A DNA stretch of 64,000 nt from Candidatus Nitrosocosmicus arcticus (GCF_007826885.1 NZ_ML675591.1:1-64000); one strand, 5' to 3'; positions 1-64,000 are shown, counted from the first letter of the stretch. Numbers and translations are program-made. Notes: a model not told the origin generated them from the sequence alone.

Positions 1-24
1 CTTGATAACTATTTACAATGTTTA

Positions 25-183
25 TTAATTCTGTGGAATTTGTTTTCTTGATTCATCTATTGATTTTTTGATATTATCTTTGGTTTCATCTAATGATTGG
101 TTAACTGATTCATTGAAATTACTGTTATTATTTTGTTCATAGGTATTATTTGAATTTTGGTTAGTTTCTATCTTCTTTGACAT
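25..183 (-). pseudogene. Phasin-like protein, frameshifted N-terminal part
   Basis: The first 45 or so codons closely match the N-termini of the two intact paralogues at 31486-32082 and 35697-36296 (start MSKKIETNQN, then SVNQSLDETKDNIKKSIDES). Two extra bases relative to those copies around positions 20-36 shift the frame, giving a TAA at 25-27 after 52 codons. The DNA left of the stop still matches the paralogues in another frame, so the remainder lies outside the window or is broken. The upstream DNA up to the repeat at 261 is also shared with both paralogues, so this is a third copy of the same cassette. Confidence 0.7.
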
Positions 184-260
184 ACCATCTATTAGTTACC
201 GTACTATATAAATACTGGTATTAAACGGTTTTTAATACCAAATATTGACGAAGATAGGGC

Positions 261-300
261 TCTGGGGAATTAAGTTTCGTATGCTATAGGGGTTCGCCAA
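261..300 (+). repeat. tRNA-Lys-end repeat site, degenerate double copy
   Basis: Resembles the GGATTAAGTTCCGTATGGTATA arm only loosely (reads GGAATTAAGTTTCGTATGCT then ATAGGGGTTCG); second core is eroded to GGTTCGCCAA. Leftmost member of the family described at 25688. It lies upstream of the broken phasin-like gene exactly where the intact paralogues have their sites. Confidence 0.5.
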
Positions 301-407
301 ATATCGGATTTTTTCACATTAATTGGCGGAGAAAGGAGTGAAAATGTTGTTGTCATGATTGACTGTTATAGGTAGAGTTAAGTCAGATCTAAAGATTTAC
401 TTTTTGT

Positions 408-1223
408 ATGTCATTTACCTTAAATTCTACGGCTAAATTAAATAATGGAGTTCAAATTCCACGACTCGGACTGGGAGTTTATCAAATACCTCCGGGAAAA
501 TCAACCGTAAAAGCAGTCAAATACGCACTGGAAATTGGATATAAACACTTTGATACTGCTAAGATTTATGGTAATGAATCAGATGTTGGCAAGGCCTTAA
601 AGGAAAGTGATGTAAAAAGAGAAGACATTTTTATCACTACAAAGGTCTGGAACAGTGACCAAGGATACAATTCCACTCTAAAGGCACTTGAATCTAGCCT
701 TAAACGCCTTGGCTTATCTTATGTGGATCTCTATCTTATACATTGGCCAGTTCAGGGAAAGATTATTGAAACATGGAAGGCCATGATTAAGCTACTAAAT
801 AGCGGAAAAGTCAATGCAATTGGAGTGAGCAACTACTCCATCAATGAATTGAAAGAGACGATACACAGCTCCGATACTGTACCTGCCATTAATCAAGTGG
901 AATTTCATCCATTCTTAAATCAGAAAGATCTATTGCAATTCTGCAAGAGCAATGTAATTCAGCTTGAAGCTTATAGTCCATTAACAAGAGGCGAAAGGCT
1001 AAATGATCCTAATATAGTTAGAATTGCAAAAGCGTATGACAAAACCTCTGCACAAATACTTGTACGTTGGAGCTTGCAACATGATTTAGTTGTTATTCCA
1101 AAATCTAGTCATGAGGAAAGAATTTTAGAAAACAGCCAGGTGTTTGATTTCCACATCAATCAAAAAGATATGGAAATTTTAGATTTGTTGAATGAGGATT
1201 TGAGTACAGTTTTTTTGGATTAG
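408..1223 (+). CDS. Aldo/keto reductase
   Basis: 271 aa, normal length for a monomeric AKR of the diketogluconate-reductase/prostaglandin-F-synthase type. It should reduce carbonyl compounds with NADPH in the cytoplasm. Visible tetrad: D49 and Y54 (in HFDTAKIYGNE), K79 (TTKVW) and H112 (LYLIHWP). The IPKSS motif near the C-terminus is the usual cofactor-phosphate-binding segment. The ATG at 408 gives the standard N-terminus. It stands alone between two repeat sites (261 and 1434), so it is probably transcribed on its own. Substrate cannot be told from sequence. Confidence 0.93.
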   Translation: MSFTLNSTAKLNNGVQIPRLGLGVYQIPPGKSTVKAVKYALEIGYKHFDTAKIYGNESDVGKALKESDVKREDIFITTKVWNSDQGYNSTLKALESSLKRLGLSYVDLYLIHWPVQGKIIETWKAMIKLLNSGKVNAIGVSNYSINELKETIHSSDTVPAINQVEFHPFLNQKDLLQFCKSNVIQLEAYSPLTRGERLNDPNIVRIAKAYDKTSAQILVRWSLQHDLVVIPKSSHEERILENSQVFDFHINQKDMEILDLLNEDLSTVFLD

Positions 1224-1433
1224 CAACAGTTTCAATATGGCCTTATCAATTGGTTAGGATAAAATGTAATTTGTTTCTAATTAGCACAAAATAACATCTA
1301 AAAGGCTGCCTTTTTGTCAAATGAACCTTGTACTAATACGGATTACTGACAATTAACGTTCTCAAAAGAGGATGTCAAATTAAAGGAGAGTTATTAGTTA
1401 GATGAAACTAGGATGGATTTAAATTGAAATGAG

Positions 1434-1488
1434 GTTACTAAAATAGGTATCTGGTTCGGTGGAAATTCGCACTTGCGAGATTTGGACC
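1434..1488 (+). repeat. tRNA-Lys-end repeat site, single core
   Basis: Left arm GTTACTAAAATAGGTATCT, core GGTTCGGTGG at 1453-1462, then a 26-bp tail with weak dyad around CTTGCGAG centred 13 bp after the core. The 303-bp gap between the reductase and the acidic ORF holds nothing else that I can see. Confidence 0.85.
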
Positions 1489-1526
1489 AATAATCAATTT
1501 TCGTTTAATGTATCATCGGTTTCTGT

Positions 1527-1718
1527 TTATTCATCTTGTTCTCCTGAGATAAAGCCTGCATCGTCACCGGTACTGTCACTATCACCACTGTCACTATCAC
1601 CACTGTCACTATCACCACTGTCACTATCACCACTAGCGGTTTCTGTTTCTTCTTCATCGTCTGCTAAAGTACTTGATGCAGAAACGCTATCCTCATCATT
1701 ATTGCTAGATACATCCAT
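1527..1718 (-). CDS. Small acidic Ser/Asp/Gly-repeat protein
   Basis: 63 aa from ATG 1718 (MDVSSNNDED); an in-frame ATG ten codons upstream (1748) is the alternative. The C-terminal half is four exact SGDSD pentads, coded by a 15-bp tandem repeat at about 1573-1637, followed by a TGDDAGF tail. No membrane segment. The opposite strand is also open here, but reads as an unlikely Ser/Leu/Pro repeat that runs into the next gene, so the minus strand is preferred. Function unknown; low complexity lowers confidence that it is translated. A comparable 15-bp repeat coding SGGDD occurs in the gene at 26010. Confidence 0.5.
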   Translation of the reverse strand: MDVSSNNDEDSVSASSTLADDEEETETASGDSDSGDSDSGDSDSGDSDSTGDDAGFISGEQDE

Positions 1719-1810
1719 TACTATTGAAATTCGAAAAAAGATATTCAAAATAGCACTTCAACTAAACGACAATCATTCTATGATACTAATAGGTGTAAAT
1801 CATTTTATCA

Positions 1811-2977
1811 ATGAAACAACGTATATTTCTGTATCTATTATTTATTGTTATTTTCATATTTCATACTATGGAAACTATTAAGACGCCCTCAACTAAAGAA
1901 GGAACTAATAACCTTATAGACGAGAAAAGAGAGAAGGACGGTAGTACAAGTATTTATGACCATATTTTTGATGTTGCAATAATAGGTGGAGGGTATGCAG
2001 GCTTGTCTGCGGCATTGCTACTGGGAAGATATCTGCGGCCCACTATTATTTTTGATGTTGTAAAGCACAGGAAATCTAGTTTACATGGTTATTTGGGATT
2101 TGAAAAATCCCAAATAAAAGAAGTGATCCAAAAATCATGGCAGGATGTGCTCCAATACCGTTCTGTAAAAAGAGTAGAAGAGCGGGTTGAAAAGGTGGAA
2201 AAGGACTGCGATAACAACATTTTTTTAATAACGACCACAGCAAAAAACAAAAAAGATGATAATCATGGCAAAGATAATACCATTAAAAGAAGAGCCAAAG
2301 CAAAATATCTTATTATTGCAACAGGGGTGATACATGTACAGCCGAACATAAAGAATTTTGAAGAATATCTTGGAAATAGTATTTGGCACTGTCCTCATTG
2401 CGATGGATTTGAAACTACTAATAAAAAACTAGTCATAATTGCATCAGATAACCAAAATAACCAGGCTTTAAAATATGCCAAAATATTTCTAGGCTGGACA
2501 AAAGACATTACATTATTCTTCCAACGGTCCGAAGAAGTCAATGATGGTAACACCGTAGCAACAGGCGGTGGATGCCAATTGACAGGTGAACAAAAAAGCG
2601 AAGCAATGGCTTTGGGTATCAACGTAATTGAAAATGACGATATAGCCGAAATTGTTTCTGATTCAAAGACAAATAAAATGAAAGGCATTCTATCAAAAAG
2701 AAATAAGTTTTATGAAGCTGATGTATTATTTTATCATCTTGGACAGATTATTCAAAACGAGATTGCAAGTCAACTTGGATGCGAATTGGATGAGGGATAC
2801 GTAAAGGTAGATAAAAAGCAACAGACTACGGTCTCGAATGTTTATGCTGCAGGCGACCTGGACACAGACAGACATTATGCCATATTAGCTACTGCAAGTG
2901 GTGCGTTGGCAGCAATATCCATTTATGAGGATTTATTAAAAGACGCAATCAATACAACTAAAGAAGAGACAAAGTAA
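1811..2977 (+). CDS. Thioredoxin-reductase-like FAD oxidoreductase
   Basis: 388 aa class II pyridine nucleotide-disulfide oxidoreductase. FAD-binding GGGYAG at residues 59-64 (VAIIGGGYAG), the mid motif ATG (170-172), second FAD motif VYAAGDLDT at about 344-352. The redox site position carries CPHC (194-197, in WHCPHCDGFE) instead of CATC of classical TrxB, so it belongs to the ferredoxin/other-partner or 'thioredoxin reductase-like' branch; a GGGCQLTGE segment replaces the usual NADPH GxGxxA motif (residues 252-260), which is odd. The first 19 residues are hydrophobic (FLYLLFIVIFIF) and could be an anchor, or the start may be M20 (ATG 1868). Partner protein unknown. Confidence 0.85.
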   Translation: MKQRIFLYLLFIVIFIFHTMETIKTPSTKEGTNNLIDEKREKDGSTSIYDHIFDVAIIGGGYAGLSAALLLGRYLRPTIIFDVVKHRKSSLHGYLGFEKSQIKEVIQKSWQDVLQYRSVKRVEERVEKVEKDCDNNIFLITTTAKNKKDDNHGKDNTIKRRAKAKYLIIATGVIHVQPNIKNFEEYLGNSIWHCPHCDGFETTNKKLVIIASDNQNNQALKYAKIFLGWTKDITLFFQRSEEVNDGNTVATGGGCQLTGEQKSEAMALGINVIENDDIAEIVSDSKTNKMKGILSKRNKFYEADVLFYHLGQIIQNEIASQLGCELDEGYVKVDKKQQTTVSNVYAAGDLDTDRHYAILATASGALAAISIYEDLLKDAINTTKEETK

Positions 2978-3056
2978 TTAGATTTGATCATATAAAGAGT
3001 ATCAAGAGATATCAATCGATATTGAATCAAAGATACTAAATGATTTAGATGATAAA

Positions 3057-3209
3057 ATGCATAACTTGTCAGAGTCAGCCATTGCTAGACCACATCAAGT
3101 AGAGATATTTAATAGGGATGTGGGCTCTCAGTCGCCCAAAGAAGAGTGTGCAATGTATGCTCTAAACGTATGCGCATATCCATTTCATATGTATCAAAGG
3201 GGATATTGA
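3057..3209 (+). pseudogene. Possible gene remnant, unknown
   Basis: An open frame from 2988 to a TGA at 3207-3209 reads like coding sequence (ARPHQVEIFNRDVG, then ECAMYALNVCAYPFHMYQRG), with the first ATG at 3057 giving 50 aa. I recognise no family. The 665-bp interval 2978-3642 otherwise contains only the repeat site at 3457. Confidence 0.3.
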
Positions 3210-3456
3210 GGGAAACGAGTGGAATGGTTGACTTCGAACTATAAGAACAGCATTTAAAGAATAAACAATAGGCGATTATTGGAGACATCAGAACTAGAAG
3301 CATGGATTGGTCTTGAATTTCGAGACTTCATAACAATGAAATAGTTCGTAAATAACCAAATTCGATTCCACCGGAGGAATTAACAACGTTTGTTGGAGCA
3401 TCCGAAGTTTATCTAGCAGATCTAATCAATAATCGCTTTTTTTGTATATTAAAGTT

Positions 3457-3510
3457 GTTCCTAACAAAGGTATCTGATTCGGTGGAAATCATGAGGATAT
3501 CCACATGGGT
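3457..3510 (+). repeat. tRNA-Lys-end repeat site, GGATATCC tail
   Basis: Core GATTCGGTGG at 3476-3485, preceded by GGTATCT and followed by AAATCATGAGGATATCCACA; the GGATATCC palindrome is centred 13 bp past the core. Confidence 0.85.
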
Positions 3511-3642
3511 CGTATTCAAATTAGTATGTGTATACTTCAATAGGCAATTAAACAGGAACTGTATGAGATAAATTATTCTTTTATCTTGTCTCTATAGGAA
3601 GATAATAGATATCTTTAACTTAATGCAAAACACTTACTGCAT

Positions 3643-3837
3643 ATGACATTAAGCCTTAATTGCAAAGATGCGGGAGACCCCGTATGTACTCATACGATGT
3701 ATGGTGATACAGAGGAAGAATTATTAGAAAATGCAAAGAAACATGGCATTGAAGTTCACGGCTATACAGAGGAGTCATTCAAAGAAGAAATGGCAAAGAA
3801 CTTGGAAGATTTTAGAAAATTAATAAAAACTGCCTGA
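3643..3837 (+). CDS. DUF1059 small protein
   Basis: 64 aa. Matches the DUF1059 pattern: a Cys near the N-terminus (LNCKDAGDPVC), the acidic TEEELLENAKKHGIEVHG helix typical of the family, and full family length. The family's role is not established; the cysteines and a conserved His suggest metal binding, which is inference. A TATA-like stretch lies upstream at about 3608-3620. Next downstream is a broken DUF4242 gene on the same strand; both families are common small stand-alone genes in soil archaea. Confidence 0.8.
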   Translation: MTLSLNCKDAGDPVCTHTMYGDTEEELLENAKKHGIEVHGYTEESFKEEMAKNLEDFRKLIKTA

Positions 3838-3920
3838 TTTTTTATAATATATTTTTTAATAATTTGAATATTCGAAAATTACGTTATCTCCAATTGTATA
3901 CTCGCCCCTCTATGCTAATC

Positions 3921-4153
3921 ATGCCTAGATTTCTTGATGCTCATAAAATGAGTTCAGTTAGCTAAGATATGCTTAAAAAGCACAAAATCAGCCAAAGGAT
4001 GATTTTGGTGTATCACAGGTAAATATGATTTACAACAAAGAAGACAAGTTGTTTTGTTTGGTAGACGCACCTGATAAAGAATCTGTAAGAAAACACCATG
4101 AAAAATTTGGAACTACATGTGAGTGGATAACAGAAGTAAAGACTACCGCTTGA
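3921..4153 (+). pseudogene. DUF4242 (nickel-binding-like) gene, stop and frameshift
   Basis: ATG at 3921 opens MPRFLDAHKMSSVS, then an in-frame TAA (3963-3965 region), then DMLK, then a one-base shift in an A-run, after which the frame reads AQNQPKDDFGVSQVNMIYNK and EDKLFCLVDAPDKE to KFGTTCEWITEV and TGA 4151-4153. Order and spacing match the small DUF4242/SCO4226-type family from first to last residue, so this is a whole gene killed by one nonsense change and one frameshift rather than a fragment. Confidence 0.75.
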
Positions 4154-4296
4154 TTAAATAGTAACTCAAATCTATCTTTCCTGTTTTTTATTATACAAAG
4201 CTTTATCAATACAATTTTTTGAAACGCTAGTTGTAGGTTGTCACAAATAAATGGGTCAAACCTCTTACAGTCCTACTCACGTGTGTATCTACATCT

Positions 4297-5505
4297 TTAT
4301 TTTTCCACTAATTCCTTTTTATATGATTTTTTCAACCAGATTGGCGTAATAATTGTTGTAACCGCTACCATTATGATTATTGAAGTATAGATATCAGTAG
4401 AAAGTACACCTGATGTAACTCCAACACCAGCAACAATCAATCCTACTTCACCTCTGGATATCATGCCTATTCCAACTCTCATAGATTTTGTTTTATCTTT
4501 GAGAAACAATATGGATGGTAATCCACATCCTAGCAACTTTGTAGAAATTGCTATTGCTATAATTATTCCTGCTATAATTAATACATCAGCATTAACACCT
4601 CTCAAGTCCACTTGAGCACCTATTATTGCGAAAAATAAAGGTGCAAAAATAAATTGTAATTTGTGAGCATATTCTTCGACTTGTTTTATTAGTTTGGTAC
4701 TAGCAACCGCCATTCCCGCAGCAAACGCTCCCACGATGGGAGATAAACCGACATAGGCTGCAACCCCCGCAATACCAAAGAAAATTGCTGTTGTGATTCC
4801 TTCAATACTACCTCTTGACCTCCATAATTTTTCTCTATGTAGTATTCTTGGAATAAGAAAAATGGCGCCAATTAATAACACAGCAAATAAGCCTAGAATT
4901 TTTAAAATTAGAAAGGCTATGTCCATTATTTGCGGCGAAGTGTCACCAGATTGCACCATTGTAACAACGACAGATAATATTGCTATTGCAAGAATATCAT
5001 CTACTATAGCGGCCCCCAGGATAAGTCGGGCTTCCTTGGATTGCATTCTTCCTAATTCTGTTAATACCTGAATAGAGATTGCTATACTTGTGGCGGTCAA
5101 CGCTGTAGCTATAAGTAGTATTTCAAATGAATCCAATCCGTACATCGAAAGGACCATGAAACCCACTCCAAATGGTACAATTACTCCCAGTGCACCAATG
5201 GTAAAGGATGCTGCGCCTCCTTTTAGAAATTCTCTTGGCGTAATTTCCAACCCTGCGATAAATAATATTACAATAGCTGCTAATTCTCCTATATGCTTGA
5301 TAGTTTCATCAAGGACAACCAAGGGTTGGCCATCAAATAATGGTAATCCACCCAGAGCATATGGACCCACAATAATACCAGCTAATAGTTCTCCCAATAC
5401 AACCGGTTGCTTTATTCGTTGAAATAACTCTGCAATTATTTTAGCACTAAATAAGAGAATAGAAAGTGATATTATGATGTGTATAAAAACGGATTCAGCA
5501 GCCAT
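4297..5505 (-). CDS. CPA2 monovalent cation/proton antiporter
   Basis: 402 aa membrane protein with about 12 predicted helices, a KefB/NapA-type Na+/H+ exchanger domain without the C-terminal RCK/TrkA domain seen in many KefB proteins. Recognisable segments: QPVVLGELLAGIIVGP in helix 1-2, GLEITP at the end of helix 3, ATALTATSIAISIQVL and AIVDDILAIAIL (the DD pair of the ion-binding site), MISRGEVGLIVAGVG near the end. It should exchange Na+ or K+ for protons at the cytoplasmic membrane. ATG 5505 is the natural start. Next to a second ion transporter (6242) on the other strand. Confidence 0.92.
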   Translation of the reverse strand: MAAESVFIHIIISLSILLFSAKIIAELFQRIKQPVVLGELLAGIIVGPYALGGLPLFDGQPLVVLDETIKHIGELAAIVILFIAGLEITPREFLKGGAASFTIGALGVIVPFGVGFMVLSMYGLDSFEILLIATALTATSIAISIQVLTELGRMQSKEARLILGAAIVDDILAIAILSVVVTMVQSGDTSPQIMDIAFLILKILGLFAVLLIGAIFLIPRILHREKLWRSRGSIEGITTAIFFGIAGVAAYVGLSPIVGAFAAGMAVASTKLIKQVEEYAHKLQFIFAPLFFAIIGAQVDLRGVNADVLIIAGIIIAIAISTKLLGCGLPSILFLKDKTKSMRVGIGMISRGEVGLIVAGVGVTSGVLSTDIYTSIIIMVAVTTIITPIWLKKSYKKELVEK

Positions 5506-5619
5506 GGTCTTCTAGTATCTTGTATTATTTTGAATATAATAATATAACAAAAATTCTAAATGATTGCTCAATAAATGCTAGGTTCTAAATATCATTATAT
5601 AACTTAGAGAAGTGTAATT

Positions 5620-6051
5620 TCAAAAAAGACTTTTTGGCATTTCATCCATATCGTAATAATAGCCCAAAATATTATCAACAGTATGTTCTAGCTGAGTATT
5701 ACTGTTTATCAGAACATATATAATTTTATCCATTTCAAATATTTTTAATATTCTCAAATTATCATATTCTAAAACAATCCAGTTTATTTTACCTAAGATA
5801 CTTTTATCCGCTACTTCTGTATTCTCTATTGGTAATTCTTTGTCTTCTACGTCAATGTTTAAGTTTAAATCCAACTCCTTGACTATAGAATCGACATACC
5901 CTCTATCTATATGGGAATTTTTGGCAATGTACAATTCTTTTATTTGAGATGACACCACAATAAAAACTGCTAAAATGTCATCATCTACTTCGACTAAATG
6001 TTTTATTTTATCATAGTTATTACCCTTATTTTTATCTAGGCTGTACTTCAC
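5620..6051 (-). CDS. Hypothetical protein, possible roadblock-like fold
   Basis: 143 aa, soluble, no Cys. Alternating strands (DDDILAVFIVVSS, INWIVLEYDNLRILKIF, KIIYVLINSN) followed by a helix with Tyr-rich end are reminiscent of the small roadblock/LC7-like proteins abundant in Nitrososphaerota, but I cannot assign it to a named family. It lies 114 bp from the antiporter start on the same strand and could be its leader gene, with the promoter in the 6052-6241 interval shared with the divergent permease. Confidence 0.7.
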   Translation of the reverse strand: MKYSLDKNKGNNYDKIKHLVEVDDDILAVFIVVSSQIKELYIAKNSHIDRGYVDSIVKELDLNLNIDVEDKELPIENTEVADKSILGKINWIVLEYDNLRILKIFEMDKIIYVLINSNTQLEHTVDNILGYYYDMDEMPKSLF

Positions 6052-6241
6052 TATTTTCTATCTTAGTAGAGTTGGATATATCATTTTAAGATGATTTCCT
6101 TTTGCAGTTATTAAGAAACATCCCCCTTAAGTCTAATTCTTTGATAGAGTGCATTCTATGGAAATCTGCCGAATGGTTAGAGAGGAGAAAAAAATATTAC
6201 CTCTATATTTAAAAACAGCTTACTTCCTTTTCAAATAGATC

Positions 6242-7690
6242 GTGAGCATGCATAAAAAATATTCAATTGGTATATTGTTAATTGCAATTTACATTGTTAT
6301 ACTTTTTACAATTCCTCCTTTGGTATTTGAAAAGAGCGTTACCCCCATTATAGCGGGCATCACCGTAATCATGGTTGCAATCTACGTCTTGCTCGGACTT
6401 GATATTATCCATCGAACGGCTATTGCCATATTTGGAGCAATTCTATCCATTATTCTAGCCATTGTACTAGGCTCTTTTCAGGCTGAGAATAGCCTTGATT
6501 TTGTTATTGAATCTATTGATTTCAACACCATAGGCCTGTTACTTGGAATGATGATTATGGTAGCCATACTAGGAGAAACAGGTGTTTTTCATCAGGTTGG
6601 AATAAAACTAGGAAAAATTAGCAAAGGCAATGTTTGGATATTGATGTTATTATTATGTACTTTTACATCGGTAGCATCAATGTTCGTTGATAATGTTACT
6701 ACTATTTTACTAATGATTCCAGTTACACTTTCTATAACACGAACGCTAAGAATTCATCCAATTCCATTTATTATGGCACAAGTTATGGTATCAAATATTG
6801 GAGGAGCCGCAACTCTTATTGGCGACCCTCCAAATATCCTAATTGGTTCAGCGGCAGGAATTGACTTTAACTCTTTTTTGATTTACATGGGACCAACAAT
6901 TGCCATTGTTTTTGGATTTTCCTTACTCCTAATCAAATTGTTCTTTAAAAAAGAGTTAAAAGTTGAACAAAAATTAGAACAGCAAGAAGATATCCAACAG
7001 TTAATGCATAGAGATGAAAATGCAATATTAATACATCATAAAGGATTACTGATAAAATCCTTAATTGTATTAATAGGCGTAATTATACTATTTTCTTTGC
7101 AGACAATTACCCATTTAGAAGTATCAATCGTAGCAATTGGAGGCGCTGCAGTATTATTAATTATAAGCAGAGTTTCATTAGAAAAAATTCTGCATGAAGT
7201 CGATTGGGCTACTCTGTTATTCTTTGTAGGTTTATTTGTTATTGTTGGAGTTGCGGAACACGCTGGATTGATAAATATACTTGCAAATCTAGCTCTAGAC
7301 ATAACTGGTGGTAACCCTTGGGTAACTTTTGTTATGGTTATTTGGTTGGCAGGTATTGCAAGTGCCTTTGTAGATAATATTCCCTTTACAACTACAATGA
7401 TTCCGCTGATTCATACTCTAAACGGCGACCCGACAATTGCAGCTTCCTTTGGAAGTGAAAGTGGTTATCAATTTAGTCCTTTATGGTGGGCTTTGGCATT
7501 AGGAGCGGACCTGGGAGGTAACGGCACTTTAATTGGTTCTAGTGCAGGAGTAGTTGCTGCAGGACTAAGTGAAAAGTTTGGACATCATATATCTTTTACA
7601 AGATGGATAAGAATTGGTTTTCCATTAATGCTCATAACTCTGGCAATCGGAACAGTAGTTCTTTACGGATTTCTTCTATTTCTACATTAA
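6242..7690 (+). CDS. ArsB/NhaD-type permease (ion transporter superfamily)
   Basis: 482 aa, 12-13 hydrophobic segments, with the two hallmark repeats of the ArsB/NhaD/CitM superfamily: VDNVTTILLMIPV and VDNIPFTTTMIP, and the loop NIGGAATLIGDPPNILIG (with a second GGNGTLIGSSAGVVAAG). Such proteins extrude arsenite or exchange Na+/H+. The track start is a GTG at 6242; ATG 6248 is equally possible. TATATTTAAA at about 6202 fits a short leader. The arsenic cluster at 12.8-15.3 kb makes arsenite efflux plausible, but it is not in that operon and NhaD-like antiport is as likely. Confidence 0.88.
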   Translation: MSMHKKYSIGILLIAIYIVILFTIPPLVFEKSVTPIIAGITVIMVAIYVLLGLDIIHRTAIAIFGAILSIILAIVLGSFQAENSLDFVIESIDFNTIGLLLGMMIMVAILGETGVFHQVGIKLGKISKGNVWILMLLLCTFTSVASMFVDNVTTILLMIPVTLSITRTLRIHPIPFIMAQVMVSNIGGAATLIGDPPNILIGSAAGIDFNSFLIYMGPTIAIVFGFSLLLIKLFFKKELKVEQKLEQQEDIQQLMHRDENAILIHHKGLLIKSLIVLIGVIILFSLQTITHLEVSIVAIGGAAVLLIISRVSLEKILHEVDWATLLFFVGLFVIVGVAEHAGLINILANLALDITGGNPWVTFVMVIWLAGIASAFVDNIPFTTTMIPLIHTLNGDPTIAASFGSESGYQFSPLWWALALGADLGGNGTLIGSSAGVVAAGLSEKFGHHISFTRWIRIGFPLMLITLAIGTVVLYGFLLFLH

Positions 7691-8639
7691 TCAGATAAAT
7701 GGATTGGATATTTCAAATGTTTCCCCTCTATCAATGATTAATCTCAGCTCTAATTCTTTAGTTTATTTAATCCCTTTTTATAAGCCGCTATTCACAGATA
7801 GAAGAATGATTCCTTTGTGAAGGATTATTGAACTTTAGACCTTTAGAAGACTTTGTAACATCTTCATTGGTCAACACCTTTTTCTTTTTTTATATTTCAT
7901 CCAGATTTTCTATTCCGTATTTTCTTCAGGTTCTAGATCATGTTGATACTTGTCTCATTGTAGAGTAGAAGAGAACTCTGATTTGTTTAAGAATGTATAA
8001 CTATCGCCAATTATCTTATCTTTTATTATTCTGATTTTTGATTTCTTTTTCATTTCCTTTTCACTTTTATATTGAACATACTACTGAATTCCGTTGAAAC
8101 ATTCCTCATCTATTGATAATAAATAAATGAAATCGAGATTTTGATAATGATTTTATAGTAAGAATTAGAGTAATAGTAAAAGTAGGGTTAAGAATAAAGA
8201 CATCAACAAGGAAAATCGTAACGTTATCTACCCCTCAAGTTTTTGTGCCTATACAAAAATGAAAGTAGCGAAATTTATTTTTCTTCAAATTATTTATCCT
8301 ATTTATAGACTATAAGTAACAGCATTTGAATTACTTAGGTGCAACGATTTTATTATTCTATTGTCTAAACACTTATGACCGGATTGTAGCCTTTTGATTC
8401 TTAACTTTATGTTTTTCGCACGTTGGTCAACAATGCGGATATGTTTCTACGCTAATAGTACATTATAGTTGTAAAAAATCTTATAAAAATTTGATCTGTA
8501 TATAAACTTGATTCTTGTTTCTATAGAATTACGATCTGCAAAGAAAATTAATGGCATCCGACTCATGAAACATATACAGACTCTAATAAACAATCGAATT
8601 ACAAAAGAGGTATACAATTAGTAGTAGTAAAGCCTTGGT
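7691..8639. other. Gene-free interval
   Basis: About 950 bp, very AT-rich, with no open frame that looks translated on either strand and no repeat site. I see only T-runs after the permease stop (about 7870-7890 and 8030-8070) that could terminate transcription. Confidence 0.5.
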
Positions 8640-9020
8640 CCTCATTAGTGTTGTTACAGTTTAATGTACCATAATTTTGCATGAACAAACAAGCGGTGGT
8701 GCGACAATGATAGAAAAGATAGAAAACCACGCTTCAAGGGCCAATTTGCAATTATTATTCTTACTCCTGATGATATTGGGAGACTCAAGGACGCGACAAG
8801 CGAAAAGCCTTGCGCTCGTCAAAAAGTCATTTTCGAATTGGGTTATTTTTAGGTCGATTGGGAAGAAAATAATTTTATTGTTTATATAAGGAACGATGGA
8901 AATTCCATCCGATTTTAATGAGTATTTTTTACTCCATTTAAAGAAGATGTCAAAGAAACCTATAGAGAATTGGCTAGAGAGTTGACGAACTCCGGCTATA
9001 TCATTACTAAGTATTTATAA
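8640..9020 (+). pseudogene. Decayed TIR-like (CAP12/Pycsar-type) nucleotide-binding protein
   Basis: Reading across at least four frameshifts recovers a PF10137-type TIR-like domain in order: [18 protein letters not shown] (8656-8720, after a lost base), then [17 protein letters not shown] and [12 protein letters not shown] in a second frame from 8745, then LGRLGRK in a third after a missing T at 8847-8852, then EIPSDFN, then FKEDVKETYRELAREL and TNSGYIITKYL to TAA 9018-9020. Family proteins carry exactly this HEQ..GxTIIEK, LTPDD, ARxNVxxELGxF, GR series and act as NAD-degrading or nucleotide-sensing effectors in CBASS/Pycsar-like defence, often as stand-alone genes. N-terminal part upstream of 8640 not recoverable. 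Confidence 0.8.
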
Positions 9021-9071
9021 TATCAAGGTGAACATTTACAAATTACGCTATCTCTAATACTATACTAAATT

Positions 9072-9167
9072 GTTACTAAAATCTAAACTTGGTATCAAGT
9101 CCGGTGGGATCAAGTTCCCTATGGTATAAGGGTTCGGTTGAAATGACTTGGATATCCACATGAGTCT
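9072..9167 (+). repeat. tRNA-Lys-end repeat site, double core
   Basis: Cores AGTCCGGTGG (9098) and GGTTCGGTTG (9131) are 33 bp apart; between them GATCAAGTTCCCTATGGTAT, after them a GGATATCC tail. The interval 9021-9589 holds nothing else I can support. Confidence 0.8.
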
Positions 9168-9589
9168 ATTAAAGGAAGTATAAAATGGCCACTTTTTATC
9201 AAAAATGTTTAGGGCGGATTTGTTCAAATCAGCAGGTTTTGTTTTCTTTTCTTTTTCGTTAATTAGATAATACTTTATACTCTAGGAGACAAAATAATTA
9301 AAAACAATCTTTCCAGACAACCAAGCGTTAATCCTACAACAAGCCTTGGAATCCATTTAGGTAAGCGAACCAGGATTATTCCTATTACATGTCAATTAAT
9401 TAATACTTGACTCGAATCGAGTGGGATACGCGGCAAAAATGACATGGAACCGTTACAACATATTAATGGTTCAGGATTCAGGTTCAGTGGCCAGTCTCTT
9501 TGAGAGTCGAGGTTTGCAGAAAGAAATGAATAATTGAAAAGGGATAATCTTACAGGCTATTGTCTTGTCCAAAGAAAAAGGTGATGGAC

Positions 9590-10297
9590 TTAATAGTTAA
9601 GTCCAGGGCCCAAAGCATTGGTTTCATCTGTGATACAGAAACTTAGCGCATCCTGTTGTATTTGGGTAAACCCGGGTTGGGCGGCTGCCAAGATGCTATT
9701 AATTTCATCCAATACCAATTGTCTATCGTTTCGAGTCATGACCTCATTTTTCATTAAATCCCATACGCCCTTCATATCAGTTATTGGACCGCTGCCTCCA
9801 GCTATATTTTCATTTATTGATGTTAGTTGGTTGTTCGCAGATAGTAAGGAGAAAAAGCTCTGAACACTTTTTGTGTAATTTTGAACATCGCCAGTGCTTA
9901 CCTTCGCTTCTCCAATTATCTTGAAACAATCCGTTGTGGCATTACTGAGGCCCTTGAAATGTGAGTGCATAGGACAAGTATCTATGTTATCGTTTGTCCT
10001 GAAACAATCATTGGGGTCGTTTCCTGGGCTTTGTGCTACCACAGACGAATCTGAAACATTTCCGGGTGTTAAATGGGGATGTTTGCTCAAGCCAGATAAT
10101 TCCGCTACGACAGACGAATCTGAAAGATTACCGAGGCCTTGTGCTACCATAATCGAATTTGAAACATTTCCGAGGCTTTGTGCTACCACAGACGAATCTG
10201 AAAGAGAGGTTACTGCTGTGAGTCCGGCTATGGCAAAGGCCAGTACAACGAACATACCCACTGTTTTTCCTTTTTGGGATATATTTGTATTAAACAT
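9590..10297 (-). CDS. Secreted repeat protein downstream of copper oxidase
   Basis: 235 aa from ATG 10297, which has GGAG eight bases upstream; the longer frame begins at a TTG (10312) that overlaps that Shine-Dalgarno, so the ATG is preferred. One hydrophobic segment (VGMFVVLAFAIAGLTAV) is a signal/anchor. Residues about 35-95 carry four SDSSVVAQ-like repeats, followed by a Cys-containing domain (NDCFRTNDNIDTCPMHSHF, DCFKII, FCITDE). The CPMHSH segment could bind copper, which is inference. It follows the multicopper oxidase by 28 bp on the same strand, so the two are likely co-transcribed and work together outside the membrane. Confidence 0.8.
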   Translation of the reverse strand: MFNTNISQKGKTVGMFVVLAFAIAGLTAVTSLSDSSVVAQSLGNVSNSIMVAQGLGNLSDSSVVAELSGLSKHPHLTPGNVSDSSVVAQSPGNDPNDCFRTNDNIDTCPMHSHFKGLSNATTDCFKIIGEAKVSTGDVQNYTKSVQSFFSLLSANNQLTSINENIAGGSGPITDMKGVWDLMKNEVMTRNDRQLVLDEINSILAAAQPGFTQIQQDALSFCITDETNALGPGLNY

Positions 10298-10325
10298 TTC
10301 ACTAATCTCCAAATCACATCAACAC

Positions 10326-11834
10326 CTATTTGACTACCTCAAAGATACCCATCATGCCAAAGTCCCCATGGAACATCAGGTGGCAGTGATAGACGGATTT
10401 TCCTACAAAATCATCAAACGGGATTCGAATGACCACTTCACCTTCAGTCGGAATAATAACTGTATCTTGGTACCCGTGAGCGTCATATGGTTTTCCGTTA
10501 ACTGACATTACCTGAAAGTCATTTACATGGATATGAAATGGATGAATGTTGCCGGATGAGATTTTATCAAGGTTTACTAACTTCCACTCCTCTACAGTTC
10601 CAAGCTTCGCTGTTATATCTACTCTATTAGGATCAAAGGTCGTGTTATTTATCTCGTAGATCCAATCTCTATCATTTGATGAGAAATTAAGGACTCGGTA
10701 ATTAGAGATGTTCGCATTACTCAGGTCCCTCTCTGGAATTAAGCTTGTTGGAAGGGTATCTGCAGGTTTCACTTCTGTTTGGTTGCCTTGTACATTTACA
10801 GTCGCAACGTGTGAATCGTACGGTGCAGTAAAGGGGTTAGCAGGAACTCCTAATGGAATAGACCCACTCCCGTTGGCAGTTACCAATACATCAAACCGTT
10901 TTCCTGATGGGAAGAAAAGAGTATCATTATTCCATACTTCCCAAACCGGACTTCCATCTTCTGTTATAACATGGAATTTGTTGCCGGGGAGTGTAAGTGT
11001 GTATTCATTCTCAGAACCGATGTTGGCAAGGCGCCATAGCTGGGTCTCGCCTGATGTAATGTTGATAACCGGATTGACTTCCCCGTTAACGGTTAGGCTT
11101 TCATGGCCTGACATTGTGTTACTCAAATTATGTGTAGTAACGAATAGATTGTCAAATGGAAAATCCTTCATGGCAACGGCCTGTGTAGTGATATTCTGTA
11201 ATGGCTCTGGCAATAACTTTTCTAAACCTTCAATAATAAACAAGCCAGACAGACCTGCCGAAACTTGTCCATAAGAAAGTTTATGTAAATGTGAATGATA
11301 CCAATTCGTGCCTGGGTCGTGATTTTTCGGAATATCGAGAACATAATGCTGTGTCTTACCTGGCTCAACATCCAGAAATATATTATCAGAAGTATTTCCA
11401 GGAGACACATGAAGTCCATGAAAATGGAGGTTGGTAGACTCATTGAGATTGTTTACCAAATCAATCTCCACTCTGTCTCCAGGATAGACATGGAAAGCGG
11501 GCCCCACGAGAGAACCATTGTATGCCATTCCAGTGATTGTCTTGTTGTCCACTTTACCTATCTTGTAATCTGCAACAAGTGTGGTTTGCAAAACACCGTC
11601 TTTGCTGTATACGTCTACAGGCTTTGAAAAGTTCATCCCAGCCAAATGATCCTTATCATTTATTTTTGCTAATACTTGTTCGCTATAAATATCAGAAAAA
11701 GGCAAGGATTGATTTTGGGCGAAAGCATTATAATTTGAATGATCAAATGCAAACGTTACCAAAACAAATATCGATATAGTAAGGGTACATAGTAAGGTAC
11801 AAGTCTTGATCTGGGACCGTATGTGTTGGATCAT
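10326..11834 (-). CDS. Three-domain multicopper oxidase (laccase/CueO type)
   Basis: 502 aa from ATG 11834, chosen because GGAGGG sits eight bases upstream; an in-frame ATG 33 bases earlier (11867) would include that Shine-Dalgarno as codons. N-terminal signal/anchor (LLCTLTISIFVLVTFAF). All copper-ligand motifs are present in order: HFHGLH, WYHSHLHK, HPFHIHVNDF, and YHCHLMFHGDFGMM (the HCHxxxHxxxxM type-1/trinuclear motif). It should oxidise Cu(I), phenols or similar donors with O2 on the cell surface. It is not a nitrite reductase: length and four-motif pattern are of the three-cupredoxin class. Start of a two-gene operon with 9590. Confidence 0.93.
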   Translation of the reverse strand: MIQHIRSQIKTCTLLCTLTISIFVLVTFAFDHSNYNAFAQNQSLPFSDIYSEQVLAKINDKDHLAGMNFSKPVDVYSKDGVLQTTLVADYKIGKVDNKTITGMAYNGSLVGPAFHVYPGDRVEIDLVNNLNESTNLHFHGLHVSPGNTSDNIFLDVEPGKTQHYVLDIPKNHDPGTNWYHSHLHKLSYGQVSAGLSGLFIIEGLEKLLPEPLQNITTQAVAMKDFPFDNLFVTTHNLSNTMSGHESLTVNGEVNPVINITSGETQLWRLANIGSENEYTLTLPGNKFHVITEDGSPVWEVWNNDTLFFPSGKRFDVLVTANGSGSIPLGVPANPFTAPYDSHVATVNVQGNQTEVKPADTLPTSLIPERDLSNANISNYRVLNFSSNDRDWIYEINNTTFDPNRVDITAKLGTVEEWKLVNLDKISSGNIHPFHIHVNDFQVMSVNGKPYDAHGYQDTVIIPTEGEVVIRIPFDDFVGKSVYHCHLMFHGDFGMMGIFEVVK

Positions 11835-12060
11835 CGAATTACTCCCTCCATCAATTGACCATTCCAAACAATTCCGCTTAGTTTAGAATCCAAAATGTAT
11901 TTTCCATTATCATAATAATAATAATTTATAGTGCAAAGAATCATGGGTAACCAATTTTATAATAAATGTTATATAAGTTTTGTCTTATTTTGGGATTTTT
12001 TGACCATAAATACAAAATACAAAAGTACCTTTGAATTATGAACGGAATACTAGGAAAAAT

Positions 12061-12420
12061 CTATCTAGGGGCATAAAATATTATTAATGCACCTGCAAGT
12101 ACTACTGCTCCCCCGATTATTTCAAATCTATCAGGATTCTTTTTATCTATTATTAAACCCCAGACAATGGCCATCACTACAAATATACCACCATATGCAG
12201 CATATACTCTACCAAAATTCGAAGGTTGTAGTGTTGGAATAATTCCGTACAAGAAAAGTACAAATCCTCCAACGAGGCCTATACTTATTTTTTTTCTTAC
12301 TCTTAGCCACTGCCAGACGAGATAGCCACCACCTATTTCAAGAAAGGCCGCTACTAGGAACAGTCCAAAAGAAGAAAAAATAAACAGAAAACTATCATTA
12401 CTCGGAAGGATTGAGTCCAA
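12061..12420 (-). CDS. YnfA/UPF0060-like small membrane protein, copy 2
   Basis: 119 aa if translation begins at TTG 12420 (LDSILPSNDS), or 133 aa from an ATG at 12462 that would overlap the upstream gene by 65 bases. Four hydrophobic helices, with FLEIGGGYLVWQWLR and RVYAAYGGIFVVMAIVWG, the two signature segments of the UPF0060 (YnfA) family, which belongs to the small-multidrug-resistance superfamily. Overlaps the end of its paralogue at 12398; tandem pairs in SMR-type families often form hetero-oligomers. Substrate unknown. Confidence 0.85.
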   Translation of the reverse strand: MDSILPSNDSFLFIFSSFGLFLVAAFLEIGGGYLVWQWLRVRKKISIGLVGGFVLFLYGIIPTLQPSNFGRVYAAYGGIFVVMAIVWGLIIDKKNPDRFEIIGGAVVLAGALIIFYAPR

Positions 12421-12781
12421 TTTTTTCACCGTTCTTTCGAGGATAGTAAAAAATAATAGCAACCCCTAAACTTGCAACTATTGTTCCAAGTATGTCAAAC
12501 ATATCAGGAATAACGCCTTCAAAAAAGTATCCCCAAAATATTGCCATTATTATAAAGATTCCACCATAGGCGGCATAAGTCCTATGAAAATGAGCTTTTT
12601 GAAATGTTGGAACTACTCCATAAAGGAATAACACCAATCCACCAAAAGCTCCAAATATCCAACTGTAGCTTTCTCTTAACCATAACCATACCAGATAACC
12701 TCCACCTATCTCACATAGGCCAGCGATAAAGAAGAAAAATAGTGAATACAAAACATCTTTTAGTCTTATCAAAATTGTCAC
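12398..12781 (-). CDS. YnfA/UPF0060-like small membrane protein, copy 1
   Basis: 127 aa, four helices, with LCEIGGGYLVWLWLRES and TYAAYGGIFIIMAIFWG. About half identical to the next gene, which starts within its last codons, so they form an overlapping pair made by tandem duplication. The HxlR regulator lies 22 bp upstream on the same strand, suggesting a three-gene unit (regulator, pump subunit, pump subunit) divergent from the arsenic genes. A role in arsenical or antimonial resistance is inference from neighbours. Confidence 0.88.
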   Translation of the reverse strand: MTILIRLKDVLYSLFFFFIAGLCEIGGGYLVWLWLRESYSWIFGAFGGLVLFLYGVVPTFQKAHFHRTYAAYGGIFIIMAIFWGYFFEGVIPDMFDILGTIVASLGVAIIFYYPRKNGEKIGLNPSE

Positions 12782-12803
12782 GCTGCAGTAATATGTGAAA
12801 TAG

Positions 12804-13226
12804 TCATTTACTAGACCATTTCCTCATCCACTGTAGTAGATTAATAATTGATTCCGTAAGTTCTTGGCCTTTAGGGGTAAGCCTATATTCAACTCGCGGC
12901 GGAATCTCATTAAAGGATTGTCTGTTTAAGATGCCACTCTTTTCCAATTCCTTTAATCGGATTGTAAGAGTCTTACTGCTAAAACCTTTCATTGACTTTC
13001 TAAATGTCAAGTATCTAACTGGGTTAGTAGAACAGCAAAGAGGTATCAATATTTCTAGAGTTCCTCTCTTAGTAATTATCTTTCTTAATTCAGATGTTTC
13101 TTTCATTAAATATTCCACATCATAACCATAAAAATTGCAAGAATTATTTTCCTCCAGTACGGGTAGCTTACTTGTTTTTAGAGAGGTCTTATCATGCCTG
13201 TTATCCTTTGGTTTCCCTGACTTCAC
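12804..13226 (-). CDS. HxlR-family winged-helix regulator
   Basis: 140 aa. The wHTH spans about 55-135: RKIITKRGTLEILIPLCCS, FSSKTLTIRLKELEKSGIL (recognition helix region) and PPRVEYRLTPKGQEL (wing). Cysteines in the N-terminal part (NNSCNFYGYD) and the CCS pair at residues about 65-66 are placed to sense arsenite or thiol-reactive metals, as in functionally similar ArsR proteins; this is inference. It is divergent from arsM across 57 bp, and precedes the two YnfA-like genes. A paralogue with the same architecture is at 33079. Confidence 0.88.
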   Translation of the reverse strand: MKSGKPKDNRHDKTSLKTSKLPVLEENNSCNFYGYDVEYLMKETSELRKIITKRGTLEILIPLCCSTNPVRYLTFRKSMKGFSSKTLTIRLKELEKSGILNRQSFNEIPPRVEYRLTPKGQELTESIINLLQWMRKWSSK

Positions 13227-13244
13227 TTATTTTACCATTTTACT

Positions 13245-13260
13245 CTTACCAACTTAAATA
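13245..13260 (+). promoter_or_regulatory. arsM promoter with putative HxlR operator
   Basis: CTTACCAACTTAAATA sits 24 bases before the arsM ATG, so TTAAATA is the TATA box of a leaderless transcript. The same CTTACCAAnTTAWATA block occurs at the promoters at 33022-33045 and 41993-42009, both beside the other HxlR gene or its target paralogue. Confidence 0.55.
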
Positions 13261-13283
13261 GTTTCTTTTGTAAACCTATACCT

Positions 13284-14090
13284 ATGGATAAACAATTACG
13301 TTTAAAGGAGAAGATTCAAGAACAATATGGAAAGATTGCACTAGACGGAAATTCTAATTCTTGTTGTATACCCTCTAGCGACTGCTGCGGTACATCTGAA
13401 ATTATCCTTTCTCCCTTTGAATCATCAAAGACTGTTGGGTATGATTCAGACAAACTAAAGTTGATTCCTGAATCTTCTGTATTAGGAGTAGGATGTGGAA
13501 ATCCCATTAGATTTGCAGATATTAATGAAGGCGATACCGTAGTCGACTTAGGTTCAGGAGCAGGGATTGACGTATTTCTTGCAGCCAATTTCGTGAAAGA
13601 AAGCGGAAAAGTCATTGGAATTGATATGACAGAAAATATGCTCAACAAAGCAAGAGAAAATGCTGAAAAACATGGTTACAAGAATGTTGAATTCAGACAA
13701 GGCGATATTGAAAAAAGGGTACCAGTTGAGGATAATTCTGTTGATCAAGTTATAAGTAATTGCGTTATTAATCTGACAACAAATAAGGAAAATACGTTCA
13801 AAGAAATGTACCGAATTCTTAAATCAGAAGGAAAAGGAAAAATGGTTATATCAGATCTAGTTACATCTAAGGAAATAGCTCCAGATTCTATCAATGCAGA
13901 CAATTGGTGTAGCTGTATTGATGGTGCATTAACAAAAGAAAACTACATTGATAGTATTAAAAAAGCTGGTTTTACCAACATTGAGATACTAGATGAGAAA
14001 TTATACATGGAGTTAGATGAATACAAAGACCAAGAAAATCAAGAAAAAAGACAAATTACTAGTATCTCCATCAAGGCTGTTAAAAAATAA
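13284..14090 (+). CDS. arsM: Arsenite S-adenosylmethionine methyltransferase
   Basis: 268 aa. SAM-binding motif VVDLGSGAGIDVFLA (residues 87-100) and acidic IGIDMTENML (111-120). The ArsM cysteines are present: C71 in LGVGCGNP, C160 in ISNCVINL, and the C209/C211 pair in NWCSCIDGAL; an extra CC pair lies at 27-28 and 34-35 (SCCIPSSDCC), the arsenite-capture type N-terminus. It methylates As(III), cytoplasmic. First gene of a + strand operon arsM-arsC-aquaporin, 24 bp before arsC; promoter described at 13245. Confidence 0.93.
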   Translation: MDKQLRLKEKIQEQYGKIALDGNSNSCCIPSSDCCGTSEIILSPFESSKTVGYDSDKLKLIPESSVLGVGCGNPIRFADINEGDTVVDLGSGAGIDVFLAANFVKESGKVIGIDMTENMLNKARENAEKHGYKNVEFRQGDIEKRVPVEDNSVDQVISNCVINLTTNKENTFKEMYRILKSEGKGKMVISDLVTSKEIAPDSINADNWCSCIDGALTKENYIDSIKKAGFTNIEILDEKLYMELDEYKDQENQEKRQITSISIKAVKK

Positions 14091-14114
14091 GATTACCAAG
14101 AGAAGTAATTTTAG

Positions 14115-14567
14115 ATGAAAATTTCATTTGGCAAAAAGTCCTCTGATGATACAAAAAAAACTATCCTCTTTGTATGCGTTCAAAATGCAGGGAGAAGTCA
14201 GATGGCAGAAGGTTTCTTTAGAAAGTACGCACAAAAACGCTACGAAACGGTTAGTGCAGGTACAGTTCCAACTTCTCAAATTAATCCGATTACAGTAGAG
14301 GTCATGAAAGAAGTTGGAATAGATATCAGCAGTCAAAAGCCTAAAGATTTGACAGAAGATATGATGCGAAATGCAACAACAATAGTCAATATGGGTTGTA
14401 TGGACGATAAATACTGTCCTGCATTATTTTTATCAAAAGTTATAGACTGGGGTATTGAAGATCCAAAAGATAAGCCAATAGAGAAAGTAAGAGAAATAAG
14501 AGATGAAATTGAAAAAAGAGTATTGGAAATAATTGAGTCTACCAAAGATAATGCAATTCCAGTTTAA
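14115..14567 (+). CDS. arsC: Arsenate reductase, LMW-phosphatase (thioredoxin-linked) type
   Basis: 150 aa. Phosphatase-like P-loop C21-VQNAGR27-S (CX5R) at the start of the domain, redox cysteines C95 and C101 (NMGCMDDKYCPA), and DWGIEDPKDK containing the general-acid Asp. This is the ArsC class that reduces As(V) to As(III) using three cysteines and thioredoxin. Residues 1-14 are a short basic extension. It feeds arsenite to ArsM and to the channel or permease. Lies between arsM and the aquaporin in one operon. Confidence 0.93.
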   Translation: MKISFGKKSSDDTKKTILFVCVQNAGRSQMAEGFFRKYAQKRYETVSAGTVPTSQINPITVEVMKEVGIDISSQKPKDLTEDMMRNATTIVNMGCMDDKYCPALFLSKVIDWGIEDPKDKPIEKVREIRDEIEKRVLEIIESTKDNAIPV

Positions 14568-14622
14568 AGTAACTCTTTATATAGTTCAGTTAAAGTGATA
14601 TCCAAGTAACTAGCAAATAATC

Positions 14623-15315
14623 ATGTCAAAGGAATCTACTTTAGAATCTGTAATTGACAAACTGTCTACTAATCAAAAAAAGTTTGTCGCAGAAATCATA
14701 GGAACATTTATTGTTGTTGTTTTGGCAACAGGTTCAGTAGTTATTGATGCAAAGTTAAATGGTATTCTTGGATTACCATTTGTTGCATTTGCTCCTTTTG
14801 TGGGTGTTGCAATAGGTGTATATCTTTTTGGAAAAATCTCAATGGCTCATTTTAATCCTGCAGTATCAGTTGGATTTTTGATAACAAAGCACATCACAAG
14901 AAAGCTAATCGCTTTGTACCTATTAGCGGAGATTGTTGGTGCTTTTCTAGCAAGTCTTTTTGTAAGTATTGTAATAGGCAAAGAGGCAAACCTAGGAGCT
15001 AATGCGCCAAATTATTCATATCCTTTACCTCTAATATTTGGAATCGAAGTTTTGGCATCAGCTCTTTTAATGGCAGTGATATTGACTGTTGTTTATAGAA
15101 AAGGTTTGAAAGGATTCAGTGGTATTGTAATTGGAGGGATTGTTGGATTAGATATTTTGTTTTTGGCTTTTATATCTGGAGCGTCTATGAATCCTGCACG
15201 TTCGTTAGCGCCTGCATTGTTATCTGGGGTATGGACCGATTTATGGTTGTACTGGACTGCAACATTTGTTGGTACCTCAGTGATTGCATTGATATATAGA
15301 AAAAAGTTTGAATGA
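14623..15315 (+). CDS. MIP-family channel (aquaglyceroporin/AqpS-like)
   Basis: 230 aa, six hydrophobic helices with both pore NPA boxes: AHFNPAVSVG (78-80) and SGASMNPARSLAPAL (190-192). The first two NPA-flanking residues are typical of aquaporin/aquaglyceroporin. In ars operons such channels (AqpS) let arsenite leave the cell down its gradient after arsenate reduction; that role is inferred from its position 55 bp after arsC. Water or glycerol transport cannot be excluded. Confidence 0.9.
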   Translation: MSKESTLESVIDKLSTNQKKFVAEIIGTFIVVVLATGSVVIDAKLNGILGLPFVAFAPFVGVAIGVYLFGKISMAHFNPAVSVGFLITKHITRKLIALYLLAEIVGAFLASLFVSIVIGKEANLGANAPNYSYPLPLIFGIEVLASALLMAVILTVVYRKGLKGFSGIVIGGIVGLDILFLAFISGASMNPARSLAPALLSGVWTDLWLYWTATFVGTSVIALIYRKKFE

Positions 15316-15844
15316 ATAACAAATATTAATCCACTATTGGTAACATCCGTAACTTGGTGCTATTTGTTTTGACCTGTTGTTTCGCATAGACAATATTTGA
15401 TGTACATATAATAATACGACTAGCAAATATTAGAGTTTATTAAGACAATTCTGCAATATTTCATAGTATCTTTTTTCCTTTAAAGGACCAATAAATCAAT
15501 AACACATAAGAAATCACAGTTACTTTTTGAGGCATAAGTGAGTGTCAGACCCATGATTACATAACAGATCAAATGCAGTTCAGATGTCTGTTTATTATGG
15601 TGTTGAATCATGCATGAATCTAAATACTAGTATGTGAAACAAATTTGACTCATAATTGTCATTTAAATGAACTAATTAAATCGTCGCTGAAGATTGGAAT
15701 CATTTATCTCATTCCAATATTTTTTAAAATATACTTATTGACCTAGTACCGTATGGTCTTCGTTAGAAGATAACGCAAATATTTTTCTACTTGATCAAGT
15801 CGTTAAGTCAAATAAAGCAAGTTTACTCTTATCTCTTTTTAATG
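15316..15844. other. Gene-free interval with an orphan repeat tail
   Basis: 529 bp with no plausible gene. At 15631-15651 it carries TATGTGAAACAAATTTGACT, the same right-hand tail that follows the core in the sites at 25741 and 33785, but here without core or left arm, so it is half a site. Confidence 0.6.
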
Positions 15845-16441
15845 CTATACGTTTCCCGGATATAACCAATGGCTAAACACACGACTCAAAATAGGAAGAG
15901 CAAAATATGAAAGCAAAACTACCAGTATGGCACTAAAAATTGCAACGTTTGCGAATAATGGCCATTCTCCGATAAATGGATTCAAGAGATATCGCGATAT
16001 GGTGTTAATAAGATAGGCTGCAAAGAAAATAACTAGGGCCATTTTCCATCTTGGTGGTGGAGATTGGCTAAGGGTTTTCAAGCCCGGAAGTGTAAACCAA
16101 GTTTCCAAACCGCTAGACGTCTCGTAATGCCGGGTAGAGTAGTTGTTTGCTTCGTCTATTAGTTTTAATGATTCTTTGGAATTATCCCATTTTTCCATAT
16201 CCGCTTTGTTATCAAATTTGCGGATTATATACCGATTAGATGGTTCACCCGCTCCAGGAATTATTATTGTAACGCTATGATACCCTAGCGCGTTCCTCTG
16301 AAGTGCCATATAACGCTTAAGCCAATTGTCGTAATCTTTCTCATGTCCAGGTTTTATATTCCTACATATTACGGAAGTGACCTCATTCTCATGTATGTCT
16401 GACATTTTCCCTGCATGATTTGCTATTCGATCGTTTGACAT
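15845..16441 (-). CDS. ABM-domain protein with C-terminal membrane segment (COG3224 type)
   Basis: 198 aa. Residues about 15-115 form an antibiotic-biosynthesis-monooxygenase-like ferredoxin fold (EVTSVICRNIKPGHEKDYDNW, then YHSVTIIIPG, RYIIRKFDNKADMEKW). Then a proline-rich linker (SQSPPPRWKMAL) and two or three hydrophobic helices to the C-terminus. Family COG3224 has this layout; it is probably a membrane-bound heme-degrading or quinone-oxidising-like protein, but no substrate is known. Stands alone between the ars operon and the repeat site at 16494. Confidence 0.85.
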   Translation of the reverse strand: MSNDRIANHAGKMSDIHENEVTSVICRNIKPGHEKDYDNWLKRYMALQRNALGYHSVTIIIPGAGEPSNRYIIRKFDNKADMEKWDNSKESLKLIDEANNYSTRHYETSSGLETWFTLPGLKTLSQSPPPRWKMALVIFFAAYLINTISRYLLNPFIGEWPLFANVAIFSAILVVLLSYFALPILSRVFSHWLYPGNV

Positions 16442-16493
16442 ATGTCTTGTGGCACAAATTTTTGTGGCTACATCATCTTTGGATTTACTCTAA

Positions 16494-16535
16494 AGCATGT
16501 TCCAGTGGAAATCATGAGGATAGCCACTTGGGTTT
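16494..16535 (+). repeat. tRNA-Lys-end repeat site, eroded core
   Basis: Core eroded to GTTCCAGTGG (16499-16508) but the tail AAATCATGAGGATAGCCACT is clear. Lies in the 440-bp gap 16442-16881. Confidence 0.65.
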
Positions 16536-16619
16536 ATTTATTAAATAATAATAATTAAAATATAAAAAATAAAAAGAGATCGTGGTGCTGTTATTTGTAA
16601 CTCTTAGCTAGTTATATGA

Positions 16620-16763
16620 TTAGGCGCCTTCAGTGTTTGCTGGTTCTGATTCTGTGCTTCCTGTTGGTGCTGTGGGTTCAGTGGTAGTGGTTGTTAGTGC
16701 AGTAGAGGCCGTTGGTGCTGTTGTTACCGCAGTTCTTGTGATGCTAAATCGATAATAGTTGGA
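16620..16763 (-). pseudogene. Thr/Pro-rich secreted-protein tail, no start
   Basis: Open frame of 47 codons ending TAA at 16620-16622, reading TTTTTEPTAPTGSTESEPAN and ending EGA. Low-complexity Thr/Pro tail like those of surface proteins, but no start codon; an ATG 20 bases upstream is out of frame. Probably the end of a broken gene. Confidence 0.3.
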
Positions 16764-16881
16764 CTAAATTCATTGGTAGTTGGATTAAAATTATTTATAT
16801 GATAGGTTTGAGTTTCAGCCAAATTAGAACAGATCAGAACAGATTTGCATTTTCAATTTTCATTAATTGACCAATTTTTCG

Positions 16882-17742
16882 TCATGAATTCGACGTGAGC
16901 TGTTGTTTGATCAGATTAGTAAAATCTGAATCGGACATTTTCCTTTTTGCTTGGATTATGGCAGAAGCATCATTGCCCACCGTAAATCTTAGTCGCGGAT
17001 CCTCTGAATTAATTGCTTCTAGTATGATCTTTGCCACTGCTTCTGGTGGTGATGATTCTGGGTTATTGACCATTGATTCAAAATAGCTCTTTATCCTTTG
17101 AGTCAGTGAGTAGTATGGTGAGTTTTGATCTACGGCTTTTTTAGCCAGGACACTGGAATTCATTATGTTGGTTTTGATAAAACCCGGTTCTATTAGAATT
17201 ACCCTAATTCCAAAAGATTCTAATTCGTAAGACATTGATTCACATAGACCTTCTAATGCAAACTTTGTACTATTGTAAGCGGATAGAATCGGAACACCTA
17301 CCTGTCCCCCAACTGAACTTATGTTCACTATTGTGCCGCCACCGTTCTGATTTCTCATTGTGGGTAGAACTGCCTGTGTTACTCTTATAGCCCCAAAAAA
17401 GTTTGTTTCAAATTGTGCCTTAATTTCCTCGATGGACAAATCCTCCAAAGCTCCAAAAACGCCAAATCCTGCATTGTTTACCAGTACATCGATTCTTTTA
17501 CCCTCTTCGACTATTTTGTCTACGGCGTTCTTAACTATGGAATCATCATTAACATCAAGCTGAATGACTTGTAATGGCAATCTTTCTTTTTTCGCTATTT
17601 CCGTTATGTTTTTGGATTTCTCAATACTGCGCATAGTAGCAAATGTAATGAATCCATTCCTGGCCAAAAGGAGTGCAGTTTGAAATCCAATTCCGCTGGA
17701 ACTACCCGTCACAACTGCAACTTTGCTTTCTTTTATAGACAT
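16882..17742 (-). CDS. Short-chain dehydrogenase/reductase
   Basis: 286 aa from ATG 17742 (MSIKESKVAVVTG). The frame is open 14 codons further, but a TTTATATA box at about 17760-17768 is 25 bp from this ATG and would lie inside the longer version, so the short one is chosen. Classical SDR: VTGSSSGIGF (NAD(P)-binding TGxxxGIG), NNAGFG, catalytic S in NISSVGG, YNSTK (YxxxK). Closest in layout to oxidoreductases acting on retinol/steroid-like or acyl substrates; substrate unknown. Sits between repeat sites 16494 and 18288. Confidence 0.9.
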   Translation of the reverse strand: MSIKESKVAVVTGSSSGIGFQTALLLARNGFITFATMRSIEKSKNITEIAKKERLPLQVIQLDVNDDSIVKNAVDKIVEEGKRIDVLVNNAGFGVFGALEDLSIEEIKAQFETNFFGAIRVTQAVLPTMRNQNGGGTIVNISSVGGQVGVPILSAYNSTKFALEGLCESMSYELESFGIRVILIEPGFIKTNIMNSSVLAKKAVDQNSPYYSLTQRIKSYFESMVNNPESSPPEAVAKIILEAINSEDPRLRFTVGNDASAIIQAKRKMSDSDFTNLIKQQLTSNS

Positions 17743-18287
17743 AGCAAAAAATAAGAATAAGGTTATATAAATTAGTAATTTCATGATAGAAAATAATATC
17801 GGGGATTATTTTCAAGAGTGAAATATTGAAGGTATAACATTTACTGTATTTAAGAACGAATGGATATAATTTCAAAATCAATTCCTGTCACCCAAGTGCA
17901 AGTTAATCGAACATTAGCCGGAATTTAGACGAATCTTTTCTAATAGAGTGTATTTTGCAATCATAAATAGACCTAACAAAGTAAAAAAAGAAATTATGAA
18001 AATAAATCAGCTAATTAATTTCCAGATAGGTTTATGCTTTTTTCATGCTTTTGGATGTCTGACAAAACCATAAAACGCTCTCATAATGGAACACTAATGG
18101 TTTAGACGACCTGATTTAATATCTATTAGATAGGATGGAGAGTTCCTAGATATTTCTTCTTCCTCCATAGTCGAGTCATATTGAATGGGTCCTTTCCATT
18201 AACATATTAGCATATGCACTTTGATTGAACTATAATATCATCAGGAAAGTTGAATAGTTTTTAGATGAAACAGACTTTTAGTATATC

Positions 18288-18342
18288 GTTACTACAATAC
18301 AGTTCTGGTTCGGTGGAAAGGGTCACAGATCTGTGAGTAATT
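18288..18342 (+). repeat. tRNA-Lys-end repeat site, CACAGATCTGTG tail
   Basis: Left arm GTTACTACAATACAGTTCT, core GGTTCGGTGG at 18307-18316, then AAAGGGTCACAGATCTGTGA: a palindrome centred 13 bp after the core. It is the only feature I see in the 680-bp gap 17785-18467. Confidence 0.85.
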
Positions 18343-18467
18343 CGGTACTACTCTGTCGTTCGGGAGAAATACGTCCTTGAGAATTCCAAAAAAAATTTCA
18401 GGGGCTCACCAAAATATAATAATTCAAAAGTATGGAGTTATTTATATTATATTAACATACTTAATGC

Positions 18468-18689
18468 ATGACTAGATCCACCCTGTTAATATATGTCGGA
18501 ATTCTCAGTATAGTAGTATTTTTTAATACCGGGAGTCTGTATGTAGTTGCAGCACAATTGTCAGTAGAGAACTCTTCAAATTTAACTTCTCGAAATAATC
18601 CTAGTGTAACAATAGGTGAAATGTTAAACGGAACGAACATGCAAGGAAATAACTCTAATGAGTCAGACAGTAATTTAGGATTAATCTAA
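18468..18689 (+). CDS. Small secreted protein
   Basis: 73 aa: a signal peptide (LLIYVGILSIVVFF, then YVVAAQ as likely cleavage region) and a short Asn/Ser-rich mature part with several N-glycosylation sequons (NSSN, NGTN, NNSN, NESD). TTATATTATA at about 18440 is 25-28 bp upstream of the ATG, supporting a leaderless gene. No family recognised; small secreted Asn-rich proteins recur in this window (43072, 49731). Confidence 0.7.
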   Translation: MTRSTLLIYVGILSIVVFFNTGSLYVVAAQLSVENSSNLTSRNNPSVTIGEMLNGTNMQGNNSNESDSNLGLI

Positions 18690-18842
18690 CAATTACAAAT
18701 TAACGTGACATAGACTTCTGAATATTATAGCAGAACAAATAGGTGGGCCGAGTATAAAATTTCATACGAGTTAGTAATCTAGGAGCCAATTTGAACATCA
18801 TGATTTGAGTTATAAATAATTCAGATAATAAAAAAGACTACT

Positions 18843-19004
18843 TCAACCTCCTCCACCATCCTTGCCCCCTCCAGAATTCTCCACTTCTAACTCCTTCAAT
18901 TCATCTTCTAACTCAGAATCAGATTTCGTTACAGGTTTTAGCATTTCTTTATTTAACTTGTCATTTTCCGATGAATCACTTTCGGGTTTCTTTTCCTCAC
19001 TCAT
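18843..19004 (-). CDS. Small acidic protein with Gly-rich tail
   Basis: 53 aa: MSEEKKPESDSSENDKLNKE, a short acidic helix (ELEDELKELEVE) and a GGGKDGGGG end. Highly charged, no membrane part, no Cys. Short for standard gene finders, but start, codon use and stop look normal. Unknown function. Confidence 0.5.
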   Translation of the reverse strand: MSEEKKPESDSSENDKLNKEMLKPVTKSDSELEDELKELEVENSGGGKDGGGG

Positions 19005-19211
19005 AATTTCTAAATGGAGATAATTATAGATAAACTTTGAATTTTTCTCAGTTTGGATTGTTAATATGATATTTGAATGCAGAAATTCGTAAACTGCTAA
19101 TTCGTAAGAAGATGAGTATATAGTAATTCTAGAATTTATGAATTATTATTCTGATGTATATGATACAATAAGATTTTAAATACTTGATAAACGTAAACCA
19201 AAAACGCGTTT

Positions 19212-19262
19212 TATTTTCGGTGGGATTAAACCCCGTATGGTATAAGGGTTCGGTGGAAACAA
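19212..19262 (+). repeat. tRNA-Lys-end repeat site, double core
   Basis: First core eroded (TTTTCGGTGG, 19214), second GGTTCGGTGG at 19247-19256, 33 bp apart, joined by GATTAAACCCCGTATGGTAT. The interval 19005-19468 has no gene. Confidence 0.85.
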
Positions 19263-19468
19263 CTGCAAATTTGTTTTTTTTTCAACTATTAAGGACAAAT
19301 AGGCAATGTACATACCTTGGATTTGTTGATATTATTTTAGAATAAAGGCGAATGTTTTTGAATTATGACCATACTTCATACACCTCAAATCCATTCCTTA
19401 TAAATTATACAGACATCTTCTGGACAACACCATTTCTTATTAGGACTGAAGTAGTTGTGGGCTACATA

Positions 19469-19693
19469 TTACATTGGTGAAATTAATATCTTAGGGTTTA
19501 AGGACGTATCATGATGACATGGTTTCTTGCACAATGGGCAGTTCCTTCTATCTGTATTAATACAACCACATATATGATCTGCAAGAGAGTCTTTTGAAGC
19601 CGATGTAGATTCTCTAATACTAGTACAAGATGAACATACAGTGTCAGTAGTTCCAGAGGATACTGTACCGCCACAAATTTCACATGTTTTCAT
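19469..19693 (-). CDS. Small zinc-finger protein
   Basis: 74 aa with CEICGG and CSSC (first zinc ribbon, residues 4-22), then HICGCIN, CPLCKKPCHH (second CxxC-type knuckle). Eight Cys and three His could bind two zinc ions. Family not recognised. Isolated between sites 19212 and 20107, so one of several single zinc microprotein segments in the array. Confidence 0.7.
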   Translation of the reverse strand: MKTCEICGGTVSSGTTDTVCSSCTSIRESTSASKDSLADHICGCINTDRRNCPLCKKPCHHDTSLNPKILISPM

Positions 19694-20106
19694 TTCTCCA
19701 ATTCTATATCGATATTATTGATAAACTCTTTGTCATGTTCAATAATCATCTTCTGTAGCAACCAATGACAAAGTTATAGGCTATAGGTAATAACCAGCAA
19801 ATAACAAATCCAAAACAAAAAAATTACTCTGGATATTATATACCTCTTTATCTTTAATAAACCAATGAAATATTGGTAGTGGGTAATTTAAGACATAGCC
19901 TGCTATGTATATTTCAAATACTATAACGCTTGTATTAAAGGAGTCGAAAATTTGATTAAATGGCTTAAAAGGACACAAATATCACGGAATCAGAGGTATC
20001 AGATGTCTTTAAATTGATTTTTATTTGTAATACGGTATACTTTGCTTTTTGTACGTAGAAAGGAAAATTTAGGACAAGGTTTTTGATTTAATTTCTATTG
20101 GATATA

Positions 20107-20161
20107 GTTACTAAAATAGGTATCTGGTTCGGTGGGACAGGTGTGAGATTTCATACGAGTA
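20107..20161 (+). repeat. tRNA-Lys-end repeat site, degenerate GTGTGAAATTT tail
   Basis: GTTACTAAAATAGGTATCT then core GGTTCGGTGG (20126-20135) and GACAGGTGTGAGATTTCATA, an imperfect version of the palindrome seen intact at 51624-51649. The 628-bp interval 19694-20321 has only this; an 80-codon frame at 20167 looks accidental. Confidence 0.85.
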
Positions 20162-20321
20162 TGTAATTGGGAAGATATAGGAATATTATAATTCTTCGAA
20201 GAATAAATATCAAAATAAATGATGACGATATTGAAACTTCATTTCTAACGCTACTCAAAATCTTTTGGTCGGATAAGTTTACTTATATGACATTCTTGAT
20301 TAACAATGAAATAGAAAACAG

Positions 20322-20708
20322 ATGTCAACAAATATCAAAATTATTTCTACAAAGGACTATGAAGACGTGGTTGAGACCGTTAAGAAATATGTTGAAGGGC
20401 TACGAATAGGTAGCGTAGCCACCATTTCCAACGCATTCCACAAGGATGCTATTATGTATGGTTACACTAACGGCGGATTGCTAGGTGGTCCAATTGATAA
20501 TCTCTATGATTTTGTTGAGAAGAACGGTACAGCACCCGACATCAAGACACATCTAGACGTTTTGGCAATAACTCCGACAACTGCAGTTGTCCGCGTTGAT
20601 ATGGAGAAAGACGCGATCGGCGCTAACTACACTGATTTTCATACACTGATCAAAATCAACGGCAACTGGCAAATAATTGCTAAAGTTTATCATATGTATA
20701 AAGGATAA
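20322..20708 (+). CDS. NTF2/SnoaL-like (putative lumazine-binding) protein
   Basis: 128 aa, alpha+beta-barrel type sequence: an N-terminal helix (DYEDVVETVKKYVEGLRIGS), FHKDAIMYGYTNGGL, and the terminal pair of strands (DFHTLIKINGNWQIIAKVYH). Matches the putative lumazine-binding/NTF2-like family in length and order. Richer in G+C than neighbours, a hint of transfer. Flanked closely by repeat sites 20107 and 20754: a one-gene segment. Ligand unknown. Confidence 0.85.
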   Translation: MSTNIKIISTKDYEDVVETVKKYVEGLRIGSVATISNAFHKDAIMYGYTNGGLLGGPIDNLYDFVEKNGTAPDIKTHLDVLAITPTTAVVRVDMEKDAIGANYTDFHTLIKINGNWQIIAKVYHMYKG

Positions 20709-20753
20709 AAGCCACTTCAATATTATTTCCCTATATCACTATTTCATAATATA

Positions 20754-20836
20754 GTTACTAAAATAGGTAGTTAGTTTGGTGGGATTAAGTCCCTCATGGT
20801 ATAGGGGTTCGGATGTTTCGACTATGATTAACTGCC
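20754..20836 (+). repeat. tRNA-Lys-end repeat site, double core
   Basis: GTTACTAAAATAGGTAGTT, cores AGTTTGGTGG (20773) and GGTTCGGATG (20806), 33 bp apart, then TTTCGACTATGATTAACTGC. The DNA from here to 21153 is repeated at 38093-38490, so site, spacer and gene were copied as one unit. Confidence 0.85.
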
Positions 20837-21153
20837 ATAAGTATGCGTTCTCAATTTTAATGCGGACCACTAGGTATCTAATTCAAAAGGAAATGAAATA
20901 AATCAAATGATAATTTGGTAACTTACCAAGACCCTTTGCAAAGTCTAGAAATGGATTTTCTAAATTCTTTGGATGCTATAATTAACTTGTCCTCTGTTTT
21001 TATACAAACAACTACTGCAGGGAAAATAAATTAAATTCACCAATGAGCATAAAACATTCATTCTGCTAATAGTCTTTTATATAAATTTGGCTCACATATA
21101 GTAAACAGGTACTATAAGTGCAATGGCATAATAATAATAAATGAAGACATAGA

Positions 21154-21321
21154 ATGGAAAAGAATTTTTCGTCGATAAGGGCATTCGTTGATGTTAGCGG
21201 AAAGACAACACACTGTGTAAGTTGCGGTAATACGGCTACGCAGGAAGCAATATTCGCTGTAGAGGGAGCTACCATTATAGAAAAATACTGTGATTCCTGC
21301 GCAAAAAAGGAAATGAAATAA
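21154..21321 (+). CDS. Zinc-ribbon microprotein, copy 1
   Basis: 55 aa, start MEKNFSSIRAFVDVSGK. Two CxxC pairs: HCVSCGNTATQEAIF and KYCDSCAKKE, a one-zinc treble-clef/ribbon spaced by 24 residues. Near-identical copies are at 27721, 38491 and 41050. About 150 bp after the stop (21322-21470) are also nearly identical after copies 2 and 4, up to the next repeat site. Function unknown; could bind nucleic acid or a partner protein. Confidence 0.75.
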   Translation: MEKNFSSIRAFVDVSGKTTHCVSCGNTATQEAIFAVEGATIIEKYCDSCAKKEMK

Positions 21322-21472
21322 CAGATACCAAAAGATCATTTTTCTGATTTTTACTCTCAAAATAGTCAAGGGTCGTTATTCCTGGGATCAATTGTGAAGA
21401 TGAAATCAGAAAAAGATTTGTTTTAAAAGATGAAAATTAAGAATTACCCTATATCTTATACTTTCCTATATC

Positions 21473-21527
21473 GCTACTAAATCAGGTAGCTGGTTCGGTG
21501 GAAATCGTGAGGATATCACAGGGGTTT
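21473..21527 (+). repeat. tRNA-Lys-end repeat site, GGATATC tail
   Basis: GCTACTAAATCAGGTAGCT, core GGTTCGGTGG (21492-21501), AAATCGTGAGGATATCACAG. Confidence 0.85.
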
Positions 21528-21689
21528 TAATGATCAGTATGATAATTGGGTATTTATCGATGATACAGTTTGTGAAGGAGTTGATGACAACAAAAACATA
21601 ATTTCAACTTCGGAGGTCAATGTCTCCTATTAGGGGCCTTGTCAACTAACCTTAAACAATGTGTATTTATCATCAACCCATTACCACAT

Positions 21690-22232
21690 CTACTTCTCAA
21701 TTAACCAAATTGTCCTTTTAATCTCTGGAGTCTGTCTATCTATGCCTGTGGCATTACTAAAAAATGAGAAACTCGAACTATTTGTAATGTCAAATTGGAT
21801 AATTCCATGAAACAATTCGCCTTGGTCATTGATTATTCCAATATCTGAAGAAATCCAACTAATGTTCTGTCCGTCTTCAGATGTAATCGTTCCTTTGGCT
21901 GCACTCTGAATTGTACCATCTGATAAATGAGTATTTATGAAGGTCATATTATTGGTTACATTACCTACGTTTTTCATAACCGCTTTTTCGATAGCATAAT
22001 CTTCGCTTACTATAGGTGGACCTGATGATAAATTTTTAGATCCCAGGAAGGTCCCGGAGTATGCTTGATATACGGGAGCAGATATATTCAGTGAGTTTGT
22101 GACTAATGTGTTGAAAACGTGAATTGAACTTTCATTCTCGTTTTGAAATGTTTGACTGAACACGTCTTTGTCAATTTGTAATATTATACTTGTACTAAAT
22201 ATTAACATAATAATTAATATGATAGACTGCAT
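21690..22232 (-). CDS. Secreted protein, unknown
   Basis: 180 aa from ATG 22232; a GTG three codons upstream is in frame, but TTTATATATA at about 22252-22261 is 25 bp before the ATG. N-terminal hydrophobic segment (SIILIIMLIFSTSIIL) then a mature beta-rich domain with many N-x-S/T sequons: GTFLGSKNLSSG, FINTHLSDGTIQSAAKGTI, GELFHGIIQFD. Looks like a one-domain exported protein with a lipocalin/allene-oxide-cyclase-like strand pattern, which is only an impression. No family assigned. Confidence 0.75.
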   Translation of the reverse strand: MQSIILIIMLIFSTSIILQIDKDVFSQTFQNENESSIHVFNTLVTNSLNISAPVYQAYSGTFLGSKNLSSGPPIVSEDYAIEKAVMKNVGNVTNNMTFINTHLSDGTIQSAAKGTITSEDGQNISWISSDIGIINDQGELFHGIIQFDITNSSSFSFFSNATGIDRQTPEIKRTIWLIEK

Positions 22233-22418
22233 ATCAATCACAATGAAAGATTATATATAAAATTGCTTACGGCCTTATTTAGTAACCCAGGTTTTTCTAG
22301 TAAGAATATGCGGTTGTGATGGAATCAAGATTTAGGAATGTGTATGAGGGTACTAACATGGATTCAGATATCGCCATATAATCATACAAATATAGAAGTG
22401 AAATATTTAGAGGTCTAA

Positions 22419-22610
22419 TTAATAGTCATTGTTATATTTCCTAATAATATTTGTAAGGTCAATAACCGGAACGTCAAAGAAACAGTAAGAAAACTAGCGC
22501 AACTCAAACTAAATTTTCATATACCATTAGTATATTCTGAGTTAGTTACATTCATGGAGTTTCATCCTCTCTATATTCCTAAGCAGATTGAAGAGAATAG
22601 TGAAGATTAG
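22419..22610 (+). pseudogene. Possible gene end without start
   Basis: Open frame of 63 codons ending TAG at 22608 with coding-like composition (NRNVKETVRKLAQLKLNFHI, then YSELVTFMEFHPLYIPKQI) but no start codon before an internal Met. Possible C-terminal relic; family not recognised. Upstream part of the 445-bp interval is featureless. Confidence 0.3.
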
Positions 22611-22687
22611 GAAACATTCAAAAAAAGTTTTTATCTATTAATAAGAAAGATCATAATATCAAATCGTACTATTACTCATTTAGGCAC

Positions 22688-23896
22688 ATGTCCAAAAAAA
22701 TTATTACTATCAATTTATCCGTAATTGTATTTTCTTTATTTTTCTTTGCATGGATCCTTTCAGGAACGCTTGTTTACCAAGTGACATATGCATCATCTTC
22801 TCCTTCATTTGAAATACAGGAAATGATCAACGAAAATCGCGAATGGTTTCAAACTTATGGTAATAGCGATCTTAATTTAAAAAATAACTATACTGACATA
22901 TTGGCTGTTAATTATTTTAGCGACGGAGAAACTTTAAAGGCCACACTTTGGTTGAACGCTGGTATTAATAATTATACAAATTTTAGTTTCAAGAACCCCT
23001 TAAATAAAATAAACTATGGAATGCTTATTGACGCTGATTCTAATACCGAAACAGGATACAGAGGAGCAGATTATGATTTCTATGTAGAATTATCAGGTGG
23101 CAACCTAAGTGCCTATCTATATCTACTTTCATCAACTGGGGGCTATAGATTGTTAGATTCAAAAATAGACTTCACGGAACCTTTGGACGACTCTGGTGCA
23201 TTCCTAGGTTCTGTGGACTTTGATTTAGATTTGAGTTCAATAAATAATCCAAGCAATTACAATCTATTATTTTACTCGGCAGAGTCATTCCAGTTTAACG
23301 AAGTGAGACAATTTACATCTTGGGTTAATATTCCTCCTCCGACATTACAGATAACAACGTCTCCAGGGGAAGTCTCGATAAGACAGGGAGAAAGTCTGAT
23401 GGTTCCAGCACGAATAAAATCTACCACGGGATTTTCAAACGACGTTGTTAATATTACACTATCAGGCGATAATAATCTTGATTATGCCATAGCATCTGGT
23501 TTCAACTCTAGTGAATTAATTGTAAATGTAGAAAGAATCCAGCCCCCATTGTTTGAGATTGAAATTCCCAAAGAAACTCCTTTGGGTATCTACTCAATTC
23601 CGTTGGTTGTTACCATAAGAGAGCCTTCTGAAGCTGTAATAACAAAACCGATATCTGTGGAGTCATTGGGCGGAAAAGTGGATCCAGAATTTGAAATAGC
23701 TAAAGAGTACCCAACCGTGGGTTATTTGACCAAACCAATAAACTTGACAGTTACTGTAATTGCGCCCATGTCCACTAACGATCAGTTCAAGGAGTTTTGG
23801 GGCACATACGGATCCTTTATTGGCATTTTCGCTGGCGGTTTTATAGGTGCTTTTGCCAAGGATTTATTTGATAGAAGGAGGAAAAAAGAAAATTAA
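22688..23896 (+). CDS. Exported, C-terminally anchored surface protein
   Basis: 402 aa. Signal segment (ITINLSVIVFSLFFFAWIL), then two extracellular beta domains: residues about 60-215 with a calcium-binding-like DADSNTETGYRGADYDFYVE segment, and 220-340 an Ig/NEW3-like domain (SPGEVSIRQGESLMVPARIK, PLGIYSIPLVVTI). A glycine-rich helix (FIGIFAGGFIGAFAKDLFD) and a basic RRRKKEN end anchor it in the membrane with the C-terminus inside. Such proteins are common on Nitrososphaerota surfaces; role unknown. Confidence 0.85.
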   Translation: MSKKIITINLSVIVFSLFFFAWILSGTLVYQVTYASSSPSFEIQEMINENREWFQTYGNSDLNLKNNYTDILAVNYFSDGETLKATLWLNAGINNYTNFSFKNPLNKINYGMLIDADSNTETGYRGADYDFYVELSGGNLSAYLYLLSSTGGYRLLDSKIDFTEPLDDSGAFLGSVDFDLDLSSINNPSNYNLLFYSAESFQFNEVRQFTSWVNIPPPTLQITTSPGEVSIRQGESLMVPARIKSTTGFSNDVVNITLSGDNNLDYAIASGFNSSELIVNVERIQPPLFEIEIPKETPLGIYSIPLVVTIREPSEAVITKPISVESLGGKVDPEFEIAKEYPTVGYLTKPINLTVTVIAPMSTNDQFKEFWGTYGSFIGIFAGGFIGAFAKDLFDRRRKKEN

Positions 23897-24063
23897 AATG
23901 TTCCAAAAATAGATACCAACTGCATACAAAGAGATAATAAAAATAGAAACGATCCAATCAAATAGATATTTTGCTTTGATGACTACAACGTACTAAAAAT
24001 TGTGAATAAAGGTTGAAAGTACGGACTAATTAATCAATGTCCAATACATAAAAATAAAAAAAG

Positions 24064-24381
24064 TTAGGGAGGGCCAGGAGTTTTATTTTCACATGCAAAA
24101 TAGTTTCCCTCCCCTGATGATATGCAACCTTGAATAAAGCCCTGGTAATATGCATGAGCGTAATGTGTTTCACTGTTACCGCAATCACTTTGTTGAGTTT
24201 GATTGTACGAGCCACTCTGGCCAGCTTCAAAGCCACTATGATAACACACCTGATTCTCACTATCATTGGCATCATCGTCATCGTCATCACTACTACCGTA
24301 TGCCAAGTAGGTGCCGATTGACATAGGTACCATGAGAGCACTTAGAAGGACTATCATTAACATGTATGATTCTAATTTCAT
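24064..24381 (-). CDS. Small secreted Cys protein
   Basis: 105 aa: signal segment (MLMIVLLSALMVPMSIGTYL), an Asp run (SSDDDDDDAN), then CYHSGFEAGQSGSY, SDCGNSE, HAYYQGFIQGC, FACENKTPGPP. Four Cys in the mature part, likely two disulfides, and a G-F-x-x-G pattern also seen in the protein at 25329, so the two may be distant relatives. A longer opposite frame overlaps but lacks a signal. Confidence 0.7.
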   Translation of the reverse strand: MKLESYMLMIVLLSALMVPMSIGTYLAYGSSDDDDDDANDSENQVCYHSGFEAGQSGSYNQTQQSDCGNSETHYAHAYYQGFIQGCISSGEGNYFACENKTPGPP

Positions 24382-25328
24382 TGTATTGTAGTAGTAACCG
24401 AACTAGTATTTAACTTAGTAGCTGTTCCGTTGGCTCTGTTCCTTTGAAATGTTTTTAGATCCCCTGATGTCAGGAGCATACATAACTGGATTGAAAATTA
24501 AAAAGTGATCAAGGAATATATATTTCATTACTCGCTCATAATAATACTAGCTGAACCTCGCTGCTATGTGTATAGTGGTGAAAATGGCGGAAATGGGGGG
24601 CTTAGCGGTAGGAGAATGTAGGTAGGCTAATGGTGCTAATGGACAAGATTGTGGTTATGTAATGGGAGAAGGTAGTGAGGTTAATGGAGGAGGTGTTGCA
24701 ACATTTGGTGGTAAAACTGGTCCTGATTGTAGTATATCAATAGGAGACTCGTGCTTTAACCAACCTGAAGGGACATTTTAATCCTTTTAGACTGGTAAGA
24801 GTGCATTCATCATTTTAGACACTAACTTGTCGGGTGTTCCAGTAACCGTTGTCAAAAGGATCTTCCTATTACTGTTTTAACTGAATTATTTATTCCTCAA
24901 TTCATCTAACACCGGCCTTATCCTTTTTGGCATTATTTCAATAGTTTTTTGACTCTGTAAAGGGTAATCAAATATTTTAATTGTTTAGCCAGAGCCATAA
25001 TTCACCTATGCACACACCGCCGCCTATATAGACAGCGGTATAAGAATAATGATCCATATGCGAATGACTTTAAGACCTAAAAATTCAGGCTAGAATAATC
25101 GTCACTAAACCTCGTTATCAATACCATACCATCATAATTAACACTACAGGTTTTTTAGGAATATTTGTCATTGTTCCATTCATTTAGTGTAGCATACTAA
25201 CAATTAATAGAAAATCTAAAGCGAATAGTTAGAAGTCTTATTCAAAAGGGGAAAACGTATAATCTTGCTCCGGATTGGATTTCTAGGCGTTTTATTTTCG
25301 TTAATATACTTTTATACTACACCATTCA
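24382..25328. other. Long interval with two gene relics
   Basis: 947 bp. At 24662-24781 (+) a 39-codon Gly/Cys-rich frame (EGSEVNGGGVATFGG, CSISIGDSCFNQ) continues upstream through a TAG, probably a dead secreted protein. At 24886-24984 (-) a startless 32-codon frame ends in PKRIRPVLDELRNK; a related end (TTKRIRPVLDELKE) occurs at 45371. No repeat site here. Confidence 0.4.
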
Positions 25329-25592
25329 ATGACAATTGAATTGAACTATAAAATAGGATTACTGACTGTTGTGCTGGCATTCGTCTCAATGGCATTGATT
25401 CCATCTCTTTTGACACCTCAATCTGTTAACGCAGCTTCGCATTGGTGTGAAGACCGCACCGACTCGGGGTCATGGAATCAGGGATGCAAGGATGGCTGGT
25501 ATGACCATGACCATTGCAAGAAATACAGTCCAGGAAGTGGAGAATATGCCAGTGGATATAAAGTCGGTTGGGGAAAGGGCAGCTGTAAGTAA
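25329..25592 (+). CDS. Small secreted Cys protein
   Basis: 87 aa: signal peptide (IGLLTVVLAFVSMALIPSLL, likely cut after VNAA), then a 50-residue mature domain with four Cys: HWCEDRTDS, NQGCKDGWYDHDHCKKY, and GYKVGWGKGSCK. Rich in Asp, His and Trp; could chelate metal or form two disulfides. Last gene of the segment ending at site 25688. Confidence 0.75.
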   Translation: MTIELNYKIGLLTVVLAFVSMALIPSLLTPQSVNAASHWCEDRTDSGSWNQGCKDGWYDHDHCKKYSPGSGEYASGYKVGWGKGSCK

Positions 25593-25687
25593 TAATATAT
25601 AACACTTTTTTTGAGTTAAATCTTTTTATACCGTTTTATAATAATATCGGCAGTTTAGAATCCCTTTATCTAAGTGCAAGGTATTAT

Positions 25688-25776
25688 GTTACTATAAATA
25701 GGTAGCTGGTTCGGCGGTATTAAGTTCCGTATACTATGCGGGTTCGGTGGTATGTGAAACAAATTTGACTCCTTCC
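25688..25776 (+). repeat. tRNA-Lys-end repeat site, double core, best match to the tRNA end
   Basis: GTTACTATAAATAGGTAGCT, core GGTTCGGCGG (25708), then core GGTTCGGTGG (25741-25750) 33 bp on, tail TATGTGAAACAAATTTGACT with CAAATTTG centred 13 bp past the core. Bases 25727-25750 are identical to 54088-54111, which are the 3' end of the tRNA-Lys gene and 12 bases of its outside flank. Only feature in 25593-26009. Confidence 0.9.
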
Positions 25777-26009
25777 TATCACTCTAATTGAATAAAAACA
25801 ATCCAACAGAATTTAAGAATTAAATGATTTGTAGATCTAGTTAATTCTCTCTATATGATCTTCTTCATGGTAAATCATATGAACTAACCTATCCTATAAT
25901 ATGAACAAAGAAATTTTGATTTTTACGATATTAGTGATCGAGTAGTATTTTAGAACGGAAATATCTACAATAAAAGTTTTATCTATACGCTCATTATTTA
26001 TGATCTATA

Positions 26010-26546
26010 ATGAAAGCATTGTCAAATATCGAATTTTTCGGATTATCATTTGTGCTGATAACAATATTGGCTTTAGAGATCAGTCTTCATTCTGATGCTT
26101 TCAGTCAGGAAAACAAGAAAAAGTATGACATGGTATTACTAAGTCAAAATTACAATAGCAAAGGATTTGCCGATGAAATTGTTGGTGAGATTTTAAATAA
26201 TGGAACAGACATTGCAAAATCAGTCGAAATATCTGTAGTCTTTTCTAATGATAGTGGAATTATAGGTTCCGAATCAAGTCGCCTTGATCCTACCACTATG
26301 AACTCCGGGGATAGATCGGTGTTTACTTTACAACTAGTTGACGAAGTCATTAAGAGTAATGCTGAGAGATACGAATTTACCATTAAATGGCAGGATGAGC
26401 ATTCAATAGACTATTTTGCGAGATTGACAGGAGGAGAGATAGCAGAAAATAGTGGTGGAGATGACAGTGGTGGAGATGACAGTGGTGGAGATGACAGTGG
26501 TGGAGATGACAGTGGTGGAGATGACAGTGGTGGAGGAGGCAACTAG
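26010..26546 (+). CDS. Secreted FxLYD-like domain protein with SGGDD repeats
   Basis: 178 aa. Signal segment (GLSFVLITILALEISLHS), one beta-sandwich domain (VGEILNNGTDIAKSVEISVV, TMNSGDRSVFTLQL, YEFTIKW) that resembles FxLYD/DUF3426 domains, and a tail of five SGGDD units coded by an exact 15-bp tandem repeat at about 26453-26530. The repeat is prone to copy-number change. Single-gene segment between sites 25688 and 26829. Confidence 0.8.
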   Translation: MKALSNIEFFGLSFVLITILALEISLHSDAFSQENKKKYDMVLLSQNYNSKGFADEIVGEILNNGTDIAKSVEISVVFSNDSGIIGSESSRLDPTTMNSGDRSVFTLQLVDEVIKSNAERYEFTIKWQDEHSIDYFARLTGGEIAENSGGDDSGGDDSGGDDSGGDDSGGDDSGGGGN

Positions 26547-26828
26547 GCGATAAATAAGACTTTTTCCAATTATTTCTAAATAGTAATCATTAAAAACTCG
26601 AAATAGTGGTGGAGCACAATCTAGTTTCGGAGAAAACTCATTATGACTTTCCCATAATACAAGGAAACTCCACAGAATAGGATAGCAGTGCAGCAGTGTA
26701 GTGTCCTAAAAATTTTAACTGTTTGAGATAGCCAGCCAGACGAAGCAATCACATATTCTTTTTGCTAAGTACCATACAAAATAAAATAATCTACTAACGT
26801 AAGCACCAACACGATTGAATGTTATGTC

Positions 26829-26890
26829 GTTACCTAAATAAAAATCTGGTTCGGTGGTAAATGAAACAAATCTGACATGTTTCATTTACC
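26829..26890 (+). repeat. tRNA-Lys-end repeat site fused to a hairpin
   Basis: GTTACCTAAATAAAAATCT, core GGTTCGGTGG (26848-26857), tail TAAATGAAACAAATCTGACA. Bases 26856-26867 (GGTAAATGAAAC) pair perfectly with 26879-26890, an 12-bp stem with an 11-base loop. The stem lies at the end of the minus-strand gene 26882 and could act as its 3' structure. Confidence 0.8.
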
Positions 26891-27067
26891 CAAATGATCA
26901 TTGGATGAATTTGGTAAAATATTATAATCTAAAAAGATATCCTTTGCTTTCTCAGTGTCGAAATAGCACCCAATAAGGAAACGATAACAAGCGAATATGA
27001 GCAGAAATAATATAAAATATACAATTGAAGTTGAATGATCAATATCGCTACTTTTAATACAATTCAT
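26882..27067 (-). CDS. Small membrane protein
   Basis: 61 aa with one clear transmembrane helix (SIVYFILFLLIFACYRFLIG). Its ATG (27067) directly abuts the stop of 27068, so the two are likely translated together. No family recognised; the C-terminal codons run into the hairpin at 26856-26890. Confidence 0.5.
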   Translation of the reverse strand: MNCIKSSDIDHSTSIVYFILFLLIFACYRFLIGCYFDTEKAKDIFLDYNILPNSSNDHLGK

Positions 27068-27427
27068 TTATTTTTTTGACCTTACTTCCCTTAGAACAGT
27101 TTCGTAATCTAAGTGGATATTTTTTCTCATATAAGGAATTAATTTGTAATGAATTGAATAATATTTCTTATCTTGAGTGAGAATTCCTTTAAGCAATAGT
27201 GATACCAGCCCCCCAGACATTTTTGAAATTGGAATTTTCTTCTCTATTGAAACCTTGTTTCTCATTTTATGATATTCCTCTGGTGTAAAATAATTCTTAT
27301 TAAGTTCTAAAATTAAGGGCCAGATAATATATTCCCACATTAATCTACGATTTTCAGTGGAAGTCGCATATTTTCCCTTTCTATTTGAATGGGTAATGGC
27401 CTTATACGTATTCTTTTCTATAGTCAT
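27068..27427 (-). CDS. Hypothetical basic protein
   Basis: 119 aa, rich in Lys, Tyr and Ile, no membrane part: RLMWEYIIWPLILELNKNYF, EEYHKMRNKVSIEKKIPISKM, SGGLVSLLLKGILTQDKKYY. The helix pattern and SKMSGGLVSLLLKGIL stretch look like a winged-helix or other DNA-binding domain, but I cannot name a family. First of a two-gene unit with 26882. Confidence 0.65.
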   Translation of the reverse strand: MTIEKNTYKAITHSNRKGKYATSTENRRLMWEYIIWPLILELNKNYFTPEEYHKMRNKVSIEKKIPISKMSGGLVSLLLKGILTQDKKYYSIHYKLIPYMRKNIHLDYETVLREVRSKK

Positions 27428-27720
27428 TTTCTCGCTTTAGAATATAAATGTCATGAGGTGCTCTCATGTAACATATAATACAACAAGTTTTATAACGTCA
27501 TCTATTTGGTATCTCGTTGATTCTAATAGGTACATCTCATTCAATTGACTAGGTATTTAGAGATAGTGGTCCAAAAGTGATATGATTTCCATTTTATTAT
27601 TCTGATTGATATTTGTGTATTATCATTTAGAACTAGTTGAAATCTCCATAATTCGATTTATAGTAACGATTAGAGTAACCTATCAGCGATATGCGTCATG
27701 ACATACTTAATAAATACTAA

Positions 27721-27951
27721 ATGTATATATACGATATGATCAGCGAAAATAATTCTAATCCTACAGTGATGTCTTTACACTCTCCCTATAAGAAATTTTC
27801 ATCGATAAGGGCATTCGTTGATGTTAGCGGAAAGACAAAATACTGTGTAAGTTGCAGTAATACGGCTACGCAGGAAGCAATATTCACTGCAGATGGAGCT
27901 TCCATTATAGAAAAATACTGTGATTCCTGCGCAAAAAAGGAAATGAAATAA
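27721..27951 (+). CDS. Zinc-ribbon microprotein, copy 2 (longer N-terminus)
   Basis: 76 aa as read from ATG 27721, or fewer from internal Met codons; the part from KKFSSIRAFVDV onward is about 90% identical to 21154, with CVSC and CDSC. The N-terminal MYIYDMISENNS is unique. A TTAATAAATA box at about 27706-27716 would be too close for the first ATG, so M17 (27769) may be the true start. The 150 bp after the stop match copies 1 and 4. Confidence 0.7.
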   Translation: MYIYDMISENNSNPTVMSLHSPYKKFSSIRAFVDVSGKTKYCVSCSNTATQEAIFTADGASIIEKYCDSCAKKEMK

Positions 27952-28102
27952 CAGATATCATAAGATCATTTTTCTGATTTTTACTCTCAAAATAGTCAAG
28001 GGTCGTTATTCCTGGGATCAATTGTGAAGATGAAATCAGAAAAAGATTTGTTTTAAAAGATGAAAATTAAGAATTACCCTACATCTCATAGCTTCCTATA
28101 CC

Positions 28103-28165
28103 GTTACTAAAATAGAGAGCTAGTTCGGCGGTATTCGGCACCATTGAGTACGCGGGTTCGCTTAT
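28103..28165 (+). repeat. tRNA-Lys-end repeat site, with T-loop-like middle
   Basis: GTTACTAAAATAGAGAGCT, core AGTTCGGCGG (28122), then TATTCGGCACCAT, which is closer to the tRNA T-arm (GATTCGGACCCAC) than other copies, and a second eroded core GGGTTCGCTT at 28153. Confidence 0.75.
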
Positions 28166-28189
28166 GGCTGGAGAATCTCATAGTTAGCT

Positions 28190-28430
28190 TCAGCCGCAGC
28201 AGCGGCAGGTCTCATATTTATAATAAGTTTGGGCATCACACAAGCCTTCTTCGGTAATTAGAGATGATACAGCCTCATCCAAATCGGCTGGGGGGTTTTT
28301 CTTGAACCTGAAATTGACCTTTAGTCATCATCTCACCCAAGGTCAACACCTTTTGGTTGTCCTTTAACGGAGGAGGAGGACCAGGTACCTGTGTTGGGAA
28401 GCCTCTTGTTGGTATATTGGCTACTTCCAT
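28190..28430 (-). pseudogene. Frameshifted small gene, unknown
   Basis: ATG 28430 overlaps the end of 28421 by ten bases and opens MEVANIPTRGFPTQVPGPPP, LGEMMTKGQFQ; after a shift at about 28305-28315 the next frame reads FRFKKNPPADLDEA, LITEEGLCDAQTYYKY and ends ETCRCCG at TGA 28190. Either half alone is truncated. Same strand and unit as 28421. Confidence 0.6.
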
Positions 28431-28816
28431 TCCCAAACCTTCAAATGGAAATTGCCTCCTTCGTCGACGTCAAATTCCCAAACTCCCGGCACGCTATTTA
28501 ACCTTGCAAATTTCGGCGAGGAAGCCTGCCAGATAACTCCACCCCGCCAGCTCGCCTTTAGGCCACTTCCGGTAGGTCGCCCTCTTCCATGAGCCCACAC
28601 ACCTATAGAGCCCCCATCTTTGGTTGTGCAGATTCCATGGAACTCTGCAATCAAGGTTCCTCCATGCGGGGTTGCGACCCCTGTATAGATAGATGAATAG
28701 TCTGTACCGAACAATTTGCCAGTTCCCTGATAAGTCGCTTCCACTTTTCCGTCGGGGAGTGCCCTTATTCCTGCGAACTTTCCAGTTTCCTCGAATGCTA
28801 AATCTCCTAGAACCAT
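28421..28816 (-). CDS. Hypothetical beta-rich protein of higher G+C
   Basis: 131 aa, no signal. Repeating strands with Gly turns: GKFAGIRALPDGKVEATYQG, GTLIAEFHGICTTKDGG, GVWAHGRGRPTG, and a Trp-rich end (GNFHLKVWEWK). Looks like a single barrel-type domain as in DUF3224-like proteins, but not assigned. Clearly richer in G+C than the surrounding DNA, with the pseudogene 28190 sharing that bias; both were probably acquired together in this segment (sites 28103 and 29020). Confidence 0.75.
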   Translation of the reverse strand: MVLGDLAFEETGKFAGIRALPDGKVEATYQGTGKLFGTDYSSIYTGVATPHGGTLIAEFHGICTTKDGGSIGVWAHGRGRPTGSGLKASWRGGVIWQASSPKFARLNSVPGVWEFDVDEGGNFHLKVWEWK

Positions 28817-29019
28817 GTGACTGTGGAATCGATGACTGCTATTTATGCGTTCTCAGTTCCCCTTATGAATAGTAATACTATTACAACAAACTAACAAACC
28901 AATTTCCCATCTAAGAAACATATTAACGATACCGATATCCGTGAGTTCTTAGATAAATCGCATTGATCTAATCTGACGGGTATTAAAAGGACAGGTCTAA
29001 AACACCTATTAATAGTGTG

Positions 29020-29100
29020 TAATTTCCCGCGGGTTCGGTGGGATTAAGTTCCGTATGGTATAGGGGTCCGGTAAAATCATGAGGATATCCACATGGGTCT
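29020..29100 (+). repeat. tRNA-Lys-end repeat site, double core
   Basis: Core GGTTCGGTGG at 29032, second GGTCCGGTAA at 29065, 33 bp apart; tail AATCATGAGGATATCCACAT. The usual GTTACTAAAATAG left arm is missing and replaced by TAATTTCCCGC. The rest of 28817-29237 is featureless. Confidence 0.85.
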
Positions 29101-29237
29101 AATATAGGTTGGAATAATTTTTTGTATAATAATTTAAACGAAAAGTTTGATTTCTGGTAAACAATAATTAAGTAATTTATGAATAAAGACATTTCATCAA
29201 TAAGAACTTTATAACTTTTGTTTAATATTCAATATTA

Positions 29238-29420
29238 ATGAGCAATCCAACTGAAGAAAACAACAAGAAAAATAAAAACTTAGAACAGTCTCAAAATCAA
29301 GCATCAGAAATTGGTGATGCGGAAAACAATCCAGAAACAAGTGCTCCTGCTGGAGATCTTAGAAAAGCAGCATTAGAGGCTACTGATAACAACGCCGACG
29401 ATCAAAAAGAACCAGTTTGA
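29238..29420 (+). CDS. Small hydrophilic protein
   Basis: 60 aa, Asn/Glu/Lys/Ala-rich, no Cys and no membrane part: EENNKKNKNLEQSQNQASEI, GDLRKAALEATDNNADD. Looks disordered, similar to small stress-type proteins. TTTAATATTC lies about 20-25 bp upstream. Unknown function. Confidence 0.55.
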   Translation: MSNPTEENNKKNKNLEQSQNQASEIGDAENNPETSAPAGDLRKAALEATDNNADDQKEPV

Positions 29421-29757
29421 TCCTTATTATTATTTTTCAATTTTGTTGTTCTAATACATAAATAATTCTGTATTTAATCACCTTCACCATATTCATTTGC
29501 TGAAACCTAGTCAGTGATCCTCTATGATACTGCTATAATTTTGTCATCACAGCTTATTTTTACCCAATCTACATATAGATAATATACAAAGGAATTCATA
29601 GTATCACTTTAAATGAACAAAAAGGTATATCTCTTGACAAGAAATTATGCCATTCTCTTGACCAAACAGAGTTGCCTTGAAAAATAACTTTTAAAAAAAT
29701 TGGTCAATAATTATACTCTGAAGTAAGAAAGTTCGCTTATAACCGATTATACAAATA

Positions 29758-29853
29758 ATGGAAAGATCAAAAGAAATTCTCAATCTTCCAAGTTATGTGT
29801 CCTTGGTTGTTGGAGATCTGATGGCATATACAAACAACGGGGCATACTCTTAA
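29758..29853 (+). CDS. Very short frame, doubtful
   Basis: 31 codons, MERSKEILNLPSYVSLVVGD to TNNGAYS. Could be a truncated gene start; the interval 29421-29867 contains nothing else. Low confidence. Confidence 0.2.
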   Translation: MERSKEILNLPSYVSLVVGDLMAYTNNGAYS

Positions 29854-29867
29854 TAGAAAAAAGTAGA

Positions 29868-31109
29868 TTATTTGATGTCTCTTGCAGGGTCTGAAATCCA
29901 TTCATAAAGGTCTTCTAGAACCTTTGATTCGATTGGTCCCTCAGCAGTAGTAATCCATTGAGATGAAGGATAAAATAGATGGCCCAGGTTTGTATATGTA
30001 ATCAACAAGTGATCAGGATGTCTTATTTCTGTAAGTTTTTGTTGTAAAAGGAAGGCTTGTTGTATTGGTGTGTCTGAATCATTCGTTCCTTGAAGAATTA
30101 AGATAGAGATATTGGATGGAACTTTGTCCATGATATCTAGATTAGGTGTCAAAGAATATTGTGAATTAATCCAAATAGGACATGGACCTGTTAAACCGTT
30201 ACACTTCTCACCGGGTGTTACAACTGCCAATGACTTGAGATTATCTATTTGTCTTGGCTTGAGTTCGTCATTAATACTTATGAGAGTAACGTTGTTTATA
30301 TCGTATTGGGGATTCAGTCGTTGGACTGTACCATTCGCCAATGTGATGTTTTGACTAAGAACCAAAGTAAGGTTTCCAAACAGGGAGCTGAAAACAGGAT
30401 TCACAGAAGCTTCTTGTAATGATATCAATCCATTGTGATTATGGTCTAGAACTTTCTGAGCGTAAAGTATGGGAACCATTAGTTGGTCGTATCCTATTTC
30501 ACGCAAGTTTTGGGCCAGAGTTCCCATCAACACAATTTTATCCACCTTATCGGAATTGTTAATCGCGATTCTTGGTACAATTGTAGTACCTTCGCTATGA
30601 CCGACTAAAGTTACATTGTTAGAATCAACCTCTGGTTGTTGTAGAAGGACATTCAATGCTTTCTGAGCATCTTGTGCTAGGTCGTCAATTGTTATATTTC
30701 CCCACGTATTAATGTCTAAAATTGTAAAATTTGCACCTACCCCTCTCTTATCATATTGCAACACTGCATAACCTCTTTCGGAAAGATACTGAGCAATATC
30801 AAAGAATGGTCTCGCAGATGGATAGATATGCGAGCCTGTTTCGTTATCTATACGAACGTATCCTGCAGTTTCATTCATATCAGTGATTCCAGAGCCTGGT
30901 ACTAAAAGAATGCCTGGAAAGGGACCATCCCCAATAACTGGGAGATTCAATCTTGCATTGGTATCTAGACCATTACCCAAATCTATAACCATATTTCTAT
31001 ATTTTGTTGTCGGTATCTCAGATTGAGCATTAGCTGTGAGAACTACATTACAGAATAAAAAGAATACTGCAACAATAGAAAATATTAGTGATATTATTTT
31101 TAGAGACAA
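29868..31109 (-). CDS. Secreted alpha/beta hydrolase with EF-hand loop, copy A
   Basis: 413 aa. Signal peptide (SLIFSIVAVFFLFCNVVLTA, likely cut at NAQS). Hydrolase core: oxyanion strand GILLVPGSG, YDKRGVGAN, nucleophile S172 in LVGHSEGT, Asp in LQGTNDSDTP, His in TNLGHLFYP. A canonical 12-residue EF-hand loop, DHNHNGLISLQE (222-233), sits in the cap region, so activity may need Ca2+. Start is TTG (31109); the first ATG nearby is out of frame. Paralogue at 36670 lies in the other orientation. Substrate unknown, probably extracellular esters or peptides. Confidence 0.88.
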   Translation of the reverse strand: MSLKIISLIFSIVAVFFLFCNVVLTANAQSEIPTTKYRNMVIDLGNGLDTNARLNLPVIGDGPFPGILLVPGSGITDMNETAGYVRIDNETGSHIYPSARPFFDIAQYLSERGYAVLQYDKRGVGANFTILDINTWGNITIDDLAQDAQKALNVLLQQPEVDSNNVTLVGHSEGTTIVPRIAINNSDKVDKIVLMGTLAQNLREIGYDQLMVPILYAQKVLDHNHNGLISLQEASVNPVFSSLFGNLTLVLSQNITLANGTVQRLNPQYDINNVTLISINDELKPRQIDNLKSLAVVTPGEKCNGLTGPCPIWINSQYSLTPNLDIMDKVPSNISILILQGTNDSDTPIQQAFLLQQKLTEIRHPDHLLITYTNLGHLFYPSSQWITTAEGPIESKVLEDLYEWISDPARDIK

Positions 31110-31252
31110 AACATTTGCTATTAAGAGGACTATAATAAAAGAGTATAGTTACGTTGGCTCGTTATTGATAGAAAAAAATGCAATATATTATTGATTTCCT
31201 CCGGATATCGTCACCTGACCTGATGTCCTACATTTTATATCTTTGCAATTCG

Positions 31253-31306
31253 AATCTAAAGCAGGTAGCGGGTTCGGTGGAACTCATGAAGATATCCACA
31301 TGAGTC
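31253..31306 (+). repeat. tRNA-Lys-end repeat site, GATATCC tail
   Basis: AAGCAGGTAGCG, core GGTTCGGTGG (31271-31280), AACTCATGAAGATATCCACA. Confidence 0.85.
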
Positions 31307-31485
31307 ACGCCTTGAAATGGGGTTATTTTTTTAGATAAGGTTCCTCATATGGATAAAAAAGACAAGGGTAAGAAAAGGGGATTTAATTTTAGTATTGATG
31401 AATTTAAAAATTTGAGTTTGTATAACTCTAAAAGGAAAAACCAATGGGCTAAATTTTTTAGTCTTTGATTTTTCTTATGTCGTTG

Positions 31486-32082
31486 TTAATGATTTGTGGA
31501 CTTTGTGGTAGTAGTGGTAGATGCGTTTACGTTTGAATTGGCGGCTACATCTTTAACTTCTGCTGCTAATTGTCTTGAATTTTGTTCAAACACTCTTGCG
31601 GTGTTTACTCCCATGTTTGATACGTGTCTTGAAACATCTTTTGTTTGTTGTAGTACTGGTTTCCATGCATCAAGGGTAGAGAAAATAACGTTGTTTGAAA
31701 GTCTAATAGCTGATACCGTATTGTCTGCAACATTACTCACAAGTGTTGTATATGCTTTAGCTGCTGCATCAGGAGAACAGAAGTTGGTAACTAATCCATT
31801 GTAGACCTCATTATATGGTCTCCATGCGGATTGAAGAGAATTGACAACTTGTTTTTGAGAATCTATATATTCTTCTGAAATCTCTTTTGCAGTCTGTAAA
31901 GATTGTTCTTGATAACTATTTACAATATCATTAATTCTTGGAATTTGTTTTCTTGATTCATCTATTGATTTTTTGATATTATCTTTAGTTTCATCAAATG
32001 ATTGGTTAACGGATTCTTGGAAATTATTTTGTTCATTGGTATTATTTGAATAATTTTGGTTAGTTTCTATTTTCTTTGACAT
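31486..32082 (-). CDS. Phasin-like coiled-coil protein, copy 1
   Basis: 198 aa, Asn/Gln/Ser-rich head (MSKKIETNQNYSNN) and long amphipathic helices: DNIKKSIDESRKQIPRIND, YIDSQKQVVNSLQSAWRPYN, NVADNTVSAIRLSNNVIFST, and a Thr-rich end. The SLQSAWxP and long helices resemble phasins that coat polyhydroxyalkanoate granules, which soil Nitrososphaerota make; assignment is tentative. Over 95% identical to 35697, and the flanking DNA on both sides out to the repeat sites is also conserved, so the whole segment was duplicated. Confidence 0.7.
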   Translation of the reverse strand: MSKKIETNQNYSNNTNEQNNFQESVNQSFDETKDNIKKSIDESRKQIPRINDIVNSYQEQSLQTAKEISEEYIDSQKQVVNSLQSAWRPYNEVYNGLVTNFCSPDAAAKAYTTLVSNVADNTVSAIRLSNNVIFSTLDAWKPVLQQTKDVSRHVSNMGVNTARVFEQNSRQLAAEVKDVAANSNVNASTTTTTKSTNH

Positions 32083-32280
32083 ACTATCTATTAGGTACCG
32101 TACTATATAAACACCGGTATCAAACGGTTTTTAATGCCTAAAATTGACAAAACATGACCACAATTGGTGAAATGATTAAAAATGCGGATACATGTCTAAG
32201 ATTCATATCTAATCAATGATAAATCGTCTCTATTTCAATTATATTAATCAGTTATTATAATTATTTATATATCTATATCG

Positions 32281-32336
32281 TTACTATAAATAGGTATCGG
32301 ATTCGGTGGAAACACTCACAGATCTGTGAGTAATCC
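32281..32336 (+). repeat. tRNA-Lys-end repeat site, CACAGATCTGTG-type tail
   Basis: GTTACTATAAATAGGTATCG, core GATTCGGTGG (32301-32310), then AAACACTCACAGATCTGTGA, palindrome centre 13 bp on. Rest of 32083-32587 is shared spacer of the phasin segment up to here, then nothing. Confidence 0.85.
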
Positions 32337-32587
32337 GTCAGAAGTTTCGCTAGAACATCCATCAACATTCAATGTAAAAAATGTCTTTTCATTTAAGATA
32401 TTGTAATTATAGAGTGTAGTCTTTCGTAAATGTTCAATAAAAGAAATATTAGTTGGTATCTCAAAAGAACAATTTTAATATCAACCTATTGATCCAATGA
32501 TAATGCTTGAGTATACATATTACATCAAAAGTGTTCAAAAAAATAGTATGTTTAGTGTATAAACGAATATTATTAATATTTATTTAT

Positions 32588-32989
32588 TTATTTATTACCT
32601 GCTGTCATTATCTTTTTTAGTTCTTCATAAAATTCCTTGCTTGGAGATGAAGTGGATAATGATGTATGCCATTGTTTTTCAATTGTTTTAACCGCTAATT
32701 CGGCCGCTTTGTCTATATTATTTCCCCAATCTCTTTCAATTATCTTCTTTATCTTCTCTACGTGAACTTCCTTTAAAGCTTCAAAGAATGCGCTTTCCAG
32801 TAATTTTTTTGCACCTTCAATCGGATCACCGTTGCAACCTGAACAACTAGCATTACTACCATGATGCATTGTTTCACATCCACAACTATTGCATTCGCAT
32901 GTATCTGAATACTTGGTATGGCCATGGTACGTTGATCCTTCTCTTCCATAATGAACTTCGCAATTTGAATCACATTGATTTCCTGTCAT
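32588..32989 (-). CDS. Cys/His-rich metal-binding-like protein, copy 1
   Basis: 133 aa in two parts. Residues 1-56: NQCDSNCEVHYGREG, CECNSCGCETMHHGSN, CSGCNG, about ten Cys and six His, a likely metal cluster or zinc region. Residues 57-133: a helical domain almost residue-identical to the paralogue 42049 (LLESAFFEALKEVHVEKIKK, AAELAVKTIEKQWH). Divergent from the HxlR gene 33079 over 89 bp that holds a TATA box and CTTACC repeats. Probably a metal-responsive protein controlled by that regulator; function unknown. Confidence 0.75.
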   Translation of the reverse strand: MTGNQCDSNCEVHYGREGSTYHGHTKYSDTCECNSCGCETMHHGSNASCSGCNGDPIEGAKKLLESAFFEALKEVHVEKIKKIIERDWGNNIDKAAELAVKTIEKQWHTSLSTSSPSKEFYEELKKIMTAGNK

Positions 32990-33021
32990 CTATAAATCAC
33001 TTTGTAATATCTACTATCAAA

Positions 33022-33060
33022 AGGTAAGTATTTAAATTGGTAAGTGATAATATAGTAAGT
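33022..33060 (-). promoter_or_regulatory. Divergent promoter with repeated ACTTAC operator
   Basis: Read on the minus strand: ACTTAC, 9 bases, ACTTACCAATTTAAATA, CTTACC. TTTAAATA serves gene 32588. TAATATAG (33047-33054) on the plus strand is 25-30 bp from the TTG of the regulator. The same three-block arrangement precedes the paralogue at 42049. Confidence 0.6.
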
Positions 33061-33078
33061 GGATGAGATTAGGGTAAG

Positions 33079-33507
33079 TTGACAAAAGTAGATACCTTAA
33101 AACAAAATATGAGAATAGATGGAATGGAATGTAAAAGCTGTCCTGTTTTCAATACGTTTAACATAATTGGTAAAAAATTTTCACTTTTAATACTTCGGAA
33201 CATGATCTATAACAGTCAGAGAAGATTCAACGAATTTTTAAATTCTATTGAAGAAATCAATCCTAAAACATTGTCAATTCGTCTAAAAGAAATGGAAAAA
33301 GATGGAATCATAAGACGGCAAATATATCATGAGACTCCCGTTAGAATAGAATACCACCTAACTCAGAAAGGTAGAGAATTACGACCGATATTGGAGCAAA
33401 TGGCTTTATTTTCTCTAAAATATTGTTGTGATCAAATATTTGAAAATCCTGATCCTGTCAAGGTTAGCAAGATATCGGCCAATTCATTTGGAAAATATCG
33501 CGTATAA
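33079..33507 (+). CDS. HxlR-family winged-helix regulator
   Basis: 142 aa from TTG 33079, placed for a leaderless start by TAATATAG 25-30 bp upstream; ATG 33109 is the alternative. wHTH: FNIIGKKFSLLILRNMIYN, NPKTLSIRLKEMEKDGIIRR, RIEYHLTQKGRELRPIL. A Cys pair CKSCPVF near the N-terminus and CC at about 124 could sense thiol or metal stress. Divergent from 32588, which it likely controls. Related to 12804. Confidence 0.88.
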   Translation: MTKVDTLKQNMRIDGMECKSCPVFNTFNIIGKKFSLLILRNMIYNSQRRFNEFLNSIEEINPKTLSIRLKEMEKDGIIRRQIYHETPVRIEYHLTQKGRELRPILEQMALFSLKYCCDQIFENPDPVKVSKISANSFGKYRV

Positions 33508-33733
33508 GTATATTTTTGAATTTATTCTCATATCCAATTAAATTATTATACAATTATGAAAAATTCCGATCATTAAAAAATCTATTACAAATCTAGACTA
33601 TGGAAATGTCTTTTAACTTATCTGGATGAAACAAATGAATCTGAAGTTTTTATTAATTATATACCGAACGTCAATTCAACTGCACTATACTATTTTATTT
33701 TTTAATTTAGTGGTATTTGAAATATTAATATAG

Positions 33734-33820
33734 TTACTAAATCAGATACCTAGTTTGGTGGGATTAAGTCCCGTATGTACAAGGGTTCGGGGGCATGTGA
33801 AACAAATTTGACTCAAGTAA
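33734..33820 (+). repeat. tRNA-Lys-end repeat site, double core
   Basis: GTTACTAAATCAGATACCT, cores AGTTTGGTGG (33753) and GGTTCGGGGG (33785), tail CATGTGAAACAAATTTGACT with CAAATTTG centred 13 bp on. Only feature in 33508-33981. Confidence 0.85.
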
Positions 33821-33981
33821 TCAACCCAAATCAATAATTATTTTGCTAGTAAAACAAATAAATCAATTAATGCAACATCTTATATTATAAAATTGAAGAA
33901 CATCAGATGGATTGGAGTTTGGGAATACTGCATCTTTTTCAAACTTATTTGAACTATCAAATAACTATTTCTGGCAAATTG

Positions 33982-34464
33982 CTACAAAAACCTAAACGAT
34001 TCAAATATTTCTTCCAATTGATTCTGAAGATTCACAGAATCTATGCTTTTGGTATTTTGCTGATCCTGTTCAAATAAGGTTATAAAACCACGATCTTTTT
34101 TGTCATTTATGATAAACGTTCTTTCATGTATAACTATATTTTTATCATCGTACGATCTCTTTACGATTACAGTTCCAGAGCGGCCACTTCTAATAGGATA
34201 TTTATCTAACTTTGATTCTTCGAGTATTGTCTCTCCTAAGTAAATTGCATCCTTTAATACTTTTTCAATAGCCATTTCAATTGGACCCTCGGAGTTTATT
34301 TTTACATTCACTCTTTTAAACCCAAAAATTACCGAATCGCTGTGCATCAACACATCTGCACCAAAATTCTTTATGCTCTCATCAGTTATCTCAACCCAAT
34401 CTGATGGATAATCAAATGCTATGCCTAATTCTATATTTTCATAGTGTTTCTTCTCTAACTCCAT
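33982..34464 (-). CDS. PsbP/DUF1795-like domain protein
   Basis: 160 aa, no signal. Pattern of the PsbP-like fold: YENIELGIAFDYPSDWVEI at the start (the FxYPxxW hallmark), DVLMHSDSVIFGFKRVNVKI, SGRSGTVIVKRS, RTFIINDKKDRGFITLF, and a final helix LEEIFESFRF. Common in archaea as one-domain proteins of unknown role, usually exported; here without an obvious signal peptide. Confidence 0.8.
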   Translation of the reverse strand: MELEKKHYENIELGIAFDYPSDWVEITDESIKNFGADVLMHSDSVIFGFKRVNVKINSEGPIEMAIEKVLKDAIYLGETILEESKLDKYPIRSGRSGTVIVKRSYDDKNIVIHERTFIINDKKDRGFITLFEQDQQNTKSIDSVNLQNQLEEIFESFRFL

Positions 34465-34548
34465 CCTCTTTGATGCTCCTCTTCTTCAAATTAATTATAG
34501 TAGATGGCTGGTTTAAAAATGATCATACTGTATCCCACAGTATTTTCC

Positions 34549-34743
34549 TTAAACCCATTCCATCAATTTCTCAGCAGACTCAAATGATTTTCATACAGTT
34601 GCATAGTCGTCTAAGTCTGCTTGAGTTCTTATCTCCAGTGCATTTGTGATATAGTCGGCGAATGATTGATTCTAAACCTTCTCAGCGAGTCTCCTGATAA
34701 CTAGGTATTCGTTGTAGGGAATTTCGGAATAACCGTTTTTCAT
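34549..34743 (-). pseudogene. Small gene with two in-frame stops
   Basis: One frame of 65 codons from ATG 34743 to TAA 34549 reads MKNGYSEIPYNEYLVIRRLA, then TAG (codon 24), NQSFADYITNALEIRTQADL, TGA (codon 51), KSFESAEKLMEWV. There is no frameshift, so it was disabled only by two substitutions. Family not recognised. Confidence 0.6.
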
Positions 34744-34933
34744 TGACTGCGACCATCTTCTCCTTCGTTGGTTTTAGATTTATTGTCCTCATACCGTAGT
34801 AGTAGTAGTAGGCCTAAAGGATTTTTACAAAACAGATTTCCTAGGATTTGATAATCTTCTAAATGCATTGCTAAAATTATAAAAATCATACTTTATGATA
34901 CCAGCTTTATTTGTTTGGAATTAAGACCCAACT

Positions 34934-35234
34934 GCTGTAAATCCCACCTTTACAGCACCAAGTATTGACACATAGCCAGACTGTCTTTCAGCTTGTAGTT
35001 ACGAATGAGCAGGGATTGACAAGTGAACCTGATAGTGTTTCAATTACTGTATATGCGGAAAATGAAACTCCATCATTTGAGGGGAATACTTGGCTCTGGA
35101 AAAAACATAAACGTCCAGGTTCAAGAGAATTCTGGAATATTGCAGGTGGACAATCAGGTGCTGGAAATATGTATTATGACTCTCCCATTTTCCAAGGTCA
35201 ATCTACAGAGCAGGATAGTCAGGTAATATCTTAG
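34934..35234 (+). pseudogene. Fragment of a PKD/Ig-like surface protein
   Basis: Reads AVNPTFTAPSIDT, then a shift at about 34962, then SQTVFQLVVTNEQGLTSEPD and VSITVYAENETP, the typical end of a PKD/Ig-like repeat in large archaeal adhesins, followed by a non-repetitive tail (GNTWLWKKHKRPGSREFW). An 89-codon frame from a TTG at 34965 covers the second part only. No signal peptide: this is the 3' end of a lost larger gene. Confidence 0.6.
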
Positions 35235-35350
35235 ACTTCTAACAAGGTAAGACAATAAGAACCACAGAAGGGCTGGATAAAGTCTCATCTCTTTATTTAC
35301 CAAAATCCAAGCAAATTAATAGACAAGGTTACTTAACTATTTCCTATATC

Positions 35351-35420
35351 GTTACTAAAATAGGTAGCTGGTTTGGTGGGATTAAGTTCCGTATGGTATG
35401 CGGGTTCGGTGGTTCTCAAG
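35351..35420 (+). repeat. tRNA-Lys-end repeat site, double core
   Basis: GTTACTAAAATAGGTAGCT, cores GGTTTGGTGG (35370) and GGTTCGGTGG (35403), exactly 33 bp apart; tail not of a recognised type. Rest of 35235-35696 is the conserved spacer of the phasin segment. Confidence 0.9.
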
Positions 35421-35696
35421 TGCCTACCTTACTACTCTAATCCTTATCTCCCAAATTAGATGTTATCTTGTTAATACAGGTAGGAGTTTGCACTCATTAT
35501 ATTCTAAAGTTAGTAACAAAAACATACTTGGTTTTATTTTTTTAAATCAAGTGTCCTTATATGATGGAAAAGATAAGTGTCAGAAAAGTGAGTTTAATTA
35601 TAGTATCAATGAATTAAAAATTTGAGTTTGTTTAACTCTAAAAGGAAAAGCCAATGGACGAAATTTTTTTAGTCTTTGATTTTTCTTATTTCGTTG

Positions 35697-36296
35697 TTAA
35701 TGATTTGTAGAGTTTGTTGTAGTAGTGGTAGATGCGTTTATGTTTGAATTGGCTGCTGCATCTTTAACTTCTGCTGCTAATTGTCTTGAATTTTGTTCAA
35801 ACACTCTTGCGGTGTTTACTCCCATGTTTGATACGTGTCTTGAAACATCTTTTGTTTGTTGTAGTACTGGTTTCCATGCATCAAGGGTAGAGAAAATAAC
35901 GTTGTTTGAAAGTCTAATAGCTGATACCGTATTGTCTGCAACATTACTCACAAGTGTTGTATATGCTTTAGCTGCTGCATCAGGAGAACAGAAGTTGGTA
36001 ACTAATCCATTGTAGACCTCATTATATGGTCTCCATGCGGATTGAAGAGAATTGACAACTTGTTTTTGAGAATCTATATATTCTTCTGAAATCTCTTTTG
36101 CAGTCTGTAAAGATTGTTCTTGATAACTATTTACAATATCATTAATTCTTGGAATTTGTTTTCTTGATTCGTCTATTGATTTTTTGATATTATCTTTGGT
36201 TTCATCAAATGATTGGTTAACGGATTCTTGAAAATCATTGTTATTATTGTTATTATTATTTGAATAATTTTGGTTAGTTTCTATTTTCTTTGACAT
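35697..36296 (-). CDS. Phasin-like coiled-coil protein, copy 2
   Basis: 199 aa, over 95% identical to 31486 from residue 20 onward; the N-terminus differs by an Asn run (NNNNNNNND). Same features: long helices, KQVVNSLQSAWRPYNEVYNG, MGVNTARVFEQNSRQLAAEV, Thr-rich end. The near-identical synonymous positions imply recent duplication or gene conversion. Alone between sites 35351 and 36493. Confidence 0.7.
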   Translation of the reverse strand: MSKKIETNQNYSNNNNNNNNDFQESVNQSFDETKDNIKKSIDESRKQIPRINDIVNSYQEQSLQTAKEISEEYIDSQKQVVNSLQSAWRPYNEVYNGLVTNFCSPDAAAKAYTTLVSNVADNTVSAIRLSNNVIFSTLDAWKPVLQQTKDVSRHVSNMGVNTARVFEQNSRQLAAEVKDAAANSNINASTTTTTNSTNH

Positions 36297-36492
36297 AGTA
36301 TCTATTAGTTACTGGCCTATATAAGTATGGGTATTAAACGGTTTTTAATACCTAAAACTGACAAAACATGGCCACAATTGGTGAAATGATTAAAAAAGCT
36401 GATACTGGCTAGGATTTATATCTAATCGATGATAAATTATCTTTATTTCAATTATATTAATCATTTATTATAATTATTTATATATCCATATC

Positions 36493-36547
36493 GTTACTTA
36501 AATAGGTAGCTGGTTCGATGGAAATCATGAGGATATCCACAGGGGTT
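36493..36547 (+). repeat. tRNA-Lys-end repeat site, GGATATCC tail
   Basis: GTTACTTAAATAGGTAGCT, core GGTTCGATGG (36512-36521), AAATCATGAGGATATCCACA. Confidence 0.85.
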
Positions 36548-36669
36548 TTTCATCAGTATAGTAGTTGGCTATTTATCAACGATTAAATTTATGGAGAAGA
36601 GGACAATTAACTATCTACCCATCACGAACTAGTAATCTTTAATTCATAGAACACATATCATCAAATGTT

Positions 36670-37932
36670 TTGTCATTAAAGATTTCAATAATTCTTTCCA
36701 TTTTTGTTTTATATTTTTTGTTTTGCGGTTTAACTCTCACAGGTCATGCTCAATCAGAGTTACAGACAACAAAATATAGAAATATAGTTATAGATTTGGG
36801 TAATGGTTTAGATACCAATGCAAGATTGAATCTTCCGGCCACAGGTGACGGTCCCTTTCCAGGTATTCTTCTTGTACCTGGCTCTGGACCTAGTGATATG
36901 AATGAAACTGCAGGTAACTACGTTCGTATAGATAATGAAACAGGCTCGCATATCTATCCATCTGCTAGACCATTCTTTGATGTAGCACAATATCTTTCAG
37001 AAAGAGGTTTTGCAGTGTTGCAGTATGACAAGAGGGGAGTAGGTGCAAATTTTACTATTTTGGATAGCAACGTATGGGGGAATATAACTGTTAACGATCT
37101 AGAAAACGATGCGCAGAAAGCGCTAGAGGTTCTTATACATCAACCAGAGGTTGATTCTAATAGTATGTCTCTAGCCGGTCATAGCGAGGGTACTATGTAT
37201 GTCACAAGACTTGCAATCAACAATCCGGACATAGTAGATAATATCGTATTGATGGGCCCAGTAGCCCTGGGCTATCACGAAGAAGCATACTATCAAGCCG
37301 TCACCCTCCCAATACTCTACGCTCAACAGATTCTAGACCACAATCACAATGGATTTATATCAGTACAAGAAGCGTTGGAGGATCGTATTTTCCACTCTAT
37401 TCCAATAAATCTCACTCAGGCTCTCACTCAAAACATTACTACTACCAATGGAACAGTCGAACAACTCAATCCCCAATATAATATGAATAATGACACATTC
37501 ATAAATATTAATGATGAACTTAAACCCAGACTAATAGACCAACTTAGAACAGCATCAGTTGTGACACAAGACGAGAAGTGCGGTCTAAAACCATGTCCAA
37601 TTTGGCTTAAATCACAATACTCTGCTATACCTAATTTGGATATCATAAGTAAGGTTCCCTTCGACACCTCTATTTTGATATTGAATGGAAAGAATGATTC
37701 ACAAACCCCAATACAGCACGCATTACTTTTGCAACAGAAACTCACAGAAGTAAGACATCCTGATCATACATTGATGACATATCCGGACCTAGGTCATTTG
37801 TTTTACCCTTCATCTCAATGGATTACTGTTGCTGGAGGACCAATGGAACCAATGGTTCTAGAAGATCTTTTTGGCTGGCTTTCAGATCCAGTCAGAGATA
37901 TCAAGAAAATTACCATTTTGCGGCAAGAATGA
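36670..37932 (+). CDS. Secreted alpha/beta hydrolase with EF-hand loop, copy B
   Basis: 420 aa, about 70% identical to 29868: signal segment (ILSIFVLYFLFCGLTLTG, cut near HAQS), GILLVPGSG, S172 in LAGHSEGT, EF-hand loop DHNHNGFISVQE, Asp in NGKNDSQTP, His in DLGHLFYP. Starts with TTG at 36670 in the same context as copy A (an out-of-frame ATG just before it), so the TTG start is conserved. C-terminal KITILRQE is unique. Opposite orientation to copy A relative to the repeat sites. Confidence 0.88.
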   Translation: MSLKISIILSIFVLYFLFCGLTLTGHAQSELQTTKYRNIVIDLGNGLDTNARLNLPATGDGPFPGILLVPGSGPSDMNETAGNYVRIDNETGSHIYPSARPFFDVAQYLSERGFAVLQYDKRGVGANFTILDSNVWGNITVNDLENDAQKALEVLIHQPEVDSNSMSLAGHSEGTMYVTRLAINNPDIVDNIVLMGPVALGYHEEAYYQAVTLPILYAQQILDHNHNGFISVQEALEDRIFHSIPINLTQALTQNITTTNGTVEQLNPQYNMNNDTFININDELKPRLIDQLRTASVVTQDEKCGLKPCPIWLKSQYSAIPNLDIISKVPFDTSILILNGKNDSQTPIQHALLLQQKLTEVRHPDHTLMTYPDLGHLFYPSSQWITVAGGPMEPMVLEDLFGWLSDPVRDIKKITILRQE

Positions 37933-38092
37933 AATAGTAGTTTGGTTGGGTGTCCTGAAAATAGTTGTTGTTGAAACACACAGCATAAGGTAGGTCAAAG
38001 TTTGCTAGATATGAGGACTCAGATTGATTTTATTTTCTTTATAAAAGACTAGGAATTTAGTGTTCAAGATATCCCAATTACATATTATGTAG

Positions 38093-38176
38093 ATACTATA
38101 AGCAGGTAGTTAGTTTGGTGGGATTAAGTTCCGTATGGTATAAGGGTCCGGATGTTTCGACTATGATTAACTACCA
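38093..38176 (+). repeat. tRNA-Lys-end repeat site, double core
   Basis: Cores AGTTTGGTGG (38112) and GGTCCGGATG (38145), 33 bp apart, then TTTCGACTATGATTAACTAC. Copy of the site at 20754 together with 300 bp after it. The interval 37933-38490 holds only this duplicated spacer. Confidence 0.85.
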
Positions 38177-38490
38177 TAAAATGCGTTATCTATTTTAATG
38201 CGGGCCATTAGGGATAATTCAAAAGTGAATGAAATAGATTAAATGATAATTTGGTAACTTACCAAGACCCTTTGCAAAGTCTAGGAATGGATTTTCTAAA
38301 TTCCTGGGATGTTATAATTAACTTGCCCTCTGCTTTTATACAAACAACTACTGCAGGGAAAAGAAATTAAATTCACTAATGAGCATAAAACATTCATTCT
38401 GCTAATAGTCTTTTATATAAATTTGGCTCACATATAGTAAACAGGTACTATAAGTGCAATGGCATAATAATAATAAAATGAAGACATAGA

Positions 38491-38658
38491 ATGGAAAAGA
38501 AATTTTCGTCGATAAGGGCATTCGTTGATGTTGGCGGAAATACAAAACCCTGTGTAATTTGCGGTAATACGGCTACTCAGGAAGCAATATTCGCTGTAGA
38601 GGGAGCTACCATTATAGAAAAATACTGTGATTCATGCGCAAAAAAGAATATAACATAA
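38491..38658 (+). CDS. Zinc-ribbon microprotein, copy 3
   Basis: 55 aa, MEKKFSSIRAFVDVGGNTKP, CVICGNTATQEAIF, KYCDSCAKKNIT. Same length as 21154 with all four Cys kept; the end differs (NIT for EMK). Upstream DNA is the copied spacer of copy 1, but most of the 150-bp downstream block is deleted, leaving only AAGAATTACCCTATATCTTA before the next site. Confidence 0.7.
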   Translation: MEKKFSSIRAFVDVGGNTKPCVICGNTATQEAIFAVEGATIIEKYCDSCAKKNIT

Positions 38659-38731
38659 CAAATACCAAAAGAGATTTGTTTTAAAAAGATGAAAAATAAG
38701 AATTACCCTATATCTTATACTTTCCTGTATC

Positions 38732-38786
38732 GTTACTTTAATTGGTAGCGGGTTCGGTGGAAATCATGAGGATATCCACATGGGTT
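38732..38786 (+). repeat. tRNA-Lys-end repeat site, GGATATCC tail
   Basis: GTTACTTTAATTGGTAGCG, core GGTTCGGTGG (38751-38760), AAATCATGAGGATATCCACA. Interval 38659-38990 has nothing else. Confidence 0.9.
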
Positions 38787-38990
38787 TGCGCACAATATTG
38801 ACCCTATCTATCAAAGTTATCTTTAAAATCTAGATATTATTAAGGAGGTGCTCTTCAAGTCCAAAATTTAACGATCTAAAAATGTTTTAGTTTGTAGTGT
38901 AAATAAGCTAATAGTTTTAAACTGTTAGTTTAATGAATATTCTTTTGCTCGGCTGTCAAGAACTTTTTTTTAGTCAGTAAAGAAAAAAAA

Positions 38991-40316
38991 TTATTGTTGA
39001 GCTAATGCGTTGTTACCTTCGTTTTCTTGGTTTTGGGAGCTAAGGTTGTTGCCAGAGTCTTCTGTATCATCACCTGACACTACTTGACTGTTCTGTTTTG
39101 AAGATTGAGATTGGCCTATACCTTGGTTAGCACTGTTGCCACCGTTGTCGTCGTCATCACCATTGTTTCCTCCACTTTGTGCTGCTGCGTTGTTACCTTC
39201 GTTTTCTTGGTTTTGGAAGCTAAGGTTGTTGCAGGAGTCATTTGTATCGTCACCAGAAACACATTGTGAGTTTTGTCTAGATGATTGAGATTGGCCTATA
39301 CCTTGGTTAGCACTGTTGCCACCGTTGTCGTCGTCATCACCATTGTTTCCTCCACTTTGTGCTGCTGCGTTGTTACCTTCGTTTTCTTGGTTTTGGAAGC
39401 TAAGGTTGTTGCAGGAGTCATTTGTATCGTCACCAGAAACACATTGTGAGTTTTGTCTAGATGATTGAGATTGGCCTATACCTTGGTTAGCACTGTTGCC
39501 ACCGTTGTCGTCGTCATCACCATTGTTTCCTCCACTTTGTGCTGCTGCGTTGTTACCTTCGTTTTCTTGGTTTTGGAAGCTAAGGTTGTTGCAGGAGTCA
39601 TTTGTATCGTCACCAGAAACACATTGTGAGTTTTGTCTAGATGATTGAGATTGGCCTATACCTTGGTTAGCACTGTTGCCACCGTTGTCGTCGTCATCAC
39701 CATTGTTTCCTCCACTTTGTGCTGCTGCGTTGTTACCTTCGTTTTCTTGGTTTTGGAAGCTAAGGTTGTTGCAGGAGTCATTTGTATCGTCACCAGAAAC
39801 ACATTGTGAGTTTTGTCTAGATGATTGAGATTGGCCTATACCTTGGTTAGCACTGTTGCCACCGTTGTCGTCGTCATCACCATTGTTTCCTCCACTTTGT
39901 GCTGCTGCGTTGTTACCTTCGTTTTCTTGGTTTTGGAAGCTAAGGTTGTTGCAGGAGTCATTTGTATCGTCACCAGAAACACATTGTGAGTTTTGTCTAG
40001 ATGATTGAGATTGGCCTATACCTTGGTTAGCACTGTTGCCACCGTTGCCACCGTTGTCGTCGTCATCATCATCGATGTTTTTAGAACCATAGTTACCATT
40101 ATAGTCCTCGTCGTAGTGTTCCCTTAGGTTTTTGTCACATGCTTCTTTGTTATCGTCATAATAATCTTCATCGTCCTTACATTGATCTTTGTCCACACCA
40201 TAATGTGCTAATGCGCTTGGAAAACTGGATACAACCGGACCGATTGTCATAATTGCTGCAAGCATTGCTACAACTAATACTATCGAAGTTGTTTTCGTGT
40301 TGTTTAACTTTAACAT
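38991..40316 (-). CDS. Secreted protein with six 60-residue repeats
   Basis: 441 aa. Signal segment (SIVLVVAMLAAIMTIGPVVS, then SALA), an acidic Cys-containing head (KDQCKDDEDYYDDNKEACDK), then five identical 60-residue units and a sixth diverged one. Each unit: NSANQGIGQSQSSRQNSQ, CVSGDDTNDSC, NNLSFQNQENEGNNAAAQSG, GDDDD. The GxxNxAxxQ-type spacing resembles curlin repeats, so an amyloid-like or adhesive fibre is possible (inference). Each unit has a Cys pair (CVSGDDTNDSC); the last unit has lost both. ATG 40316 is the clear start. Confidence 0.85.
   Translation of the reverse strand: MLKLNNTKTTSIVLVVAMLAAIMTIGPVVSSFPSALAHYGVDKDQCKDDEDYYDDNKEACDKNLREHYDEDYNGNYGSKNIDDDDDDNGGNGGNSANQGIGQSQSSRQNSQCVSGDDTNDSCNNLSFQNQENEGNNAAAQSGGNNGDDDDNGGNSANQGIGQSQSSRQNSQCVSGDDTNDSCNNLSFQNQENEGNNAAAQSGGNNGDDDDNGGNSANQGIGQSQSSRQNSQCVSGDDTNDSCNNLSFQNQENEGNNAAAQSGGNNGDDDDNGGNSANQGIGQSQSSRQNSQCVSGDDTNDSCNNLSFQNQENEGNNAAAQSGGNNGDDDDNGGNSANQGIGQSQSSRQNSQCVSGDDTNDSCNNLSFQNQENEGNNAAAQSGGNNGDDDDNGGNSANQGIGQSQSSKQNSQVVSGDDTEDSGNNLSSQNQENEGNNALAQQ
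39121..40050 (-). repeat. 180-bp coding tandem repeat, five near-perfect copies
   Basis: Blocks of 180 bp repeat base for base (39181-39360, 39361-39540, 39541-39720, 39721-39900, 39901-40050), with an older diverged copy at the C-terminal end (about 39001-39180). Almost no differences, also at synonymous sites, so the array expanded recently. Confidence 0.95.
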
Positions 40317-40633
40317 TTTAGTCTTAGTTTCTTTTATAAAAATATATGATATAATAACTTGCGAATATAATTAGCATATTATGTTCTATTTAATAAATCT
40401 ACTGTAAATATTAGGAACATTATTACAGTCGTAAAACAAATCAGCCTCAAAGAATTATACGGACTTTATAGCTGGATTGACTTATTTTTTATGAACATTT
40501 TTTAAAATGAATTTACATGATAAAAAGATTTTATTCATTTTTGAGGCCCCTCTATCAGAAGTAATATGAGAAAGAAACATTGAGATTTCAGAAAATTAGG
40601 AAGGGGTATTAAATAGGCCACTCTTATTTTATT

Positions 40634-40893
40634 AATAATAATCTTGATCACCAAAAGATAAAAAGAATTGTTGATCATGCAATTATTCTATTGCCAGAGC
40701 TATACTTATTTAAAAAAATGAAAATATTGATGTCATTAGAGATATTTGCAATACTTATTTGACTATACCGCAAGAGCTTCTAATACAAATAAGAAAAAAA
40801 GTCTTTTTTCTGAAGGATTCTCTAGAATCCTCTTCGCTTAATCGAAAGGTTATAGCACATGAAATAATCTCGAGAATTACGGAAGTAAAATGA
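40634..40893 (+). pseudogene. Frameshifted gene remnant
   Basis: First frame: NNLDHQKIKRIVDHAIILLP, ELYLFKK; a shift in the A7 run at about 40715; second frame: ENIDVIRDICNTYLTIPQEL, LIQIRKKVFFLKDSL, HEIISRITEVK, TGA 40891. Looks like one helical protein of at least 85 residues without a start. Family unknown. The rest of 40317-41049 is empty. Confidence 0.5.
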
Positions 40894-41049
40894 CATCTAC
40901 AGAGATTAATCAGGGTTTCAGAGAATCACACAAACTTGACAAACACATTCAGGTTACAACATAGATCAATTTCTTATATTCCGGGCAAATACTATATTAT
41001 GAGTAGGAATATGTAAATTAATGTTGATGGAGGAGGGTGAAACCATAGA

Positions 41050-41217
41050 ATGGAAAAAAATCTTTCGTCGATAAGGGCATTCGTTGATGTTGGCGGAAAG
41101 ACAAGATACTGTGTGAGTTGTAGTAATACGGCTACGCAGGAAGCAATATTCGCTGTAGATGGAGCTACCATTATAGAAAAATACTGTGATTCCTGCGCAA
41201 AAAAGGAAATGAAATAA
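41050..41217 (+). CDS. Zinc-ribbon microprotein, copy 4
   Basis: 55 aa, MEKNLSSIRAFVDVGGKTRY, CVSCSNTATQEAIF, KYCDSCAKKEMK. About 90% identical to copies 1-3. The 150 bp after the stop match copies 1 and 2 up to the repeat site at 41369, while upstream DNA is different, so the joined unit is gene plus right-hand spacer plus site. Confidence 0.72.
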   Translation: MEKNLSSIRAFVDVGGKTRYCVSCSNTATQEAIFAVDGATIIEKYCDSCAKKEMK

Positions 41218-41368
41218 CAAATTCCAAAAGATCAGTTATCTGATTTTTACTCTCAAAATAGTCAAGGGTCGTTATTCCTCGGATCAATTGTGAAGATGAA
41301 AACAGAAAAAGATTTGTTTTAAAAGATGAAAATTAAGAATTACCCTACATCTTATACCGTCCAATATC

Positions 41369-41456
41369 GTTACCAAAATAGGTAGCGGGTTCGGTGGGAT
41401 TAAGTCCCGTATGGTATAAGGGTTCGGTGAAAAGAGTCAAAGATCTGTGAGTAATT
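41369..41456 (+). repeat. tRNA-Lys-end repeat site, double core, AGATCTGTG tail
   Basis: GTTACCAAAATAGGTAGCG, cores GGTTCGGTGG (41388) and GGTTCGGTGA (41421), 33 bp apart, joined by GATTAAGTCCCGTATGGTAT; tail AAAGAGTCAAAGATCTGTGA. Only feature in 41218-41563. Confidence 0.9.
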
Positions 41457-41563
41457 CGATATTCTTCAATTAATTGGATGAATCTATTTGGTGTATAAAT
41501 TATTACCAATTCGAGATCAATTCTATTATATACGTTTTTGAGATAATACTATTATGATAGTAG

Positions 41564-41785
41564 TTGGAAAACAACCATAAATCTCAAAATACAGGTAATT
41601 CAGATTTTTGGAGTGGCTTATTAGCACTAGCAAAAGGAGCTGTAGGCGTATGGATTATCATTAAGGACAATGGCAACAATAGCTTCGGTAATAATGATAT
41701 TGTAAAAAATAAAGCTATTGCTAAGATACCATTCAGCATATCAGGGGAGATATTTAAGACTGTGGGGGAGCAAAGAACACGATAG
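41564..41785 (+). CDS. Small hypothetical protein
   Basis: 73 aa from a TTG start: MENNHKSQNTGNSDFWSGLL, one short hydrophobic stretch (LLALAKGAVGVWIIIK), then polar. Could be a membrane-associated peptide. It fills the segment between sites 41369 and 41786 completely, the stop being one base before the next site. Family unknown. Confidence 0.45.
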   Translation: MENNHKSQNTGNSDFWSGLLALAKGAVGVWIIIKDNGNNSFGNNDIVKNKAIAKIPFSISGEIFKTVGEQRTR

Positions 41786-41854
41786 GTTGCTAAAATAACG
41801 ACCTACAATCAAATTACGACTCCGGTGCGACGAGTGTGAAATTTCATAAGAGTT
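41786..41854 (+). repeat. tRNA-Lys-end repeat site, degenerate, GTGTGAAATTTC tail
   Basis: GTTGCTAAAATAACGACCT, eroded core ACTCCGGTGC (41819-41828), GACGAGTGTGAAATTTCATA, AAATTT centred 13 bp on as at 51624. Confidence 0.7.
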
Positions 41855-41958
41855 TGTATCTTTTTTTATAATATTTTGGACTCATAAGATTGTTTTCAAA
41901 TCTTTTTCCATTTCTTTTAGACGAATAGAGAATATTGTAGGATTTATTTCTTCTATCA

Positions 41959-42016
41959 ACTTACCAATCTCTCATCTACTTACAATTTTATCACTTACCA
42001 ATTTATATACTTACTT
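41959..42016 (+). promoter_or_regulatory. Promoter with repeated ACTTAC operator
   Basis: AACTTACC, ACTTAC, then ATCACTTACCAATTTATATA and CTTAC. TTTATATA (42002-42009) is the TATA box about 40 bp before the ATG at 42049. Same layout as 33022-33060. Confidence 0.6.
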
Positions 42017-42048
42017 TTTTATAGTAACTATTACAAAGTGATTTATTG

Positions 42049-42456
42049 ATGACAGGAAATAATCAATGTGATTCAAATTGCGAAGTTCATTATGGAAGGG
42101 AAGGAAGAGGGTCTTCCCATCACGGTCATAACAAGTGTTCAGATATGCATGAATGCAATAGTTGTGGATGTGAAACAATGCATGGTAGTAATGCCAGTAG
42201 TTCGTGTTGCAACACCGATCCAATTGAAGGTGCAAAAAAATTACTGGAAAGCGCATTTTTTGAAGCTTTAAAAGAAGTTCATGTAGAGAAGATAAAGAAA
42301 ATAATAGAAAGAGATTGGGGAAATAACATAGACAAAGCGGCCGAATTAGCGGTTAAAACAATTGAAAAACAATGGCATACATCATTATCCACTTCATCTC
42401 CAAGCAAGGAATTTTATGAAGAACTAAAAAAGATAATGACATCTGGGAATAAATAA
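42049..42456 (+). CDS. Cys/His-rich metal-binding-like protein, copy 2
   Basis: 135 aa from ATG 42049 (a TTG one codon earlier is in frame). Head: NNQCDSNCEVHYGREGRGSS, HECNSCGCETMHGSN, SSCCNTD; tail from DPIEGAKKLLESAFFEALKE to the end nearly identical to 32588. The head has diverged much more than the tail, which suggests that the tail fold is under constraint and the metal head is adapting. Here no HxlR gene is adjacent, so it may be controlled in trans by 33079 through the shared operator. Confidence 0.75.
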   Translation: MTGNNQCDSNCEVHYGREGRGSSHHGHNKCSDMHECNSCGCETMHGSNASSSCCNTDPIEGAKKLLESAFFEALKEVHVEKIKKIIERDWGNNIDKAAELAVKTIEKQWHTSLSTSSPSKEFYEELKKIMTSGNK

Positions 42457-42508
42457 ACTTAATGGTATTCCTATAATGCATTAAACATACTATTTTTTTT
42501 CAAGTTCA

Positions 42509-42676
42509 TTATGGCACATCACAAACAGTCTCGTCCTCTTTTGAAGTAAATAATTTGCCACACGATGAACATTTTATCGTATGATTTGCATACCTATATC
42601 GTTTACATATATAACAAATTATTAAAACAATGCTATTAAATAATGGTTCTTTATTCTCATTAATCGATTTTGTCAA
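42509..42676 (-). CDS. Small zinc-ribbon protein with TTG start
   Basis: 55 aa from TTG 42676: LTKSINENKEPLFNS, IVLIICYICKRYRYANHTIK, CSSCGKLFTSKEDE, VCDVP. CYIC and CSSC make one zinc ribbon. No ATG in frame. TTAATCTATT-like sequence upstream is weak, so expression is uncertain. Confidence 0.45.
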   Translation of the reverse strand: MTKSINENKEPLFNSIVLIICYICKRYRYANHTIKCSSCGKLFTSKEDETVCDVP

Positions 42677-43071
42677 CGAAAAAGCATTTCAATGAATTAT
42701 GGACTTTTTACCATATTTACTCGTATAAGTAATTAGCTTGTATTGGTGGCCACATAAAAGTAACAGGCAGTATAGGTAAAGTACTTAAATTTTGGTTTTA
42801 ACCTCTACTGTTTGAGCATAAAGGACTCCAAGATAATTCTAGAACGATTAATCCGATGAATTAGTAGTCATTTTTAGTTTAAGTCGTATTGATAAAGCAC
42901 AGATGTTAATAATAGAGATTAAACTTTAACTGATTTGAGATGACTGTTTAGGAATTTTAGCGATTGATACTAAACGATTTAGGTCTGTTTCATTTTATTA
43001 ATATATAACAAATCATGTTTTGATAGCAAATTATAATACGTTATATATGATGATATACACGTTAATAAATC

Positions 43072-43284
43072 ATGAATATTATGATTCTGTTCATTATTGC
43101 AAATACAATTGTAATTATTACCTTGATTGTAGGAGCATTAGCAATCTCGATAGAGGCACAAACTCCAACGACATCGGATCTGCCTATGACTACGATTAAC
43201 GAAACAAATTCGACTGTTAAAGTATTAAATAAAACTCTACCTGCTGAAAACGAAACCGATGTAATACCTGTGGTTCCTATGTAA
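43072..43284 (+). CDS. Small secreted Thr/Asn-rich protein
   Basis: 70 aa: signal segment (MILFIIANTIVIITLIVGAL, likely cut after EAQ), then a short Thr/Asn/Glu mature part with three or four N-x-T/S sites (NETNST, NKT, NET) and PVVPM end. TATATGATGATATAC lies 20-30 bp upstream, leaderless. Similar in style to 18468. Unknown function. Confidence 0.65.
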   Translation: MNIMILFIIANTIVIITLIVGALAISIEAQTPTTSDLPMTTINETNSTVKVLNKTLPAENETDVIPVVPM

Positions 43285-43367
43285 AATGGAACGAAATGAA
43301 GAGAACAGTTAAAGATCATGAAAAAAAAATAGATACTTACTGATACGGTTCTGGTTCCGGATTCGGT

Positions 43368-43604
43368 TCAGGGGGTGGGCTCAGGGAGAGGTTCTGGTGT
43401 AGGTCGTGATTGCGGATCAGGGGAAGGATAGGGCTCTGGAGTCGGTGGAGGTTCAGACAAATGTTCAGACAATGTAGACCCAATAAACTCGTTCAATACA
43501 ACAATGTTCTTTCTATTAATATATCTTTTAAAATTAGATTATGCTGCAATCCAATCTGCTGCCATTTCTTCTGTTATAGCCTCTGTAGTATCATGTGTTG
43601 TCAT
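43368..43604 (-). pseudogene. Pro-rich protein with internal stop
   Basis: One 79-codon frame from ATG 43604 to TGA 43368: MTTHDTTEAITEEMAADWIA, TAA at codon 22, SNFKRYINRKNIVVLNEFIG, STLSEHLSEPPPTPEPYPSP, then PTPEPLPEPTP. The frame is kept across the stop and the proline tail is coherent, so it reads as a recently broken gene. Plus-strand frame 43410 is its shadow. Confidence 0.5.
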
Positions 43605-43946
43605 GAATGCTTTTATTAAATATGTGCATTTGTTTAGTTATAGAGGTTAACTTAATCAATCACATTCTTTCTCTATCATCTAAATCCAAATGCAATAATT
43701 TGTTCTAACTTATTAGTCGAACGTTACAAAAACACAATCGCGACATTGACACTTCGATTTAGGAGTGTTAGGTTAAAGTAAATTTGCTCACTCATTTTCT
43801 TCTTTGTCTCATAATCTATTGATCATTATTTGGACTCCTATTGTAGCCAAAGTAATTAAAAGCCACTTTCTTTTTGACATGTTTGATATCTCCTAATCTG
43901 TTAAAATACAAGAGTTTAGTAAGAGGTTAAAGATTCTTTTTACTCT

Positions 43947-44603
43947 TTAAACATTACTGTCAGACACATTAACCTTTTCAGATGTTACTTCTTCTGTCAC
44001 TTCTCTGGTTTCTGTTACTGGCTTTTTCTTTACCACCACTTCCTCTTTTACATAAGGAGTCTTTGAGACTTCCACTTCTTCGCTCTTTAATGGTATTTCA
44101 ATATCTTCTTCTGAGGTAATTGGTTTTTGGTCAGTATATGTTTGATGTCCGGTAGGCGTTCTTCTTTCAATTGAAACTTCTTCGTGTACTACGGGTACCT
44201 CCAATGTTTTTGTTTCTGTTACAGGTTCTTTTGTAATAGTCGTTTGACTTTCTTCAACTCTTTTGGCTACGTCTAATTTTTCTTCGGTTAACGGTATAGT
44301 CGTCTCTTCGCTTTCTAAAGTATTTGATAGTTGATCAGACTTGGCTTGAGATGATGGGGAAGTTGGATAAGAATCTCCTTGATACTTGCTTAATGCCTCA
44401 TCATGTGAAATACTGAATCGGAGAACATCGCCATCATAACTTTCAACCTTATCTTGAGGTATGAAGAACCTTTCCTTGTTAATTATGCCTTTTTGTACAA
44501 AAACATAACCGTTTGAAACACCTTGAACTTCGCCAAAATCTTCATCATTTAATCCTCTAGCTTCTTTTTTTACGACATCATTCCAGTCAATATTTGAGCT
44601 CAT
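43947..44603 (-). CDS. PRC-barrel plus DUF2382 stress-type protein
   Basis: 218 aa from ATG 44603, chosen because TTTATACT (about 44621-44628) is 25 bp upstream; the frame is open 22 codons further. Residues about 10-75 are a PRC-barrel (KKEARGLNDEDFGEVQGVSN, FFIPQDKVESYDGDVLRFSI). Residues about 105-215 are the DUF2382/YsnF domain: IPLTEEKLDVAKRVEESQTT, VPVVHEEVSIERRT, DIEIPLKSEEVEVSKT, PVTETREVTEEVTSEKVNV. Such pairs are desiccation or general-stress proteins of soil microbes. Acidic, Val/Glu-rich, cytoplasmic. Confidence 0.9.
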   Translation of the reverse strand: MSSNIDWNDVVKKEARGLNDEDFGEVQGVSNGYVFVQKGIINKERFFIPQDKVESYDGDVLRFSISHDEALSKYQGDSYPTSPSSQAKSDQLSNTLESEETTIPLTEEKLDVAKRVEESQTTITKEPVTETKTLEVPVVHEEVSIERRTPTGHQTYTDQKPITSEEDIEIPLKSEEVEVSKTPYVKEEVVVKKKPVTETREVTEEVTSEKVNVSDSNV

Positions 44604-44813
44604 AATATATTTCATAAAACATAGTATAAATAGGTGGATAAAGAGATATCCTAAATGGTAATAGAACAAACTAACAAATCATGATTAGTTTTTGATATCA
44701 AATTTGGGTAACCGTTGTTGATTTTCTTGATATTGGTTTCATGTTGTAACAATTGTTACACAATTAAATTCGCACTTATTATAGTATGATCACCATAAGT
44801 AGTTGTAATATCA

Positions 44814-45227
44814 ATGGGCGAAATTATCGATAAAGTTAAGGAAAAAGCAAAGAATGTAAAAGATGCAGTTGTCGACACTACAAAGGATGTTGCAGATAAG
44901 GCAAAGGATACCGTAGACCAATCAGAAAAAACATCTGTAAATCCAACTGATAAAGAATATGAAGAAGGAGTTGCTGGAACAAACAAGAATAGACAAAGTG
45001 ATCCATTAACAGAATATTCAGATAAAGAACCAATGACCCCAGCTAAATTAAATGCAGGAGAACCTACGGCAGTAAAGAGAGATCCAAGTGATCAAAAAAT
45101 TACATCAGAAGGTCGGACAGGAACAAATACGGAACAAGCAAGTGAAGAGTACCGCAAACGTGGTATGACAAAGGTGGATTCGGATGATCATTCCCATGAG
45201 GGTTCATCGTGTTCATGTGGTCATTAA
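44814..45227 (+). CDS. LEA/CsbD-like hydrophilic stress protein
   Basis: 137 aa, very charged. N-terminal helix with the LEA-type pattern KVKEKAKNVKDAVVDTTKDV, ADKAKDTVDQSEKTS, then a disordered part (ESYSDKEP-like, DPSDQKITSEGRTGTNTEQA) and a metal-like HSHEGSSCSCGH end. Divergent from 43947 by 210 bp; both look like stress proteins, possibly co-regulated. The CSCGH end is unusual for LEA proteins. Confidence 0.7.
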   Translation: MGEIIDKVKEKAKNVKDAVVDTTKDVADKAKDTVDQSEKTSVNPTDKEYEEGVAGTNKNRQSDPLTEYSDKEPMTPAKLNAGEPTAVKRDPSDQKITSEGRTGTNTEQASEEYRKRGMTKVDSDDHSHEGSSCSCGH

Positions 45228-45370
45228 TTCACATTGATCAAAAATTGTTCTGAATATTCAGCAAGATATTCTTATATTTTTATAAAGTTTTAACAATTAC
45301 ACTAAAAGTTAGACGATCATCTAAAGGCTTATAGTTGTAGTATAAACCTGGCTCCGGTTAACTAGTAATT

Positions 45371-45463
45371 TTATTCTTTCAACTCATCCAACACCGGTCT
45401 TATCCTCTTTGTAGTTATTTCGTTGAGGTCTGATTCATGGTAACTAATAGTATCTTTACCTAT
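45371..45463 (-). pseudogene. Gene-end relic ending KRIRPVLDELKE
   Basis: Startless frame of 31 codons: GKDTISYHESDLNEI, TTKRIRPVLDELKE, TAA 45371. The same end is in the relic at 24886 (PKRIRPVLDELRNK). Both are on the minus strand after intergenic DNA, so they are 3' ends of a repeated gene family that was otherwise lost here. Confidence 0.35.
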
Positions 45464-45530
45464 TCTGTTCTACTTCGCATTCAATACAAAGTATTTTTGG
45501 GAGTAAAGAGAAGAATAGTTTGAATATTAA

Positions 45531-46520
45531 TTGTCTGCACATATTTTAAAACTAATAACAACAGGAATTCTATTAGTCGCAGTTATCGTGTTGCCATCCT
45601 CCATTTCTCAAATGGTCTTTTCTTCGCCCCCCTTATCATCTACAGAATCACATTGGACAACAGGAACACCTATACCCACAGCAAGGTCTGAAATTGCCGG
45701 AGCCGTGTTAGACAATAAAATATACATTATTGGAGGATTTGATAACGGTGGTCGCAGTACTTCTACCGTAGAGGTATATGATCCAACAATAGACAAGTGG
45801 ACTTCCATACCTTCATTACCGCAATCTTTAGATCATACTGCTGCCGCGTCGTCTAATGGAAAACTGTACGTTATTGGTGGTGGTTATCTTGGTAGAGATT
45901 CGTTATCGGATAAGTTATACATATTTGATCCTCAAACTAACAATTGGACAGAGGGAGCAAATCTTCCTAGTGTTCGTGGTGCACTAACTGCTAATTTTAT
46001 CAATGGGACACTTTATGTGACTGGGGGAGTGGATTCGGGAAACACTCTGTCAAGTACGTTAGTCTATGACCCATCTGCTGATCAATGGACAAAAAAAGCA
46101 CCCATGCCCACGTCAAGAGAACATCTTACCTCTGCTGTTGTAGATGGTAAACTGTACGTTATTGGTGGACGAATTAACGGAATGGCCTTCAACGTTGATG
46201 CTAACGAGGTATATGATCCAGCGACTGATAAGTGGACTATACTGGATCCCATGCCTTCGAAAAGAGGTGGATTAACTTCTGGTGCAGTAGGCGGATCAAT
46301 CTATGTCTTTGGAGGAGAACAGCCAACAGGTACATTTAGCAATAATGAAAAGTTTGATACTGTAACAAATACATGGACTACTGAAGCGAACATGTCAACA
46401 GCTCGTCATGGATTGGCTGCCGTAGCAATTGACAATGACATCTATGTAATTGGTGGTGGGCCACAGCCTGGCGGTTCATCAACCGACGTCAATGAGATTT
46501 TCAACACAATAGATAGGTAG
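45531..46520 (+). CDS. Secreted kelch-repeat protein
   Basis: 329 aa from a TTG start. Signal segment (LITTGILLVAVIVLPSSI) then six kelch blades, each with the GG pair and Trp: KIYIIGGFDNGG, KLYVIGGGYLG, TLYVTGGVDSG, KLYVIGGRINGM, SIYVFGGEQPTG, DIYVIGGGPQPGG, separated by YDPxxDxWT motifs. Probably a cell-surface beta-propeller for binding sugars or proteins. A full propeller without other domains, single gene. ATG absent near the signal; TTG chosen as it precedes the whole signal. Confidence 0.9.
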   Translation: MSAHILKLITTGILLVAVIVLPSSISQMVFSSPPLSSTESHWTTGTPIPTARSEIAGAVLDNKIYIIGGFDNGGRSTSTVEVYDPTIDKWTSIPSLPQSLDHTAAASSNGKLYVIGGGYLGRDSLSDKLYIFDPQTNNWTEGANLPSVRGALTANFINGTLYVTGGVDSGNTLSSTLVYDPSADQWTKKAPMPTSREHLTSAVVDGKLYVIGGRINGMAFNVDANEVYDPATDKWTILDPMPSKRGGLTSGAVGGSIYVFGGEQPTGTFSNNEKFDTVTNTWTTEANMSTARHGLAAVAIDNDIYVIGGGPQPGGSSTDVNEIFNTIDR

Positions 46521-46534
46521 ATAGACAGCATAGA

Positions 46535-46555
46535 GCCGCCCCTAAAGGGGGCGGC
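46535..46555 (+). terminator. GC-rich hairpin after kelch gene
   Basis: GCCGCCCC-TAAAG-GGGGCGGC: 8-bp perfect stem 15 bp after the stop. It stands out in this AT-rich DNA. Archaeal terminators usually rely on T-runs, and none follows, so an RNA 3'-end-stabilising role is equally possible. Confidence 0.5.
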
Positions 46556-46731
46556 GAGTAATTATAATCCTTATTCAAAAACACATGGCAACTAGAATAT
46601 CGTCAAATTAAAAATCTAAGTGAAATGAGCTTGAGCGATTGATTATATTTTTAATTCAGTAAACATTGTAAGACGATATCTTTTAGTATCATTATAAAAG
46701 ACTAAAATACTATGCACTGGCACAAGATACT

Positions 46732-46893
46732 ATGACTCTAAGAATAAAATGTCAACAGTGTGATTTTAACCATATTTCTAATATCTACCGATTGGGTGAT
46801 CATAATTTCTATAAGAATTTTTCAAATCTAGAAAGCTGTCCTAGTTGTGGACATGTATCTAAATCTGTTGAATCGGAATATATTATTAATTAG
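46732..46893 (+). CDS. Small zinc-ribbon protein
   Basis: 53 aa: MTLRIKCQQCDFNHISNIYR, a spacer, and LESCPSCGHVSKSVESEY. CQQC and CPSC pair as in rubredoxin-like ribbons. TATAAAAG lies about 40 bp upstream. Plausible real gene, too short for usual finders. It sits directly before the dead integrase. Confidence 0.55.
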   Translation: MTLRIKCQQCDFNHISNIYRLGDHNFYKNFSNLESCPSCGHVSKSVESEYIIN

Positions 46894-47030
46894 TCAGGGT
46901 ATTTCATTGGCGTAATAGGCGTTACATTAGAAACAATAAATAAAATAGCGCAGATGAAATATACAGGAACTTTCTAGGTTACCTTTCTTTTTTCCTAACT
47001 GTGATTTTCACAGTGTTTTTTATAATTTGC

Positions 47031-47378
47031 ATGGCTATTCAACAAATAGTAACTTATCATGAAATCCTAGAGAAGGCAAGAAACTTTTCTAACAATAAAC
47101 TTTTACTTAGAAGAATTCAAGCTTAGTTAACAGAATCATATTATTATACTGTCAGAAGGGCATTTGATAAAGCCGGAAAGAAGATGAATAAGTGCTATTG
47201 TCGCAAGGTCTTTGCCACCTACTTGAGAAATAAAGATATTGAGCCAGAGACTATTGACTTGTTGTAAGGAAGGATACGCGGTTCCGTATTTGTGAATCAT
47301 TACTATAGACCCGACATAAACGAAATTATTGCAGAGTATAAGGCTTGTATTGCGTTAACTGATGAAGGAGTTGACTAA
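47031..47378 (+). pseudogene. Tyrosine recombinase, C-terminal part with two stops
   Basis: 116 codons in one frame from ATG 47031 to TAA 47376. The catalytic half of an archaeal-type integrase is clear: YYTVRRAFDKAGKKMNKCYC then RKVFATYLRNKDIEPETIDL, L-stop-GR (TAA 47265 replaces the usual Gln of LLQGR), GSVFVNHYYRPDINEI with the Tyr nucleophile. Another stop (TAG 47124) lies near the front, and the N-terminal half is missing. Lies 290 bp left of repeat site 47666, where an integrase gene would be expected relative to its att site. Confidence 0.8.
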
Positions 47379-47429
47379 TTAAGTACATATTTATTCCCAC
47401 TACATAGTAATATTCTAGTTCTAATCGGT

Positions 47430-47651
47430 ATGAGTTGTAACGGTATATGCGTTAGATATAAAGCAAAAAGGAATCATGAGGTGCCATCTAGGTATAAGGA
47501 AGGACAGAAAAGATGTAGCACTTGTGAGATATTTATAAAATGGGACAACAATGCCTATTGTCCCTGTTGTAATTATAAATTAAGAACTAGGTCATTTCGC
47601 GGTTGGGAAATGAGGAAAAGGTATAGAGAAGAGACCATTAAGCGGTATTAA
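47430..47651 (+). CDS. Small zinc-finger protein of archaeal accessory regions
   Basis: 73 aa: MSCNGICVRYKAKRN, QKRCSTCEIFIKWDNNAYCP, CCNYKLRTRSFRGW, basic end (MRKRYREETIKRY). Three Cys pairs, two zinc sites possible. Proteins with this CxGICxRYKAK start are multi-copy and frequent beside mobile DNA in Nitrososphaerota as I recall them. Here it lies between the broken integrase and repeat site 47666, so it may belong to the mobile element. DNA binding is inference. Confidence 0.75.
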   Translation: MSCNGICVRYKAKRNHEVPSRYKEGQKRCSTCEIFIKWDNNAYCPCCNYKLRTRSFRGWEMRKRYREETIKRY

Positions 47652-47665
47652 TCATTCACCACTCT

Positions 47666-47701
47666 ATATTCGGTGGGCTTCGAATCCATGAGGTATATGG
47701 G
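47666..47701 (+). repeat. tRNA-fragment-like repeat site
   Basis: ATTCGGTGGGCTTCGAATCC then ATGAGGTATATGG. Its reverse complement is a recognisable tRNA T-arm (GGATTCGAAGCC) with CCACCGAAT acceptor end, more tRNA-like than most copies. Confidence 0.6.
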
Positions 47702-47795
47702 ATCTCTTACTTTTATTTATGATTTTACTAATCTAAAATTTATCAATTTGATTTGGAATTATTTTTTAAAAAATTCTCATATTTTTTCAATACCT

Positions 47796-48284
47796 CTAAT
47801 TGCTTTTCTCTGCGCGGAATTTTTTTGCGTAATTGTTTAACTTATTCAACGCATCCTCTAGTGAAATCCATTCTTTTTTCATCAGGTATGCAGTAACTAA
47901 AACACCCGTCCTTCCTCTTCATGCATTACAATGAATAAGGACTGGTTTTTCATTTTCGACATGCTTGTCTATATAGTCAGTTGTTTTTACCAAGACTTCT
48001 AGGTTTGGCGCATCATGGTCTTCTACTTTTATGTGGAGGCAGTCTACAACTATTTTCTTGTCATGACCCTCCGTTTTCTTCGTTTCAAAATATTTTGAAG
48101 GTAATAGTGTTTCTCTTATAGTGACTATACTTCTAATACCTTGATCCAATGTCCATTCAAATTCTCTATGAGTTTTTAAGAGTCCAGAGCCAGCCAGTTT
48201 ATTAGGGATAACCCAATTAAAATTAGATGGTTTACGTAAGAGTCTTCCATAAAACCATCTGTATATGTCACCAATGAGAGCCAT
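47796..48284 (-). pseudogene. Dual-specificity protein phosphatase, nonsense in catalytic loop
   Basis: 163-codon frame with a single TGA (47919-47921). N-terminal part: NWVIPNKLAGSGLLKTHREF, GIRSIVTIRETLLPSKY, VLIHCNA; then TGA; then RGRTGVLVTAYLMKKEWISL, EDALNKLNNYAKKFRAEKSN, TAG. The active-site loop should be HCxxGxGRTG; the stop replaces a Gly codon (GGA to TGA) at the glycine after HCNA. Everything else is intact, so this is a very young pseudogene or a sequence error. Confidence 0.85.
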
Positions 48285-48348
48285 GTGGATTCATTTCTTA
48301 TGGAATTGTAAATATATAATAATACTTTTGATTGCCTTCCGGGTACAT

Positions 48349-49520
48349 TCATTTAATAAAGTAAAACCCAAGAGCTATTGCAATAAAAAAGCCTACGAGT
48401 ATCACCCCCTGAAACCAATTCCCTCTTCCGCCATTAGTTATAAAATACACTAAAAATATTGAAGCAAACATGGTAATTAATTCAAACGGGGTAAAAATTA
48501 ACGGAAATGATACTCCCATTACCATTGCAGCAACAATGATAACGGGTAACACAAATAATGCAATCTGAGAAGCGGAACTGACAGCGATTCCTAGAGCCAA
48601 ATCCAATTTTCCTTTTTTGCCATCATCATAGAAGTGATTTTTTCAGGGACATTTCCTACAATACCAATTACAATAGCGCCCACAAATAACACTCCTAGAT
48701 TAAGATTAGTAATGGTCTCTTCCACAGTACTGACTAGTATTTCACTTATTATTGCAAATCCTATCATACTTATGGCTAGGATACCAATTGCTTTCTTCTT
48801 GCTCCATATATGTGGATTATCCGTTTTTTCAGTAGTCGGAATCGCATCATTTGAATTAGGCTTTGACATCAGATCTGTTTCATTGGTAGAGGCTAAAAAG
48901 AGGTCTTTGTGTGTCCTAAATGTAAAAAACAAGCTTAATACATACACAGATAAAAGTAATATTGCAAAAGAGTTACTTAGAATCATAACCATAAAATTTG
49001 TTGAATCCATTTGATTTTCTGTACTAGCTTCTGTGACTGTTAAATTTCCTAAAATCAATATAGTTGGAATCGAAAGAATGGTAATGGCTATGAGTAACAG
49101 CGTAATATGAAATACAATATTTTTTCTATTGAAAATTTGCTCTCTAAACTTTAACCCGCCCACAATCAAACTCAAGCCAAAGACCAACAATAATTGGCCT
49201 AAGATGGACCCAACTAAATTTGCCCTAACTAAGTCGAATAAACCCGCTTGAAAGGCTACTATCGATAATATTATCTCTGGAGTATTTGAGAATGTGACAT
49301 TGATTAAGGAACCTCCCGTATTCCCGTAATGCTCCGCCAGGTGCTCTGTAGTGTCTCCTACTAATTTGGCCAATGGAATTAAGGCTAGCACTGATAGTAC
49401 AAACAATACTATGTTGTCGATAGAGAAGAAAACATCCAAAATAATTACAATTGGTACGAAAACTAAGAGGATGTAGAATACATTGGATATGTTAAAGAGA
49501 TTATTTAATCGACTAGACAA
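48349..49520 (-). pseudogene. Ca2+/H+ (CAX-type) exchanger, one-base frameshift
   Basis: Two adjoining frames: 49520-48591 (309 aa) and 48606-48349 (85 aa). The first carries helices 1-7 with the first exchange motif NVTFSNTPEIILSIVAFQAG and the second GNVPEKITSMMMAKK, the second begins LDLALGIAVSSASQIALFV and ends the protein. Family proteins read AxKxKLDLALGIAxxSSxQIA continuously, so the break is a lost A in an A6/A7 run at about 48612-48617. Both ion-binding Glu motifs are intact. Could also be a homopolymer sequencing error. It would export Ca2+ against protons. Confidence 0.85.
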
Positions 49521-49730
49521 TAAATTAAACTATTTCAATACCCTAATTGTGGGCATATAAATATATCAAGATTGAATCAAAAGAAATTATTAAAAATATA
49601 AAAACATATCTGACAACAACAATTTCTTGTTGTTAACCTATTTTTCCTGTAGTCTTGCATCCAATCCCCTACTAAAGCTAAAGCAGTTTATTGCCTACAT
49701 TATTCCTACTTTATTAATTTTGGAATATCT

Positions 49731-50163
49731 ATGTATTTAAAGTATATTATCAAAATCTACCAGGAAACACACTTTCATATTCCTGTTATCCTTTGCTATC
49801 CTATTCACATATGCAAACACAGGATCAGTATGTGCTCAAAATCAAAACCAATCATCAACGTCCCCTGAAAATCAGACTATGGCTACCATTTCAGATAGTC
49901 CTCAAACTATGCTAGCAAATCAGACAACCGTACCAGCAGAACAGACTACTGTAACTGTTAATCAAACAACTGAACCGATTCAGGATCAATCTCAACTTCA
50001 GCCATTAGGAAATCAGACTATAACTCCAGAAACTGGAAATTTATCAAACATTGAAAATAAGACAATGGTACAAGCTACTGGACCCGCTACCACCGTTATT
50101 GCAAATAAGACTACAGTTCCTTTTAATCAAACCACTATAGGAACAGGCAACGCGACTAACTGA
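49731..50163 (+). CDS. Secreted Thr/Gln-rich protein, uncertain start
   Basis: A 94-codon frame begins at ATG 49879, but in the same frame upstream lies a full signal peptide (RKHTFIFLLSFAILFTYAN, then VCAQNQNQSSTSPENQ) without an ATG; the nearest ATG (49731, MYLKYIIKIY) is one base out of frame. So either a frameshift at about 49760 broke the gene or a rare start is used. Mature part: repeated NQTT(V/T) units (ANQTTVPAEQTTVTVNQTTE, NKTTVPFNQTTIGTGN), heavily N-glycosylatable. Exported mucin-like protein. Confidence 0.55.
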
Positions 50164-50886
50164 TTCGCAATCAACTTCCCAAGCAAGCAACCATATTTTT
50201 TTTATGATTTCTGTTCTTAAATGAATGTATTTAATTTCTAATGTATTTATCTGGTGTATGGTATTATGGGCAATAGAAGAACTATAGAGCGAGTTGCTTT
50301 AATTGCAACTTGTTAGGTGTATTGGTTAATATTTTTTAATTGGTAACGTTTAGCTCCATGGCAACAACGATTATCAACTACAGGTCAGTGAAAGACATGC
50401 ACCCATCAACTATGACATAAAAGATCCAACTGCCAATAATTTATGATTCCAATAAACAGAAGATCTAATATCTTATACGATTTTTCAGTGTAAGATAAGC
50501 CTAGTCACCTAACAACCTTAACCTACTCATAACCCACAATCAGAAGAAAAAATAACATGAATTAGGACAGACAGTCTCTTACAAAGTCATTCCTTATGAT
50601 AGAAAGTTAAGACAATTGTTGTTAGAAGGAGCAAAAGTAACAAGTCCAGACATCCTTTGTAATAAAGAATAAAACTTGGTTACAAAAAGATAAAACTATC
50701 GTACCTTTTTAATTAGAACAATAATCCATGAAACTAAAAGAAATGGAGGAAAACTCAGGAATATGATTAAAACTCATTTTCTTTCGTTGTAAATGTTTAA
50801 TGGATGGATTAATAGCAACGGCGATAGATCTGAAAAACTGAGAGCTGTCTACTACATCTAAAAATTCTAGTACAATGAGAAAGGAA
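50164..50886. other. Interval with one relic frame
   Basis: Startless frame about 50556-50672 (+) reads VSYKVIPYDRKLRQLLLEGA, KVTSPDILCNKE, coding-like but with no start and no recognised family. Otherwise nothing. Confidence 0.3.
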
Positions 50887-51066
50887 TCAATTTGAAGTGG
50901 AAATATTACGTATCAGCAGATTTGAGTTATTTTGATTTCCCATCAAATCAGGAGTCAAATTATTGAAGATCTTTTCAATTTCATCTTGGGGGATTAGTCC
51001 TTGATTTAGATTGACAATTGGTGAGAAAAATAGTGAGAAGGCCAAAACAAATATTACATATTTCAT
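50887..51066 (-). CDS. Small secreted protein
   Basis: 59 aa: signal peptide MKYVIFVLAFSLFFSPIVN, then LNQGLIPQDEIEKIFNNLTP and a short Asn-rich end. TTTAATATA at about 51086-51094 is 25 bp upstream of ATG 51066, so leaderless. Not reported by length-filtered gene finding. Function unknown. Confidence 0.6.
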   Translation of the reverse strand: MKYVIFVLAFSLFFSPIVNLNQGLIPQDEIEKIFNNLTPDLMGNQNNSNLLIRNISTSN

Positions 51067-51369
51067 AAATAAGGTTTGAAACGATATATTAAATAGATGC
51101 TATACAAAAGTTTGATAAAATTGTACTTAATAAAACTGACCTGACAATCAAAGAGATAACAATAACAATAATTTTTTATTTAATGAAAAATTCCATAGAT
51201 ATGGAGATTAAAAAAAGACAACTTACATACTAAAAAGTTCGGTCTTTAGACGAAAACATAACTTTTGTCATATTAATAATCAGTTAATTAATTAATGGTG
51301 AAAATGCTTTTTACTAGTAATAATGAACTCATCTATAAAAAAGATTGTTTGCTACTGGTAGTAAACTGA

Positions 51370-51561
51370 TTAAAATAACTTCTGTGAAAAAGAAACGTTT
51401 GCAAAATTATACAATGATAAGCATTTTTCTTCTATAGATTCACCGTCTGCTTTAATAAAATTCAGGAATCTTTGTAACATAACGGGATATTGTCTTTTGA
51501 CGTCTTTTGATTTTAAGGCATATATGAAATTTTTATAGGGTGTAGATTCTATTATCTGCAA
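51370..51561 (-). pseudogene. Integrase N-terminal fragment
   Basis: 63 codons: MQIIESTPYKNFIYALKSKD, VKRQYPVMLQRFLNFIKADG, ESIEEKCLSLYNFAN, then an unrelated short tail. This is the SAM-like core-binding domain start of archaeal tyrosine recombinases (the ALKSxxxKRQYPxxLxxFL pattern); the catalytic domain is absent. It begins 36 bp from repeat site 51597, again the expected place of an integrase next to its att site. Confidence 0.6.
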
Positions 51562-51596
51562 CTGTATATATCATGTAGTCCAAAATTACTATATTA

Positions 51597-51650
51597 GTGT
51601 ATATATCTACACGGGTTCGGTGGGACGAGTGTGAAATTTCACACTAGTTC
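51597..51650 (+). repeat. tRNA-Lys-end repeat site, perfect GTGTGAAATTTCACAC tail
   Basis: GTGTATATATCTACAC (itself almost palindromic), core GGTTCGGTGG (51614-51623), GACGAGTGTGAAATTTCACA: 16-bp perfect palindrome centred 13 bp past the core. Confidence 0.9.
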
Positions 51651-51703
51651 ATGGCAATTACTTAAAAAATTTGAAAATTGATTTGTATTTAATTTACAAG
51701 ACA

Positions 51704-51907
51704 TTAGCCTATCTGAATGGGTTGACCACAGAACTGACAATAAGTTGCTTCATTATATTCTACAAAATCATTATACGGTTCTAAATTATGCGTTTCGTTG
51801 TGTATTAGCATTTTAACCCAAACTCTACCGCTCATATTGTCAATTCTAAGAACATTGTCATTTATCATGCTCTCCATTCCATCACAACAGCGACCTATGG
51901 TTGACAT
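51704..51907 (-). CDS. Small Cys-containing protein
   Basis: 67 aa: MSTIGRCCDGMESMINDNVL, RVWVKMLIHNETHNLEPYND, YCQFCGQPIQIG. The terminal CQFCG with the CC near the start could bind zinc. Family not recognised. In the last segment before the tRNA. Confidence 0.6.
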   Translation of the reverse strand: MSTIGRCCDGMESMINDNVLRIDNMSGRVWVKMLIHNETHNLEPYNDFVEYNEATYCQFCGQPIQIG

Positions 51908-52098
51908 ACATCATGTTTAACACAGATCCTAAAATCTTTTAAGATAATCTTGATTTAATTTTTAAAATACTACATCTTTAGCATGACATGGATAACAATT
52001 TGAATCAGATACAGATAAAGCGATGTTAATGAGTCGGACAGTTTTATGTCGCAGGAGACGCCATTCATTTATAAGAAACTTATTTAAATAATCCATAT

Positions 52099-52479
52099 TT
52101 GTCCCGGGAAGAGGAATACAAGACTTGTAATATTGATAGAATTGCTAGGAAACATGTTCAACAGGAGCAGGGACATTTATTGATTCATCTCTATAAACAA
52201 ATGGACTTCAAGGAACTGTCTAAGATAACTAACATGACAGAACTTCAATTATTAGGCAAGATTACGATATTAGAAGCAGCAGGCTTTATCAAAAGCGTAG
52301 AGAGTGAAGTAAAGACGGAAGGGAATATCGTTGAAATATATAAGAAATATATTATTACGGAAAAAGGAAGAAATGAAATTAGGTATATGAATCTGAGTAA
52401 TGAGTTGAATCGTCAGAACCAAAAGAAGAATAAACCCATTAGAAATCTACTTAGTCTTTTGAATAAGGCCCTTACCTGA
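52099..52479 (+). CDS. Winged-helix-like protein
   Basis: 126 aa from TTG 52099. Helical N-terminal part, then MDFKELSKITNMTELQLLGK, ITILEAAGFIKSVES (helix-turn-helix), EIYKKYIITEKGRNEI (wing). Layout of small archaeal MarR/PadR-like regulators. Basic C-terminal tail. Target unknown. Confidence 0.6.
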   Translation: MSREEEYKTCNIDRIARKHVQQEQGHLLIHLYKQMDFKELSKITNMTELQLLGKITILEAAGFIKSVESEVKTEGNIVEIYKKYIITEKGRNEIRYMNLSNELNRQNQKKNKPIRNLLSLLNKALT

Positions 52480-52605
52480 TGCTCGTTTGTTTCTGTCTGT
52501 GGTTTGATTATCTCTGATTTTACAGGAATTATTAAGTTATTCAAGATTTCAGGTTCTAATTTCTCGTGTGCGAAAAAAGGATTTGTGGAGCTCCTTATTT
52601 TCAAA

Positions 52606-52977
52606 TCAGATTCGATTGGTGAACAGATTATTAATCCCCAAGATGAATTTAAAGTAAAACTCCGGAGTTTTGAATGATGCTGCTAATACTAGTTCTATTT
52701 CTCGATCCTTCCCATCATTATAAAATTCAGAAAGTTTTGTTATTACTCTTTCATTCTCGGAATCATCCCAAACAGTTGCTTCAGTCTCAACGGCAAATTG
52801 TGGATTAAGATTCTTGTAGTAAATATTCAACTTATTATAAAAATACGTAGAAATAGGTTGATTTCTAAATATTTCATCATGTCTGTATTTTCTATCCTCG
52901 CGAAGTGAAGATTCAAGATGAAGAATGACTGAATCCACAATTTGCTCAGTAATTAACAAGTATTCAAATAAATTCAT
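52606..52977 (-). CDS. Hypothetical protein
   Basis: 123 aa, acidic/Tyr/Phe-rich helical protein: LITEQIVDSVILHLESSLRE, YFYNKLNIYYKNLNPQFAVE, LVLAASFKTPEFYFKFILG. No family recognised. Its start overlaps the end of the decayed carboxylase frame by 14 bp, so it could be a fusion remnant rather than a gene in its own right. Confidence 0.5.
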   Translation of the reverse strand: MNLFEYLLITEQIVDSVILHLESSLREDRKYRHDEIFRNQPISTYFYNKLNIYYKNLNPQFAVETEATVWDDSENERVITKLSEFYNDGKDREIELVLAASFKTPEFYFKFILGINNLFTNRI

Positions 52978-53677
52978 TTATTTCATTCCTTTGATTGATC
53001 ATAGGATGTGTAAATAAGAGTGAAATACAGATTGATGCCTCATAAGATAGGACTCGTAGGACTTGAATTATCAATATAGAGCAGAAATACCTAATTTTAG
53101 TATCAATAGGCTTCGAGTTCCAATATGCAATTAATAATGAAGACAGACGATATAAACCGAAGTTCCGCAAATTATTTTCAGAAGGTCCAAAACCCGCATT
53201 AATTTTAGCAATCACCCCTGATGTTATTGCATTCTTGAGAAAAATATCACCATAACCATCCAGGAATGATACATCTTCCTGGATCCTTGCCCCGCCCAAT
53301 TCAAGAATACCGATAATAAGACATCCTCCCTTTAGTGCATGTTCCATAACTTTAGAGACTTTTTTTCCAGCCATTTCTTCTAGCGATCCACCCAGAACAG
53401 TAAAATCATAAACGCAGATGAACACTTGTCTACCGCTAATGGTTCCAAAGCCAGTTACCAAACCATCACCATAATATTTTTTTATGTCAGGATCATATCC
53501 TCGATGAGTTACAAATCTGTCAATTTCGGTAAATGTATCGGGATCTAATAAAAGATTTATTCGCTCTCTCGTAGTTAGCTTCCCTTTGGAATGCTGAGAT
53601 TCAACTTTATCTGGACCTCCACCTGCTTCAGCACTGTGTTTTCGGTCGTAATATTGTTTTAGTTTTTCCTCACGCAT
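52964..53677 (-). pseudogene. Acyl-CoA carboxylase carboxyltransferase subunit, truncated
   Basis: First about 165 residues are the N-terminal half of PccB/AccD: YDRKHSAEAGGG, QHSKGKLTTRERINLLLDPD, TEIDRFVTHRG, DGLVTGFGTISGRQVF, DFTVLGGSLEEM, GGARIQED, SGVIAKINAGFGP. Intact proteins have about 515 aa with a second half that is missing; after GFGPS the frame goes on into unrelated sequence (ENNLRNFGLYRLSS). Several conserved positions have changed (LELGGARIQED for DSGGARIQEG). A relic of the acetyl-/propionyl-CoA carboxylase of the 3-hydroxypropionate/4-hydroxybutyrate cycle; a working copy must be elsewhere. Confidence 0.85.
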
Positions 53678-53788
53678 ATATACTGTTTTTAACGCTAATC
53701 AGTGTTAAATATAGATTTTGTTATGAATAAGTGCGGATTCATTTTAGGAACCATATGTCTTCAATTAGTCCATTCCTCAGAAATAACT

Positions 53789-54010
53789 TTACCATGCGAA
53801 TTCATAATAAATTGAAATCCAATATGTCGAATTTTTTCCAAAGAATTTTGCCATATTAATTAAGGCTTTGATATTCTGATTTTGATAACTTTCGGATGTA
53901 TTAACGGATCTCAAGTATAAATAAAAATCATAGACTAATTTGGAATTATTCTCATTACCTAATAATTGAATATTATTTAGAGTGGTCTCTAATTTTACTG
54001 GAATATCCAA
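53789..54010 (-). pseudogene. Integrase N-terminal fragment beside the tRNA
   Basis: 73 codons: KLETTLNNIQLLGNENNSKL, VYDFYLYLRSVNTSESYQNQ, NIKALINMAKFFGKNSTYW. This is the typical start of Nitrososphaerota tyrosine recombinases (NSKLxYxFYxYLRSxxTSExYQNxNIKALINxAKFxG), cut after about 65 residues. It lies only 90 bp from the tRNA-Lys end at 54100, as expected for an element integrated there. Confidence 0.65.
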
Positions 54011-54087
54011 GACCTCCTTTCATTACGATTATCGGCAATATTCATCGTTCTACGACGAATGTAATAAGGAATAACTAGTATATAGAC

Positions 54088-54111
54088 CCGTATACTATGC
54101 GGGTTCGGTGG
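54088..54111 (+). repeat. tRNA-Lys 3' end with outside flank, probable attB
   Basis: These 24 bases (CCGTATACTATGC then GGGTTCGGTGG) recur exactly at 25727-25750. The part from 54101 is the acceptor stem and start of the T-stem, the part before it is outside the gene. It is the rightmost site and the only one attached to a complete tRNA. Confidence 0.85.
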
Positions 54112-54188
54112 GATTCGGACCCACGACATTTTAACCTCTTTCGATCTGGTTAAGAGCCAGACGCTCTACCTGGCTGAGCTACGAACCC
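54100..54188 (-). tRNA. tRNA-Lys(CTT) with intron-like insert
   Basis: Read on the minus strand: acceptor GGGTTCG pairs with CGAACCC (7 bp), D-stem GCTC/GAGC, anticodon stem TCTGG/CCAGA around CTCTTAA, so anticodon CTT; T-arm GTGGG-TCCGAAT-CCCAC. Discriminator G at 54100; CCA not encoded. Between anticodon stem and T-stem (54125-54144) there are 20 bases instead of about 5. TTAACC in the anticodon loop is complementary to GGTTAA in this stretch, so a non-canonical archaeal intron of about 15 bases is likely. A class II variable arm is excluded by the Lys anticodon. Confidence 0.92.
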
Positions 54189-54271
54189 TACGTTTAAATG
54201 AAATTAGCTGAACACTATTTAAATCAAACTAAGTAAATTATTGGGATTATTAATAGAATAGATTCAAAAAA

Positions 54272-54871
54272 TTATTGGATTTGTTTGGCTGTAGTTTGTT
54301 CTTGATTCTGATTGATGATATCAACAATTGCCTCAGAAACTGAGCATTTCAACCTCTCTTTCTCTTTTAAGACCTTTCTATAGGCTTCTAGAGTTATATA
54401 GACTGGAATTGAGCCGGTTCCTTCCAACAATGCTTTAACTCTATACAAGCCATTTTCCATTCCTCTTTCAGCTATTTTCTTTAGCTTAACTTTGTCAAGT
54501 AAGCCTCCGAGAGGTCCCATAGGCATATCGTATTCGACTGTTAATGTTGTCCTTGTTTTTTTCTCCTCTAATTCATCAAAATCAACAGTAATCTGCCAAT
54601 GCTTAAACGGGCCTTCAATCATTTTTGCAACTATTTTTTTATGTGGAATGTAATCAATGGTTTCACAATCCCATTCTAATTTTTTGCCATCAAAATCACC
54701 GCTAATTCTAAAAATTGTACCTACTCCAAACCCGTTTTTAACTTCTAATGGAATTACGTTTAGACCCATATTTTCTGGAAATTGATCTGCCATATGTTCA
54801 GGTCTCGCAAAATAAGTGAAAACTTCGCTCAACGGAGCAGCAATATCCATACTCTTATTAATGGTAGTCAT
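54272..54871 (-). CDS. SRPBCC (START-like) protein with helical C-terminus
   Basis: 199 aa. Residues 1-140 fit the polyketide cyclase/SRPBCC fold: MTTINKSMDIAAPLSEVFTY, FARPEHMADQFPENM, EWDCETIDYIPHKKIVAKMI, WQITVDFDELEEKKTRTTLT. Residues 150-199 (SIPVYITLEAYRKVLKEKER, CSVSEAIVDIINQ) look like a ribbon-helix-helix or CopG-like element, unusual in this family and suggestive of ligand-dependent DNA binding (inference). First gene on the conserved side of the tRNA. Confidence 0.85.
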   Translation of the reverse strand: MTTINKSMDIAAPLSEVFTYFARPEHMADQFPENMGLNVIPLEVKNGFGVGTIFRISGDFDGKKLEWDCETIDYIPHKKIVAKMIEGPFKHWQITVDFDELEEKKTRTTLTVEYDMPMGPLGGLLDKVKLKKIAERGMENGLYRVKALLEGTGSIPVYITLEAYRKVLKEKERLKCSVSEAIVDIINQNQEQTTAKQIQ

Positions 54872-54940
54872 AAGATAACTTGATAAATAATTAATATGAA
54901 TTTATAGTTTTTCCTAGCCAAAAATAAAAAAGGTGAGTTT

Positions 54941-55915
54941 TTACGCAAGCGGATTACTGTTTACAATATCTTCAAGACATTCTATAATGTCCTGTTTTGT
55001 AACTTCCCTCGGATTATTATCTAAATGCCCCCGATCAGGCATAATAACATCAGCTGCGGCATCCAGAGATTGGTTGAGCTTTAGGGGCTCAAATTTTAGT
55101 TTTTGGGCTATTTTCTTGAATCTGTCATAGTAGATAGAATTGTTGAACTTGTGAGCAACGGTTGTGCATGATGATAAAGAATATCCATGAGGCATGCCCT
55201 CGTTAGAAAAAACATAAGACAAGGCATGTCCTAAGGTAGTTGATGAGTTGCCGAAGCCTATGCCTGAAAGCATAGCCCCATAAGGCAATAACTCAGGTTT
55301 ATCGTTGATTATCGCGTCCTCGAGGATATCAAATGCCTCTTTACAAAATAATTTTGTTAGAGGATTTGCCAACTTGCTATCATATCCTTCAGAAGCTTGT
55401 GCTGCAGCGTCACATGCAGAATTGCGCATAATATTAAATGGAGTACCAGGCAAAAAGTAAGGGTCGATAACAGCAGCATCAGCTAAGAAAGCCTCATCCT
55501 GTAACAGTTTCTTCTTGTGATCAAAACTAATCACGGCATAAGTGGTCATTTCTGCCCCAGTTCCAAATGTAGTAGGTATCAGAATTTTTGGGACTCCAGT
55601 CATCTTACTCAAGTATTTACATACGTCAAGTGAGCTACCACCGCCCAACCCGATATAACATGAGACATTCTTTCCATCAAATTCGTTTTTTATGGTTTCA
55701 ATGGTTTCAATAGCTGGATCAGGAGTGACTTTATCATAAATGTGATAATTTTTTATTCCCATATACTCTATCCATTTTTCATAAATCTTGCTCTCTGTAG
55801 TAGTTATTATTAATGCATTTTCAGGGTAATCAAATTCCTTTGCGGCATTTTCCCCATATGCTATTTTTTTTGGAATTAAAATCTTCCACACATTACCCTG
55901 AAATGTTTTTTTCAA
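54941..55915 (-). CDS. Iron-type alcohol dehydrogenase, possible semialdehyde reductase
   Basis: 324 aa, group III Fe-ADH. NAD(P)-binding GLGGGSSLDVCKYL (89-102), PTTFGTGAEMTTY, metal-site motifs: CDAAAQASEGYD (D169, then Q173 where most members have His), LGHALSY (H230), MPHGYS (H243). In Nitrosopumilus an enzyme of this class reduces succinic and malonic semialdehyde in the carbon-fixation cycle; the same role here is inference. Short for the family (usually 370-400), with a shortened C-terminus. The Gln at a metal ligand position should be checked. Confidence 0.85.
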   Translation of the reverse strand: MKKTFQGNVWKILIPKKIAYGENAAKEFDYPENALIITTTESKIYEKWIEYMGIKNYHIYDKVTPDPAIETIETIKNEFDGKNVSCYIGLGGGSSLDVCKYLSKMTGVPKILIPTTFGTGAEMTTYAVISFDHKKKLLQDEAFLADAAVIDPYFLPGTPFNIMRNSACDAAAQASEGYDSKLANPLTKLFCKEAFDILEDAIINDKPELLPYGAMLSGIGFGNSSTTLGHALSYVFSNEGMPHGYSLSSCTTVAHKFNNSIYYDRFKKIAQKLKFEPLKLNQSLDAAADVIMPDRGHLDNNPREVTKQDIIECLEDIVNSNPLA

Positions 55916-56193
55916 TTTAAATATTTTCTTCTAATATTCAAATGTTTATTTCATCTGTTAAAAGGCATTCTATTTTAGTACCAGTTCAACAGATTCGAAT
56001 AGCAACATAACTACTCTAATGTTTTTATAGTCCTAATTTGGATATCATGAATCCTAGTTGGTGTCTACAAATCTGCAGATTTTGAAAATTTAGATAAAAT
56101 AAAAATTGCATTTGATATTTCAAGTCAATGCAGATTTTATTGTATGATTAGAACATAATCCTAAATATTACATAGCCAGACTTGATTTGAAGT

Positions 56194-56772
56194 TTATTCT
56201 CCATACCTACGTGCTTCCCGATATTTTTCAATATTCTTTACCGTATTAATGAATTCAGATTTTTTTTGCTCAACCTGTTTTTTGATAGCCGATAATTCTT
56301 TATCGAGTGTACCTAACTCGGCTTTCTTTTCTTCTACATATGCTTGAATACCATAAATCGACAGGTCAAGGCTCTCCGCCATATCAGAAACTGACTCGAG
56401 TTGGGACAAAAATTTTTCGGTGTCTCGAATATCATCCTTGTAAAAGAAGACACTTAAATCTTCTAAGAAATTTTCAATTTGCTCTTCCGATACCTCAAGG
56501 CCGTCAAGCATATTCTTTAACCTCATGGAACGAGAGAATTGAATTAGATCCATATCTTGATTTTTTAATGCTATAGCTACCTCTCGTAGAAGGTCGATAT
56601 CTGGAATTTCCTTATTTTTGAACTCTTGGATTATGTTGGATACGAACCCTTTAGCTATTTTGTTATTGATGGCGATATTGTCCCTCGACACACCACCTAG
56701 CCATTCTCTTAATACAGGTATTTTTGTTCGGATGGAATTCTTCCTCCCATGAATATGATATATAGTATTCAA
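56194..56772 (-). CDS. Coiled-coil protein with N-terminal HTH, archaeal family
   Basis: 192 aa. Residues 20-60 form a helix-turn-helix-like part (VLREWLGGVSRDNIAINNKI, AKGFVSNIIQEFKNKEI), the rest is helical with a C-terminal coiled coil (VEEKKAELGTLDKELSAIKK, QVEQKKSEFINTVKNIEKYR). Multi-copy family in soil Nitrososphaerota, as I recall. The start is uncertain: TTG 56772 is only 10 bp from a TTTATATAAA box (about 56779-56788), and a downstream ATG (MGGRI, 56750) is out of frame. Tandem 11-bp repeats lie about 60 bp upstream (56831). Confidence 0.7.
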   Translation of the reverse strand: MNTIYHIHGRKNSIRTKIPVLREWLGGVSRDNIAINNKIAKGFVSNIIQEFKNKEIPDIDLLREVAIALKNQDMDLIQFSRSMRLKNMLDGLEVSEEQIENFLEDLSVFFYKDDIRDTEKFLSQLESVSDMAESLDLSIYGIQAYVEEKKAELGTLDKELSAIKKQVEQKKSEFINTVKNIEKYREARRYGE

Positions 56773-56830
56773 TTAGTTTATATAAAAAAAATCCTCCCCG
56801 AAATCCCTCACAATAATAAGACCAATTAAA

Positions 56831-56869
56831 TGACGGGTAAATGACGGGTAAATGACGGGTAAATGACGG
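56831..56869 (+). repeat. 11-bp tandem repeat upstream of HTH gene
   Basis: TGACGGGTAAA repeated at 56831, 56842 and 56853, with TGACGG at 56864. Period 11 bp puts all copies on one face of the helix. Placed 45-85 bp upstream of the TATA box of 56194: candidate operator or activator-binding array. Confidence 0.7.
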
Positions 56870-57175
56870 CCACTCAATTAGGCCATGAGCAAGGGTGAGA
56901 AGGCGGTATGCCCCTGACAAGTATGTTTAAAGAACCCACTTGGTTTATTCCTATGGATTTAGCAAGTTATCCACTATCTCAAATCTCGAATACAAAGACA
57001 GATTTGATTCTGAATCAATAGATAGAATTTTTCGTTTCCTTAAGAATATTGAAAATGACTGAGAGTGTATATAATCGAATTTGAGGGTCTCAAGATATTC
57101 TACAAATGTTTTGAGACCGATTCTCAATATTCTTATTGGTTAATAAAATAAAAGTCAGAATGCCCAATAACATCT

Positions 57176-57628
57176 ATGGAAAAAAAGGACGTAAAGTTTC
57201 ATTTTCCGGTTCTAATATATGACAATTATTGCTCTTCTTGCTCTAAATTTGCTCAAGCCATTTACCACTTATCGAAAAGAAAGATAGAAATTTTGGGACA
57301 CTTTGATATTGAAAGGTCCAACGAACTTAAGGAATTAGTATTTAAAAATTACTCCAAGGACCCAACTAAGATGTTTTGGTATGTAAAGAAAGACAAAGCA
57401 TATGCTTCAAGAAAGGGTTTAGTACACGTAATCAAAGACCTGATCAAAATAAACCTAGGCTTGATAAAATATAACAAAGTCCAATTAGTGGATCAGAAAT
57501 TTTCAAAATCTTGTTATATCAGAAACAATTTTTATTCCCAATACGGCTGTGGAGATGATGCAAAAAGCGTATTTAAACGAATTTCATACCTTATCCGAAA
57601 TACAGATTCGATACAGTGGAATGCATGA
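57176..57628 (+). CDS. DCC-family thiol-disulfide oxidoreductase-like
   Basis: 150 aa. Start FPVLIYDNYCSSCSKFAQAI contains the DxxCxxC-type motif of the DCC1 (DUF393) family (here YDNYCSSC), then FDIERSNELKELV and MFWYVKKDKAYASRKGLVHV, the typical second strand and helix. Two more Cys near the end (SKSCYIRNNF, YGCGDD). Thioredoxin-fold protein of unknown partner. ATG 57176. Confidence 0.75.
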   Translation: MEKKDVKFHFPVLIYDNYCSSCSKFAQAIYHLSKRKIEILGHFDIERSNELKELVFKNYSKDPTKMFWYVKKDKAYASRKGLVHVIKDLIKINLGLIKYNKVQLVDQKFSKSCYIRNNFYSQYGCGDDAKSVFKRISYLIRNTDSIQWNA

Positions 57629-57734
57629 ACCCATTCTCTTTTTCCGAGCCATCTTCTTCCTACCACTTTTATAGAGAATTAATTGACAATTAGACTTAAA
57701 AGCGAGAAAAATTTTACCGTTATTGTTTATTGAA

Positions 57735-58508
57735 ATGTTTGGTTTTGAAATTACATCCGATTTATTGATCCTTACAATTTTTGCTCAAACAATTACTATT
57801 GCTTTAATAATATTGATTACTAACTTTAAAATAAAAAAATTTCATCATAAAATTATTAACTTAAATGAAAAAATAGAGGATAAAATTGACAGCCTTGATT
57901 CAAAATTATCTGATTTATCTAACCAAATCCTAGCAATATCCACAAATCAGGATAAATTCAATTCCTCCGTAACTTCCATGGATCCGTCTGCTTATTACCG
58001 ATTCAAAGAAACTGCCAATTACGAATCAGATTCTTTAAATTTACTAACAGACCCCACCTTTGAGATTCAAAATAGAACAGATTCTGAATTAATAGACGCA
58101 AAACTAACTCCATCTAAATTAGGAGATCCAGAAAATAAATCCACAGCAATACCAGAAACGACATCCGGTTCCCCCTCGACACTAGCGTCTACGTCCACAT
58201 CAGAGTCAGCACACTCAATTGCAGCCAAATCGTCCGTTCCCCCTTACCAGCATTCAACTACAGAGATATCGGCCAGCAATCATCCCGATTATTCTACTGC
58301 TCAGGACAAAACAATAAACTTTGGAAACAACGACAATGAACCTTCAAACAACGGATTAACTGATATAGATCGTCCCATAGAAAAAAATACAAATCCAGAA
58401 ATCGATAAAATAGAACAAGAGATCTTGACTGCCCTCAAAAGACTGGGCGGTGATGATGAAGGTGGTGTAGGTGGTGTAGGTGGTAATGACACAGACACCA
58501 CAGCATAA
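57735..58508 (+). CDS. Membrane-anchored coiled-coil protein
   Basis: 257 aa from ATG 57735 (the frame opens four codons earlier at TTG). One N-terminal TM helix (LLILTIFAQTITIALIILIT), a coiled coil (FHHKIINLNEKIEDKIDSLD, SKLSDLSNQILAIS), then a long Ser/Thr/Pro-rich linker (ETTSGSPSTLASTSTSESAH), and an acidic-Gly end (GGDDEGGVGGVGGNDTDT). Cytoplasmic domain length over 200. Unknown; perhaps scaffolds the next gene's cyclase. Confidence 0.75.
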   Translation: MFGFEITSDLLILTIFAQTITIALIILITNFKIKKFHHKIINLNEKIEDKIDSLDSKLSDLSNQILAISTNQDKFNSSVTSMDPSAYYRFKETANYESDSLNLLTDPTFEIQNRTDSELIDAKLTPSKLGDPENKSTAIPETTSGSPSTLASTSTSESAHSIAAKSSVPPYQHSTTEISASNHPDYSTAQDKTINFGNNDNEPSNNGLTDIDRPIEKNTNPEIDKIEQEILTALKRLGGDDEGGVGGVGGNDTDTTA

Positions 58509-58768
58509 AAGGCCGATAAAAAGTCAGAAGCATTTGACTAGGCGAATCAAGATAGAGTCTTTTTTTCACATTTAATCAAGATTTAGAGATAATTACTCAG
58601 ATTGAAACATCGGGTTTTGACAAAAACTATAAATGATAATCTGCTATAGACTTTTAACCATGATTTAATATCATTGTAGGTGAAAAGAGAATTTCCCAAT
58701 CAGATGAAAACAATTTAGAGAAGGATGAAATAGAGAAAATTGACAAATATGAGCAACATCAAACGATT

Positions 58769-59722
58769 GTGAATCTTTTTGACTCCGGAATTCCTCCAGA
58801 GATTATCGCTTTGCAGTTAGATATAGAGGAAGTGGAAGTGGAAGAGGTTATCAAGGATTTAAATGAAAAAAAAGATCATAAGAATAACAGGTTAATTGGC
58901 AACAAGAAGGTGGACAATGCCTCTGTTTTTTACGTAGACGCTCTAATAGATATTCAAAAAATTATTACTGCTTCCCAATCCAGTATGTGGAAAGCTCTGC
59001 GATCAGATCCCATTTTTACAGCTCCATTTGATGAAACACAAGAAATTCTCAGCAGCTATTATAATGAAAAAATTAAACTTCTAATCCTAAATATCGATAT
59101 AGTAGGGTCTACGAAATTGTCCATGAACCTTCCAATAGAAAGAGTGTCTAAAATAATTCAAACTTTCAGTCAAGAGATGACCAAGATCATTCGCCTCTAT
59201 GGAGGATATGTTTTAAAATACATCGGTGATGCAATAATTGGTTTTTTTAATGTTAGTTCGGACCATTTGTATACCCTCTGCATTAACGCAATAAATTGCG
59301 CCCGTACTATGATTAATGTCATTAATCAAGGATTCAATCCGGTATTTAGCCAATATGATTATCCTGAAATAGGTGTGAGAATTGGTATTGATTACGGTGA
59401 TAATGTAATCGTAAAATATTATCCATATGTAGAGAATGTAAACGACCTAACACGGTATGATTACAAAACCATTCCAAAAACTAGCGAATTGATATCCGAT
59501 AAGGAACCATCTTACGATATACTAGGATATACCATAAGTATCGCTACCAAAATGACTACTTACGCTAAAGTTAATCACATAATAGTAGGACAGTTAATTT
59601 ATGATGTACTATCAAAAGAGGAACAAGAATATTTTTCTGTTGTCGACATCAATCCTGAAAACTGGAATTATATCAGTGACGAGACAGGATCAATATACAA
59701 ACTTTATCTTAACCGCGCATAA
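58769..59722 (+). CDS. Class III adenylate/guanylate cyclase domain protein
   Basis: 317 aa from GTG 58769; the same frame continues upstream as charged coding-like sequence (EKRISQSDENNLEKDEIEKI) to 58671 without a standard start, so the N-terminus may be longer. Residues 1-35 look like a small HTH (VNLFDSGIPPEIIALQLDIE). Cyclase domain 104-270: LLILNIDIVGSTKLSMNLP (metal Asp110) and GGYVLKYIGDAIIGFFNVSS (Asp154), then IGVRIGIDYGDNVI. Makes cAMP or cGMP; specificity-determining residues not read with certainty. Archaeal class III cyclases are usually of the CHD type. Confidence 0.88.
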   Translation: MNLFDSGIPPEIIALQLDIEEVEVEEVIKDLNEKKDHKNNRLIGNKKVDNASVFYVDALIDIQKIITASQSSMWKALRSDPIFTAPFDETQEILSSYYNEKIKLLILNIDIVGSTKLSMNLPIERVSKIIQTFSQEMTKIIRLYGGYVLKYIGDAIIGFFNVSSDHLYTLCINAINCARTMINVINQGFNPVFSQYDYPEIGVRIGIDYGDNVIVKYYPYVENVNDLTRYDYKTIPKTSELISDKEPSYDILGYTISIATKMTTYAKVNHIIVGQLIYDVLSKEEQEYFSVVDINPENWNYISDETGSIYKLYLNRA

Positions 59723-59812
59723 GTACCGGATCCACGTTTAAACTCAACTTTAATAAAAAGAGAAATTCAAATTTAGATAAGGATTTATTTTTAATCATTC
59801 TATAGACATGTA

Positions 59813-59944
59813 TTGACAAAAGTATGTTCATTTTGTGATGTTGTCATAATTAATGAATCTGAGAGTTTGTGCCATGCCTGTATTAAGAAATATGGTATTG
59901 ATACTTTTGATAATAGTAAAGATGGTTGTGGATGTGATTGCTGA
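59813..59944 (+). CDS. Zinc-ribbon microprotein with CGCDC end
   Basis: 43 aa from TTG 59813: LTKVCSFCDVVIINESESLC, HACIKKYGIDTFDNSKDG, CGCDC. CSFC and CHAC make one ribbon; the last five residues have three Cys. Too short for usual annotation. Preceded by TTTATTTTTAATC about 25-30 bp upstream. Real status moderately likely. Confidence 0.5.
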   Translation: MTKVCSFCDVVIINESESLCHACIKKYGIDTFDNSKDGCGCDC

Positions 59945-60219
59945 CAAGGTCAGATCATAGAAACAAATGAAAAGTTTCAACATAAAAAATAGATACAAAA
60001 ATAATCAATTAGTTTAATTTAATCTAATTCTGACAAACCAATTCTTTAGTCAGGATCAATTCATGATTCACTACCTTTTTTGTTAAAAACGAATTAGTAA
60101 AAAAGAAGATATCAATAACAACAAAAAACGAATTCAGGGTCAGTAAATGGTAATATCAAATCATCTTTTATTGTACATTCATACAGCCACCGTATCATCA
60201 TACCCTGTATTATTGAATT

Positions 60220-60708
60220 TTAAATGTTAAAGACTTTATTAAATATTAACTTGGCTCTGTTCCTAGAGTCTTCGTTTACCCGTACTAATACCAAGCCGTC
60301 ATATGGTTGTCCATAACAAATAACCCAATTATCTGGCGAAAACATGAGGAACGGAAGTGCAACCAAATCTTCCTCGCCCTCAATAATGAATTGGATCTTG
60401 CTTTCCAAATTGCTTTGAGTTAATTGCATTATTTTTGTAATTACATGTTCATCGAGTTCTCCGGGTTTATTCTCAAAATGTAAAACTTTGTCTGTGGGAT
60501 ACTCAAAGATTTTGGGTTTTTTTACCCTTTTTTCCTTCCCATCTACAACCGAGATGTCAGGAATATACCCCAAACACACCAATTTTTCAGTAGTAGTATC
60601 TCCTACCGTTATAATCTTGTGTGCACTGCCAATTTCTCGGTTTAAGGACTCTTTATTGATATTATCGTCTTTAATTAATACCCCAAAAGGCTCCTTTAAA
60701 AGACCCAA
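60220..60708 (-). CDS. GTP-dependent dephospho-CoA kinase (DUF359)
   Basis: 162 aa. Archaeal last step of CoA biosynthesis. Motifs: LKEPFGVLI, ITVGDTTTEKLVCLGYIPDI, SVVDGKEKRVKKP, IIEGEEDLVALPFLMF, VICYGQPYDGLVLVRV, all in family order. The TTG at 60708 is the first standard start, but coding-like sequence (KIDQSQL) continues upstream to a CTG at 60729 that has GGGGGA eight bases before it, so initiation at CTG is possible. Core gene. Confidence 0.92.
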   Translation of the reverse strand: MGLLKEPFGVLIKDDNINKESLNREIGSAHKIITVGDTTTEKLVCLGYIPDISVVDGKEKRVKKPKIFEYPTDKVLHFENKPGELDEHVITKIMQLTQSNLESKIQFIIEGEEDLVALPFLMFSPDNWVICYGQPYDGLVLVRVNEDSRNRAKLIFNKVFNI

Positions 60709-60818
60709 TTGGGATTGATCGATCTTCAGATTTTTTCCCCCTTTAGTAAAATTTTACAATAGTTTCTTTTTTGTTTTTTGTCTCTAAGGTTCCATGTAAT
60801 GAATCATTGACCAGAACT

Positions 60819-61904
60819 CTATTTTTCTTGTTCTTTTTCTTGTTCTTTTTCTTGATCCATCAGTTCTGATGCAATAACGCTTATTCTTCCTGCGGTTATT
60901 TTGGAGATTTTGTTAAAAGCCTGAGCATATTCAGACGTTGGTTCAGAAATTATGACAGACACTCCACTATCGCTTCCTTTCATAATTTGAGTGGTTAAAG
61001 GTATCTCGCCAATAAAAGGAACTTTGAACTGTTCACTAATTTTCATTCCTCCACCCTCTCCAAAAATATGTATTTTTTCATCACAATTAGGACATTTAAG
61101 ATAGCTCATATTTTCTATCACACCTATTATCGGTATGTTTAATTTGTTGAACATACCGATTGATTTAACCGCTACATTCATAGCCACCTCTTGAGGCGTT
61201 GTCACAATAAGGATTCCGGTAATTGGTATTGTTTGTGCCATAGTAAGGGGAGCATCACCAGTACCAGGTGGCAAATCAATAATAAGATAATCCAGCTCGC
61301 CCCAATTTACGTCTGTTATGAACTGTTTTACTATACCTGCAATAATAGGCCCACGGTATATTCCCGCTTGTTGAGACTGTTCATAAAAGAATCCCATCGA
61401 CATTACTTTAACATTTTCAGTAATTGGAGGCTGAATCTTACCACCTGTAACCTCTGGGACCTCTTTTAGTCCCAACATCAAAGGTACGCTGGGCCCATAA
61501 ACGTCTGCATCCAATATACCAACTTTAGCACCTGTTTTTGCAAGGGCTACGGCTAAATTCACAGAAACAGTGGTTTTTCCGACACCCCCCTTCCCACTTG
61601 CAACAGCTAGTATATTTTTCACTCCAGGCAGAATCTGATCCATAGTTATTGTCCTGCCCTCCATTACTCTGGCTGTGACTTTAAGTTTTAAATCATTGAT
61701 TCCTAAGGTTGAAATAGCATTTCTCACATCCTGTTCAATCTCGCTATTAAAGGGACATGCAGGTGTAGTTAATTCCAATGTAAAAGCAAGTTTATCTTCG
61801 TCAATAGCAATATCTTTTATCATACCCATAGATACAATATCTTTGTGTAATTCAGGATCTTTAACATTTTTTAAGGCACTAATGACTTTATCTACAGTAA
61901 CCAT
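60819..61904 (-). CDS. mrp: Mrp/NBP35-type Fe-S carrier ATPase
   Basis: 361 aa. N-terminal MIP18/DUF59 domain (1-80: VISALKNVKDPELHKDIVSM, ELTTPACPFNSEIEQ), then P-loop ATPase with deviant Walker A ASGKGGVGKTTVSVNLA (102-118), LIIDLPPGTGD, and the CxxC of LKCPNCDEKIH, which with its dimer partner holds a bridging [4Fe-4S] cluster. Loads Fe-S clusters on target enzymes in the cytoplasm. C-terminal tail repeats EKEQEKEQEK. ATG 61904. Core archaeal gene. Confidence 0.95.
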   Translation of the reverse strand: MVTVDKVISALKNVKDPELHKDIVSMGMIKDIAIDEDKLAFTLELTTPACPFNSEIEQDVRNAISTLGINDLKLKVTARVMEGRTITMDQILPGVKNILAVASGKGGVGKTTVSVNLAVALAKTGAKVGILDADVYGPSVPLMLGLKEVPEVTGGKIQPPITENVKVMSMGFFYEQSQQAGIYRGPIIAGIVKQFITDVNWGELDYLIIDLPPGTGDAPLTMAQTIPITGILIVTTPQEVAMNVAVKSIGMFNKLNIPIIGVIENMSYLKCPNCDEKIHIFGEGGGMKISEQFKVPFIGEIPLTTQIMKGSDSGVSVIISEPTSEYAQAFNKISKITAGRISVIASELMDQEKEQEKEQEK

Positions 61905-62065
61905 GACGATATAAAAATCGAGTAACTATTCTATTTAAATCATTCATTCTCAAAGGCAATAATGAAAGCCAAAATAGTAATTAAAGATAACTTTTTTCAC
62001 ACAATTACTCAAAAATAAACATAAAGTTCATAAACTGATAGTTCTGGATATCTTTTATCTTTATT

Positions 62066-62716
62066 ATGTTTGCTATAGCACATATGTCCGATGTAGTAAG
62101 AATTCCACCTAGTAAGCTAACTAATTCTCTAAAGTTAACTGCAATTGGTATCCTAAAAGAAAAATATGAAAGTATGGTCAATGCAGAATTAGGGTATGTT
62201 ATTTTGATTATAGATGCAGAAACCAACTCTGTAGGTAAGGTTATTGCTGGGGATGGAGCTACATACCACAAAGTAAGTTTTACAGCATTAACGTTTTATC
62301 CAAAACTGCACGAGGTCGTGGAGGGTGAGGTGGTAGAAATTACCGATTTTGGTGCATTTGTTAGAATAGGTCCAACCGACGCTCTTTTACACTTATCTCA
62401 GATCACAGATGATTATTTAAAAAGCGATGTGAAACAAGGTTTAATATTATCAAATCAATCTGAAAAGACTTTACGAATAAGCTCCAAAATACGGGCTAGA
62501 ATCACAGCAATTAGCTTAGGAAAGAGTGCATCAATGGGCAAAATAGGAATCACATGTAGACAGCCATTTCTAGGGGCACTGGAATGGGTGGAAAAAGAGA
62601 TACGGCGTGCACAAGGGGCAGCAAGTGGAGAAAATTCCAACAGTAAGGATAGCAATGCGGACAAAAAAAACGCAGATAGTTCTCAAGCTAGAGCGGCAAA
62701 AAAAGACAAGAGATAA
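62066..62716 (+). CDS. rpo7: DNA-directed RNA polymerase subunit Rpo7 (E')
   Basis: 216 aa. N-terminal RNP-like domain (SDVVRIPPSKLTNSLKLTAI, LKEKYESMVNAELGYVILII) and C-terminal S1 domain (VVEGEVVEITDFGAFVRIGP, DALLHLSQITDDYL). Stalk subunit that contacts nascent RNA. The C-terminal about 35 residues are a Ser/Asn/Ala/Lys extension absent from most homologues. Start ATG 62066 or 62084. With spt4 15 bp downstream, the usual archaeal pair. Confidence 0.95.
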   Translation: MFAIAHMSDVVRIPPSKLTNSLKLTAIGILKEKYESMVNAELGYVILIIDAETNSVGKVIAGDGATYHKVSFTALTFYPKLHEVVEGEVVEITDFGAFVRIGPTDALLHLSQITDDYLKSDVKQGLILSNQSEKTLRISSKIRARITAISLGKSASMGKIGITCRQPFLGALEWVEKEIRRAQGAASGENSNSKDSNADKKNADSSQARAAKKDKR

Positions 62717-62731
62717 AAATTATACCGAGTA

Positions 62732-62929
62732 GTGATAGTGTTGCCAAGAGAATTCGCCTGTAAGAAATGCAAGGCCTTAACCACTGGAAAAATGTGCTCA
62801 GTTTGTAAGTCTACTGAATTATCCAAAGACTGGTTTGGAATTTTATTGATACTTCATCCAGAAAAATCAAAGGTCGCTGCTACATTGGGAATATCAGTTC
62901 CTCATAAATATGCTTTAAAAGTTACATAA
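62732..62929 (+). CDS. spt4: Transcription elongation factor Spt4 (RpoE'')
   Basis: 65 aa from GTG 62732 (MIVLPREFACKKC). One zinc ribbon, CKKCKALTTGKMCSVC, then STELSKDWFGILLILHPEKS, the Spt5-contact helix and strand. Binds Spt5 to give the elongation clamp. Co-transcribed with rpo7. Confidence 0.93.
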   Translation: MIVLPREFACKKCKALTTGKMCSVCKSTELSKDWFGILLILHPEKSKVAATLGISVPHKYALKVT

Positions 62930-62941
62930 TAATTTATTGAA

Positions 62942-63880
62942 TTGAAAAATTATAACAATTTTTATAATTCAAGCGATTCAAATCGTGAGCAGGAGAGAGA
63001 GCAAGGAAAGGTTCAACCATTCAAGTCCGAAGTAGAAAAAAGGGATACGCTGGTCGGTTTTTTAAACGAGGATATTGGAACGGGAGACATTACAAGTGAT
63101 ATACTGATTCCAGAAGAGACCATCTCCAAGGGAACAATAGTTTGTAAAAACGGCGGAAGAAGCATAATAGTTAGCGGACTTTCAGAGGCCAAAATTATTT
63201 TTGATATTTGCGGGTGCGAAGCCACCCTATTAGTTGATGATGGTGCAAAAATTGCAAAAGGTATTGATGTGCTAATAGTAGAAGGGTCATCAAGATCGAT
63301 TCTAAAAGGAGAAAGAACCGCACTTAATCTTTTAATGCGCATGAGCGGAATATCTACTCGGACTAACCAGTTTATCGAAAAATTAGGAGAATTGTCAAAA
63401 ACTGTAAGAATTTCCTCAACAAGAAAAACTGATCCAGGATTAAGGTATTTTGATAAGAGAGCCGTAGTCATCGGTGGTGGCATATCCCATAGAGTAAGAC
63501 TTGATCAACTGATACTAATAAAGGATAATCATATCGCAATTGTTGGTTCTGTGAAAAAAGCTATTGAAAAGGCCAGGTCAGTGTATGGAAATAAAAGGAA
63601 AATAGAGTGCGAGGTAATTGATTTTAATGGCATTGTTGAAGCGATAGAATCCGGGGCGGACATAGTAATGTTAGATAATTTTAAACCAGAAGAGGTCAAA
63701 GAGTCGCTAGATAGAATTAGGAAATTAGGCTTACGCAATAAAATCATTATTGAAATTTCTGGGGGGATAAATTTGGATAATATTTATGATTATGCCATCG
63801 CCAAACCAGATGTTATTTCTATTGGGTCGTTAACTCATTCAGTTCAATCAATAGATTTTAGCCTTGAAATTCCTGGGTAG
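62942..63880 (+). CDS. nadC: Nicotinate-nucleotide pyrophosphorylase (quinolinate PRTase)
   Basis: 312 aa from TTG 62942. Makes nicotinate mononucleotide from quinolinate in NAD synthesis. Motifs: LNEDIGTGDITSDILIPEET, GERTALNLLMRMSGISTRTN, ISSTRKTDPGLRYFDKRAVV, LILIKDNHIAIVGS, MLDNFKPEEV, EISGGINLDNI. The first 30 residues (YNSSDSNREQEREQGKVQPF) extend beyond other NadC proteins, so a later start is possible although no ATG is in that stretch. Follows spt4 by 12 bp, so part of the same operon. Confidence 0.95.
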   Translation: MKNYNNFYNSSDSNREQEREQGKVQPFKSEVEKRDTLVGFLNEDIGTGDITSDILIPEETISKGTIVCKNGGRSIIVSGLSEAKIIFDICGCEATLLVDDGAKIAKGIDVLIVEGSSRSILKGERTALNLLMRMSGISTRTNQFIEKLGELSKTVRISSTRKTDPGLRYFDKRAVVIGGGISHRVRLDQLILIKDNHIAIVGSVKKAIEKARSVYGNKRKIECEVIDFNGIVEAIESGADIVMLDNFKPEEVKESLDRIRKLGLRNKIIIEISGGINLDNIYDYAIAKPDVISIGSLTHSVQSIDFSLEIPG

Positions 63881-64000
63881 TGCTACATGCATGTACCAAA
63901 TGACTAGATCAATTATTTTTATTTTTCACAATTCTATCGATCTATATTAAATTGAATTAATTGTATGGACACAGTGTGGGTGTGGTAGTGGCGGTGGTGG
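63881..64000. other. Window end, no gene
   Basis: AT-rich spacer followed from about 63975 by a GTGG/GGTGG-rich stretch cut by the window edge, likely the start of a Gly- or Pro/His-coding low-complexity gene. Confidence 0.3.

Follow-up and report, generated by a model that had tools for sequence, protein, structure and literature searches.

The tRNA-Lys(CTT) gene in the 64,000-nucleotide stretch of DNA analyzed here (the window), which corresponds to contig C14 of a 2.64-Mb Nitrosocosmicus genome, borders an archaeal additive genomic island that is genus-wide in Nitrosocosmicus and behaves in an integron-like manner. The island is probably anchored at this tRNA gene and stacked by integrases, with cassettes that mostly lack an integrase of their own and would be moved in trans. 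The host is a soil ammonia-oxidizing archaeon.

An oriented array of sites

Homologs of the tRNA-Lys(CTT) gene are held by 13 of the 15 genomes of the genus, and the far side of the gene is collinear backbone in the genomes compared. The near side carries the following features:

278-54118 (+), the part of the oriented array that lies in the window, with 24 site positions at a spacing of 0.6-9.2 kb (median 1.45 kb)
54099-54188 (-), tRNA-Lys(CTT) gene (ARAGORN), intron-containing, 90 nt, with the core site at its 3' end
54056-54118 (+), empty attachment site comprising the D arm (CTAGTATATAGACCCGTATACTATGCG), the core GGTTCGGTGG at 54102 and the tRNA
41369-41461 (+), array site comprising the P arm, a core at 41388, a 33-bp module, a second core at 41421 and a palindromic right arm
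9098-9131, 19214-19247, 20773-20806 and 25708-25741, first four of the core-doubling 33-bp modules
33752-33784, 35370-35403, 38112-38145 and 41388-41421, other four of these modules

The exact core occurs 14 times on the + strand of the window and never on the - strand, and TTCGGTGGGATTCG, with up to two mismatches allowed, occurs 7 times as compared to 0.23 expected in shuffled sequences. Across the genome, a 17-bp site pattern matches only C14, the end of C4, C20 and C21, always on the + strand and in one shared orientation; array stretches of this kind are where breaks in an assembly would be expected. In the complete genome G013, about 34 cores over 100 kb lie at the same tRNA, in a single orientation. 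Arrays in G007 and G005 have sparser and more degenerate sites (those of G007 were missed by a pattern allowing three mismatches and were recovered with a profile), and sites point at the tRNA in all three of these complete genomes. The search for a left border of the island was unsuccessful: on that side, G013 (220 kb) and the C4 end (about 77 kb) share no collinear backbone. Viral contigs yielded no array sites with the strict pattern.

Each site has its core between a left arm and a right arm, and in some sites a 33-bp module bearing a second core follows the first core. The right arms are of several kinds, several of them palindromic. The left arm is P in most sites and otherwise D, f2, g or h, several of these lying beside integrase genes or remnants. 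The inner part of the 33-bp module is similar to the D arm, pointing to a composite attP or to a mini-unit of 33 bp.

Recombinase remnants and their relatives

The first-pass annotation had read three places in the window as decayed tyrosine recombinases lying 40-290 bp from a site. Homology to integrases confirms all three, the measured distances are 289, 53 and 92 bp for fragments 1, 2 and 3, respectively, and when all collected integrases were searched against the entire window, these three places and no others were recovered.

53789-54010 (-), fragment 3, about 60 aa from the N-terminus of a tyrosine recombinase of the tRNA-Lys(CTT) type, assigned by homology to intact integrases
51370-51561 (-), fragment 2, N-terminus of an integrase from a second family of the tRNA-Lys(CTT) type, assigned by homology
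51614-51650 (+), att site comprising the left f2 arm GTAGTCCAAAATTACTATATTAGTGTATATATCTACACG, the core GGTTCGGTGG and the palindromic right arm GACGAGTGTGAAATTTCACACTAGT
47031-47378 (+), fragment 1, C-terminal part of an integrase of the SSV type (PF16795), interrupted by two in-frame stops
46604-47661 (+), segment holding fragment 1, with a 95.2% identical copy at G000:C4 that shares both stops
47667-47706 (+), site of another type, TTCGGTGGGCTTCGAATCCATGAGGTATATGGGATCT, resembling the 3' end of tRNA-Arg(TCG)

Fragment 3 is 81% identical to the N-terminus of an intact 457-aa integrase of G007 (E=2e-29) and 78% identical to that of a 451-aa integrase of G003 (E=1e-27). These two intact genes start about 90 bp from the tRNA-Lys(CTT) core, and the D flank beside them is the same as here. 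Genes of this type adjoin tRNA-Lys(CTT) with the N-terminus toward the core in G000, G003, G007 and G012, the last being frameshifted. A dN/dS of 0.11 separates the G007 and G003 genes. While fragment 3 itself comprises only the N-terminus, its full-length relatives carry the catalytic R-K-YxxR-W-Y residues, with R186, K214, Y302xxR305, W327 and Y337 invariant among the intact orthologues. The top Foldseek matches of an AF2 model of this type are all tyrosine recombinases, which is supportive only given the low confidence of the model (pLDDT 63); a sequence search of the PDB with the profile of this type found nothing. Judging from these homologs, fragment 3 is a real remnant of a tRNA-Lys(CTT) integrase.

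For fragment 2, identity is 60% to the N-terminus of an intact integrase of G013 (447 aa), 91% to a fragment in G014 and 70% to one in G001. The G001 gene lies beside tRNA-Lys(CTT) with its N-terminus facing the core and is interrupted by an assembly gap, and a G006 gene of this type with a complete catalytic domain lies at an array site. Intact relatives carry SSGIR, HGFRKFF, GHD and SYYKP motifs that hold the catalytic residues. The f2 arm recurs nearly unchanged in G014:C189, and a related arm lies at the tRNA in G001. These observations identify fragment 2 as a real remnant of a tRNA-Lys(CTT) integrase. The core of its site lies at 51614 and not at 51597, as had been proposed.

Pfam and PHROG scans returned no Pfam match and nothing useful from PHROG for fragment 3, and no useful match in either for fragment 2; both were kept as recombinases because homology to intact integrases settled the matter where these profiles gave nothing. 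Their target tRNA is assigned from the position of their relatives. A third integrase, with an open frame, lies at tRNA-Lys(CTT) in G006, and in most of the eight further integrases inspected, the N-terminus is near the 3' end of a target tRNA. The P arm of most sites differs from the arms beside fragments 2 and 3 and lies beside an integrase remnant only once, in G036, at a distance of 127 bp; it is through this one remnant that the P arm may be linked to the fragment 2 family as its putative integrase.

Profile and pattern searches found no intact tRNA-Lys(CTT) integrase in the genome of the window. The first-pass annotation had suggested looking for an intact homolog elsewhere in the genome. 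The nearest intact relative of fragment 3 there lies on C6 and shares 63% identity with the G007 enzyme; it adjoins another tRNA, whose core also differs (3' end GGGCCCGTGGGG versus GGGTTCGGTGGG). In G007, genes for an MCM helicase and a DNA polymerase B (PolB) adjoin the intact fragment 3-type integrase. The G007 island also encodes an ApeA-type HEPN defense protein near this element (L122:18085-19401).

Fragment 1 belongs to another family. It alone was recovered by profile searches (PF16795, E=3e-4 and 21.1 bits, which is below the 27-bit cut-off; PHROG 5127 integrase, E=1e-4), and it shares 49-54% identity with C-termini of intact integrases of the same genus in alignments of 61-79 aa. The region of the first catalytic Arg is missing, and the YCRK and HYYRP motifs are retained, such that both the family homology and the catalytic residues of the preserved part are those of a tyrosine recombinase. 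Since both copies of its segment share both stops, fragment 1 was dead before the segment was copied. The site of fragment 1, located 289 bp downstream from where the gene ends, is similar to tRNA-Arg(TCG) (targeted by L074) and does not have a tRNA-Lys(CTT)-specific layout. The family of fragment 1 has its att sequence within the N-terminal portion of the gene, the open frames of L006 and L070 starting with a stretch that reads like a translated tRNA end. The layout of SSV-type (suicidal) integrases has been reviewed (PMC8371274); the C-terminal part of these integrases (PF16795) is homologous to fragment 1, which differs from them in its stops and in having no tRNA or att sequence in the expected N-terminal position.

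We rejected fragment 1 as a builder of the array based on its different family, a site on the wrong side of the gene, the other type of that site and its decay prior to duplication. It is a passenger, cargo from a different, SSV-type element. The integrase and attP layout previously proposed for all three fragments thus holds for fragments 2 and 3, whose relatives lie at tRNA-Lys(CTT), and fails for fragment 1. The same is true of their role as array builders, which stands in part for fragments 2 and 3, given that the P arm is not theirs and that most cassettes have no integrase. Separately, sites with the P arm and a tRNA-Arg(TCG)-like core, GGCCCGGTGGGCTTCG, occur at G000:C4 179043-185600 (L021 9043-15600), and a sister line of cassettes may use this second tRNA.

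Cassette insertion and alternative explanations

A natural comparison of an empty and an occupied site is provided by the genome of the window, in which D, core and tRNA follow each other directly, and by G013, in which the order is D-core-cassette-core-cassette-core-tRNA. In G013, 2702 bp lie between the D flank and the tRNA, and the 16-bp core is duplicated. Neither of the two inserted cassettes encodes an integrase; they hold a methyltransferase-like ORF of 226 aa and a gene for a secreted protein of 240 aa. That the youngest insertions lie nearest the tRNA, as the first-pass annotation had supposed, is borne out by these two additional cassettes. Presence and absence of cassettes at this locus also differ in G003, G005 and G007. 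Across the array, direct repeats of the tRNA 3' end separate cassettes, and growth is from the tRNA, as in additive islands. Two cassettes illustrate reshuffling:

31271-32300 (+), cassette with a 198-aa ORF and no integrase, present at two positions of the G013 array with different neighbors and with ends 7-11 bp from cores
25741-26848 (+), cassette with a 178-aa ORF, present whole in the G013 array (135193-136317 of the G013 stretch)

Of the ends of shared segments, 16% lie no more than 20 bp from a core, as compared to 1.3% for random positions; this comparison is descriptive since the segments are not all independent. Many shared segments end away from cores, indicating a further contribution of homologous recombination and IS insertion to the region.

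We propose that at least two families of tyrosine integrase (the fragment 2 and fragment 3 types, with a third, intact one in G006) would act at the tRNA. The attP core of an incoming circle would recombine with the GGTTCGGTGG core that lies within the tRNA gene. Because every such insertion would restore the tRNA and shift the old flank outward, sites would stack one way with the newest at the tRNA. Since most cassettes encode no integrase, we infer that the mover acts in trans, with integrases of helper elements mobilizing integrase-less cassettes; the presence of MCM and PolB beside the intact G007 integrase makes an autonomous helper plausible. In the window, helper elements may have been reduced after insertion to their tRNA-proximal ends, comprising an arm and an integrase N-terminus. 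A more specific version, which we advance only tentatively, is that Nitrosocosmicus has an integron-like capture system of its own, in which integrase-less P-core-P' cassettes are stacked and reshuffled at tRNA-Lys by integrases supplied in trans from co-resident MCM/PolB elements.

The array might instead be a pile-up of complete, integrase-bearing elements that inserted themselves at the tRNA and were worn down to stubs of 0.6-2 kb, with no mobilization in trans. Integrase remnants adjoin several arms (fragments 2 and 3 here, G013 at 51162, G012 and G036), and tandem arrays from re-use of one site are known (PMC6563490). We nevertheless consider this explanation unlikely, as the same integrase-less cassettes of 1.0-1.1 kb occur whole in another species, at other positions and with ends at the core, and as the two cassettes inserted at the G013 tRNA are themselves integrase-less.

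It is far less probable that the sites are a dispersed REP/MITE-like repeat, between copies of which cassettes spread by homologous recombination. The segments that end off the core, and segments within the G013 array that are 98-99.8% identical and look like IS copies, would fit such a repeat, but the confinement of the 17-bp pattern to four contigs on one strand, the common direction of sites in three complete genomes and the identity of the core with the tRNA 3' end argue against it. Least probable of all is a true archaeal integron with an IntI and folded attC sites: despite cassette-sized units in one orientation and shuffled order, a variable palindromic segment by a conserved core and the existence of archaeal integrons (PMC9668308), the core coincides with the acceptor/T-stem end of a tRNA gene, hairpin potential appears weak by folding z (mean of about -1.4 on both strands), array ORFs lie on both strands (35 on + and 48 on -), the integrases found are of the tRNA type and not shown to be IntI, and no IntI with attI was found by the array, where G013 has no PF00589 or PF16795 match and the window has the three remnants.

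Several features of the cargo in the window were also observed. Two near-identical proteins of 198-199 aa (31489-32082 and 35700-36296), with no Pfam match, belong to the most widely shared cassette. One large unit (9593-15312) encodes a multicopper oxidase, a methyltransferase, a protein with a low-molecular-weight phosphatase/arsenate-reductase fold and a MIP channel, resembling an arsenic gene set. A 441-aa secreted protein (38994-40316, -) contains a 180-bp tandem repeat of about 6 units. A pair of genes encoding 133-136 aa with a Cys/His-rich start (32537-33088 and 41950-42499) is 87% identical and in opposite orientation despite the one-way sites. Closer to the tRNA, a carboxyl transferase (52964-53677, -) is truncated to the first 140 of 493 positions of PF01039 and a dual-specificity phosphatase (47919-48284, -) is apparently truncated, both being cases of gene decay near the tRNA.

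Relation to known systems

Additive flexible genomic islands have been described in Alteromonas (fGI1; PMC4119200) and Ca. Actinomarinales (PMC7771536), and fGI-2 of Ca. Methylopumilus sits at tRNA-Lys(ctt) (PMC10872708). These bacterial islands share with the array a conserved tRNA target, stepwise addition of cassettes, direct repeats of the tRNA 3' end and adaptive cargo. The array differs from them in being archaeal, in having about 34 cores in one genome, in its conserved arms beyond the core (P, D, the 33-bp doubling module and palindromic right arms) and in the sharing of one tRNA by several integrase families. Integrated elements of Thaumarchaeota likewise have tyrosine integrases, short att sequences at tRNA 3' ends and tandem re-use of sites, although the elements in that survey are typified by their integrase (PMC6563490); a search of its main text for Nitrosocosmicus and tRNA-Lys gave no description of the array. 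Integrons, including archaeal ones, similarly feature a one-orientation array of reshuffled, integrase-less cassettes (PMC9668308), whereas here the target is a tRNA gene, no IntI or attI was seen and attC-like folding appears weak. Tycheposons are also anchored at tRNAs and carry a tyrosine recombinase and cargo, but are described as single large cargo elements of 4-200 kb (PMC10872708), as opposed to the many small cassettes found here.

Additive islands with tRNA-end repeats in bacteria and re-use of one site in archaea are thus already known. We found no description of the Nitrosocosmicus tRNA-Lys(CTT) array in the open-licence papers searched. The array represents a concrete route of gene gain in globally important ammonia oxidizers; among its cargo are a multicopper oxidase, transporters and oxidoreductases, together with an arsenic-type gene set. 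Cassette capture in Archaea outside of integrons also becomes testable here, given the candidate integrases, the defined core and the natural pair of empty and occupied sites.
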